36,522 nt of DNA from positions 1 to 36,522 of IMG/VR virus record IMGVR_UViG_3300036766_000019. The stretch is one strand, 5' to 3'. Origin of the DNA: a virus. Made by a program: the position numbers and the translations under genes. Below, in pieces: positions 1 to 36,522 of this stretch; the first letter of the stretch is position 1; the number at the start of each line of letters is the position of its first letter. The notes under the pieces are model-generated. The model was not told the origin of the DNA. It saw only the letters and a program-made list of their open reading frames with translations, and searched no databases.

Positions 1-127
1 TCGTAGAATCCTGGCACTTACCTTCCAGCAAAGATGCCAAAGATGGCAAGCATGCTATTTGTGTAGATAATGCAACACTTATCTTTGAAGATTATGATAA
101 GAACTTCTTTCCATTTGTCTTCTTCCG
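1..127. repeat. Terminal direct repeat, left copy (circular overlap)
   Basis: Bases 1-127 are identical to 36396-36522. The length of exactly 127 nt equals a common de Bruijn assembly k-mer, and the portal reading frame passes through the repeat without interruption. It is therefore most simply the overlap of a circular (or circularly permuted) contig rather than a biological terminal repeat. Both copies lie inside the portal gene. Confidence 0.93.
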
Positions 128-1169
128 TTGGACTGATAAGCTGGTTGGCTTCTGGGGCATGGGACTTGCTGAAGAACTAATTGGTATTCAATTAGAAATC
201 AATAAGGTTTTGAGGAATATCCAACAAGCTCAACAACTAATGGCTGTTCCAAGAGTTTTCGTGGATGTAGCATCAAATATTGTGGGAGCACATATCACAA
301 ATGATATCGGTGGAATTATCAAATATCAAGGAACTCCTCCAACCTTTCAATCTCCTAATGCTATGAATCCAGAAGTGTATCAGTATGTAGATACATTATA
401 TAAAAGAGCTTATGAAATCACTGGCATTTCTCTAATGTCAGCTCAAGCTAAAAAACCAGAAGGATTAAACTCCGGAGTTGCTATTAGAGAATTTGATGAT
501 ATTGCATCAGAACGATTCGTTCTTACTTCCATGAGATATGAAGATTTCTATATGGAAGCTGCCAGACAAATCTTAATATTATCTAAAGAATTATATGAAA
601 TTGATCCTAAATTAACTGTTAAGGCTCAAAATAATAAGTTTATTAGAAAAATCAAATGGAAGGAAGTAAATATGGATGAAGATGAATTCTCCATGAAGAT
701 ATTTCCTGTCTCTCTTTTGCCTACCACTCCAGCTGGCAAGCTTCAAACTGTTCAAGAATTAGTACAAGCTGGTCTTATTGATCAGGATAGAGCATTAGCA
801 TTATTAGATTTTCCAGATTTAGAAGGTTTCTTGTCATTAAGAACTGCTGCTCAAGATAATATTGAGCGTATATTAGGTATTATGATGGAAGAAGGTAGAT
901 ATATACCACCTGAACCATTTATGAATCTTCAATTAGCATTAGAAATTACTCAAGAAACTTATCTTAAAGCTAGATGTGATAATTTAGAGGAAGATAAATT
1001 AGAGTTATTAAGAACTTTTATGGATGATATTCAAACTCTTCTTGCTGCAAATGCTCCTCCAATGCCAACAGCACCTCCATTAGGTGGGCCAGTGGCACCA
1101 GGATTGCCACCAGCGCCTTCCGACCTATCACTCATGCAGGGACAGCCTTTACCACCTCCGGGCGTTTAA
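1..1169 (+). CDS. Portal protein, C-terminal part (gene wraps round from 35687)
   Basis: This is the 3' portion of the portal gene. Bases 1-2 finish a codon whose first base is at 36395; reading 35687-36395 followed by 1-1169 gives one uninterrupted 625-residue protein. Portal proteins form the dodecameric ring at one capsid vertex through which DNA is packaged and ejected, and to which the tail attaches. The visible part carries a long helical region typical of portal stems and wings, and ends in a proline-rich tail of about 40 residues (PPMPTAPP, PPGV). An internal ATG at 159 is not the true start, because the frame is open upstream and joins the 35687 start. Large terminase precedes it and scaffold and coat follow it, the usual order of a head module. 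About 625 residues is within the range of podovirus portals. Confidence 0.88.
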   Translation, partial: VESWHLPSSKDAKDGKHAICVDNATLIFEDYDKNFFPFVFFRWTDKLVGFWGMGLAEELIGIQLEINKVLRNIQQAQQLMAVPRVFVDVASNIVGAHITNDIGGIIKYQGTPPTFQSPNAMNPEVYQYVDTLYKRAYEITGISLMSAQAKKPEGLNSGVAIREFDDIASERFVLTSMRYEDFYMEAARQILILSKELYEIDPKLTVKAQNNKFIRKIKWKEVNMDEDEFSMKIFPVSLLPTTPAGKLQTVQELVQAGLIDQDRALALLDFPDLEGFLSLRTAAQDNIERILGIMMEEGRYIPPEPFMNLQLALEITQETYLKARCDNLEEDKLELLRTFMDDIQTLLAANAPPMPTAPPLGGPVAPGLPPAPSDLSLMQGQPLPPPGV

Positions 1170-1185
1170 AAGACATCCTGCTGCC

Positions 1186-1202
1186 ATACTCAGCCTGAGT
1201 AT
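1186..1202. promoter_or_regulatory. 17-bp perfect palindrome between portal and scaffold genes
   Basis: ATACTCAG-C-CTGAGTAT is a perfect 8-bp inverted repeat round one central base, lying in the 62-nt gap between the portal stop and the scaffold start, about 30 nt before the scaffold ATG. With a single central base it cannot form a comfortable RNA hairpin over its whole length and there is no T-run, so a protein-binding site or an mRNA-processing site seems likelier than a terminator. Its function is not established. Confidence 0.5.
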
Positions 1203-1231
1203 AATAGGCTTATAAGTAAAAGGAAATAATT

Positions 1232-2083
1232 ATGACAACTGAAACTCTCGTGCCAACTGCTACCGATAATCCAACTCCAATAACTGAGGAAGTAATTGAT
1301 TCTAATTTAAAAACTCCTGAACCAGTTGTTAAAGAAGAACCAAAACCTGAAGAAGATCCAAAGTTTGCAGCCAGATTTGCAGCTCTTTCAAGAAAAGAAA
1401 GAGACTTAATTAATAGAGAAAAAGCTGCCAAACAAGCACAACAAGAACATGTTGCCTTTCAGGAACAACTTGCAGTTGCTAAAAAGGATCCAATAGCATA
1501 TTTACAAGCAGCAGGATTTACATTAGAACAAGCTGTTCAACAAATTCTAGCTCAAGGCGAAGAACCAACTGCCGAACAAAAGGTAGCAGCAGATGTTGAA
1601 AAGATAAATGCCAAGATTAAAGCTTATGAAGAAGCTCAACAAGCCGCTCAACAAAGAGCTAATGAAGTAAGAAAAGAACAAGAAGAATCTCAAATATTAA
1701 CTGGCATTAAATCATTTGTTGAAGCTAATGAAGAAAAATATTCCACCATCATTGCATATGATGCCATATCAGATGTGTGGGAAGTAATTAAGAAAACTTA
1801 TCTTGAAACTCAAGGTAAGGTTCATCTTACCGAAGAACAAGCCGCTCAAGCCGTTGAAGATCATCTATTAGAGGAAGCAAAACAAGAAGCTGCGCGTCTT
1901 AAGAAAGTTAAGAAATTACAACTACTTACAGAGTCAAAACAAGTTAGTAATCCAATAGAAGTTAGAACAGTCTCACCGACTTTGACCAATCAATCTGCCA
2001 CAAGTCCAGTATCAACACCTCAAAAGTTGAATAGGGAACAAAGCCTAGCAGCCGCTGCAAAGCTTCTTAAGTGGAAAGAATAA
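1232..2083 (+). CDS. Capsid scaffolding protein
   Basis: This 283-residue, highly charged protein has long Glu/Lys/Gln/Ala-rich helices (roughly residues 45-145 and 190-235) and low-complexity Thr/Pro/Glu-rich N- and Ser/Thr-rich C-terminal segments. Composition and position directly between portal and major capsid genes match phage scaffolding proteins, which guide procapsid assembly and leave before or during DNA packaging. There is no sign of a protease domain. The start is supported by AAGGA about 7 nt upstream of the ATG. Sequence similarity among scaffolds is low, so the call rests on composition and gene order. A small basic patch near the C-terminus (LKKVKKLQ, about residues 223-230) could be coat-binding, by analogy only. 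Confidence 0.75.
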   Translation: MTTETLVPTATDNPTPITEEVIDSNLKTPEPVVKEEPKPEEDPKFAARFAALSRKERDLINREKAAKQAQQEHVAFQEQLAVAKKDPIAYLQAAGFTLEQAVQQILAQGEEPTAEQKVAADVEKINAKIKAYEEAQQAAQQRANEVRKEQEESQILTGIKSFVEANEEKYSTIIAYDAISDVWEVIKKTYLETQGKVHLTEEQAAQAVEDHLLEEAKQEAARLKKVKKLQLLTESKQVSNPIEVRTVSPTLTNQSATSPVSTPQKLNREQSLAAAAKLLKWKE

Positions 2084-2106
2084 CAATAACTTTATAAGGA
2101 TTTAAT

Positions 2107-3345
2107 ATGTCACTTGATATGACCAGCTTCGATGCAGCTTTAAAGCAACACTACACTGACGACATGGTTGAAAACCTCGTCTATAAGGATAATCCACTCC
2201 TAGCATTAATGGCAAAGATGGAAGACTTCGGTGGAAGAAACCTACCAATTCCATTGATTCGTGGTAATCCACAAAACCGTTCCGCTACTTTCTCTGTAGC
2301 TCAAGGTGGAACAACTACAAGCAAATTGGATGCCTTCTTACTTACCAGAGTAAAAGACTATAGCATTGCAACTATTGATAATGAAACTCTTGAAGCCTCT
2401 AAAGGCAATGCAAATGCATTCCTTGAAGCTGCAACTGTTGAAATTGATGGAGCAATTAATGCTTTAACTCGTTCTTTAGCTGTCAAACTATACCGCTCAG
2501 GATTTGGTTCTGTTGGTAATGTTAATGCTACAGTAACTGGCACTACATTAACACTATTAGATGCCAATGATGTTGTCAATTTCGAGGTAGGAGATGTGCT
2601 TCAATTTGCTGCTTCTGATGGTGGCGATGCATTAAGAGACTCTGGTGATAGCGTAGCTGTTACGGCAGTTAATCGTTCTGCTGGTTCTATGACTGTTGGA
2701 ACTCTTTCAGGTATTACTGGTCTTACTTCTGGCGACTTCATCTTTAAGAAAGGTGATAGACAAGATTCCGGAACTCCATCCAGAATTGTTGTTGCTGGAT
2801 TAGAAGCCTGGTGTCCAGGTTCTGCTCCTGCTTCTACTGCATTCTTTGGTGTTGATCGTACTTCTGACGTAACAAGACTTGGTGGTCTTCGTCTTGATGC
2901 AAGCTCTGTTCCTATTGAAGAAGCCTTAATTGGTGGAGCTTCTTTAGTTGCAAGAGAAGGTGGCAAGATTGATCATTATATGATGAGCTACGCACAATTC
3001 TCTGCTCTTGAAAAGGCACTTGGAACCAAGGTTCAATATGTCGATGTCAAGATGAATGCCGAGATTGGTTTCCGTGGTATTCTTGTTAATGGTCCAAGAG
3101 GTCCAATCAAGGTTATTCCTGATCAAAACTGTCCTTCTAACCGTGTCTTCGGTCTCCAACTTAATACTTGGAAACTATATTCACTTGGAAAAGCAGTTCG
3201 TGTCATCGATACCGATGGTCTTCAAATGCTTCGTCAAGCTTCTGCTGACGGTGTTGAAGTCCGTTATGGCTTCTATGGTAATGCTGGTTGTCGTGCTCCA
3301 GGTTGGAATATTAACCTTCAGGTAACTTCACCAACAACTTTCTAA
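2107..3345 (+). CDS. Major capsid protein
   Basis: This 412-residue protein forms the icosahedral shell. The N-terminal stretch (TDDMVENLVYKDNPLLALM, residues about 17-35) and the following FGGRNLPIPL segment resemble the N-arm and early strands of HK97-fold coat proteins of podovirus-like phages. Residues about 140-215 (repeated Thr/Val/Gly strands, DVVNFEVGDVLQF) look like an inserted beta-rich domain comparable to surface insertion domains of other coats; that is inference. Ribosome binding site AAGGA lies 7 nt before ATG. Codon use is noticeably less AT-biased in wobble positions (more C-ending codons) than in the neighbouring tail genes, as expected for the most highly expressed virion gene. 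It sits directly after the scaffold gene. Confidence 0.85.
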   Translation: MSLDMTSFDAALKQHYTDDMVENLVYKDNPLLALMAKMEDFGGRNLPIPLIRGNPQNRSATFSVAQGGTTTSKLDAFLLTRVKDYSIATIDNETLEASKGNANAFLEAATVEIDGAINALTRSLAVKLYRSGFGSVGNVNATVTGTTLTLLDANDVVNFEVGDVLQFAASDGGDALRDSGDSVAVTAVNRSAGSMTVGTLSGITGLTSGDFIFKKGDRQDSGTPSRIVVAGLEAWCPGSAPASTAFFGVDRTSDVTRLGGLRLDASSVPIEEALIGGASLVAREGGKIDHYMMSYAQFSALEKALGTKVQYVDVKMNAEIGFRGILVNGPRGPIKVIPDQNCPSNRVFGLQLNTWKLYSLGKAVRVIDTDGLQMLRQASADGVEVRYGFYGNAGCRAPGWNINLQVTSPTTF

Positions 3346-3518
3346 TCTTATAGCCAGTCCAAGCAAGGCTTGAATCTTGGAATTAATATAATTAATATGA
3401 TTTATACCTCTTACTGATTATATTTAAACTCTTCATATCCGTAGTAGGCTATGGAGAGTCTATGGCAAATAGCCAATATCATATCATAACTGACTGATAT
3501 CAAAAAAGGAATAAATAT
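3346..3518. other. 173-nt noncoding gap after the capsid gene
   Basis: There is no credible ORF here. It is AT-rich (an ATTAAT-ATA-ATTAAT inverted repeat at about 3382-3396 containing TATAAT, but no good -35 at the right distance) and holds two weak hairpins: CAAGC-AAG-GCTTG near 3363-3375, and GGCTAT...ATAGCC near 3449-3476. Neither has a T-run. The string TATGGCAAAT-[A/C]-GC occurs at about 3460 and again at the start of the next gene, perhaps a relic duplication. This gap may carry a promoter or processing site for the decoration-type gene, but the sequence does not settle it. Confidence 0.35.
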
Positions 3519-3920
3519 ATGGCAAATCGCTGGTTTAATCAATTCAAAGGTTCTCTTGAAAAAGGTCTAGTAATGCTAGATGGATATGTTAGCATTGCAG
3601 CTGATGCATCTGTAGTTTCAGAGACAATTTTAGGAGCTTCGGTAGCTAGAACTACTACTGGAACTTACACCATTACACTTGAAGATGAATATCCTAAAGT
3701 ATTACATGTTGGTCTAACACCTTCTAGTCAAGGAACTAATGCTAATCAAGTCTGGAAACTAAACCAATGTCTTGATAAGAATGGAGCTGATTGTGGAGCT
3801 TCTTTAGTTAATGTCAAGTCTATTGTAGTTTGTAGTTGTGCTTCTACTGGTGTTCCAACAGATGTTTCTGTTATCTGTGGATTTACTGTTAATATTGTTC
3901 TAAAGAATTCAACGGTATAA
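3519..3920 (+). CDS. Head decoration/fibre-like protein
   Basis: This is a 133-residue protein directly downstream of the coat gene. Its opening (MANRWFNQFKGSLEKGLVMLDG) followed by an alternating-hydrophobic beta pattern (TTGTYTITLEDEYPKVLHVGL) resembles a family of small phage proteins, usually annotated as head decoration or hypothetical, that start MANR-F-NQF---LEKG and lie next to the coat. It contains five Cys (three in the SIVVCSCAS and SVICG strands), unusual for a phage structural protein, and one DGY tripeptide. AAGGA 9 nt before ATG supports the start. Binding to the capsid exterior is inferred from position and family resemblance. It could instead be a minor head or connector protein. 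Confidence 0.6.
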   Translation: MANRWFNQFKGSLEKGLVMLDGYVSIAADASVVSETILGASVARTTTGTYTITLEDEYPKVLHVGLTPSSQGTNANQVWKLNQCLDKNGADCGASLVNVKSIVVCSCASTGVPTDVSVICGFTVNIVLKNSTV

Positions 3921-3921
3921 T

Positions 3922-4221
3922 ATGGGAAGAGTAGATATTATTGTTGGTAAATTAAAACCAATGGGCGATAAACCTTCTATGCAAGTAGAACGTAAGCCAG
4001 ATGCAAAACAATCTGAAGATTTTGTTCAGAAAATTGATATGAATGAAGAGGATATGATGTATGAAGCTGCAGGAGATGCAATACTTTCTGCAATTAAACA
4101 ATCAGATGCCAAAGCTTTGGGAGAAGCTCTTTGTAATATTATGGAAATGCATGATGCTCATGAAATGGGCGAATCTCCTGAAGAAGAAGATACTGAAACT
4201 AAATCTGGCAAAGAGTATTAA
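3922..4221 (+). CDS. Acidic hypothetical protein (99 aa), end of head block
   Basis: No family is recognised with certainty. The N-terminal third is basic and extended (VGKLKPMGDKPS); the rest is acidic and helical, with a segment DAILSAIKQSDAKALGEALCNIMEMHD (listed here in parts: DAILSAIKQSD then AKALGEALCNIM) that resembles small phage proteins annotated as hypothetical between coat and connector genes. The C-terminus is a run of Glu/Asp. It starts one base after the previous stop and is followed by a strong terminator, so it closes the head transcription unit. Confidence 0.7.
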   Translation: MGRVDIIVGKLKPMGDKPSMQVERKPDAKQSEDFVQKIDMNEEDMMYEAAGDAILSAIKQSDAKALGEALCNIMEMHDAHEMGESPEEEDTETKSGKEY

Positions 4222-4244
4222 ATAATAAACTCTATTCTATAATC

Positions 4245-4282
4245 TGGCGCTAATAGAGAATATCTATGTAGCGCCATTTTTT
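4245..4282 (+). terminator. Intrinsic terminator between head and tail blocks
   Basis: TGGCGCTA (4245-4252) and TAGCGCCA (4269-4276) pair perfectly over 8 bp with a 16-nt loop, followed at once by six T (4277-4282). This is a textbook rho-independent terminator and the only strong rightward one seen. It ends two bases before the AAGGA ribosome binding site of the tail adaptor gene, so tail genes depend on readthrough, antitermination or another promoter. Confidence 0.88.
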
Positions 4283-4293
4283 CAAGGATGATA

Positions 4294-4968
4294 ATGACAA
4301 TTACTTTAGCCGAACTTCGAACTGCTGTCAAACAAAGAGCTGATATGGTTAATTCCTCCTTCATATCAGACTCTGAAATGAATTCTTATATTAATAATAG
4401 TGGCGCTGAACTTTATGATCTAATTGTTTCTAGATTTGAAGATTATTATATTGATTCTTTTACCTTTACCATAACATCACCAGATGATGGTTATACATTA
4501 CCAAGTCAATTCTATAAGTTAAGAGGATTAGATTTTCAGATTAGTGGAGACTGGGTAACAATACACAAATTTACCTTTGAAGAACGCAATCGAGGCAATC
4601 GTCAAATCAATCGAGCTATGCTTGGACTGACTAATATCAAATATAGAATAGTAGGTCAGAGAATTAAGATAATTCCAGCTGATCAAGCACCTGGAACCTA
4701 CCAATGCTGGTTCATTCCTGCTTGGACTAATATGATAGTAGATTCAGATACAGCTTCTAATTTAGAAGACTGGCATGAATATATTATTGTAGATGCCGCT
4801 ATCAAATGCCTTCAGAAGGAAGAGTCTGATGTCTCTATTCTAATGGCACAGAAAGCTAATTTAACTGCAAGAATTGATTCAATGGCAGCTAATAGAGATG
4901 CTGGTAGTCCAGAAGTTGTTTCAGATGTAAGAAATTATATTTATGATGATCCATTGGTGAGGTTCTAA
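4294..4968 (+). CDS. Tail adaptor / head-tail connector protein
   Basis: This 224-residue protein begins with a helical repeat region (LAELRTAVKQRADMVNSSFISDSEMNSYINNS: the pattern of helix then sDsEl--yIN) that is characteristic of the adaptor proteins binding below the portal in short-tailed phages (T7 gp11/P22 gp4-like role). The middle is beta-rich (FTFTITSPDDGYTLPSQFYK, with an L-P-x-D/Q-F-Y-K-L-RGLD pattern common in this family) and the C-terminus helical, ending DDPLVRF. An in-frame ATG at 4288 overlaps the AAGGA ribosome binding site, so the ATG at 4294, with 5-nt spacing, is chosen. It is the first gene after the terminator and overlaps the next gene TAATG. Confidence 0.75.
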   Translation: MTITLAELRTAVKQRADMVNSSFISDSEMNSYINNSGAELYDLIVSRFEDYYIDSFTFTITSPDDGYTLPSQFYKLRGLDFQISGDWVTIHKFTFEERNRGNRQINRAMLGLTNIKYRIVGQRIKIIPADQAPGTYQCWFIPAWTNMIVDSDTASNLEDWHEYIIVDAAIKCLQKEESDVSILMAQKANLTARIDSMAANRDAGSPEVVSDVRNYIYDDPLVRF

Positions 4969-5141
4969 TGCCATTTAAAAGTCAAGCACAACAAGCATAT
5001 ATGTTTTCACAACATCCAAAGATGGCAAAGGAGTGGGCTTCTGAAATGTCTTCTAAAGATTTTGAGAAGCTTCCCGAAAAGAAGTCCAGTAAAAGAGTGC
5101 GTAAAATTGTAGATAAAATAAAGAAGGATCATGGCAGCTAA
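4968..5141 (+). CDS. Small basic phage protein (57 aa), MPFKS-AQ family
   Basis: A short gene that starts on the last base of the adaptor stop (TAATG) and overlaps the next gene by 11 nt. The product begins MPFKSQAQQAYMFSQHPKMA and continues with a Lys/Glu-rich helical tail. Small proteins opening MPFKS-AQ--YMF--HP--A are common in tailed phages and prophages and are usually annotated as hypothetical. Their role is unknown to me. The match to that opening, the tight overlaps on both sides and codon use like the neighbours make it a real gene. Confidence 0.8.
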   Translation: MPFKSQAQQAYMFSQHPKMAKEWASEMSSKDFEKLPEKKSSKRVRKIVDKIKKDHGS

Positions 5142-5442
5142 AGTCTTTCGAACTCTTAATACCGATAGTCGTGATTTAAACCTGGTTCAAGATAATATTA
5201 ATAATGTTTTAGTTCCATTATTAAAAGATCCTTATTTAGATGGTATTAATATAATTAATATAGACTTAATAGCTGGGCAAGATAATCTAATTAATCACAA
5301 ATTAGGAAGAGACTTACAAGGATGGATAGTGGTAGATAAAGATCAATTTACAGATATAAAGAGAGTTGCTAATACTACATCATCTTTGATATTAACTTTA
5401 AGAACTGAATTTAATTGTAGAGTTAGTTTAAGAGTTTTTTAA
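5131..5442 (+). CDS. Small beta-rich tail-region protein (103 aa)
   Basis: No named family is certain. The segment NLINHKLGRDLQGWIVVDK (residues about 52-70), flanked by short hydrophobic strands, resembles a small phage domain (N-h-I-nHgLgr-p-GW-V) often found beside adaptor and fibre genes, suggesting a small beta protein attached to tail structures. AAGGA lies 5 nt before ATG, inside the preceding gene. It overlaps that gene by 11 nt and is 15 nt from the fibre-like gene that follows. Confidence 0.7.
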   Translation: MAAKVFRTLNTDSRDLNLVQDNINNVLVPLLKDPYLDGINIINIDLIAGQDNLINHKLGRDLQGWIVVDKDQFTDIKRVANTTSSLILTLRTEFNCRVSLRVF

Positions 5443-5457
5443 TTCGGAAGGAATGAC

Positions 5458-6984
5458 ATGACAACACAGTATATGATTTTAGATTTACCAATAGTTGGAG
5501 TTTCATTAGATCCAACTTGGGCGACTAAACTTAATAATGCATTTACAGCAGTCGATGGTCATCGCCATATCTCTGGTGAAGGACAACTTATTCCTACTGC
5601 TGGTCTTAATATTAACACTGACTTACCATTTAATGGTAATGATGCTGTTGAATTGCGCTCTTCGCAAATGCAGAGTAACGCAGCTGTTCTACCAACCAGT
5701 GATGTTTGTGCTCTATATGTTAAAACAGGAGATTTATACTATAATAATCTTTCAGGAACTCCAATTCAATTAACTACTGGAGATTCTTTGGATACTGGCT
5801 CTCTAGCCATTGATGTTTGGTCTTATAAATTATTAAATGGTAATTATACTATTAATCCTCTTGATAATTTTGTTTATTTTGATGTTAATACAGGAGCAGC
5901 CAGGACTATTAATTTACCTCAAGCAGCAGCTGTAACTGCTGGTAGATATTTTGTCTTCAAAGATACATCTGGTTCAGCAGCTTCCAATAATATTACAGTT
6001 TCTCCTGATGGAGCCGATACTATTGATACAGTTGCAACATCTTCCGTTATTTCTACAGCATTTGGCAGTTTAACATTAGTATCAGATGGCATTAGTGACT
6101 GGAATGTAGTAAATAAGTTAGCAAGCACTGCTACTGCAACATCTTTCGGAACTATTAAATTAGCAGGAGACTTGGCTGGAACAGGTTCTACTGCTACTTC
6201 ACCTAAAGTTGGACATTTAACTGGAGTTTCTGCTTTAGTTGGAATGAATAATAACACTGCACTTGTAGGAAGAAATTCTTTAGATACTTTAGATAGAAAT
6301 CTTATCAAGATAGATGGAACCAACGTGGTTTTGGTAGGAGATACTGCTACTAATACTAAAGTTAGAGGCCTTGCAGTTAATATTGATGGTTATACCACCA
6401 TAGATTTAACTACAACTACTGGAGATTTAACATTAACTTCAGGAACAGGTAAGGATATTAATCTAACAGCAGGAGATGATATTGCATTAACAGCCAATGA
6501 TGCTGTTACTATATTTGGACAAGGAGTTACTCAACTTATTAGTTCTGCTGCCAATGTTGCTATTAGTGGTCAAACCAATACTGCTATGACAGCTCAAACT
6601 GGAACTGCAACAATAACTGGTGCTACTGGTTCTTCTTTACATACAGGAAGCACGTCTGTAGTATTAACAACAAGTTTAATTACATTAACATCTAGCAATG
6701 ATGTTACATTACATTCCACTGGCAACAATATAGTATTAACTTCTGATACAGATAATATTCTTATGACTGCAGTTGATACTATTTCTGGACAAGTATCTCA
6801 TATAATATGGGAAGGTGATACTGATATTGTATTAAGCACTCCTTCATTACAATTAGAACAAGCTGATACATCAACTCAAGTTTCTGCCACTGGTGGTGCT
6901 GATGCTTTACCTGCTGCTCCAGTTGGTTATTTAAGAATTATGATCAATAGCACAATTCGTAAAATTCCATATTACGCAGATTAA
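5458..6984 (+). CDS. Tail fibre/appendage-like beta-repeat protein (508 aa)
   Basis: The N-terminal region (residues 1-45) contains LDPTWATKLNNAFTAVDGHRH, a pattern seen at the start of phage fibre or hub-attachment proteins. Residues about 150-215 carry a beta module (GRYFVFKDTSGSAASNNITV ... VSDGISDWNVV) shared with three other genes here. The C-terminal half is a long run of short Thr/Ser/Asp strands (LTLTSGTGKDINLTAGDDIA and variants) typical of triple-beta-helix shafts. Cell-surface attachment is the likely role. The ribosome binding site GGAAGGAATGAC is strong and nearly identical to that of the gene at 22940. No enzymatic motif is visible. Confidence 0.68.
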   Translation: MTTQYMILDLPIVGVSLDPTWATKLNNAFTAVDGHRHISGEGQLIPTAGLNINTDLPFNGNDAVELRSSQMQSNAAVLPTSDVCALYVKTGDLYYNNLSGTPIQLTTGDSLDTGSLAIDVWSYKLLNGNYTINPLDNFVYFDVNTGAARTINLPQAAAVTAGRYFVFKDTSGSAASNNITVSPDGADTIDTVATSSVISTAFGSLTLVSDGISDWNVVNKLASTATATSFGTIKLAGDLAGTGSTATSPKVGHLTGVSALVGMNNNTALVGRNSLDTLDRNLIKIDGTNVVLVGDTATNTKVRGLAVNIDGYTTIDLTTTTGDLTLTSGTGKDINLTAGDDIALTANDAVTIFGQGVTQLISSAANVAISGQTNTAMTAQTGTATITGATGSSLHTGSTSVVLTTSLITLTSSNDVTLHSTGNNIVLTSDTDNILMTAVDTISGQVSHIIWEGDTDIVLSTPSLQLEQADTSTQVSATGGADALPAAPVGYLRIMINSTIRKIPYYAD

Positions 6985-6992
6985 AGGAATAA

Positions 6993-9900
6993 ATGGCACT
7001 TCAGAAACAAAATATTCCTATCGCCTTTGCTCAAGGAGTTGATACCAAAACTGATGATAAACAAGTAGTTGCTGGCAAATTACTTAATCTTCAAAATGGT
7101 CTCTTTACCAATACTGGCAAAATTAATAAACGAAATGGATTAGATTTATTATCAAATCAAATTGATATTACATTTGACCATATTACTGAAGGTCAAGCTT
7201 TATCTACTTATCAAGATCAATTACTATTATTTAATGGTAAGAAAGCATTCTCTAAATTAGAATATAATGAACATTGGTTAGATAAAGGAAGTGTTTCATC
7301 TGTTATTAACAGTACTTTTCAAGTAATTAGGAATGAACATCAACAATTCAATACATCTTCGGCCAAGATTAGTGATTTAGAATGTTATGTTTGGGAAGAT
7401 TCACGAGGCGGGATTAGATACAGTGTGGTGGATTCCATAACGGGCAATTTCCTGGTTGCAGACAAAGTTATAAATAGCAGTGGCGACCGTCCTGCTGTCC
7501 TGGCATTACCTGCCACTGAAAACCTCGCCAGTCAATTTGTAATATTGTATACCAATGGAACCAGCATTCAACTTAATAGAGTTTTTACTGATGCCATCCA
7601 AATATTAAAACCAGTAGAAACTGCAGCTTCAGATTTGCATGAGAATCATGTTTATGATGCTTGTTTAACAAGTAGTTTAACTTATGTAGATAATATCTTA
7701 ACAGCAGCTCATAATAATATTTATTTAGGATATGCAGCTCGTTATAATAGTAGTTTAATTTTTAAGACTCCAAGAGTTATTAAGATTGATTCTGATAATG
7801 TTGAACCTGCAACTTTAGATTTAAGTTTTGTAGTAATAGAAAATGTCAATACTGATGGTTATCAAGCACCAAGGATTATTAGTTTAACAGCATTGGGAGA
7901 TATTTCATTTGGTCAAGCCGGTGCAGCTGCACCTGGTGCTGCAATGATATGGACTACATTATCTTCTATGTGGATTGCTAAAGTGGTAACTTACTATGTA
8001 GGACCATTAGTTCCATTACAAATTACAACACCTTCTACCAATTTTACTATTAGTGAATTAAATAAGATTTCCTTTATCTGGAATGATAGGCCATTTGATG
8101 ATCGAGTTTCATTTCAAATCTTTATGGAATTTGCTAAACCAGAAGAATATCATTATTATGTTAAAGCATGTAAATTAAATGTTTATCTACATGGAGAGTT
8201 TTTAGCTGTAACTCAATTATTTGATATTAAACTTAAAAGAGGAATAGGATTACATTCTAAACCATTTGTTCAAAATGATGTGCCATATATAGTAGCAATT
8301 CATCAATCTAATATAGATTCTACTTTAGATTTACAATCAACTTATTTTATTCTTAATGATCAATTAGAAGTTATTTCTAAAGTAAATGATAATGTATCGG
8401 GTGGTATTGATGATAAACTATGTAATATAGTATTTGATGGATACACTTATAGTAAAGCTCTTACTAAAGAAGGTGAAGATGGATATTTATATTCTCAACA
8501 TTTTCCAGTTAGCAATGGTATTTTTAACTTTGCCTCATTAAAGAAAGGTAAGCTTCAATCAGCAGATAACACGACATTTTCATTAACTGGAGTAACCAAG
8601 ATTGAATTGGATTATGTTTCCAAGAGTCATTTCTCTTCAGCTAATCTAAATGATAATCTTTATGTTATAGGTGGAATTCTTCAGAATTACGATGGAAGTC
8701 AATTCTTTGAGAATAACTTTCATTTATATCCAGAAAATGTTTCATTAGATAATACATTAATGGATGTAACAGTAACTACAACTGGAACTTCTATTGTTGC
8801 ACAAGTCAGTGCCTTTCAAATGGTTGCTGCCACTCGCATTGATCCAGGACAATATTTCACAATTAACACAGCAGTAAATATCGATAGATATTATGTTTGG
8901 TATAAAATAGATGGAATTGGAACTGATCCTGTATTAGCTGGTAGAACTGGATTACAGGTAGATATTAATTCTTATGATGATGGATATACTGTTACAACTA
9001 CAACAGCAACAGTTTTGGCTTTAATATCAGATTTTATCATTCATGCCAATAATACCAATCCTCCATTATTGGTAATAACGAATGCATCTGCTGGTGCTAC
9101 TGGAATACCAACCATTGGAAACATTACAGAAGGTAGTATCTCAAATGGAACCTATTCTTATTTAGCTCTTTGGAAATGGATTGATAACCAAGGTAGAACT
9201 CATCGCAGCACTACTTCAGTGCCTAAACAAATTGTTATCTCCAACGGACTAACAACTAATAGTATTTCTGTCAAGATGCCAATTCTAGATTTAACTAAAA
9301 AAACTGGTATCACATTAGAAATCTATCGAACTGAAGGTAATGGACAAGGAGATTTATTCTATAAAGTAACTCCTCTATTTAATCCAATTACATTAATATC
9401 ATCAACTAATCCAAATATTACAGATGTTTATTTTATTGATACTATGTCAGATGCTGATTTAATTTCCAATGAATTAGTTTATACGACTGGTGGAGTTTTA
9501 GATAATGGCAGTGCATCTGCTTGCTCTATCATTACAACCTTTAAAAACAGGTTATTTATTGCAGGATTAGCAGATAAGAATAAAATTAATTACAGTAAAA
9601 TCTTATCACCAGATGATATTAACTTTGCTGTGGGATTTAATGAAATTTTTAGTAAAGAATTAGATAATAGAGGTGGAATAATAGTTGCATTAGCTCCAAT
9701 GGATGATAAATTGATTATCTTTAAGACTAATCAAATCTTTTTCATTAGTGGAGATGGACCAAATAACATTGGACAAGGAGATTTCTCCGAACCTCAACTA
9801 ATTACTACAGATGTTGGCTGTGATAATGTTAATTCCGTAGTCTTTAGTCCTATTGGATTAATATTTAAGTCTTCAAAAGGTATTTATCTATTAGATAGAT

Positions 9901-10619
9901 CATTACAAGTTAAATATATTGGTGCTCCTGTAGAGAAATTCAATGATTTAACTATCAGTTCAGTAGTATTATTGAGCAGTAAGAATCAAATTAGATATAT
10001 TACTGAAGATGGAGTGGCATTAATTTATGATTATTTCGTAGATCAATGGGGAACATTCACTAATTATCAAGGAGTTGATTGCGATTTATATAAGAATTCC
10101 TTTATTTTATTGAGAAGTGATGGTAGAACCTTCCAAGAAAACACAGATTCCTTTAGTGATGAGACTAATACTGGAAATACTCAACACATTCCATTAGTTT
10201 TAGAAACATCTAATCTTTCTTTAAGTGGATTAAATGGATTTCAAAGAGTATATCGAGTTGAAATACTTGGAGAATATAAAGGCGCACATCATGGAATTGT
10301 TAGTTTCGCATATGATTACTCACCAATTTATACAGATTCGGCATCATTTGATGGATATGATGTAATTGGACAATTCTCTTATGGTGCTATTGGACCATAT
10401 GGAGAGACAGATGGAGATGTATATGGAGGAAATTATATTCCATATCAGTTTAGGATTCATTTAGCACAACAGAAATGTTCAGCAATTAGGATAAAAGTGG
10501 AAGATACACAATCAGCACCATTCAATGAAGGCTTTAATATTTCAGCAATTACATTACAAGCTGGAATGAAGACTGGTCTTAACAAATTGCCAGCTAATAA
10601 AAATGTAGGGAGTTCATAA
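6993..10619 (+). CDS. Tail nozzle-like protein (1208 aa)
   Basis: This is the longest gene in the genome. The start (IPIAFAQGVDTKTDDKQV, then LLNLQNGLFTNTGKINKRNG, residues about 9-50) is the characteristic opening of podovirus nozzle or tail tubular B-type proteins, where a first strand is followed by N-x-x-F-x-x-x-G-K-x-x-K-R-x-G-x-x-x-L. The remainder is beta-rich and consistent with the propeller-like architecture of T7 gp12/P22 gp10-type nozzles, but is longer than those (about 470-800 residues), perhaps from inserted domains around residues 590-760. ILSPDDINFAVGFNEIFSK (about 868-886), followed by LIIFKTNQIFFISGDGPNN, is another pattern I associate with this group. It follows the adaptor/fibre genes and overlaps the next gene TAATG. 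Five DGY tripeptides occur. Confidence 0.68.
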   Translation: MALQKQNIPIAFAQGVDTKTDDKQVVAGKLLNLQNGLFTNTGKINKRNGLDLLSNQIDITFDHITEGQALSTYQDQLLLFNGKKAFSKLEYNEHWLDKGSVSSVINSTFQVIRNEHQQFNTSSAKISDLECYVWEDSRGGIRYSVVDSITGNFLVADKVINSSGDRPAVLALPATENLASQFVILYTNGTSIQLNRVFTDAIQILKPVETAASDLHENHVYDACLTSSLTYVDNILTAAHNNIYLGYAARYNSSLIFKTPRVIKIDSDNVEPATLDLSFVVIENVNTDGYQAPRIISLTALGDISFGQAGAAAPGAAMIWTTLSSMWIAKVVTYYVGPLVPLQITTPSTNFTISELNKISFIWNDRPFDDRVSFQIFMEFAKPEEYHYYVKACKLNVYLHGEFLAVTQLFDIKLKRGIGLHSKPFVQNDVPYIVAIHQSNIDSTLDLQSTYFILNDQLEVISKVNDNVSGGIDDKLCNIVFDGYTYSKALTKEGEDGYLYSQHFPVSNGIFNFASLKKGKLQSADNTTFSLTGVTKIELDYVSKSHFSSANLNDNLYVIGGILQNYDGSQFFENNFHLYPENVSLDNTLMDVTVTTTGTSIVAQVSAFQMVAATRIDPGQYFTINTAVNIDRYYVWYKIDGIGTDPVLAGRTGLQVDINSYDDGYTVTTTTATVLALISDFIIHANNTNPPLLVITNASAGATGIPTIGNITEGSISNGTYSYLALWKWIDNQGRTHRSTTSVPKQIVISNGLTTNSISVKMPILDLTKKTGITLEIYRTEGNGQGDLFYKVTPLFNPITLISSTNPNITDVYFIDTMSDADLISNELVYTTGGVLDNGSASACSIITTFKNRLFIAGLADKNKINYSKILSPDDINFAVGFNEIFSKELDNRGGIIVALAPMDDKLIIFKTNQIFFISGDGPNNIGQGDFSEPQLITTDVGCDNVNSVVFSPIGLIFKSSKGIYLLDRSLQVKYIGAPVEKFNDLTISSVVLLSSKNQIRYITEDGVALIYDYFVDQWGTFTNYQGVDCDLYKNSFILLRSDGRTFQENTDSFSDETNTGNTQHIPLVLETSNLSLSGLNGFQRVYRVEILGEYKGAHHGIVSFAYDYSPIYTDSASFDGYDVIGQFSYGAIGPYGETDGDVYGGNYIPYQFRIHLAQQKCSAIRIKVEDTQSAPFNEGFNISAITLQAGMKTGLNKLPANKNVGSS

Positions 10620-11734
10620 TGGCAATCGCTGGTCAAATTACTTATGATTTATTCAATAGCACTTCCATCGCTACTACGACAGATGGAACAACACTAACTA
10701 CTATTTATACAGCGCCAGCCTTTCAAGCTATCAATGGTGGGGCTGCAATTACATTAGATATTGTTGGCAATGATTTTGCCAATGATTTAATAGCAACATC
10801 TAAAATCTATGTTATGTTAAAAAATGTAGATGGTTATCCAGCTATGGTAGGTAATCCTGCTCATTTAGTGCCATTTGCTATTGGATCAAGTGATGAGTTA
10901 AAGACTTGTTCAGTAATTGTAAATATTTCTGGAACCAATATAACTGTTAAAGTATTAGGAGTTCCTGGTCATACTATTAAATGGACTTGTGCCAGAGATC
11001 CATCTCTATCAGTATTAGATCCTTGGACATCTGTTCCAGTTCCAAATGATGGAACTGTTTTAACTTGGTCAGCAGCAAATTCTCGTTGGGAACCAAATGT
11101 ATTTTCTGTTGCTAGTGTTGGATCTTTTGATATTCAAGGTCAAGTTGATAATGCATTACAAATTATCTCTAATATTTTATATGCTCAATCTGCTACTTTA
11201 GAAAAGCCAGGTATGGTTAATACGGGTGAGCAAACATTTGGTGGTAATAAAACATTCGGAAGTATAGCATCAGCTTCAGTAGTTTCAGTTCCAGGTGCTG
11301 GAGTTATTAATGTTGGAACAGGTGGAACAGGTGGAATTACAATATTTGGTACTAATGGATTAAATTGTGTTCATGGATCAACTTTAGGAAGTGAAGGTAG
11401 TCATAGTGATAATTTTAATGCAATTTATGGAGCGTTAATAACTGATCATTTTAATTTATCTGCCAATTTAAATTTATCTTCAGGTGGAGATGGTTATTAT
11501 GTAATTTTAGTAGATACAACATCTGCTAGATCAATTACATTACCAAGTCCTGCAGCTGCTGGTAGAACTTTAATTATTAAAGATAAAAGTGGAACTGCTG
11601 CCACTCATAATATTACAATCATTAGAAATGGTTCAGAGAAAATTGAAGGAACAGCAGCAAGTTATGTAATGAATACTAATTTCAAAAATATTAAACTAAT
11701 ATCAGATGGCGCCGATTGGTGGATTATAGGTTAA
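10619..11734 (+). CDS. Tail fibre protein, first of a tandem paralogous pair (371 aa)
   Basis: The first 160 residues (MAIAGQITYDLF ... VDGYPAMVG ... HTIKWTCARDP ... W-P) align by eye with the first 160 of the next gene, including LKNVDGYP, HLVPFAIGSSD and IKWTC. The C-terminal 65 residues (AGRTLIIKDKSGTAATHNIT ... WWIIG) are the beta module also present in genes at 5458, 11736 and 24866. The middle is Gly/Ala-rich beta shaft. A receptor-contacting or attachment fibre is likely. The gene starts TAATG on the nozzle gene and so is translationally coupled. Confidence 0.65.
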   Translation: MAIAGQITYDLFNSTSIATTTDGTTLTTIYTAPAFQAINGGAAITLDIVGNDFANDLIATSKIYVMLKNVDGYPAMVGNPAHLVPFAIGSSDELKTCSVIVNISGTNITVKVLGVPGHTIKWTCARDPSLSVLDPWTSVPVPNDGTVLTWSAANSRWEPNVFSVASVGSFDIQGQVDNALQIISNILYAQSATLEKPGMVNTGEQTFGGNKTFGSIASASVVSVPGAGVINVGTGGTGGITIFGTNGLNCVHGSTLGSEGSHSDNFNAIYGALITDHFNLSANLNLSSGGDGYYVILVDTTSARSITLPSPAAAGRTLIIKDKSGTAATHNITIIRNGSEKIEGTAASYVMNTNFKNIKLISDGADWWIIG

Positions 11735-11735
11735 T

Positions 11736-13247
11736 ATGGCAATTAACGGACAAATTAGTTTAGATTTTACTTCTACGGTAGGAACCACTACTGACAGTGC
11801 AACTCTAACTACTATTTTTAGTGAAAGAGCCTTTTTAGCCAATAATGGTGGGCAGACTACTACATTAGAAATTGTAGGATATGATTTAACTAATTTTGAA
11901 GTAGCAACTTGTAAAATCCATATTCAATTAAAGAATGTAGATGGTTATCCAGTTATTGTTGGAACTCCATCTCATATAGTTCCATTTACTATTGGTTCAA
12001 GTGATGCATTAAAAGGATGTATTGCTAATGTTAATATTAATGGAATCAATTTACGAGTTCAGATATTAGGAATAGCTGGAAGAACTATTAAATGGACTTG
12101 TTCCAGAATACCAGCAACTTCTGTTTTAGATAACTGGACGGCAGTTCCTCCAGCATTAGATGGTTATATTAATATTTGGAATGGAACTTTACTCCGTTGG
12201 GAACCAAAGATTATTGGTAATAATCTTATTGCAGGTGCTACGGTAGGTGGAGATTTATCAGGAACTTTACCTAATCCTACTGTTATTGGATTAAGAACTA
12301 AATCTTTAAACTCTTCATTAGCAAGTATAGGAAGTGCTCAAGATGGATATGCCTTAACTTGGGATAATACTGATGGCTATTGGAAAGCCTTACCGACTGC
12401 AATTCAATTTATTGCAGGAGGAGATTTAAGTGGAACATCTATTTCTCAAAATGTAATTAAAATTAGGAACAATGCAGTTAAAGCAGAAACTCTTGGAGCA
12501 TCTCAAGATGGTTATGCATTAACTTGGGTGAATACTAATAACGAATTCGAAGTAAAACCAATTATAGCTTCTAGTAGTGCGCCTTCTGGAGTAGCAGGTG
12601 GTGATTTAGCAGGAACTTATCCTAATCCTACTGTTAAAACAATAACTGGTAAGTATCAAGTTAATCCATTATTATCAATAATAAATCTTGGAGATAATAG
12701 TATTAGTACAGCTAATATTACTTTAACACCTTTTTCTAGTAGTAGTGCTTTAATATTATCAAGTGGGTCAGAAAATGATTTAGGGTTAGGTGGTGGTCAT
12801 AATGTACTCATTACGGCCGGAACCGGATATTCAGTAATAGTTGGTGATGGAACTACTACTCAAGTAGTAATTAAAAATGGTGGTGGAATTGCAAGTATGA
12901 CATTTAATGGTAGAACCATTAGTTATACTGGAAATTTAATTGGACCAATAGTAAGTCCTGTAACTAATTTTAGCTGTACTGATCAAGATGTAATTATATC
13001 AGTAGGACCAATAACAACAAGTATTACTATTACTCTTCCAGGTGATTTTGATTTTGGAAGATCTATAATAGTTAAAGATGCTACTGGAATAGCTGCTACA
13101 CATAATATTATTATTAATGGAAATGGACACGATATTGGTGGGTTTGGAGCGACATATACTATGAATGTTAATTTTCAAAGTAGGCATTTTGTTGCTACAG
13201 GAATTGCAACCGGACCAAATGCTTTTGCTATATGGAGTATCATTTAA
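11736..13247 (+). CDS. Tail fibre protein, second tandem paralogue (503 aa)
   Basis: The N-terminal domain (1-160) is paralogous to that of the preceding gene. It is followed by GGDLSGTLPNPTV and GGDLAGTYPNPTV modules with QDGYALTW connectors (about residues 168-300), a beta shaft, and the C-terminal module (GRSIIVKDATGIAATHNIII). The two genes are one base apart and the next gene begins directly at the stop. The modular plan fits a trimeric fibre whose parts recombine. No catalytic motif is seen. Confidence 0.65.
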   Translation: MAINGQISLDFTSTVGTTTDSATLTTIFSERAFLANNGGQTTTLEIVGYDLTNFEVATCKIHIQLKNVDGYPVIVGTPSHIVPFTIGSSDALKGCIANVNINGINLRVQILGIAGRTIKWTCSRIPATSVLDNWTAVPPALDGYINIWNGTLLRWEPKIIGNNLIAGATVGGDLSGTLPNPTVIGLRTKSLNSSLASIGSAQDGYALTWDNTDGYWKALPTAIQFIAGGDLSGTSISQNVIKIRNNAVKAETLGASQDGYALTWVNTNNEFEVKPIIASSSAPSGVAGGDLAGTYPNPTVKTITGKYQVNPLLSIINLGDNSISTANITLTPFSSSSALILSSGSENDLGLGGGHNVLITAGTGYSVIVGDGTTTQVVIKNGGGIASMTFNGRTISYTGNLIGPIVSPVTNFSCTDQDVIISVGPITTSITITLPGDFDFGRSIIVKDATGIAATHNIIINGNGHDIGGFGATYTMNVNFQSRHFVATGIATGPNAFAIWSII

Positions 13248-15230
13248 ATGAGTTATGATTCAAAATTAGTTGGAGACGCAACTGGACCATTATCTGCTAC
13301 TGTAGTAGAAAAAATCCAAGGCAATCCTATTAAACCAGAAACTGAAGGATCAGCTCAAGATGGCTATGCATTAACTTGGGTCAATGCCGATGGTTACTGG
13401 GAAGCTAAACCTATTCCAACATCTAGTTCAGTAACATTAACTGGAGATGTTTCTGGAGCCAGCTCTGCTAATACTGTAGATAAATTAAAAGGTAAAAATT
13501 TAGCTGTTTCTATGTCTTCTGTTGGATCAGCTCAAGATGGCTATGTTATCACTTGGATCAATGGAAGCACCGAATATCAAACCAAACCTATTCCAACTCA
13601 AACTGCTACAGGTTCAGCAGGAGGCGACTTATCTGGAACCTATCCTAATCCAACTGTAGCTAAAGTTAGAGGCAATGCTTACAAGGCAGAAACTCCTAGT
13701 TCTGCACAAGACGGTTATGTTCCTACTTGGGTAAATGCCAATAATGAATTTGAAGTTAAAAAAATTCCTGTACAAACAGCTACAGGTTCAGCAGGGGGCG
13801 ACTTATCAGGAACCTATCCTAATCCTACCGTTGCTAAAATTCAAAACAATTCAGTTAAGGCAGAAACTCCAAATTTAGATGGATATGTTTTAACTTGGAA
13901 TCAATCTGATACTCGTTGGGAGTCAAGATTACCACCTGTTGCATCTTATGCTGAAATTTCTTATCCAATATTTCCTTGGGATCCAGGATATACAACAAAT
14001 AAAAATTTATTTGGTGGAAATTCTATAGATACAAATACACAATATCCATTAGTATTTACTGTAGCAAGTATATCTTCACCATTATTAGTAACAACTTTAT
14101 CAAAATATTTTCAAGCAAGTAATAATGGTTATAATGCTAATATTACTTTAATTACTTTAACAGATATAGATTATGTTGGACAATCAGATGGACAATATAA
14201 AATTACTTGGTCTATTTCAATGGATCCAACTATAAATGCCTCTGATCATAGATGGGAAATTGTAGTCTGTGTTAATTATGGTCCTCGAAGCACTCCAGTA
14301 GTATTAGTGAATAGCGGTTCTAGTGGTGGTAATCAGAATTCTGTTTCAGGAACTTGTATTTTAAATCTAAAACATAATGATTTTATTACATTAGGTGTTC
14401 AAAGATCAGCATTAACTAATGATACAAATATTTCAGATGATTTTAAATATAGTTCTGCTTGTTTAGATATGAATCGTATAGCAGCAGATTCTGCTATTAC
14501 TGGAGTAGCACCAGACTCTATTTTTAATAGTGGCCATTTACTTCGTTGGTATAAAGAAAATTATGATGGGGCTGGAACTTATGTAGATGAAACTGGAAAT
14601 TATAATACTACACAAGCTAATGCTGGAGAACAACCATCATCTACAACTATTAATGGTCATACTTGTGCTCATTTTGATGGAGGAGATGCTTTAGCAGTTA
14701 CAAATAATACTAGTTTTGCAAATGCTATTTCATCACCACCACATTTTACAATTTTTGGAGTAGTATCACCAGATGATATTACATTAACTGGTAGTTTATG
14801 GGCTCTTAAATATACTAATCCAGGATTTGATTTACAAATCGATCCAGCTCCTGTTGATACTGGAACTTTTGGACGATTAAAAGGCTGGGTAGGAGCGAAT
14901 ACTCATCCAACTTCTAATTATTATTTAAGTAATGATACGGCCTATACATTTATTATGACTTGGTTTGCTCAAGATGGTGCCGATGGATTCGTTAGAGTTT
15001 ATTTAAATGGAAATCTTTCACATTCTCTAATGTATCAAGTATCAACTTATCCAAGCAATGATAATGGTGATTTGCTTGCTATTGGAGCTGCTATGGGGAC
15101 TGATGAAGCTACAATTAGAAATGGATTTACTGGTAAAATAGGCAATACAGGTTTAGCAGATCGTGTTGCAACTCAAACAGAAATAGCACAACTTCATCGT
15201 TATCTTGCAGATTGGGCCGGTATTGAATGA
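13248..15230 (+). CDS. Tail fibre with C-terminal LamG/lectin-like domain (660 aa)
   Basis: The N-terminal 230 residues hold four successive connector units of the type QDGY-x-TW followed by GGDLSGTYPNPTVAK modules. Residues about 420-655 look like a laminin-G/concanavalin-type jelly roll: the DETGNYNTTQ and AHFDGGDALAV segments (D--GN----G ... f-G-d-l), then FTIFGVVSPDD, then YTFIMTWFAQDGADGFVRVY and GFTGKIGNTGLADRV. Such domains bind carbohydrate, so this is the best candidate for a host-glycan receptor-binding protein. It ends four bases into the next gene (ATGA overlap). Confidence 0.68.
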   Translation: MSYDSKLVGDATGPLSATVVEKIQGNPIKPETEGSAQDGYALTWVNADGYWEAKPIPTSSSVTLTGDVSGASSANTVDKLKGKNLAVSMSSVGSAQDGYVITWINGSTEYQTKPIPTQTATGSAGGDLSGTYPNPTVAKVRGNAYKAETPSSAQDGYVPTWVNANNEFEVKKIPVQTATGSAGGDLSGTYPNPTVAKIQNNSVKAETPNLDGYVLTWNQSDTRWESRLPPVASYAEISYPIFPWDPGYTTNKNLFGGNSIDTNTQYPLVFTVASISSPLLVTTLSKYFQASNNGYNANITLITLTDIDYVGQSDGQYKITWSISMDPTINASDHRWEIVVCVNYGPRSTPVVLVNSGSSGGNQNSVSGTCILNLKHNDFITLGVQRSALTNDTNISDDFKYSSACLDMNRIAADSAITGVAPDSIFNSGHLLRWYKENYDGAGTYVDETGNYNTTQANAGEQPSSTTINGHTCAHFDGGDALAVTNNTSFANAISSPPHFTIFGVVSPDDITLTGSLWALKYTNPGFDLQIDPAPVDTGTFGRLKGWVGANTHPTSNYYLSNDTAYTFIMTWFAQDGADGFVRVYLNGNLSHSLMYQVSTYPSNDNGDLLAIGAAMGTDEATIRNGFTGKIGNTGLADRVATQTEIAQLHRYLADWAGIE

Positions 15231-15610
15231 AAATTAGAAAAGCAGATTTAACAACGGATTTACAGCAATTAAGAGGCTGGATGGAGAAATGGCAAATGAC
15301 AACTCTTCCAGATTGGTGGTATCCTGAAGACAACTATATGATTGATGGCATTATATTTGCATCATATTATAAAACTAATAGTAAGTTAGCATATTTAGAG
15401 AATATAGTATCTAATCCAGATTGCATTAAAGAAGATAGATATAAAGCTGTAGAATTAATATCTAAACATATATTTAAGCAAGCTAAAGAAGATGGATTTA
15501 ATTTAGTTTGTGGTTGGACTAATAACAAAAGTATTATTAAGAATTGTAATCAACATGGTATGCATGCAAGCAAGCCAGAATATAGTGTTCTAATAATGGA
15601 TGTGAGGTAA
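15227..15610 (+). CDS. GNAT-like acetyltransferase-fold protein (127 aa)
   Basis: The 127-residue product starts MKIRKADLTTDLQQLRGWME and has the alternating strand-helix pattern of small GNAT-fold proteins. The final part (IFKQAKEDGFNLVCGWTNNK then NCNQHGMHASKPEYSVLIMD) is like the last GNAT strands. A clean Q/R-x-x-G-x-G/A acetyl-CoA motif is not visible, so it may be a degenerate structural relative. Comparable GNAT-like proteins occur beside fibre and ejection genes in several phages. Role unknown. Confidence 0.5.
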   Translation: MKIRKADLTTDLQQLRGWMEKWQMTTLPDWWYPEDNYMIDGIIFASYYKTNSKLAYLENIVSNPDCIKEDRYKAVELISKHIFKQAKEDGFNLVCGWTNNKSIIKNCNQHGMHASKPEYSVLIMDVR

Positions 15611-15612
15611 CT

Positions 15613-18237
15613 GTGGGATTAGGCGATCTTGGCGTAACAAAAGCAATTTTTGGTTCTGGTTCTTCACCTGGTGTGATGGGAACCGGACAACAGCGTTTTC
15701 CTCAAAGTCCAGTTGGTAATACCAAAAAAGATGCTAATGGTAATACTGTTTATCAAATGCCAGCTGACTCTAAAAGAGCGGAAGCATATCTTAATGGAAC
15801 TGATCCTGGTGATCCAGTTTATGAAGAAGATCCATATAAAGCTTGGCAAGATCCTCAAGCAGATGCTCGTCGTGCTCAATTAAATGCACAAACTGCTAAA
15901 TATGAAGGTCGTGCAGCTCCTACTATGGGAGCAGCTCAAACTGATTTGAATGCATTAGAAAGAACTCAAGGCGCTACTATTGGTAATGCTGAAAGATTTG
16001 GTGGAGTTGGAGCTGGTAATGCTGTTCAAGGACAACAAGCTCAATTAGGCAATGCAGAACGAGTTGGCAATATCAATATTGGACAAGCTCAAGGATATGG
16101 TGGAGCACAAGTTGATCCAGCAGCACAAGCTCGAGCAGCACAATTAAGCCGACAAGATGCACAATTTAGAGCAGGTCAAACTGGTTTAATGTCTCAATTA
16201 CAAGAACAAGCAGCTGGAAGAGGACCTTCTTTAGCAGAAGGTCAATTACGATCTGCTGCAGAGAGAAATATCTCTCAACAAGCAGGTTTAGCAGCAGCAC
16301 AAGGTGGTAATCCAGCTTTAGCTCAACGTAATCTTTCTATGGAAGCAGCTAATGTAAATCAGAAAACTGCATCTGATGCTGCTCAAATGAGAATTCAAGA
16401 ACAATTAGCAGCTAGACAACAATTAGCAGGAGTAGCTCAAACTGGCAGAGAACAAGATATTAATGTCGCTAATGCACAAGCTCAACTCCAACAGCAAACT
16501 GCTCTGGCTAATCAGGCTGCTCTTAATAGTCGTTCTGCTCAACAAGCTGGTCTATCTCAACAAGCTGGTCTATTTACTGCTGGTGCTATGAATGATAGAC
16601 AATTACAACAAGCTCAATTAAATGCTCAATTATCTTTAGCTAATCAAGGTGCTGGAAATCAATTTGCTTTACAGCAAGGTCAATTTGGACAGCAAATGAG
16701 TCTTGCTAATATGGCTGCACAAAATCAACAGAATCAATTTAATGCAGGACAATATCAACAAGCTGGATTAGCAAATCAACAATATGCTAACCAATTTGCA
16801 TTGCAACAAGCAAATCTAAATCAACAATCTAATTTAGCTAATCAGCAATATTATAACCAAGGAATGTTTGGTAATACTGGATATCAACAACAAGCTAATC
16901 AAGCAAACTTGCAAGCTAATTTACAGCAACAATCTTTGAATGATGCTATGTCCAGATACTTTACTGAAGCTGGTTTAGGATTAGATGCAAGACAACAACA
17001 AGCGATGATGGGTTATCAAGGATTACAGCAACAAGCTAATCTTGGATATGGTGGATTATCTCAAAGAGGATATGAAGGTGCCAGAGAAGGCATTGGTGGT
17101 TTTATGTCAGGAATAGGACAAGCCTTTGGAGCTGTTGCAGGTTCTGACGAAGAAATTAAACAATCTGTTACACGAGGTGAAGATAAGATTGGAGATTTCT
17201 TAAATCAATATATGAATGGAATAGAGCATCTTTCTAGTGAATATCAATTACCAGAAAAAGAACAACATTCATCTAATCCAGCTGGAGCATTAATTGGTAA
17301 AGTTGGAAGTAAAATTGCTACTTCTGATGAAAAGGCAAAAGATTTAAGTGCTGAAAATAGTAAATTAAAATCTACTATGACAGGTATTGGTATGGCTATA
17401 GGTGGAGGAAGAAATAATCCTCAAGCACAACAAGCACAATCGGGAGGATTCTTTGGAGGTATGGCGCCTGGATTAAAAACAGCAGCAGATGCTAAACCTA
17501 ATTCTTTTGTGAAGCCAGTAGATATCTCTAATACTAATACTAATCCAATAATGAATAATCCTAATGCTGCAATTGCTATGCCTGGTGGCACTGCTATGCC
17601 AGGTGGAATGAGTCCAACTAATTTGAATGGAACTGCTGATATTCAAAGACAAAATCCTTATGGATTTGCAGCACCACAACAAACTTGGAGTGCTTCTCAA
17701 ATGCCAGTCTATAATCCTCCTGCTGTTGGTAATATGGATATTACTCATATAGATCCAAATGATACGCAAACTTGGTCAGATAAGAATGTTAAATCATATT
17801 CTCCAGCTGGAATGAAACAAGGCATTACATCGGGAAATATGCAAATTTCTAATTTCTTAAATACTCTAAAAGGAGCTGGTGCAAATCCAATATCTGGACC
17901 AGCATCTGCGGCATTTGATCAATCTTCTTTCAATAATCCATTAAGTGAAATGTCTGATGAAAAGACCAAAATTGCCAATTTCCTAGATAAACAGCATGCT
18001 TATGAATATGAATATAAACCAGAATATAAAGATTTACCTGGAGCTGGAGAAGGAAGATATGTATCTCCAATGGCACAAGATTTACAAAAGACAGATTTAG
18101 GCAAATCAATGGTTAAGCCTGGACCTGATGGTAAATTACAAGTAGATTATGGTAAAGGTTTCGGAACTTTATTAGCATCACAAGCATTTTTAAATGAAAG
18201 ACTTAATGAATTAGAAAGTAAGAAAGGTAAAAAATAA
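15613..18237 (+). CDS. Gln-rich virion protein with four S74-type Ser-Lys motifs (874 aa)
   Basis: It begins at GTG (15613) with GAGG 5 nt upstream. Residues about 90-500 are dominated by Gln/Ala/Asn/Leu with an approximately 11-residue recurring pattern (LANQ-x-x-NQFALQQ), suggesting a long helical or coiled region. The C-terminal about 95 residues (SDEKTKIANFLD ... YEYEYKPEYKD ... VSPMAQDLQK ... LNERLNELE) match the intramolecular chaperone/autoprotease domain of peptidase family S74, where Ser and Lys five residues apart form the dyad. Here S781 and K786 fit. Three further S-D-x-x-x-K motifs start at residues 511, 571 and 722. It lies first of three large genes (15613-22918) in the position of podovirus ejection proteins, so an internal virion or ejection role is plausible. 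A fibre with chaperone domain is the alternative. Confidence 0.65.
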   Translation: MGLGDLGVTKAIFGSGSSPGVMGTGQQRFPQSPVGNTKKDANGNTVYQMPADSKRAEAYLNGTDPGDPVYEEDPYKAWQDPQADARRAQLNAQTAKYEGRAAPTMGAAQTDLNALERTQGATIGNAERFGGVGAGNAVQGQQAQLGNAERVGNINIGQAQGYGGAQVDPAAQARAAQLSRQDAQFRAGQTGLMSQLQEQAAGRGPSLAEGQLRSAAERNISQQAGLAAAQGGNPALAQRNLSMEAANVNQKTASDAAQMRIQEQLAARQQLAGVAQTGREQDINVANAQAQLQQQTALANQAALNSRSAQQAGLSQQAGLFTAGAMNDRQLQQAQLNAQLSLANQGAGNQFALQQGQFGQQMSLANMAAQNQQNQFNAGQYQQAGLANQQYANQFALQQANLNQQSNLANQQYYNQGMFGNTGYQQQANQANLQANLQQQSLNDAMSRYFTEAGLGLDARQQQAMMGYQGLQQQANLGYGGLSQRGYEGAREGIGGFMSGIGQAFGAVAGSDEEIKQSVTRGEDKIGDFLNQYMNGIEHLSSEYQLPEKEQHSSNPAGALIGKVGSKIATSDEKAKDLSAENSKLKSTMTGIGMAIGGGRNNPQAQQAQSGGFFGGMAPGLKTAADAKPNSFVKPVDISNTNTNPIMNNPNAAIAMPGGTAMPGGMSPTNLNGTADIQRQNPYGFAAPQQTWSASQMPVYNPPAVGNMDITHIDPNDTQTWSDKNVKSYSPAGMKQGITSGNMQISNFLNTLKGAGANPISGPASAAFDQSSFNNPLSEMSDEKTKIANFLDKQHAYEYEYKPEYKDLPGAGEGRYVSPMAQDLQKTDLGKSMVKPGPDGKLQVDYGKGFGTLLASQAFLNERLNELESKKGKK

Positions 18238-20234
18238 TGGCATTATCAGATGAACAAGTAGATGCTATGTTGGCTAAAGGCTTAATAAGCACTGATCTTT
18301 ATGATGCTATGAAAGCAGCCAATGCTAAATCAAGAGATGCTGCTATTCAAAAAGAAGGCAAAAAAGCAGAAGCAGAAGTTAAAACTGCTGAACAACCTGT
18401 TTCTAATCCAACAGTTCATCCTGCTGTTCCTTTAACACAACAAACACCAGAACAAGGCTCTTTATTCGGATTATCTCCAACTCAAATGCTTGCATTAGCA
18501 CAACAAAAGTCTGGTAATCCTCCTTTAACAGCAGATCAAGTAGCAGCTGCTCAAAAGGCAGATGCAGAGAAAAACAATCTTCCAACTGATCAAGTTGTGG
18601 GTGGAAGGCCTCCTCCTTCTGCTTTAACAGCACCAGCAGAAACGCCAGCAGAAACGCCAGCAGAAACAGCTCCTCAAGCTGCTTTAACCTTACCAAAACC
18701 TCAAGGCATTGCTAATCCATATGCTGGTCCAACTGATCAAGAGAAGTATCTTACTCCCGGTGAAAGGGAGCGTAAAACTCAATTAGCTGAAGAAGGAAAT
18801 CTTAAAAAGGATATTGTGGGTCGTGATGTAGGATTACAATCAGGAGAAGATCAACAACTTGCCGAAGTTGCTAAAAGACAATCTCAAGAATATTCTGTAA
18901 TGATTGATCAACAGAATAAAACCAAAGCCAAAGAAAATGAAATTGTTCAACAAAATTTAGATGCATTAAATACCGAATCTAAAGAACTTGGAGCACGAAA
19001 GATTGATCCAACTCGTGGATTTACACATTTACCTTTTGCTAACAAAATGGTAGCTACTATTGGTATGTTTTTAGGAGCTGGTGGAACTCGTAAAGGTGGT
19101 GCTAATCCAGCTGTAGAGACTATTCAAAAATTTATTGATCGTGATATTTCTGCTCAAGAATTTGATATTAAAAATCAAGGAACTTCCATTGAACAGCGTA
19201 AAGGTTTATTGGGAGAAAGAATGAAACAATTTGGTAATCTTGAATTGGCTCGTCAAGCTGCCAAGAAAGATTATCTTGATATGGTTGAAATGAAGGTTAA
19301 AGAGATTTTATCAGGAAATCAATCTGAAAAGACAAGATTAAAAGGTGATGAGTTACTTGCTAATTTACAAGAAGCCAAAGATAAAACTATGTTTGATTTT
19401 AGTCAAACTAATGACCAAAGAAGTCGTGCATTAGCTGCTCAAGCAATGGCAGCACAAGCAGCTGCAAGTGCTAAAATGTATGAAGATTATAAGGCTCGTA
19501 GAGATGCTGGCTTCAAAGTTAATGAAGAAAGAATTAAAGCCGGACTTCCACCTCTTGATCCTTCTCAATTAGCTGGTAATAAACCATATGATTATCGTAA
19601 TGTTAAAGAAGCCGAATATGCTGCTAAAGCTAATGAAGAAAGAGTTAAGGGAGGATTGCCAATTCTTTCTCCTGAACAATTAAGCGGTATTAAACCTTAT
19701 GATTTAAAACCAGCAGATGCTAGTAAAGTTAAAGATGCTAATGAACGAGGAGTAACATTAACATTTGATCCTTATTCTGGAAAAACATTGGGACAACCTC
19801 AACAGTTCATGGCAAGAACTAAAGAAGATGCTGAAGAAATTAAAAAAGGCAATGCTGCAGTAGCTAGAATTGTTAGAAATATTGATCAAATGGAATCTTT
19901 TAGAGCACAACATTCTAATGGTGGATATACACTTGATCGTGATATGGTTGGAAGAGCGAGCGCATTAAGAGCTGATACATTATTAGCTATTAAAGAAGCT
20001 GAAAAGACTGGAGCATTGGATGAAGGTTCAGTTGATGTTATTGGAGGAATGATTCCAAAAGATCCATCTGCTTATGGAGGACCAGGAACTAATGCGCCAA
20101 GTGCTCAATTAGCTCAAACTAGACAAATAGTTCTTTCAAACTCTCAAGATAGATTAAAGAACAGATTATCTCCAACTTCAGTAGCAGAAATGCCTCCAAG
20201 TCCTGATCAATTAGGATTTAAAGCACATAAATAA
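18237..20234 (+). CDS. Putative internal virion/ejection protein (665 aa)
   Basis: It is helical, charged and Ala/Gln/Lys-rich throughout. A Pro-rich linker near residues 120-160 contains three PAET repeats (12-bp tandem units, 18633-18668). Residues about 429-488 hold two copies of a NEER-[IV]-K-x-GLP-x-L-x-P-x-QL-x-G-x-KPYD unit spaced 37 residues apart. No enzymatic motif is recognised. Size, composition and position between two other large proteins and after the nozzle/fibre block match the internal core proteins ejected by podoviruses. It starts TAATG on the previous gene. Confidence 0.58.
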   Translation: MALSDEQVDAMLAKGLISTDLYDAMKAANAKSRDAAIQKEGKKAEAEVKTAEQPVSNPTVHPAVPLTQQTPEQGSLFGLSPTQMLALAQQKSGNPPLTADQVAAAQKADAEKNNLPTDQVVGGRPPPSALTAPAETPAETPAETAPQAALTLPKPQGIANPYAGPTDQEKYLTPGERERKTQLAEEGNLKKDIVGRDVGLQSGEDQQLAEVAKRQSQEYSVMIDQQNKTKAKENEIVQQNLDALNTESKELGARKIDPTRGFTHLPFANKMVATIGMFLGAGGTRKGGANPAVETIQKFIDRDISAQEFDIKNQGTSIEQRKGLLGERMKQFGNLELARQAAKKDYLDMVEMKVKEILSGNQSEKTRLKGDELLANLQEAKDKTMFDFSQTNDQRSRALAAQAMAAQAAASAKMYEDYKARRDAGFKVNEERIKAGLPPLDPSQLAGNKPYDYRNVKEAEYAAKANEERVKGGLPILSPEQLSGIKPYDLKPADASKVKDANERGVTLTFDPYSGKTLGQPQQFMARTKEDAEEIKKGNAAVARIVRNIDQMESFRAQHSNGGYTLDRDMVGRASALRADTLLAIKEAEKTGALDEGSVDVIGGMIPKDPSAYGGPGTNAPSAQLAQTRQIVLSNSQDRLKNRLSPTSVAEMPPSPDQLGFKAHK

Positions 20235-20236
20235 TC

Positions 20237-22918
20237 ATGGCAGATATTTTTTACAAAGGAGAAGTTACAAAAACTTCTGAATTACCACCAGCAGCTATTG
20301 AACCTGATAAAGCATCGCTTCAAGGCTGGGCACCTGAACTAAATGAGCTTTATGATGTCTCTACGGGCAAACCTATTCGCTTGCCAATGGATCAAATTCC
20401 TCAAGCTTTAGTTAATGGAACTGTTGGATTTAAAAAAGGAATTGATATTCCTGTAATTGGTCCTGATGGTATTGCTGGAACTATTCCTTCTGATAATATT
20501 TCTAAAGCCTTAATAGCTGGTTATCAATTAGAAACTCCTCATCAACAAGCTGTCAGAGAATATGTAGCTGCTAATACAGGAATTAAAGGCACTGCCAATG
20601 TAGCAATAGGGCAATTTGCAGATGAAACCTTAATGGGAGTTCCGGAGTTAATTTTTGATAAAACAGCCAGTCCATTAGAAGTTGCCAAGAAGGAAGCTCT
20701 TAAAGAAGATCATCAAATAGCAAATACGACAGCTGGTATAGCTGGTTTTGGTGCTTCTATGTTTGTAGGTGGGCCTTTATTTAAAGGTGCAGGTAAAGGA
20801 GTAGAGAGAGCTATTGTTGGTGGAGTAGAGCGAGGAGCTGAAGAAGTTGCAATTAAAGCAGCTACTGAAGAAGGCACAGCATTAGCTACCAAAGAACTAA
20901 CAAATAGATTAGTAGCAGGAGGAATGGATGCTGCAGCTGCTAAAGCTGCTGCTCCGGGCTTATTGCGTCGAACTGCTGGTAGCATGGCAAGGTATGGTGT
21001 TGAAGGTGCTGTTATTAATGCTCCTACTGCTATTACAGAAGCTAGTCTTGGAGATCCTGCCGAAGCCGCTGAACATCTTGCAGTTGGTATTGGAACAGGA
21101 ATTTTACTTGGTGGATTAGGTCCATTAGGAGGTAAATTTCTAGGATTAACAAAAGAAATGCTTAAATACTCTCCTGATTTTTTGAAACCAGAAAGCTTGG
21201 TTCTTTCGGGAGCAGGTATTGAACGAGCTACAATTAAGAAATTTGGTGGTATTGATAAGTTGGAAAATGCTGGCAAGATTCTTCTTGATGAAGGCGTTGT
21301 CAATAAAGGTATGAAATTCAATACTCTTCAAGAAAGAGTGTCGGATTTTAAAAAAGTTAGTGGTGAAGAAATTGGTAATATTGTTAAAGAAGTAGATCAA
21401 CGCATTGCTACTAATGGACAAAATGCTTCACAACTTTTTGATACAAGTGAAGTATTAACTAAATTAACTGATTTAAGAAAAGAATGGAATGAACCTATTT
21501 TCGTTAAAGAAGTAAAAGAATTAGATAGAATTATTTCTACTGTAAAAAAACGATTACCTGATATTAATAATGAGATAAAAATTGGAGCTAAAGGAGAAGG
21601 TGGAGCTTATGCTTTTATAAATAACACTCCTCGTGGTGTTAATTTTAAAGTAACTGGCACTTTAGCTATGGAAGAGGCTCAAAAACTTAAAGTAATGATT
21701 GGCGATTTATCTAAATGGGACTCTACAGTTAGCTCATCTATTAATGATGTAAGACGCCAAGCATATTTTACAATTAGAGAAGAAATAGATAATGCTATGG
21801 GTCGAGTTTCAGAAGCAACTGGCGATCCAAGTTTAGTCCAACGCTTTGCTAAAGCAAAAGATAATTATAAAGCAGCATCAGATGTTGAATATTTAATAAA
21901 TAATAAAGAAGCACAAATTCATGGAAATAGAATCTTTGGTTTAACAGATTCTATTTGGGGCGGTGGATTAAGTGCTGCAGGAATAGGTGGTGCAATAATA
22001 ACTGGACATTTCACACCTCTTTTACTTCCATTATTAGGAGCTATTGGTAAAAAAGCTTTAGAAAGCACTTATTTAAAAACTACTGTAGCATCTTTCCTTC
22101 ATGGCAGAAGTTTAGGAACAGGTGGTTTATTATTTGCTGAACAAGCAATGAAATATAGTGCTAAACAATTAGATAGAATTCCTGATATTTTAGGTAATGC
22201 CAAAAATGTCTCACCTGCCACAACTTCTCTAGCTGCTATGTCTAGATTTTTAGGTCATAAGGTTGATAAAACTTCTGCCAAAGATAGAAATGAATTACTA
22301 ACAGATTTATCTAAAAAGATAAGTGAATTATCTCTTAATTCACAGCAGACTGCTGATAAATTAGGAAATCTTTCTGCTCCTTTAGCACAAGGTGGAGCGC
22401 CTAAATTATCTCAAGCTTATGTAGAACAACAACTTAAAACTTTTAATTATCTACAATCTATTCTTCCAAATGCTGATAAAACTATTACTCCATTTAAAAA
22501 GAATATTTCTCAAGTCTCTGATCAAGAATTATCAAACTTTGAACATGCATTAAGAATTGTAGATAATCCTTGGAATATCTTGGATTCATTGCAAAATGGA
22601 ACGGTAACTCAAACAGAAGTAGATGTTTTAGCAGCTCTTTATCCAAGTATTTATCGTGAAATGTCTAATAAAATTGCAGAGTTTGCTTATTCGGGCAAAG
22701 CTTCTACCTTATCATATGATTATGATCAAAGATTAAAATTAAGTTTATTCTTGGGAATACATTTAGATCAAAGTTTAGAAAATGTTAATGCCTATCAGCA
22801 GAATTTTGCTGCAGCATCAACTAAACAAGGAAAAGGAACTGGAACTAAATTAAATCTTATTACACCTAAATCTAATCCATATCAAACACCAGTTCAGAAG
22901 TTAATAAGTAGGCATTAA
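20237..22918 (+). CDS. Putative internal virion/ejection protein (893 aa)
   Basis: This large Ala/Gly/Lys-rich protein has an N-terminal beta segment (TGKPIRLPMDQIPQALVNG), a Gly/Ala-rich amphipathic region (residues about 155-300: TAGIAGFGASMFVGGPLFKG, GIGTGILLGGLGPLGGKFLG), and hydrophobic stretches near 573-610 (WGGGLSAAGIGGAIITGHFT). Gly/Ala-rich membrane-active regions in a very large virion protein are typical of podovirus ejection proteins that form a channel across the cell envelope. No lytic transglycosylase Glu motif is seen. It is the last of three large consecutive genes and starts 2 nt after the previous stop. Confidence 0.58.
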   Translation: MADIFYKGEVTKTSELPPAAIEPDKASLQGWAPELNELYDVSTGKPIRLPMDQIPQALVNGTVGFKKGIDIPVIGPDGIAGTIPSDNISKALIAGYQLETPHQQAVREYVAANTGIKGTANVAIGQFADETLMGVPELIFDKTASPLEVAKKEALKEDHQIANTTAGIAGFGASMFVGGPLFKGAGKGVERAIVGGVERGAEEVAIKAATEEGTALATKELTNRLVAGGMDAAAAKAAAPGLLRRTAGSMARYGVEGAVINAPTAITEASLGDPAEAAEHLAVGIGTGILLGGLGPLGGKFLGLTKEMLKYSPDFLKPESLVLSGAGIERATIKKFGGIDKLENAGKILLDEGVVNKGMKFNTLQERVSDFKKVSGEEIGNIVKEVDQRIATNGQNASQLFDTSEVLTKLTDLRKEWNEPIFVKEVKELDRIISTVKKRLPDINNEIKIGAKGEGGAYAFINNTPRGVNFKVTGTLAMEEAQKLKVMIGDLSKWDSTVSSSINDVRRQAYFTIREEIDNAMGRVSEATGDPSLVQRFAKAKDNYKAASDVEYLINNKEAQIHGNRIFGLTDSIWGGGLSAAGIGGAIITGHFTPLLLPLLGAIGKKALESTYLKTTVASFLHGRSLGTGGLLFAEQAMKYSAKQLDRIPDILGNAKNVSPATTSLAAMSRFLGHKVDKTSAKDRNELLTDLSKKISELSLNSQQTADKLGNLSAPLAQGGAPKLSQAYVEQQLKTFNYLQSILPNADKTITPFKKNISQVSDQELSNFEHALRIVDNPWNILDSLQNGTVTQTEVDVLAALYPSIYREMSNKIAEFAYSGKASTLSYDYDQRLKLSLFLGIHLDQSLENVNAYQQNFAAASTKQGKGTGTKLNLITPKSNPYQTPVQKLISRH

Positions 22919-22939
22919 TACAATCGGAAGGAATGAATT

Positions 22940-23320
22940 ATGAGAGTTGTTAATACAAGTTTGTTAGATGGTTATGCACAAGCATCGGGTGGCACTGTTA
23001 CAACAGCCACATGGAATGTTCAGCATTTCAATGGTTTTAGTATTCAAGTAACTGTTTCATCTCAATCTTCATATGGAGCGACTGCTAAATTGCAGGCTTC
23101 AGATGATAATGGAAGAGACTTTAATGGAACCGGAGTTTCTAATTGGGTAGATTTAGCTAATTCAGGCGCTACTGCTAATTTATCTTTAGCTGCTAATGGT
23201 AGCTATATGTGGAATGTAGATGGAACATTTTATAAATGGATAAGAGCTTCTATTACTGCTAGCGCTGGTAGTGCTACATTAGATGTTCGTGGAAACGGAA
23301 AAGGCCCATCGAGTGAATGA
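22940..23320 (+). CDS. Small beta-sandwich tail protein A (126 aa)
   Basis: The 126-residue, Ser/Thr/Ala/Gly-rich product has regular strands (FSIQVTVSSQSSYGATAKLQASDDNG ... SYMWNVDGTFYKWIRASITASAGS, given here in pieces: FSIQVTV, AKLQASDDNG, YKWIRASIT). The pattern I-Q-as-DG...W-d-l...W---...W-R---t---gs-tl resembles small phage surface proteins of the type found beside receptor-binding genes. It is paralogous in outline to the next gene (L-QASNDP ... FKWIRFGYV ... SGTLN). Ribosome binding site GGAAGGAATGAATT is strong and the same as at 5458. One DGY occurs near the N-terminus. Confidence 0.65.
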   Translation: MRVVNTSLLDGYAQASGGTVTTATWNVQHFNGFSIQVTVSSQSSYGATAKLQASDDNGRDFNGTGVSNWVDLANSGATANLSLAANGSYMWNVDGTFYKWIRASITASAGSATLDVRGNGKGPSSE

Positions 23321-23328
23321 GGTAATTA

Positions 23329-23676
23329 ATGAGAACACAAAACGTTCCTCTTTTCACCAACTTTTCTATGGTGCAAGATGGATATTCAAATCCATTTAAT
23401 TTAGAAATGATAACATCATATAGCATCCAAGCTATGTGGAGTGGCACACCTACAGGTTCTCTCTTAATTCAAGCTTCTAATGATCCTACTACTGTTGGAA
23501 CACCAACTAATTGGACTACTTTAGAACCATCTATTATTAGCACTGGAGGCACTTCTGATAATCATCTATGGAAACAATGTCTTGCACCATTCAAATGGAT
23601 TAGATTTGGATATGTTTTTACAACAGGTTCAGGAACTTTAAATGCAAATCTAAATTGTAAAGGAACTGGTCAATGA
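23329..23676 (+). CDS. Small beta-sandwich tail protein B (115 aa)
   Basis: It shares the plan of the preceding 126-residue protein: a DGY near residue 18, a strand with LIQASNDPTT, a central W, and FKWIRFGYVFTTGSGTLNAN at the end. This suggests a duplication followed by divergence. Probable role is a minor fibre or capsid-surface protein. It overlaps the next gene (ATGA). No enzymatic motif is present. Confidence 0.65.
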   Translation: MRTQNVPLFTNFSMVQDGYSNPFNLEMITSYSIQAMWSGTPTGSLLIQASNDPTTVGTPTNWTTLEPSIISTGGTSDNHLWKQCLAPFKWIRFGYVFTTGSGTLNANLNCKGTGQ

Positions 23677-24866
23677 CAGATAAATATACAGATTTAGATA
23701 ACATAACAACTTCTACTTCTCTACCAGCTAATGTTGCAACTGAATCTACTCAATTAGAGGTAGAAGCAGATTTAGATGCTATCTTAGCTCATCAAACCGA
23801 TGGCTATCAAATAACAGCAGTTTCTAATTTTCCATCTCAACAACATGTAATAGTAGATGGTTATGTTCAAACCAATCCGAATACTATAGTTAGTGGTCAT
23901 GTCTCAATAGATGGCTATGTACAAACCAATCCGAATATTAATGTAAATAACTTTCCGTCTCAACAACATGTAATTGTTGATGGCTATGTGCAGACTAATC
24001 CTAATGTGCTTGTAACAGGAACTGTATCAGTTTCAAATATGATAGCATCTGTAGAGACAGGATTAGCTAAAGATGCTACATTAACTAATGGAAGCCAACA
24101 TACTGTAATAGACGGATATGTTCAAACTAATCCAAATATAACAGGTCATGTAAGTATTGATGGATATGTTCAAACCAATCCTCATGTTATTGTAGATGGT
24201 TATGTACAAACTAATCCGAATGTCATAGTGACAGGAACTGTATCAGTTTCAAATATGATAGCATCTGTAGAGACAGGATTAGCTAAAGATGCTACATTAA
24301 CTAATGGTACTCAACATACAATAATAGACGGATATGTTCAAACTAATCCTAATGTTATTGTAACTGGAACAATTACTGCTAATGCTGGCTCTGGTAATTT
24401 CACTGTAGTTCAAGCCACTGGCACTAATTTACACGCCGTAATAGACGGTTATGTGCAGACTAATCCAAATGTAATTATATCATCTTCTGCTCTGCCAACT
24501 GGTGCTGCTACAGAAGCTACACTAAATGATATTGAAACTGATATTGATTTAATATTAGCTAATCAAACTAATGGTACTCAACATACTATTATAGATGGTT
24601 ATGTTCAGACAAATCCTAATATTATAGTTACATCATCTGTTTTAGCAACTGGAGCTGCTACATCAGCAAAACAAGATACTATAATTACTAATTTACAAAC
24701 ATTAAATTCATTAATTCCATCTACTTATGATTATATTAGTCTTGCTTATACTGGTAATAATCTTACAACTGTTTTATTTAAAAATGGTGGTTCTGGTGGA
24801 ATTTTAATTAGTACTTTAACACTTGATTATTCAGGTAGTCAATTAATTTCGGTAACAAAAACTTAA
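23673..24866 (+). CDS. Repeat fibre protein with nine DGYVQTNP units (397 aa)
   Basis: The whole protein is built from short repeats. DGYVQTNP occurs nine times between about residues 60 and 320, usually as VIVDGYVQTNPN, alternating with NFPSQQHVIV and VTGTVSVSNMIASVETGLAK units. The NFP--Q and VTGTV-VSN elements are familiar from long beta-helical phage proteins. The N-terminus is acidic/Thr-rich; the C-terminal about 60 residues (STYDYISLAYTGNNLTTVLF) form a distinct cap and lack the repeats. The repeat codons differ at many synonymous sites, so the protein pattern is old and selected, while one 77-nt segment is copied exactly. Receptor-binding shaft is the likely role. Confidence 0.66.
   Translation: MTDKYTDLDNITTSTSLPANVATESTQLEVEADLDAILAHQTDGYQITAVSNFPSQQHVIVDGYVQTNPNTIVSGHVSIDGYVQTNPNINVNNFPSQQHVIVDGYVQTNPNVLVTGTVSVSNMIASVETGLAKDATLTNGSQHTVIDGYVQTNPNITGHVSIDGYVQTNPHVIVDGYVQTNPNVIVTGTVSVSNMIASVETGLAKDATLTNGTQHTIIDGYVQTNPNVIVTGTITANAGSGNFTVVQATGTNLHAVIDGYVQTNPNVIISSSALPTGAATEATLNDIETDIDLILANQTNGTQHTIIDGYVQTNPNIIVTSSVLATGAATSAKQDTIITNLQTLNSLIPSTYDYISLAYTGNNLTTVLFKNGGSGGILISTLTLDYSGSQLISVTKT
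24015..24307 (+). repeat. Exact 77-nt direct repeat, two copies 216 bp apart
   Basis: Bases 24015-24091 and 24231-24307 are identical. The offset of 216 nt is 72 codons, so the reading frame is kept. Flanking copies of the same protein repeat have diverged at synonymous sites, which marks this duplication as recent compared with the rest of the repeat array. It is a likely site for expansion or contraction by homologous recombination. Confidence 0.9.
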
Positions 24867-25777
24867 TGGCAATTCAATATATTTTTAATGCATTATCTGG
24901 AAAATTTGATGCAGTTCAAACTGCTACTGGATCAGCTGGAGGAGATTTATCAGGAACATATCCTAATCCAACTGTTGCTAAAGCACAAGGAAATACATTT
25001 AAAGTAGAGACATTAAGTTCAGTGAATGATGGCTATGTTTTTATGTGGAATAATTCTAATAGTCAATGGGAGGCTACTAAATATGCAGGAGATGTCTCTG
25101 GAACTACAGCAACTTCTCAAGTAGATAAACTTAAGACAAAAGCTTTAGCGACAGCTTTATCTACTATTAATTCTATTCAAGATGGTTATGTATTAACTTG
25201 GGTTAATAGTTCTACCGAATGGCAAGCTAAACCTGCAACAGGTGGAAGTGGTGTAACTACAGTTGCAGCAATAGATACCAATGCTAATAGTAATGGTCTA
25301 TTTATTTCTGGTGTTAATATTTCTACTCAATCTGCTAGTGCTACTAATCCGGGAGTTGTTAATACTACTACTCAAACTATGGCGGGAGCTAAAACTTTCT
25401 CTGGAGCTGCTGTTTTCTCTTCTACAGTTTCTACTGGGGTACTAACAGCTGGAACTACTACTGGTAAGAATACTATGATTGGTGGTCAAATTTGGACTAC
25501 TAGAACTCTGGCAGCTGACCTAACTATTGATACTACTACTACAGATATGATTATTCTATGTAGTACGGCTGCTGCTAGAGCAATTACTTTGCCTGCTCCG
25601 GCTAATGGAAGAATATTTATTATTAAAGATTCTACTGGTCAAGCTGAAACCAATAATATTACATTAGTAAGAAATGGATCAGAAAAGATTGAAGGTATAG
25701 CAGCTTCTAGAGTTCTATCAACTAACTGGGGAGCTTGGACTATATGTTCGGACGGTGTTAACTGGTATTTCATATAA
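24866..25777 (+). CDS. Tail fibre module protein (303 aa)
   Basis: It is composed of pieces found elsewhere in the genome: TATGSAGGDLSGTYPNPTVAK near residues 19-40 (two copies in the gene at 13248), NDGYVFMWN and QDGYVLTWV connectors, then the C-terminal module GRIFIIKDSTGQAETNNIT ... VNWYFI (shared with genes at 5458, 10619 and 11736). The C-terminal 65 residues are especially close to those of the 371-residue fibre (RNGSEKIEG identical). A swap-in receptor-binding or attachment fibre is likely. It starts TAATG on the repeat-fibre gene. Confidence 0.65.
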   Translation: MAIQYIFNALSGKFDAVQTATGSAGGDLSGTYPNPTVAKAQGNTFKVETLSSVNDGYVFMWNNSNSQWEATKYAGDVSGTTATSQVDKLKTKALATALSTINSIQDGYVLTWVNSSTEWQAKPATGGSGVTTVAAIDTNANSNGLFISGVNISTQSASATNPGVVNTTTQTMAGAKTFSGAAVFSSTVSTGVLTAGTTTGKNTMIGGQIWTTRTLAADLTIDTTTTDMIILCSTAAARAITLPAPANGRIFIIKDSTGQAETNNITLVRNGSEKIEGIAASRVLSTNWGAWTICSDGVNWYFI

Positions 25778-25820
25778 TTAAATTTCAACCAGTAATGGTT
25801 ATGTTGGCAAGGAGGTATCA

Positions 25821-26422
25821 ATGTTTCAAATATATTATGTAGAAAACAAAATCAACGGAAAATGTATATTGGACAAACTACTATGCCAATACAAAAAAGG
25901 TGGTATGTTCACAGTAGAGGTGGTTCACACTGTCTTATTCTAAAAAACGCTATCAATAAATATGGAGTAGATAATTTTACCATCAATGTTTTTGAGATTT
26001 ATGGCACACAAGAAGAAGCTGATCAGGCAGAGATTTATTGGATTGAACAATTGAAACCACAATACAATATTAAACAAGGTGGTTCTCGTGGTAAGCACTC
26101 TGAAGAGACTAAAAAGAAAATAGGTCTTGCCTCTTTGGGAAACAAACATGCAGCAGGAATGGCTCCAAACTCTACCTCATTTAAACTTGGACATTCGGCT
26201 CCATCAACAGCTTTTCAAAAAGGAATGGTTCCATGGAATGTTGGTAAGACTTATTTCAATCCAAAAATATCTAAAGCTTTAAAAGGTAGATGTAAATTCA
26301 CGCCAGAACAAATCAATGAAATGAAAAATATGAAACAAAATGGATTATCTGATCGTGCCATTGGTAGGCATTTTAATTGCTCACACCAAACTATTTCGAG
26401 GTTAATAAATGGCATTAGTTAA
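25821..26422 (+). pseudogene. GIY-YIG homing endonuclease, split by a one-base frameshift
   Basis: A strong ribosome binding site (GGAGG, 25811-25815) precedes ATG 25821, which encodes MFQIYYVENKINGK, the first strand of a GIY-YIG domain. That frame stops at 25941. The rest of the domain, MYIGQTTMPIQKRWYVHSRG..., is in another frame from 25862. Joining the frames at the AAAA run (25859-25862) restores the canonical I-Y-Y-x-E-N-K-I-N-G-K-x-Y-I-G-Q-T and a 200-residue protein. Downstream lie a helical region with the E of TQEEADQAEIYWIEQ, the KHSEETKKKIGLASLG nuclease-associated repeat and a C-terminal HTH (NGLSDRAIGRHFNCSHQTISRLING) for DNA binding. Such enzymes are free-standing mobile genes; this one lies between fibre genes. 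It is either inactive, restarted at 25862 (without the first strand) or expressed by -1 slippage. Confidence 0.85.
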
Positions 26423-26987
26423 ACAAAACTTTACGGCATCAGGTTCTTGGGTAGCTCCGGCAGGAGTTACTGAGGCTATTATCATTGGATATGGTGGAGG
26501 AGGAGGTGGAAGTGCTGGTGGTGGAACAAATGTAGGAGGGGGTGGCGGCTCTATTCAAACAGTTGCTTATGTTACTGTAGTTCCTAATACATCTTATACT
26601 GTAACTATTGGGGCAGGTGGAGGATCAGTTGCTGATGGGGCAAATACTACTTTTGGTTCTTTAGCTACTTTTAGAGGAGCACATTTTGGTGGAGGAACAG
26701 GTGGTGGTAATATTGCAGATGGATTTGGTAGAGGAGATGCTGGGGTATCTGGTGTAGGTGGAGATGCCAGTCATCTTACTGGTAATTCCAGCTTACAAGG
26801 ATTTGCGGGTGGGGCATTATTTGGATTAAAAGGTGGTGGCGGAGGTGGGCCTGGAGGTGTTGGTGCTGCTGCTGGCGCTACTACTGGTTCTTCTGCTGCT
26901 GCTAATTCAGGTGCAGGTGGCGGCTGTGGTGGAACTACTGGTGGAACAGGCGGTTCTGGACAACTTTGGGTTATATGGGTGGATTAA
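26409..26987 (+). CDS. Glycine-rich tail tip/adhesin-like protein (192 aa)
   Basis: The start (MALVKQNFTASGSWVAPAGV-EAIIIGYGGGG, residues 1-32) is the standard opening of phage glycine-rich domain proteins, where a T-x-SG-x-W-x-x-PxGVT strand precedes glycine-rich loops. About 40% of the remainder is Gly, in GGGG runs separated by short strands, and it ends SGQLWVIWVD. Such domains form polyglycine-II sandwich tips that contact host receptors. The ribosome binding site GAGG lies inside the end of the endonuclease gene, which it overlaps by 14 nt. Confidence 0.75.
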   Translation: MALVKQNFTASGSWVAPAGVTEAIIIGYGGGGGGSAGGGTNVGGGGGSIQTVAYVTVVPNTSYTVTIGAGGGSVADGANTTFGSLATFRGAHFGGGTGGGNIADGFGRGDAGVSGVGGDASHLTGNSSLQGFAGGALFGLKGGGGGGPGGVGAAAGATTGSSAAANSGAGGGCGGTTGGTGGSGQLWVIWVD

Positions 26988-27304
26988 TGAGAACAATAGC
27001 ATATAAACAAGCAAATCATATTAAATCAAGAATAAAAGATTCTTTGCCAGATGACTTTATTACTGAGTGGACTTATGTAGATGTCCAGCCACAAGATTCT
27101 TTAAAAAAAGAAGATGGTTGGCAATTTCTAAATGAGGACGAATTTACTAAATTAAAAGACGAATCTAATACCGATGATAATCTTTCGTTATTTCAACAAC
27201 AAATGTCAGAAAATAACAAGACAATTCGAATGTCATATGAAGAACAAGATCAACAATTAATAGCAGAATTTGAAGCTTTTAAGAAATGGAAGGCTTCTCA
27301 ATGA
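26987..27304 (+). CDS. Hypothetical protein after the tip gene (105 aa), possible fibre chaperone
   Basis: An in-frame ATG exists at 26966, but the ATG at 26987 overlaps the previous stop by one base (TAATGA), the usual arrangement here, so it is chosen. The product is charged, with a middle beta segment (FITEWTYVDVQPQDSLKKED) and a C-terminal coiled coil (YEEQDQQLIAEFEAFKKWKA). Small acidic coiled-coil proteins after tail-tip genes are often fibre assembly chaperones, but no family is recognised. It overlaps the next gene ATGA. Confidence 0.7.
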   Translation: MRTIAYKQANHIKSRIKDSLPDDFITEWTYVDVQPQDSLKKEDGWQFLNEDEFTKLKDESNTDDNLSLFQQQMSENNKTIRMSYEEQDQQLIAEFEAFKKWKASQ

Positions 27305-27489
27305 TAAATTTCATTTATCAACATATCCATTCTACTATAGCAGCAATTATTGGAGCCTCCTCAACTATGATGCTTCCAACTTATGATTTTATCTCTAAAA
27401 TTATCATAGGATTAATTGTTGGAGTTGGAACTTGGATTATTACAAAAACATTATCTTATATCTTTAATAAATTGAGGAACAAATGTTAA
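27301..27489 (+). CDS. Small membrane protein, holin-like (62 aa)
   Basis: The start at 27301 (ATGA overlap) is preferred to an in-frame ATG 15 nt upstream. Two hydrophobic segments, about residues 9-25 (IHSTIAAIIGASSTMML) and 30-48 (FISKIIIGLIVGVGTWII), are joined by a short PTYD turn, and the C-terminus is basic (NKLRNK). Two-helix proteins with a charged tail at the end of a late operon are typical holins, which permeabilise the inner membrane at lysis. No endolysin is recognised nearby, so the name is provisional. Confidence 0.6.
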   Translation: MINFIYQHIHSTIAAIIGASSTMMLPTYDFISKIIIGLIVGVGTWIITKTLSYIFNKLRNKC

Positions 27490-27677
27490 AAGGAATCCAA
27501 GGAATATTTGCAAGTAAAAAAGGTGTATTAAGTTTATTAGTATTAGCAAGCACATGTGTTATTGCTATGACTGGTCATATGGATGCATCAGTAGCAGCTT
27601 GTTTGGCTATAGTTCAAGGCATTTACTGTTGGACAGCTCACAAGGTTGATATGGCAGCAATCAATGTTCAAGGATGA
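27483..27677 (+). CDS. Small membrane protein, holin-like (64 aa)
   Basis: It has a basic N-terminus (MLKGIQGIFASKKG) followed by two hydrophobic segments at about 14-30 (VLSLLVLASTCVIAMTG) and 35-51 (ASVAACLAIVQGIYCW). It overlaps the previous membrane gene by 7 nt, with GAGGAACAA as ribosome binding site. The pair could be a holin with an antiholin or pinholin partner. The sequence alone cannot separate these. Confidence 0.6.
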   Translation: MLKGIQGIFASKKGVLSLLVLASTCVIAMTGHMDASVAACLAIVQGIYCWTAHKVDMAAINVQG

Positions 27678-27810
27678 ACTATTGATATTAGAAATTGTTC
27701 CTGATAGTAAAGAAGATAATTTATTAAAAGAGTTGTGGGAGAGTTTTATTAATATTAATGATTTAAGTAATATCTGGATTCAATATCGCAAAGATGAACA
27801 GCCGAATTGA
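27664..27810 (+). CDS. Small acidic hypothetical protein (48 aa)
   Basis: The frame is open from ATG 27664 to TGA 27810, overlapping the previous gene by 14 nt. The product reads MFKDELLILEIVPDSKEDNL then a helical LLKELWESFININDLSNIW. No ribosome binding site is evident before 27664. A TTG at 27682 with AGGA 7 nt upstream is an alternative start (42 aa). Codon use is like the neighbours. Family unknown; last gene of the late block. Confidence 0.5.
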   Translation: MFKDELLILEIVPDSKEDNLLKELWESFININDLSNIWIQYRKDEQPN

Positions 27811-27823
27811 CAGCGAGGACGCC

Positions 27824-27838
27824 TGGCATGTGTCTTGC
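27824..27838 (+). promoter_or_regulatory. Sigma-54-type (-24/-12) promoter-like element
   Basis: TGGCATG-TGTC-TTGC, followed by A, matches the sigma-54 consensus TGGCAYG-N4-TTGCW at every fixed position with correct spacing. Transcription would start near 27850, about 45 nt before the ATG of the gene at 27896. A bacterial enhancer-binding protein would be needed; none is encoded here. This is sequence evidence only. Confidence 0.5.
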
Positions 27839-27895
27839 ATGTTGCACTAATTATGCCGAGCAGCAAAATAAGGAAACCATGCTCCAAGGACTAAC

Positions 27896-28051
27896 ATGAA
27901 TACTAAATACAAATTCATTTTACATATCAAATATCAATTAGATAGAGAAAAATTACTTGAACAAATTAAAGAATTTCTTGAAACTAAAGAATTAATTTCA
28001 GATGATACTCGTATTCTTAATCTAACATTTGAAGTTTATGAGAAGAAATGA
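27896..28051 (+). CDS. Small hypothetical protein (51 aa)
   Basis: ATG 27896 is preceded by AAGGA with 5-nt spacing. The product MNTKYKFILHIKYQLDREKL... is a beta strand followed by a charged helix (LLEQIKEFLETKELISDD) and a final strand (RILNLTFEVYEKK), resembling a compact beta-alpha-beta fold. No family is recognised. It is the first gene after the sigma-54-type site, and its stop is one base before the next ATG. Confidence 0.7.
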   Translation: MNTKYKFILHIKYQLDREKLLEQIKEFLETKELISDDTRILNLTFEVYEKK

Positions 28052-28052
28052 G

Positions 28053-28331
28053 ATGGACAACCTAACTAAAATTATTCTCAAATATTATATTCGTAGGAAT
28101 AGAACTAGGTATGCTATCCAGCAAGCCTTTTTAAAACATTGGTCTATTGTGCCGGTCAAAGGCAGCATCAGGTTCTCTCGCAAAGTAATTTTTGAGAGCA
28201 TTGAGGAATCTTTAAGATTGAGTCCGAACAACTACCACAGGCACTATATGCAGGCTTGCCTGCGTCAGCTTGGAGTAGTTCTAATTGATGCAAGAGGATA
28301 TAGATTTTTTAAAGGAATTAAAAAAATCTAA
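28053..28331 (+). CDS. Basic hypothetical protein (92 aa), possibly nucleic-acid binding
   Basis: An upstream in-frame ATG at 28029 lies inside the previous gene; ATG 28053, just after that stop, is preferred. The product is strongly basic (IILKYYIRRNRTRYAIQQAF, then SIRFSRKVIFESIEESLRL), with helices and a short final beta hairpin (LGVVLIDARGYRFFKGIKKI) suggesting a winged-helix-like DNA-binding fold. That is inference from pattern only. It ends tail to tail with a leftward gene, overlapping by 4 nt. Confidence 0.62.
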   Translation: MDNLTKIILKYYIRRNRTRYAIQQAFLKHWSIVPVKGSIRFSRKVIFESIEESLRLSPNNYHRHYMQACLRQLGVVLIDARGYRFFKGIKKI

Positions 28332-28588
28332 TCTTCTGATAATCCTTGAAGGTCACACCATTCTTGCCATGTATTGACAATAACGCAAGGAGGATCAATC
28401 TTTTTTGCTTCTACTTTAGCGACATACTTATTGTAACAGATAGCGTTAATTCCTGCATGAATGCTACAAATGCATAGACATGCTAGACTAATTTCGAGTG
28501 CTATTCCAAGCACTTGTAAGCAACAACATAGTGCTGCTACCATAGCAATTAATAGTGATAAGAAACCAATAAATATAACTAATATCAT
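28328..28588 (-). CDS. Cys-rich small membrane protein (86 aa)
   Basis: The frame is open to an ATG at 28636, but ATG 28588 overlaps the stop of the upstream leftward gene (TAATG), the arrangement used throughout this genome, and avoids a 49-nt overlap, so it is preferred. Residues 1-25 and 26-50 form two hydrophobic helices that contain Cys at about 21, 22, 23, 37, 39, 41 and 51. The C-terminal 35 residues are soluble (VEAKKIDPPCVIVNTWQEWC). It may be a lysis, superinfection-exclusion or other accessory membrane protein; no family is recognised. Confidence 0.55.
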   Translation of the reverse strand: MILVIFIGFLSLLIAMVAALCCCLQVLGIALEISLACLCICSIHAGINAICYNKYVAKVEAKKIDPPCVIVNTWQEWCDLQGLSED

Positions 28589-28746
28589 TATACTTGCCAC
28601 GCCAGTTCCATAAGCTGTTGCATATACAAAGAACATTGAAACTTGCCTTTATAGATGTTCCATTTCATTTGAGATATTTGCTTCTCCACTCGGAAGCCTT
28701 GACCTTCAAGATAGCTGATTGCGGTGTGCATTGTCATCGTTTTCAT
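28588..28746 (-). CDS. Small hypothetical protein (52 aa) heading a leftward pair
   Basis: Reading leftward from ATG 28746, the frame gives MKTMTMHTAISYLEGQGFRV... QMKWNIYKGKFQCSLYMQQL... and stops on the first base of the membrane-protein gene (TAATG). It looks like a short helix-beta protein; family unknown. Two further in-frame ATGs lie within six codons and no good ribosome binding site is seen for any, so the exact start is uncertain. A sigma-54-type site ends about 40 nt upstream. Confidence 0.58.
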   Translation of the reverse strand: MKTMTMHTAISYLEGQGFRVEKQISQMKWNIYKGKFQCSLYMQQLMELAWQV

Positions 28747-28759
28747 ATAACTAGTTTAA

Positions 28760-28776
28760 CCATCGTTATCCGATGG
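28760..28776 (-). promoter_or_regulatory. Inverted repeat in the leader of the leftward pair
   Basis: CCATCG-TTATC-CGATGG is a perfect 6-bp inverted repeat with a 5-nt loop. It lies between the sigma-54-type element at 28785-28799 and the ATG at 28746, close to the expected transcription start. It could be an operator or a 5'-UTR hairpin. Confidence 0.45.
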
Positions 28777-28784
28777 GCAACCAC

Positions 28785-28799
28785 GCGAAAATCATGCCA
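28785..28799 (-). promoter_or_regulatory. Sigma-54-type (-24/-12) promoter-like element, leftward
   Basis: On the minus strand the site reads TGGCATG-ATTT-TCGC, one mismatch (TCGC for TTGC) from the sigma-54 consensus, with the invariant GG and GC at the correct distance. The extended string GTTGGCAYGATTTTYGC is shared with the site at 30204. The predicted start would be near 28773, some 27 nt before the 52-residue gene. It lies 5 bp past the T-run of a leftward terminator. Confidence 0.45.
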
Positions 28800-28803
28800 A
28801 CGC

Positions 28804-28838
28804 AAAAATACGGCATGACCGATACAATCATGCCGTAT
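28804..28838 (-). terminator. Leftward intrinsic terminator
   Basis: ATACGGCATGA (28808-28818) and TCATGCCGTAT (28828-28838) form a perfect 11-bp stem with a 9-nt loop. Read leftward, the stem runs into TTTTT (28808-28804). It terminates the transcript of the HTH gene at 28917-29366 about 80 nt after its stop. Confidence 0.88.
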
Positions 28839-28916
28839 TCTACAGTTCAGAAAATGGTTGAAGGTCGCTCGTATGGAAACCTACCACCGGCAGCACTATG
28901 CTGCAAAGGTTCTATA

Positions 28917-29366
28917 TCAAAACTTCTCTTCCAATAAATTATTCATTTCTTCCAATATTTCTTTTATTTCTTTGTTCTCTTTTATATATCTTTTCATTTT
29001 CGGAATAACTCCGCCATAACGCTTTTTATTATTATAATCATAATTGCCAAAAAGTGATTTCGTTATTCCGCTCTGATTGGTTCCACTTTGATTTGATATT
29101 TCAGTTTGAGTATAGCCATCAAGAACTAGATTTAATACGGCGAATTGTTTTGGAGTGCAAACTTCTTTTGCTATTTGCCAGGTCTTTTGTTTTAGTAAAT
29201 CTTCCAATTCATAATATCTTTCATTATAATGAAATGGATTTAAATGGTTTTCAATGCTTCTACTATTAGGAATATAGGATAGAATTTCATTGCTAACAGT
29301 AAATTCACAAATTAACCATTGGTATTTCTGCGACCTGGATTGTCGTTTATCTTCATATTTTGCCAT
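28917..29366 (-). CDS. HTH protein with sigma-70 region 4/LuxR-like domain (149 aa)
   Basis: Residues about 70-105 (TPKQFAVLNLVLDGYTQTEI then SNQSGTNQSGITKSL) form the classical pattern of sigma-70 region 4 or LuxR-type HTH: a helix ending L-x-x-G-x-T/S-x-x-E-I, then a recognition helix. A second conserved-looking part (YDYNNKKRYGGVIPKMKRYI) and an acidic helical tail follow. The N-terminal 65 residues are not recognised. It probably binds DNA and regulates phage or host promoters. GGAGG lies 7 nt before the ATG. It is the last gene before a strong leftward terminator and has its own candidate -10 (TATAAT) upstream. Confidence 0.7.
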   Translation of the reverse strand: MAKYEDKRQSRSQKYQWLICEFTVSNEILSYIPNSRSIENHLNPFHYNERYYELEDLLKQKTWQIAKEVCTPKQFAVLNLVLDGYTQTEISNQSGTNQSGITKSLFGNYDYNNKKRYGGVIPKMKRYIKENKEIKEILEEMNNLLEEKF

Positions 29367-29392
29367 AATTAACCTCCATTGGAGATGAAGAT

Positions 29393-29419
29393 ATTATATC
29401 AAAATATTATAACTTCCAA
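29393..29419 (-). promoter_or_regulatory. Candidate sigma-70 promoter for the HTH gene
   Basis: On the minus strand a perfect TATAAT (29398-29393) lies about 30 nt upstream of the HTH gene. The best -35 is TTGGAA (29419-29414) at a short 15-nt spacing, and a second TATAAT occurs at 29411-29406. The -10 is good and the -35 weak, so activity is uncertain. Confidence 0.35.
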
Positions 29420-29502
29420 ATCCATAATTGAGGATACCGTGAAGGAGGAAAGTATTTCAGCATACATTCAAAAAAGTGTTGAGATTTCTGTTGTTTATTC
29501 AT
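29407..29502 (-). CDS. Possible tiny gene (31 aa)
   Basis: ATG 29502 overlaps the stop of the nuclease-like gene by 8 nt, and the frame runs to TAA at 29409-29407. The product MNKQQKSQHFFECMLKYFPP... is aromatic-rich with no known family. There is no ribosome binding site, so translation would have to be coupled. It is included as a weak possibility because the space is otherwise unexplained. Confidence 0.3.
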   Translation of the reverse strand: MNKQQKSQHFFECMLKYFPPSRYPQLWIWKL

Positions 29503-29971
29503 AATTGATTATTTTAGGTAATTTAAATTTATCAAGCAAAATGCAAGCTTTATCCAGTTTCATATAAGAAGGCTTCTCTTTTCGTAAATAAGCTTCAAAT
29601 GCAACATAATCGCTCTCTGTTAGATATCTGCGATCCTTTTGTCCAGCTGATAACAAGAACTGTTTGGCTGAATTATTGGCAGCTATTAAATAGAAATTCA
29701 AGTAGTTTTTCTCTTCATTATTATTTGTTAATAAAACGAAGACAGGAATATCTTTTGCTAGATTACGGAGAGCTTTAAATTGGAAATCGTTTAGATCAAT
29801 AGTTTTAATATTAGCATTCTTCTGTTCGATTAATGCTAAAGTTTGGCACTCATTATTATATACTTGAAACATCTGATAATCTATATCCTGGATGTACCAA
29901 TCATTCTTAAGCTGACGGTGCCAAAGTGAAAAACTATGATCTCTTCGAAAAGAAATTTCATCTTTTACCAT
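29495..29971 (-). CDS. PD-(D/E)XK-like nuclease (158 aa)
   Basis: The pattern W-H-R-Q-L (17-21), D29-I-D31-Y and then A-L-I-E49-Q-K51 fits the PD-(D/E)XK nuclease core: an acidic residue on the first strand and E-x-K on the second, with a helix after (LNDFQFKALRNLAKD) and a strand (IPVFVLLTNN). A family of small phage and bacterial proteins with DID...(A/P)-L-IE-x-K shows this layout. Metal-dependent DNA cleavage is therefore likely, with replication, recombination or host-DNA attack as possible roles. ATG 29971 is used; a TTG lies one codon earlier. It sits 23 nt after a short acidic gene in the same leftward unit. Confidence 0.62.
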   Translation of the reverse strand: MVKDEISFRRDHSFSLWHRQLKNDWYIQDIDYQMFQVYNNECQTLALIEQKNANIKTIDLNDFQFKALRNLAKDIPVFVLLTNNNEEKNYLNFYLIAANNSAKQFLLSAGQKDRRYLTESDYVAFEAYLRKEKPSYMKLDKACILLDKFKLPKIINYE

Positions 29972-29994
29972 CAATTAAGATGGTAAATTATCAC

Positions 29995-30141
29995 CTACTC
30001 TAATTCTATAGTTTCGCAAGAAATTATCCATTCACCACTTAATTTTTCTGCATAGGCTTCTTCATAATCCTCTTCACTTTCATAAGAACTTTCATCTTCC
30101 ATTTCAAATTCATGGATTTCAATTACTCTAAACTTTTTCAT
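29995..30141 (-). CDS. Acidic hypothetical protein (48 aa)
   Basis: Read leftward from ATG 30141, the product begins MKKFRVIEIHEFEMEDESSY, continues ESEEDYEEAYAEKLSGEW, and ends with a short strand (IISCETIELE). It is very acidic (about one third Asp/Glu). Such tiny acidic proteins are sometimes DNA mimics or inhibitors, but nothing here proves that. A strong promoter (TTGACA-N17-TACGAT) lies about 30 nt upstream, and the nuclease gene follows after 23 nt, so both are likely cotranscribed. Confidence 0.65.
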   Translation of the reverse strand: MKKFRVIEIHEFEMEDESSYESEEDYEEAYAEKLSGEWIISCETIELE

Positions 30142-30172
30142 AATTTCGGCGCCTTTCATCTCGCCTCACTTT

Positions 30173-30201
30173 ATCGTAAGTCGAGGCACCACGCCTGTCA
30201 A
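30173..30201 (-). promoter_or_regulatory. Strong sigma-70 promoter, leftward
   Basis: On the minus strand a perfect -35 (TTGACA, 30201-30196) and a good -10 (TACGAT, 30178-30173) are separated by exactly 17 bp. Transcription would start near 30166 and read the acidic 48-residue gene and the nuclease-like gene. This is the best sigma-70 promoter visible in the genome. Confidence 0.75.
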
Positions 30202-30203
30202 GT

Positions 30204-30218
30204 TGGCACGATTTTTGC
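30204..30218 (+). promoter_or_regulatory. Sigma-54-type (-24/-12) promoter-like element
   Basis: TGGCACG-ATTT-TTGC matches the sigma-54 consensus TGGCACG-N4-TTGC exactly. It abuts the -35 of the leftward sigma-70 promoter (2 bp away). Rightward transcription from it would run antisense into the 30237-30722 gene, since the next rightward gene starts at 31205. Because of that orientation it could be an operator or an antisense promoter rather than an mRNA promoter. Confidence 0.45.
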
Positions 30219-30221
30219 CGG

Positions 30222-30257
30222 ACACATGTGTACCATTCAGGGCGCCAAAGCTGGCGC
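30222..30257 (+). other. Palindrome and GC-rich hairpin just beyond the sigma-54-type site
   Basis: ACACATGTGT (30222-30231) is a perfect 10-bp palindrome. GCGCCA-AAGC-TGGCGC (30242-30257) is a perfect 6-bp GC stem with a 4-nt loop, at the 3' end of the leftward zinc-protein gene. If the 30204 site is a promoter, the hairpin would be at the very 5' end of its transcript. No T-run follows on either strand. Confidence 0.5.
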
Positions 30258-30722
30258 GGGTCTGCTCCAAGCAATAAACTTTTTATTATCCATCATTCTT
30301 TGTTTATGTGCTGCGGGGAAACATGTTGGTAATGCATGCCAAACCTTCCATTCTCCATGCTCCGAACATAAAAAGAAAGCTGGACCTGGAACTACTTGAC
30401 TATGACAGCCGTTGCATTCTCCTCCACCTCTAAAATCCTCCTTAAAACTTGGAGTGGTAAATGGTGTTGAATTTTTCTTGGAATTATTCTTATATTGACC
30501 ATTCTTAATGGCCTTGCTATGAATAAATCCTGCAGTGACTTGTTGGGTAGCTTTCATATTATACATATCCATTAATAACTTAATCCTATGTAGGTTCTCT
30601 GGTAGGAAGTTATCTCGTTCTTCTAGGAAGAAATTAATAATAGCTAATGATTTAACTGGATATGAATTACTAATTAATCCTTCTAATAATGTTAATATGT
30701 TGTTTTCGTTAATAATCTTCAT
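30237..30722 (-). CDS. Cys/His-rich putative zinc-binding protein (161 aa)
   Basis: The open frame extends upstream to a GTG at 30818, but ATG 30722, with AGGA 6 nt before it, is the better start. Residues 1-75 are helical (ILTLLEGLISNSYPVKSLAI, then LEERDNFLPENLHRIKLLMD). After a Lys/Asn/Ser linker, residues about 108-140 hold E-C-x-x-C-H ... F-F-L-C-S-E-H ... W-H-A-L-P-T-C, enough Cys/His for one zinc site. The C-terminus is locally GC-rich compared with the rest. The N-terminal part may bind a partner or nucleic acid and the C-terminal part may be a zinc domain; no family is recognised with certainty. Confidence 0.58.
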   Translation of the reverse strand: MKIINENNILTLLEGLISNSYPVKSLAIINFFLEERDNFLPENLHRIKLLMDMYNMKATQQVTAGFIHSKAIKNGQYKNNSKKNSTPFTTPSFKEDFRGGGECNGCHSQVVPGPAFFLCSEHGEWKVWHALPTCFPAAHKQRMMDNKKFIAWSRPAPALAP

Positions 30723-31204
30723 GTTAATTCCTAATATCTTCTGTTGGTTAATAAGTAGGTCGGCCCAATCTATGATAACTGATCCTTTATCTCTATATGA
30801 GAGCCTACCTAGGGTCACAGCAAGGCATATAACTCATTCATATTATTTTTAATTGAAACATTAAATTCAGTTACACAACCTCCACAATCAATTTATAACA
30901 TTGATTTGACATCGGATGCTACTTCCACCTCATCTCAGGCCAAAAGCTCTTTGTAGGTGGCTCTACGGCTCTCTAAATTGCATCTACCTGTATGACATCT
31001 ACTCTTGATTCAGTCATAGCATCCTGATGGTGTATTAATTTTACAAAAATATCGAACCATCTCTCGACAACGCAAGAGAGGATCATAGGAGAGTAGGTAG
31101 TTAATCTTACGCGAGAGCAGAAAGACCACCTAAAAAAATCAGGTATAGGGCCAAATATATTTAGGTAGTGGGTTATATTTAAATATGGTAGTAAGGAGTT
31201 TATT
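30723..31204. other. Noncoding region before the rightward early genes (482 nt)
   Basis: There is no supported gene. Short ORFs on either strand lack ribosome binding sites and coding character, and no tRNA is seen. It contains a hairpin at 31059-31083 (ATCTCTC with GAGAGGAT, one bulged G), recurrent AGGTAG/AGGTGG words (about 30953, 31094, 31161 and the complement near 30981), and a TTGACA near 30907 without a matching -10. TATATT about 30 nt upstream of the gene at 31205 is the best -10. It is a plausible place for early promoters, an origin or a small RNA, but none is proven. Confidence 0.4.
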
Positions 31205-31450
31205 ATGGAGAAAGACTTATCATGGTTCGTCACACAACGATCTAAAAAACAACAAGAACTACAAGATGCCAGGAAAAAGGCTAGACTACTGAACAAAGAG
31301 ATTAGAAATCTTAATAAGACTATTGCTGATAATCTAAAGGATATTATTTTGGTAGGAACTAAAAATCCTATTGACGATGAAAACTACGGTTGGGTCGTTC
31401 AGGCCACAGAGGAATTAAACGATGGCCAAAAGAAAAATACTGGATGTTAA
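31205..31450 (+). CDS. Coiled-coil hypothetical protein (81 aa)
   Basis: AAGGAG 7 nt before ATG is a strong ribosome binding site. Residues about 10-45 are a charged coiled coil (RSKKQQELQDARKKARLLNK then EIRNLNKTIADNLKDII), and the C-terminus is short and polar. This is the first gene of the rightward block that leads into packaging genes. It overlaps the next gene by 29 nt. Family unknown. Confidence 0.7.
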   Translation: MEKDLSWFVTQRSKKQQELQDARKKARLLNKEIRNLNKTIADNLKDIILVGTKNPIDDENYGWVVQATEELNDGQKKNTGC

Positions 31451-31682
31451 TCAACTCCTACAAGAAGGTCTTGGTATCATCCAGCAAGAAGTTGAAAAGA
31501 TTAAGAAAAACAAAGTAATTGAACTATTAGATACAAAGGCAGCAGCAACTCTTAATGATTACATGAGAACACTTCTTGCAATGAAGCGAGAAGATAGAGC
31601 AGCTGAAGTAGAAGAAACTCTCGAGAAACTCTCTGATGAAGAACTTAATAAGTTAGCAGAACAATATATAGGAAAAAAATGA
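31422..31682 (+). CDS. Candidate small terminase subunit-like protein (86 aa)
   Basis: The product (MAKRKILDVNQLLQEGLGII ... LLDTKAAATLNDYMRTLLAM ... EETLEKLSDEELNKLAEQY) contains the LD-x-K-x-A-x-x-LNDY-x-RTL ... SDEEL-x-x-LA pattern I associate with short phage proteins that lie upstream of large terminases and are sometimes annotated as small terminase subunits. It has no obvious HTH. It begins inside the previous gene with GAGGAATTAAACG as ribosome binding site, and lies 2.4 kb before the large terminase. The triple-HTH protein at 33356 is the competing candidate. Confidence 0.45.
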   Translation: MAKRKILDVNQLLQEGLGIIQQEVEKIKKNKVIELLDTKAAATLNDYMRTLLAMKREDRAAEVEETLEKLSDEELNKLAEQYIGKK

Positions 31683-32167
31683 AATTAGCAAACTATCGAT
31701 CTCCAACTCCTGATGATTTACAATTCATTATGTCCTCTTGGCTTCATTCCAATAGAAATTCAGATTTTGCTAATTATATTAATAATGATACTTATTACAA
31801 ATTACATGAACCTTTAATCAAAGTTCTTATTGCAGCAAGTATGGTTACTATGATTTGTGATAAAGAAGATCCATCTCATGTTTATGGTTATGCAGTTTAT
31901 GAACTACCAAATGATAAACTCATTCTACATTATATCTATATTAAATTTAATTACCGTAATATGGGACTTGCCAAGCAATGTCTGCAAACTATCTATCCTT
32001 TATTTGGTGAGACTGATTGTTATTTGACACACATTGACAGAACTATGACCAGAGTTTCGCAAGATTCAATTACTAAAGAACCACTTGTTAAGCGCAATTC
32101 TGCCTTTATTAAAAAGCGTGAGAAGTATAAACTCAATTATAATCCATATTTAATGATAAGGAACTAA
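31679..32167 (+). CDS. GNAT-family-like N-acetyltransferase (162 aa)
   Basis: The layout matches a GNAT fold: an N-terminal strand/helix (YRSPTPDDLQFIMSSWLHS), a central strand pair with VYGYAVYELPNDKLILHYIY, then the acetyl-CoA P-loop motif R93-N-M-G-L-A98 followed by a helix (KQCLQTIYPLF). The R-x-x-G-x-A motif is close to the family consensus. Phage-encoded members of this type are common near terminase genes; substrates are unknown. The gene starts with an ATGA overlap. A second GNAT-like gene is at 15227. Confidence 0.65.
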   Translation: MKLANYRSPTPDDLQFIMSSWLHSNRNSDFANYINNDTYYKLHEPLIKVLIAASMVTMICDKEDPSHVYGYAVYELPNDKLILHYIYIKFNYRNMGLAKQCLQTIYPLFGETDCYLTHIDRTMTRVSQDSITKEPLVKRNSAFIKKREKYKLNYNPYLMIRN

Positions 32168-32169
32168 CT

Positions 32170-32382
32170 ATGACCGTTGGGAAAATCAAAAACAAATCAC
32201 AAGATCCAAGAACACCAGAACAAATTACACAAGATTATACAACTATGTGTGCTGAATTAGGAAATGCTTTACTTAATTTTGAAACCTTAAAATCTAATTA
32301 TATTAATAAATTTATACAATTAAATAAAGAAATGCAATTAGCAAAGCATTTAGAACAAACAATGGAAAAGGAAGTCAAATGA
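32170..32382 (+). CDS. Helical hypothetical protein (70 aa)
   Basis: The N-terminus is basic and polar (KIKNKSQDPRTPEQITQDYT). Residues about 22-68 are predicted helical or coiled coil by pattern (MCAELGNALLNFETLKSNYI, then LNKEMQLAKHLEQTMEKEV). It starts 2 nt after the previous stop and overlaps the next gene ATGA. Similar short helical proteins precede phage terminase genes, but no name is justified. Confidence 0.65.
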   Translation: MTVGKIKNKSQDPRTPEQITQDYTTMCAELGNALLNFETLKSNYINKFIQLNKEMQLAKHLEQTMEKEVK

Positions 32383-32615
32383 AATTCAGTCAAGTTAAAC
32401 TATTACAATCTATTAAATTACATGGAACAGAAATTACTTATTTCCAAGAAGAGAGACATAAGTGTCAAATGGAATTAAAAGATAATTATATCTTATTTAC
32501 CACTAATGAGGAATGTTTATTAGTTCCATTAAATAATGTTATCTATGCCAAATTGGCAGAAACTAATGAACTGGTCAAGCCAGTCAGCAAACCTCTCCTC
32601 GTATCCAAGAGCTAA
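32379..32615 (+). CDS. Small beta-rich hypothetical protein (78 aa)
   Basis: Several alternating strands are visible (TEITYFQEE, KCQMELKDNYILFTTNEECL, LVPLNNVIYAKLA), suggesting a small beta barrel, followed by a Pro/Lys-rich tail. No family is recognised. Start is supported by an ATGA overlap and by AAGGA about 8 nt upstream. Confidence 0.65.
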   Translation: MKFSQVKLLQSIKLHGTEITYFQEERHKCQMELKDNYILFTTNEECLLVPLNNVIYAKLAETNELVKPVSKPLLVSKS

Positions 32616-32620
32616 TTTCT

Positions 32621-32716
32621 ATGGTTCATCTTCCAATTTATAACATTCTCAATCCTATAAATGGTATCAGACATCCTGCCACCACCAAAGTTATTTTAAA
32701 CAATCATGACAAATAA
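32621..32716 (+). CDS. Possible tiny gene (31 aa)
   Basis: ATG 32621 lies 5 nt after the previous stop, and the frame runs 31 codons, overlapping the next gene by 11 nt. The product (MVHLPIYNILNPINGIRHPA...) has no known family. A weak AAGAG lies about 9 nt upstream. It fills an otherwise empty 90-nt gap with codons like its neighbours, but it is too short to be certain. Confidence 0.4.
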   Translation: MVHLPIYNILNPINGIRHPATTKVILNNHDK

Positions 32717-32990
32717 TTTCTGTCCTCAATGTTATTCAGATATGATTGTTATTAATCATGATCAATATCAATGTCCATTATGTCAATTTATATATGATGA
32801 ATTAAAAGGAAAATGTTATTTTAAAGTTGGACCATATTCAATTACTATGATTGATTTACCAGATGACTTGATAGTAGTAAGATGTATTATTAGAAAAGGA
32901 TTACAACAATTATCTTTATCTAATGAATTACCACTAAATGTAAATGAAGAGAATCTAAATAAGATTTGGAAAGAAAATAAAAATGCCTAA
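32706..32990 (+). CDS. Zinc-ribbon protein (94 aa)
   Basis: Residues 6-26 form a four-Cys zinc ribbon (C6-P-Q-C9 and C23-P-L-C26, with a YQCPLC knuckle). A second part (KCYFKVGPYSITMIDLPDDL) is beta-rich and the C-terminus is helical and Asn/Glu-rich. Zinc ribbons of this type bind nucleic acid or mediate protein contacts; the specific role is unknown. It overlaps the HNH gene by 8 nt. Confidence 0.68.
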   Translation: MTNNFCPQCYSDMIVINHDQYQCPLCQFIYDELKGKCYFKVGPYSITMIDLPDDLIVVRCIIRKGLQQLSLSNELPLNVNEENLNKIWKENKNA

Positions 32991-33366
32991 ATCTTATATT
33001 CCTGGTGAATCATCATATAAGAGACTTTACAGAAATAATAGGTATAAAAAGTTAGGATTAGATTATGAAGTATTTCTTAATCTAATTGCACAAGATTGTT
33101 TATATTGTGGATCACCACCAAGACGCATTAATCCTTATGGATCAGTCTTCAAGAACTATCGAAGCATGAATAACATGTCAGAAACATTTTGGAATGACAG
33201 TTGGATTTTTGCTAATGGTGTAGATAAAATGTCGCATCAAGATGATTATAGCGATATTTCTAATCTAGTTCCTTGCTGTTTTATCTGTAATTTTATGAAA
33301 CAAAGAATGACTAAAGATGCTTTTATTGAACATTGTAATAGGATAAGTAATAGACATGCTATCTAA
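32983..33366 (+). CDS. HNH endonuclease (127 aa)
   Basis: Zinc-binding pairs C39-L-Y-C42 and the late C-x-x-C in the PCCFICNFMK segment surround the core NGVDKMSHQDDYSDISNLVP, which is the N-G-x-D-[KR]-x ... Y-x-x-x-N-x-V/L-P-C-C-x-x-C-N-x-M-K pattern of phage HNH proteins. The usual histidine two residues before the N-G-V-D is not obvious (FANGVD), so catalytic competence is uncertain. HNH nucleases next to large terminases often cooperate in DNA packaging; mobile HNH genes are the alternative. It overlaps the next gene by 11 nt. Confidence 0.75.
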   Translation: MPKSYIPGESSYKRLYRNNRYKKLGLDYEVFLNLIAQDCLYCGSPPRRINPYGSVFKNYRSMNNMSETFWNDSWIFANGVDKMSHQDDYSDISNLVPCCFICNFMKQRMTKDAFIEHCNRISNRHAI

Positions 33367-33856
33367 TAAAGATGTTTTAATCATTAAACAACGAATTGCA
33401 GCGGGTGATAAACAATTTGATATCGCAGCAGATTTTGACATTTCTCAATGTTATGTTTCTCAAATTAAACATAATAATTATCGTTTCGATAAATGCCATC
33501 CTGATGTCTCTACTAAACATAATTATTGGTCTCATATCTTAAATAAGAAAATATCAAATCTAATTATTAAACTATATAATAAAGGTTATTACCAAAGAGA
33601 AATTGCAGCAATTATTTCTAAAATGAATAAAGAAGGTAAATTTAATATGAGAAGATATGGTAAATTACATCAATCTCATATTAGTAAATTATTAAAAGCT
33701 AATAACATTCCAATTAGATCATTAAAACTTAATCCATATGTTATTAAACAAGTAATTAGATTAAGAAAAGAACATTATAAATATATTGATATTTCAAGAA
33801 CCTTGAAGGTATGTTGTAATAGTGTTTATAAATATTGTAAGGAACAAGGATTATGA
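33356..33856 (+). CDS. Protein with three tandem helix-turn-helix units (166 aa)
   Basis: Three HTH-like segments can be read: about 4-38 (KDVLIIKQRIAAGDKQFDIA then ADFDISQCYVSQIKH), about 60-115 (LIIKLYNKGYYQREIAAIIS ... LHQSHISKLLKANN), and about 127-165 (IKQVIRLRKEHYKYIDISRT then LKVCCNSVYKYCKE). It is basic and Asn/Lys/Ile-rich. It lies two genes upstream of the large terminase, where small terminases, which recognise packaging sites through HTH domains, are usual. A regulator or relic of homing enzymes is also possible. Confidence 0.62.
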   Translation: MLSNKDVLIIKQRIAAGDKQFDIAADFDISQCYVSQIKHNNYRFDKCHPDVSTKHNYWSHILNKKISNLIIKLYNKGYYQREIAAIISKMNKEGKFNMRRYGKLHQSHISKLLKANNIPIRSLKLNPYVIKQVIRLRKEHYKYIDISRTLKVCCNSVYKYCKEQGL

Positions 33857-34092
33857 ATATTAAAGAAGAATTACAATCCAGACTTGATAAAGCCGTATCC
33901 AAACGTAATGAATTAGAACGCTTATTAAAGATGAATGATTTATATATAGAATATTTAGAATTGCAAGAAGAGATTGCTGAAGTTAATTCGGCAGTTAAGG
34001 CATTGAATCATACTTGTAATCCATTTCAGAATCAGAATCAAATTCAAGCTTCTGTTTTTCAAGGTAGAGGCTGGAATTTTAGCAATGGATAA
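33853..34092 (+). CDS. Coiled-coil protein upstream of terminase (79 aa)
   Basis: Residues 1-52 form a heptad-like coiled coil (IKEELQSRLDKAVSKRNELE, then YLELQEEIAEVNSAVKALN), followed by a polar Asn/Gln-rich tail (FQNQNQIQASVFQGRGWNF). It overlaps both neighbours (ATGA with the HTH gene, 8 nt with terminase), which argues for coordinated translation with the packaging genes. It could be an oligomerisation or accessory packaging factor; no family is recognised. Confidence 0.66.
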   Translation: MNIKEELQSRLDKAVSKRNELERLLKMNDLYIEYLELQEEIAEVNSAVKALNHTCNPFQNQNQIQASVFQGRGWNFSNG

Positions 34093-35467
34093 AGCTACCA
34101 AGATACTCAAAGAATTAGAGCGTAGGAATAAACCTATCAATCTATTGGAACATTCATTTCCAGAGCAAACTACTTTTATTAATGATCCTGCTAAAATGAA
34201 GTCAGCTCTCACCACCAGACGAGCAGGTAAATCCTATGCTGCGGGCCTAATGCTATTCCAATTCTGTCTCGCTAATCCTAATGCAGCTTGTGCCTATATT
34301 GGATTAACAAGAGAAACTGCCAAGAATGTTATGGTTGATCCAATCCTCAAGAAGATTAATCGAACCTATAAAACTAACGCCAAGTTCTATAAGTCTCCTG
34401 CTAAAATCTCTTTTCCAAATGGTTCCTATATTATCTTCTTTGGTATCAATGATACCGATGAAGAACGAGAGAAGCTATTAGGACAACATTATAAATTGGT
34501 CGTCATTGACGAAGGCGCATCTTATACCATTGACCTTAAAACTACTATCAAAGACTTCGTCCTTCCAACTCTAACCGATGATGATGGACAGCTCGTCATT
34601 ATTGGCACTCCAGGCAATTTAAGAAATTACTTCTGCGACATTTCAGAGAATCGTATTCCTGGTTGGTCAAATCACTTCTGGACTGCTAATGAAAATCCTC
34701 ATGTCTCTGCTAATTGGAACAAAGATATAGCTAAACTTAAATTAGATTATCCAAATATTGAAGATGATCCTGGCTTCCAACAGCATTACCGAGGTCAATG
34801 GACTATCGATACTACCAAGAAAGCTTATAAATGTTCCATTAATAATTATATTACAACACTTCCAATAGGTGATTACAGATATCTACTTGGTATGGATTTA
34901 GGTCAAGTAGATGAAAATGCTTGGGTAGTAGGCGCCTATTCAGAACATGATCCAACTCTCTATCTCGTAGAATCCTTCTCCAAAAATAACATGTTAATGG
35001 ATGATTGGATTGCTAAATTAAATGATATTGAATCAAGATATCCAATTTCCACATGGATTATAGATGCTTCCAATAAACAATATGTAGAAGAATTAAGATA
35101 TAGAACCAAACGACCATTCCAAAATAAACCAGGAGGTGGTCAAGATAAAATGAAATATGTTTATATGATGAACTCCGACTTCATTCTCAATAAGATTAAA
35201 GTTATCGCAACAAAATGTGAATCTTTAATTAAAGAATATGATTATTTAGTTCTTAATGATGATCCAATTAAACCAAAGATTCTTGGAGGAGATCATAATG
35301 CTGACGCTGCTCTCTACCTTTGGAGATATTCATTCCATTATAATTCTGTTAAACCAGTAGAAATCATTAAAACCAAAGAAGATATTCAAGAGGAATGGTG
35401 GGAGAAGGAAGCAGAGAAGATTCAAGGTAAAAAAGATAAACCATTCTGGGAATCAGATTGGACATAA
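34085..35467 (+). CDS. terL: Terminase large subunit
   Basis: This is the ATP-driven DNA packaging motor and headful or site-specific nuclease. The ATPase half shows a Walker A-type T-T-R-R-A-G-K-S at 43-50, Walker B LVVIDEG with D142/E143, and a coupling motif IIGTPGN near 175. The nuclease half shows the RNase-H-like acidic triad: D271 in GMDLGQ, D327 in IIDASN and D407 in NADAALY. The length of 460 residues is typical. The start overlaps the coiled-coil gene by 8 nt. Codon use has more C-ending codons than its small neighbours. It is followed by a 61-residue gene and the portal. Confidence 0.93.
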   Translation: MDKATKILKELERRNKPINLLEHSFPEQTTFINDPAKMKSALTTRRAGKSYAAGLMLFQFCLANPNAACAYIGLTRETAKNVMVDPILKKINRTYKTNAKFYKSPAKISFPNGSYIIFFGINDTDEEREKLLGQHYKLVVIDEGASYTIDLKTTIKDFVLPTLTDDDGQLVIIGTPGNLRNYFCDISENRIPGWSNHFWTANENPHVSANWNKDIAKLKLDYPNIEDDPGFQQHYRGQWTIDTTKKAYKCSINNYITTLPIGDYRYLLGMDLGQVDENAWVVGAYSEHDPTLYLVESFSKNNMLMDDWIAKLNDIESRYPISTWIIDASNKQYVEELRYRTKRPFQNKPGGGQDKMKYVYMMNSDFILNKIKVIATKCESLIKEYDYLVLNDDPIKPKILGGDHNADAALYLWRYSFHYNSVKPVEIIKTKEDIQEEWWEKEAEKIQGKKDKPFWESDWT

Positions 35468-35491
35468 TCTACCATTAATGAGGAATTAAAT

Positions 35492-35677
35492 ATGAAAATA
35501 GAATCTCTAGAACAAATCCAACGCTTGGTTCAAATGCTGTATGATAATAAGCTTGACCTATTAGAAGTTGATAATATTAAAATCGTTAAAACTAAACATG
35601 ATTTTCCACAACCAAAATCTAAACCTTTCTCCGATGAAGATTTGCTCTTCGAACATGAGAAATGGAATGGTAGCTAA
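35492..35677 (+). CDS. Small hypothetical protein between terminase and portal (61 aa)
   Basis: A GAGGAA ribosome binding site lies 8 nt before ATG. The product is a helix (SLEQIQRLVQMLYDNKLDLL), a short strand (VDNIKIVKT) and a charged polar tail (PFSDEDLLFEHEKWNG). It is conserved in position in the sense that small genes often separate large terminase and portal in podovirus-like phages; the function is unknown. Confidence 0.68.
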   Translation: MKIESLEQIQRLVQMLYDNKLDLLEVDNIKIVKTKHDFPQPKSKPFSDEDLLFEHEKWNGS

Positions 35678-35686
35678 AGGCAGTAA

Positions 35687-36522
35687 ATGACTGAAGTATA
35701 TACTGAATATGTTAATAACAGTGCAGACACTGCATTCGCTGACAAGTGGTGGAATGCTGATGCAGCAACTGCTAATAAAAGTCTCTTCGGACTTGTAAGA
35801 TATGTAGAAAAGAATCAAGCATATCGTAGTGCATTAAACTTAAGATACGCCAGACTGTATTCTAATACAGAAATCCTTGGTCTATCATCTGGAACCTATG
35901 CCAGAACCACTTCCAATAATTTTGCCAATAATAGAGTAACGTTAAATGTAGTCAAGTCTTGTGTAGATACTGCAGCTTCCAAAATCTCCAAGAATAAACC
36001 ACGACCATTGTTCTTAACTGAAAATGGAGATTATAATCTTAAACATAAAGCCAAACTTCTTAATCAATACATGGAGGGTATGTTTGATGAAACTGATATT
36101 TATCGAACCGGTCAAAGAGTCTTTACCGATGCTTGTGTCTTTGGAACAGGATGTCTAAAATTATATATTGATCCAGCTTCCAAGAAGATTAAGGCAGAAC
36201 GTATATTTATTGATGAAATCATCATTGATGATATTGAGGGGATGTATGGAACTCCAACTCAAATCCATCAGCGTAAATATTATGATAGAGATCAACTTAT
36301 CAAAATGTTTCCTGATAAGGAAGAACAAATCAAATCTGCTTCAACTGCATTAAGAGGTGAGACTGCTACTCAAAGCACTGCCAATAACGTTATTGTCGTA
36401 GAATCCTGGCACTTACCTTCCAGCAAAGATGCCAAAGATGGCAAGCATGCTATTTGTGTAGATAATGCAACACTTATCTTTGAAGATTATGATAAGAACT
36501 TCTTTCCATTTGTCTTCTTCCG
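35687..36522 (+). CDS. Portal protein, N-terminal part (gene continues at base 1)
   Basis: ATG 35687 has AAAGG 7 nt upstream and lies 9 nt after the previous stop. The frame is open to the end of the window and continues, through the 127-nt overlap, into 1-1169 for a total of 625 residues. The N-terminal region (SLFGLVRYVEKNQAYRSALN) and the segment DIYRTGQRVFTDACVFGTGCLKLYID are characteristic of large podovirus portals (the V-F-x-D-A-x-x-x-G-T-G pattern), followed by F-I-D-E-I-x-x-D-D wing motifs. It follows the large terminase, as expected. Confidence 0.88.
   Translation, partial: MTEVYTEYVNNSADTAFADKWWNADAATANKSLFGLVRYVEKNQAYRSALNLRYARLYSNTEILGLSSGTYARTTSNNFANNRVTLNVVKSCVDTAASKISKNKPRPLFLTENGDYNLKHKAKLLNQYMEGMFDETDIYRTGQRVFTDACVFGTGCLKLYIDPASKKIKAERIFIDEIIIDDIEGMYGTPTQIHQRKYYDRDQLIKMFPDKEEQIKSASTALRGETATQSTANNVIVVESWHLPSSKDAKDGKHAICVDNATLIFEDYDKNFFPFVFF
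36396..36522. repeat. Terminal direct repeat, right copy (circular overlap)
   Basis: Identical to bases 1-127. Removing one copy closes the contig into a circle of 36,395 bp without altering the portal frame. Confidence 0.93.

Follow-up and report, generated by a model that had tools for sequence, protein, structure and literature searches.

The gene analysed here raises the question of why a single virion protein carries four motifs of the peptidase S74 type, and before which of them its chain may be cut. The window, i.e., the whole stretch of DNA analysed, comprises a single virus record (IMGVR_UViG_3300036766_000019; 36,522 bases), in which terminase, portal, major capsid and tail genes are present. 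On the plus strand, positions 15613..18237 encode an A/Q-rich, putatively ICA-bearing virion protein of 874 aa with a GTG start, which aligned with the ATG start of the relative L001. As an earlier note had claimed, the translation contains four S-D-x3-K motifs with the Ser-to-Lys spacing kept, and exactly four, namely SDEEIK at residue 511, SDEKAK at 571, SDKNVK at 722 and SDEKTK at 781. When the residues of the whole protein were shuffled in 20,000 trials, the motif arose in at most 3 copies and never in four, and shuffling of residues 491-874 alone gave 4 copies in 1 of 20,000 trials; chance motif matches were thus ruled out.

The last motif is followed by the ICA body (YEYEYK, VSPMAQDL, VDYG) and a C-terminal zipper-like helix, which together span residues 787-874 (17971..18234, plus strand). 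This is the single body in the protein, confirming that a full domain body follows the last motif only and ruling out four complete chaperone domains. The window domain scored 13.9 bits against PF13884 (Peptidase S74), for which the curated cut-off is 22. The relatives L008, L012, L015 and L016 exceeded this cut-off with 27.7-36.7 bits; across the domain, L008 and the window share 56% identity. A profile built from 21 domains led to the neck appendage chaperone 3gud, whose listed chain begins at the S-D motif, followed by 6f45, a chain of a long tail fibre, and 8jov, a tail fibre chain. The AlphaFold2 model of L008 had a mean pLDDT of 90, and its best PDB matches were the MyRF ICA, 3gud and 3gw6. 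With VIA-align, this model gave Z values of 6.3-7.4 for 3gw6, 7dc3, 4uw8 and 3gud and 3.3 for the first other entry; these values are middling alone, and the case for the fold consists of the Z gap together with the sequence evidence. In a viral structure library, most of the matches that bear a name belong to Peptidase S74, ICA-domain or tail fibre proteins. The Ser-Lys dyad S-x4-K is present at all four motifs of the window protein with the spacing of MYRF S578/K583. S13, D14 and K18 were invariant across 52 aligned members, partly by construction since SD and K at +5 were demanded for membership, except by the aligner. In MYRF and endosialidases, catalysis is by this same Ser-Lys pair, which is linked to trimerisation (PMC3742443). 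The C-terminal domain is thus very probably of the ICA type, and the S74/ICA likeness that had been noted from the letters alone was borne out by the S74 matches of relatives, the profile match to 3gud and the fold of the L008 model.

The window domain matched PHROG 4287 (DNA ejection protein) with an E of 1.4e-4 and PHROG 6121 (virion structural protein) with an E of 1.8e-3, both weak matches. L008 matched PHROG 4287 at 7e-4, from its N-terminal part through the ICA domain, and L009 matched PHROG 6121 at 1.4e-14. The full-length window protein had no match in PHROG. When annotated phages and plasmids were searched with tblastn, neither the whole protein nor the core had a relative there, and the ICA domains that turned up were all distant and came for the most part from tail fibres; a scan of genome contigs confirmed no relative. 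The model of window residues 486-874 was weak (pLDDT 53), with disordered linkers, and was good only over the last ~60 residues. In this model, motif 2 stands at the start of a fairly confident predicted helix, as does motif 1 with lower confidence; the model neither displays nor excludes module 1 docked on the body.

We next consider what the motif copies are. The body-motif pattern scan together with earlier loci gave 70 non-redundant domain proteins, and a single SDxxxK was found in 62 of the 70, which agrees, for this sample, with the earlier statement that one domain is the rule among S74 proteins. The ungapped weight matrix used to score motif copies was trained on 15 relatives that have a single site and keep the usual distance from Ser to FL; the window, L001 and L010 were excluded from the training. 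Note that a short half-module HMM gave near-noise scores, and the weight matrix was compared with shuffles instead. Module 1 (17143..17214, plus strand), which consists of SDEEIK (511-516), a spacer and a helix ending in FL, is a complete N-terminal half of the ICA domain. It outscored all 20,000 shuffles, gave a p of ~6e-6 even without the S, D and K columns, and its S-to-FL (Lys-to-helix) spacing is the usual one of the family. Module 3 (17776..17871, plus strand) combines SDKNVK (722-727) with an overlapping half-module, SPAGMKQGITSGNMQISNFLNTLK (730-753), whose register begins at S730 (S730-P-A-G-M-K735), eight residues after SDKNVK; the fit of this register, at SPAGMK, is weak in the window and strong in L001. 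Motif 2 (SDEKAK, 571-576; 17323..17340, plus strand) lies in a conserved island with a predicted helix and has no recognisable half-module, and motif 4 (SDEKTK, 781-786; 17953..17970, plus strand) is joined to the body by a shortened spacer. Neither of these two motifs fits the weight matrix as it stands, and they share an 18-nt direct repeat (89%). The suggestion that the protein holds degenerate duplicates of a chaperone domain therefore stood in part: by the weight matrix, motifs 1 and 3 at least are partial copies, but copies of the N-terminal half-module only and not of the domain.

The spacing and the context of the motifs differ as well. The Ser of motif 4 lies 16 residues from the core strand, the shortest distance of the set (at least 20 in all 68 others measured), and motif 1 is locally normal but ~270 residues upstream. 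The dyad is thus not joined to the body at the usual distance, and for this reason we file the domain as a variant and not as a plain S74/ICA member. An unguided MAFFT alignment, which misplaced L001 and is used here as supporting evidence only, put the family SD on motif 1 and the family body after motif 4. Family members have a strongly hydrophobic 15-mer ahead of the Ser (median 1.1 versus -0.5 for all 15-mers). Directly before motif 1 of the window protein is a hydrophobic Gly/Ala segment (residues 496-510; 17098..17142, plus strand) with a GRAVY of 1.02, near the middle of the family values. Such a stretch precedes sites 1 and 2 of the window and not sites 3 and 4, and in L010 it precedes the last site and not the first. 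The earlier note had emphasised the last site as domain-like; this emphasis has to be shifted, as it is motif 1 that has the hydrophobic stretch and spacing usual in the family and looks the best candidate for cleavage, and motif 4 is closer to the body than in any of the 68 relatives.

L001 was the only close relative found (63% identity to the 874-aa protein) and the only one found with four motifs; its sequence ends inside the ICA body. Its motifs stand at matching places (SDEEVK, SDEKAK, SDKGMK and SDERIK), and the Ser, Asp and Lys of all four are conserved. The islands around motifs 1, 2 and 3 were 72, 62 and 68% identical to L001; in the three linkers, the share of identical positions among aligned residues was 17, 38 and 37% (Fisher p for the difference 7e-7, with boundaries set after the alignment was seen). 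The dN/dS is a rough guide only, dS being ~1.1 and near saturation. Disorder without conservation of Ser and Lys, which had been named as speaking against functional motifs, was not what we found: the linkers are predicted to be disordered, but Ser and Lys are kept in L001.

Given these motifs, we asked what kind of protein bears them. In ten relatives (L008, L010, L012, L014, L018, L019, L020, L065, L140 and L141), the ICA gene comes after the gene of a ~1000-1200-residue protein, with one small ORF between the two in L008. In these ten, the ICA gene is followed by the gene of a ~520-630-residue protein and, on contigs that extend far enough, by that of a further protein of ~800-960 residues. 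The order corresponds to T7 genes 12, 14, 15 and 16, and also to P22 genes 7, 20 and 16. In the window, a protein of ~1200 aa (1208 aa; 6993..10619, plus strand) at the T7 gene 12 position is homologous to the ~1000-aa gene directly preceding the ICA gene in relatives, and tail genes intervene between it and the S74 gene. The next cassette gene (665 aa; 18237..20234, plus strand), at the T7 gene 15 position, has homologues in L008, L049, L010, L012 and L014, and the third (893 aa; 20237..22918, plus strand), at the T7 gene 16 position, in L008, L049, L019, L010, L144 and L145. The neighbours in the window are thus homologous to the cassette genes of relatives where compared. In those S74-bearing relatives that were scanned, neither Pfam nor PHROG gave a function for the two genes downstream. 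The earlier placement of the protein where ejection proteins lie agrees with both the cassette order and the neighbour homology, and the protein probably belongs to an ejection cassette.

The N-terminal part of the protein bears on the same question. A conserved core with 'GPSxAxxQL' (residues 192-265; 16186..16407, plus strand) is common to the ICA-bearing relatives and to L144 and L145, and its profile also found non-seed members, e.g., L049 (9e-24) and L052 (4e-20). L144 (13124-14119) and L145 (13045-14808) have the same core and the same place but no ICA domain, and end instead in 'NDTVPAxLSPGEIVLPRSVAQ..'. The ICA domain therefore looks, on these sequences, like an exchangeable C-terminal end of a protein family. 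L002 has part of the A/Q-rich region and encodes an SLT transglycosylase protein downstream. A tail fibre identity is not favoured: the core is A/Q-rich, the gene lies in the cassette, and the core recurs in L144 and L145, which are free of the ICA domain. The likeness to T7 gp14 and P22 gp7 lies in the gene position ahead of two larger ejection genes. By eye, P22 gp7 is A/Q/N-rich with a Gly-rich hydrophobic end, resembling residues 1-510 of the window protein, and it is also trimmed, N-terminally and by the host OpdA. T7 gp14 and P22 gp7 differ in size, 181-240 aa (PMC8954989) versus 874 here, and are without the ICA domain. The gp14-like genes adjoin gp15 and gp16, and gp14 is water-insoluble and forms an outer-membrane pore (PMC8954989). 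The core profile had no significant match to T7 gp14 and P22 gp7, which says little because gp14-like proteins average just 19% identity (PMC8954989).

Other features of the window were recorded in passing. Stretches of 'AQDGYALTW' and 'GGDLSGTYPNPTV' are repeated in 10619-15230 and 24866-25777 and are common to several tail-region proteins, and 23673-24866 holds many imperfect 'xIDGYVQTNPN' repeats, with a C-terminus that matches PHROG 26903. A homing-endonuclease-like ORF lies amid tail genes at 25862-26422 (PHROG 314, 5e-23), and a small acetyltransferase-like ORF lies at 31679-32167 (PHROG 3810, weak). The ORF directly before the S74 gene (15227-15610) is by eye like the latter and matches only a PHROG of unknown function.

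Arrangements of several or displaced motifs were also found in other branches. Of the three motifs of L010, two are half-modules far from the body; L014 has three in apparent tandem duplications, L018 has two or three, and L019 has two, both of which are kept in its relatives (54-64% identity). In L020 and L125, one SD motif is separated from the body by an insertion, and detached SD motifs occur in L018 and L019 as well. Since L010, L014, L018, the L019 group, L020, L125 and L031 carry such arrangements, detachment and multiplication of the half-module is, as read from the sequences, recurrent in several branches, a statement that is not a tree-based count of independent events. L150, L151, L153 and L154 carry an additional third motif after the body.

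Some of these loci show further peculiarities. In L150, L151, L153 and L154, the third motif, SDERYK (residue 775 in the L150 frame), stands with 'LSxxxRGAP...YQPIxDASR' after the ICA body and the zipper helix, at the extreme C-terminus. One 1286-residue frame of L031 (4221-8078, minus strand) has two separate S74 matches with motifs at 276 and 591, each match with its own S-D motif and MAQ motif. In L099 (1-3159), the S74 domain lies at residues 237-285 and ~770 residues follow in frame, so that the domain is not always C-terminal. Residues 489-529 of L019 gave a weak Gly-zipper_Omp match, below the cut-off, which ends directly before the second SDxRxK.

The best explanation that we can offer, with an even chance of being right, is that of an ejection-type protein with one ICA body and a main cut before Ser511, after which an ejection protein with a hydrophobic end would remain. 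The N-terminal half-module (S-D-x3-K, a short spacer and a helix ending in FL) would have been multiplied and moved off the body by disordered, Pro/Gly-rich linkers. The body and the zipper-like helix would assemble the chains, which are trimers in known ICA domains; the half-module at 511 would dock on the body, and the Ser511-Lys516 pair would cut the chain before Ser511. The C-terminal 364 residues would thereby be lost, and the remaining 510-residue A/Q-rich protein would have the hydrophobic Gly/Ala segment at its end. Up to assembly, this segment may be masked; afterwards it may help insertion into the host envelope, a behaviour that one would expect from a protein like T7 gp14. Of the other motifs, 3 would be a further copy of the half-module, 2 just the motif itself and 4 a shortened copy by the body, and they may dock in place of the first. 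Cleavage at any site is what we infer from the family; we likewise infer which site is cut and when, how many chains associate and what part the protein plays at the membrane. A main cut before Ser511 has, on this analysis, about even prospects, and against it stands motif 4, which adjoins the body and likewise keeps S, D and K. Also on that side are the hydrophobic stretch before the last site of L010, the weak model of residues 486-874, the single, truncated relative with four motifs and the missing match of the core profile to T7 gp14 and P22 gp7.

A cut at Ser781 only, the Ser joined to the body, with motifs 1-3 as relics of internal duplication, would follow the arrangement of the single-site relatives, given that motif 4 alone adjoins the body here, and it would agree with the 18-nt repeat common to motifs 2 and 4 and with the apparent tandem duplication in L014. 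We consider it unlikely, as motif 4 has a spacing outside the range of 68 relatives and no preceding hydrophobic stretch, and motifs 1-3 sit in conserved islands, which would not be expected for relics. That same conservation favours successive self-cleavage, proposed in the earlier note, in which the single body would serve the half-modules in turn, before Ser511, Ser571, Ser722 or Ser730, and Ser781, releasing linker or hydrophobic pieces stepwise. Every motif Ser and Lys is conserved in L001, the islands are separated by diverging linkers, the L019 lineage keeps two sites across 54-64% identity, and sites 1 and 2 are preceded by hydrophobic stretches; however, motifs 2 and 4 fall outside the half-module profile and known ICA domains are cut once, and we give this reading a low probability. 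Its wider form is equally doubtful, namely that stepwise processing of an ejection protein by one ICA body uncovers hydrophobic, membrane-seeking ends in order, at assembly or ejection, and that several phage lineages arrived at this separately. Least probable is a folding or assembly module with no cleavage at all, in which S-D-x3-K would be a structural element, e.g., a helix cap or a docking peptide. Such a role would suit motif 2 at the start of its predicted helix (and motif 1, with lower confidence) and the copy after the body in L150, L151, L153 and L154, where the usual cut would release little, but Ser and Lys are the catalytic pair of MYRF and endosialidases (PMC3742443), and a plain helix cap would have no need for a Lys at +5.

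The proposed reading, if right, would suggest how a membrane-active protein stays in solution up to its assembly. In a narrow literature search, limited to open papers, none was found to join ICA domains with ejection proteins in the manner seen here. ICA domains have been described in tail spikes, in fibres and in MyRF. The present family shares with them the S-D-x3-K at the N-terminal edge, the core strand, the AQ motif, the long C-terminal helix and, in the relative L008, the fold. In this family, from uncultured phages, the ICA domains appear to belong to what is putatively the first ejection protein, and a hydrophobic segment immediately precedes the candidate cut site. The multiplied, detached half-modules amount to a natural experiment on the distance to which a Ser-Lys dyad can be shifted away from its chaperone body. 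The differences from known S74/ICA domains are threefold: the host protein here is A/Q-rich and of the ejection type and not a fibre, a hydrophobic segment stands directly before the Ser, and the N-terminal half-module is multiplied and lies ~240 residues away from the body.

Follow-up and report, generated by a model that had tools for sequence, protein, structure and literature searches.

A GIY-YIG homing endonuclease gene of a tailed phage, split between two reading frames inside its catalytic motif and probably inactivated by a recent one-base indel

The virus record IMGVR_UViG_3300036766_000019 consists of 36,522 bases and was analysed over its entire length; the window, as the term is used here, is positions 1 to 36,522. 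Between two genes of tail type it contains the parts of a GIY-YIG nuclease, the first strand of which is read in one frame and the rest in the -1 frame. The question is whether the parts belong to a single gene and, if so, whether that gene is broken, is expressed across the break, or is only apparently split. The features of the locus are as follows.

25809-25816, plus strand: Shine-Dalgarno-like sequence AAGGAGGT, its AGGAGG 5 nt before the ATG at 25821
25821-25943, plus strand: frame-0 open reading frame of 40 codons, from ATG 25821 to TAA 25941-25943
25859-25862, plus strand: AAAA run where the frame switches; the break separates the codons of K14 and Y16 (numbering of the joined protein)
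25862-26422, plus strand: -1 frame open reading frame of 186 codons, beginning MYIGQTTMPIQKRWYVH and encoding the rest of the GIY-YIG domain, NUMOD3 and a C-terminal HTH_38
25865-25867, plus strand: Tyr of YIG, in the -1 frame
25898-25900, plus strand: Arg27, in the -1 frame
26030-26032, plus strand: Glu71, in the -1 frame
26066-26068, plus strand: Asn83, in the -1 frame

The frame-0 reading frame is translated from ATG 25821 as MFQIYYVENKINGKCILDKLLC... Its codons 1-14 encode MFQIYYVENKINGK, with the first GIY-YIG strand FQIYYVENKINGK, and the remaining codons are out of frame. The -1 frame has no ATG, GTG or TTG start upstream of 25862. The complete nuclease is encoded by neither frame alone, and the split between K14 and Y16 leaves no intact gene able to make it. 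The sequence-only reading had assigned the strong ribosome site and the first strand to one frame and everything from YIG onward to the -1 frame, with the switch at AAAA, and both the coordinates and the HMM scores given below bear it out. Its description of the 186-codon downstream frame as undecayed also holds: the frame is full length and retains the catalytic residues and the HTH.

The scores indicate that the two parts belong together. Against the Pfam GIY-YIG profile (PF01541) the -1 frame alone scores 37.2 bits, matching from profile position 16, and the protein joined with the upstream strand scores 49.6 bits, matching from position 2; a single PF01541 domain with both its GIY and its YIG strand is obtained only by joining the two frames. 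The joined protein, the -1 part, the wrong frames and controls were scored with an HMM derived from 91 homologues. The joined protein reaches 128.0 bits as against 106.4 for the downstream part alone, so that the upstream 14 codons add 21.6 bits, and the two wrong upstream frames give 109.7 and 108.2 bits. The score of the joined frames is not attained by any of 2000 shuffles of the upstream 42 nt, the best of which gives 117.6, or by any of 2000 42-mers taken at random from the window, the best of which gives 117.1. A GIY motif upstream by chance is ruled out by these 4000 controls, and for the same reason the two halves are taken to be pieces of one gene.

The gene belongs to a known family. 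Its best hit among the PHROG families is phrog_314 (homing endonuclease, E 5e-23), and its domains follow the order GIY-YIG, NUMOD3 (22.5 bits) and HTH_38 (31.5 bits), the latter two over the Pfam cut-offs; it thus combines the nuclease domain with the DNA-binding motifs (NUMOD/HTH) of a free-standing phage homing endonuclease. The free-standing phage GIY-YIG genes of the PHROG 314 family have the same layout, and the position between structural genes is also found in two related phages, but here YIG is in another frame than the GIY strand. Residues 4-83, the catalytic domain, align with residues 5-87 of I-TevI of phage T4 (1LN0 and 1MK0). As read from the alignments, these two entries each differ by one change to Ala, at Arg27 in 1LN0 and at Glu75 in 1MK0. 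The counterparts of I-TevI Arg27 and Glu75 are Arg27 and Glu71 here, so that the catalytic Arg and Glu are both conserved; E71 and N83 are invariant in the alignment (A1). The catalytic domain is thus shared with I-TevI, which however is intron-encoded and intact, whereas the present gene is split and a scan of the window against Rfam, group I introns included, gave no match. An intron-encoded endonuclease was rejected on this ground, and the gene therefore appears to be free-standing.

The first and last 127 bases of the record are an exact direct repeat (1-127 = 36396-36522), and the portal gene becomes one long uninterrupted frame once the contig ends are joined over it. Because the portal frame is unbroken over the joined repeat, the record is regarded as a circularly assembled complete genome of a tailed phage of about 36.4 kb. 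For the major capsid protein, identity is 84-85% with three short IMG/VR contigs; with many others it is 60-69%. This protein served as the bait with which relatives were retrieved from viral contigs; the terminase and the neighbouring tail protein, used in the same way, found no match there. The neighbours of the endonuclease gene are the following.

24866-25777, plus strand: upstream gene for a tail-type protein of 303 aa
26409-26987, plus strand: downstream glycine-rich tail-type gene (PF21722, phrog_863)

The ATG of the downstream gene (26409) lies inside the endonuclease frame, the overlap being the last 14 nt of the latter, and its SD-like GAGG (26398-26401) is also within that frame. 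We infer that clean deletion of a dead gene may be slower where, as here, the next tail gene has its ribosome site and its start codon inside the 3' end of the endonuclease gene. For a comparison with empty sites in relatives the tail region is too divergent, the neighbours matching only over a common C-terminal domain. This domain (TLPxxAxxGRxxIIKDxTGxAxxNNI...GSEKIEG) is similar in the tail-type genes 5458-6984, 10619-11734, 11736-13247 and 24866-25777, and matches to it recur in relatives, which suggests repeated duplication inside the tail cluster. Another tail-type protein, 23673-24866, has many repeats of the motif IDGYVQTNPN. Elsewhere in the genome, 32983-33856 contains a gene for what may be an HNH-type protein, with CxxC pairs (E 0.32 for Pfam HNH, below the cut-off), and after it an overlapping gene for an HTH protein; the two may be a further mobile nuclease pair. 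A block of minus-strand frames, 28328-30159, runs opposite to the structural genes and is without clear Pfam assignment; in one of its frames, 28917-29366, a segment looks by eye like an HTH.

Homologues of the endonuclease are numerous but distant, the identity to any of those found being at most about 48% over a partial match. The 91 collected came from viral contigs, phage records, phages with related capsids and one bacterial contig. No close relative of the gene was found by DNA in the phage collection or with single-sequence patterns in viral contigs; a search for the DNA pattern of GGSRGKH-SEET returned one distant intact homologue (L185), and the search of bacteria for close relatives gave a single distant match. 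GIY and YIG are in one frame in all 92 homologues (the 91 and L185), so that neither the split nor the slip site is conserved among them, a count to be read with the fact that retrieval from viral contigs keeps the best single-frame matches and thereby favours intact genes. A homologue is present in three of 50 capsid-related records, many of the 50 being fragments. Two of these sites were checked, 8080-8583 of L104 and 9113-10108 of L106; both are intact single-frame genes at other structural-gene sites of phages with a related capsid. The sporadic presence beside essential genes, and the absence from most capsid relatives, fit the patchy distribution typical of homing genes. L104 also has an HNH-like frame (5831-6241) between the capsid gene and the next structural gene, and the lineage therefore appears to have been repeatedly invaded by nucleases. 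At the end of the record of Pseudoalteromonas phage J2-1 (L006/L050) there is an intact GIY-YIG frame for which GenBank gives no annotation.

The split could also be read in other ways. The sequence-only reading had offered programmed -1 slippage limiting a toxic nuclease as an alternative to recent mutation. On this account, programmed or 'corrective' frameshifting on A_AAA would provide a low, controlled output of the nuclease of about 200 residues. The tetramer A_AAA does fit the minimal Z_ZZN tetranucleotide for -1 shifts, and low-level shifts of this kind are described at CGA_AAG sites in the IS1222 transposase and in Bacillus cytidine deaminase (PMC5009743); the downstream frame is undecayed, and a hairpin is predicted about 7 nt 3' of the slip tetramer.

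25870-25911, plus strand: predicted hairpin of 12 pairs with a 16-nt loop, 3' of the AAAA run; -10.6 kcal/mol

The site is, however, GGA_AAA_TGT and not of the CGA_AAG type, its A_AAA tetramer being the only slip-prone element; no X_XXY_YYZ heptamer occurs in the overlap 25821-25943, as had been noted from the sequence. In-frame A_AAA occurs 64 times in the other genes of the phage, and at 15 of these 64 sites the downstream fold is as stable; so it is in four of 48 GC-matched homologues. The z-score of the hairpin is only -1.6, and there is no SD-like stimulator just upstream, the nearest such sequence, the SD of the start codon, being over 40 nt distant; neither stimulatory element thus exceeds chance within range. 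With a common tetramer, an unexceptional hairpin and homologues none of which uses the split, the proposal of programmed slippage finds no support, and we consider it very improbable. A trace of fusion product from slippage on A_AAA is plausible. That slippage on a lone A_AAA in the catalytic motif deliberately limits the mobile nuclease, making it a homing endonuclease controlled by recoding, is if anything still harder to credit; if full-length protein were made by slippage, recoding would be linked to the control of a selfish nuclease.

Initiation at the internal ATG 25862 would instead yield an HTH protein lacking GIY, acting as a DNA-binding repressor or simply neutral. An ATG does open the -1 frame, the C-terminal HTH is intact, and the homing endonuclease I-TevI can be a transcriptional repressor (PMC10448857). 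GGA lies just 2 nt before this ATG, a spacing too short to make a good ribosome site, and the strong start, 41 nt upstream, belongs to the other frame. In the product a single-domain fold would be deprived of its first strand and its GIY tyrosine; we give this possibility very little weight. Somewhat less remote, yet still unlikely, is an error of assembly or sequencing, or a minority variant taken as consensus, in which case the gene would be in one frame in most virions. In favour of this, the difference is a single base beside a homopolymer and the gene is otherwise undamaged. But the run is only four bases long, and the end repeat, exact over its 127 bp, suggests a short-read de Bruijn assembly (apparently k = 127), in which indels in short homopolymers are rare. 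The portal frame is intact over the joined contig ends, and the 18,048 nt of the window that are conserved with relatives contain no other adjacent frame switch, so that the contig is not generally error-ridden.

The explanation that we consider probable is that a real, recent single-base indel inactivated a free-standing homing endonuclease gene of this phage. The ancestor would have been a free-standing GIY-YIG homing endonuclease gene inserted between the two tail-type genes, and an indel of one base near 25859-25864 would have put the GIY strand out of frame with the remainder of the nuclease. Ribosomes starting at the strong site, 25821, would then make a 40-residue peptide ending at 25941, and the -1 frame would be left with no well-placed ribosome site of its own; for that reason hardly any complete nuclease, if any, should be made, and the element has probably lost its mobility. 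That the indel is real and recent, that it destroyed the activity and that a mobile homing endonuclease was the ancestral state are all three deduced, and probable. Since no close relative of the gene was found, it is the intact state of the 186-codon frame, and not any comparison between alleles, that supports a recent date for the indel. The other half of the initial proposal, that the GIY-YIG gene mutated recently and is otherwise undecayed, is thus supported by the full-length -1 frame, the retained catalytic residues and HTH, and the one-frame homologues.

Broken genes of this kind have precedents. In Lactobacillus phage LL-Ku a 'putative truncated GIY-YIG endonuclease' is, as here, a broken GIY-YIG gene near structural genes, but there the lesion is a stop codon in frame, situated farther downstream, and GIY and YIG still share a frame, whereas here the frame is split. 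In that gene (L003 1450-1959) clear homology continues past the in-frame stop despite the annotation as truncated. Frameshifts, stops and deletions are reported to be common in the homing endonuclease genes of ICP1 phages, and one of these, gp115/gp116, lies in two frames and was judged inactivated (PMC10448857). The two-frame split is common to both cases, but gp115/gp116 is an HNH-AP2 gene split between its domains, whereas the present split is inside the nuclease active site. Frameshifted homing endonuclease genes in phages are therefore already documented. Decay is a common fate of such genes, and on the simplest account the gene described here, its remainder still intact, would be one further phage homing endonuclease gene at the start of that decay.
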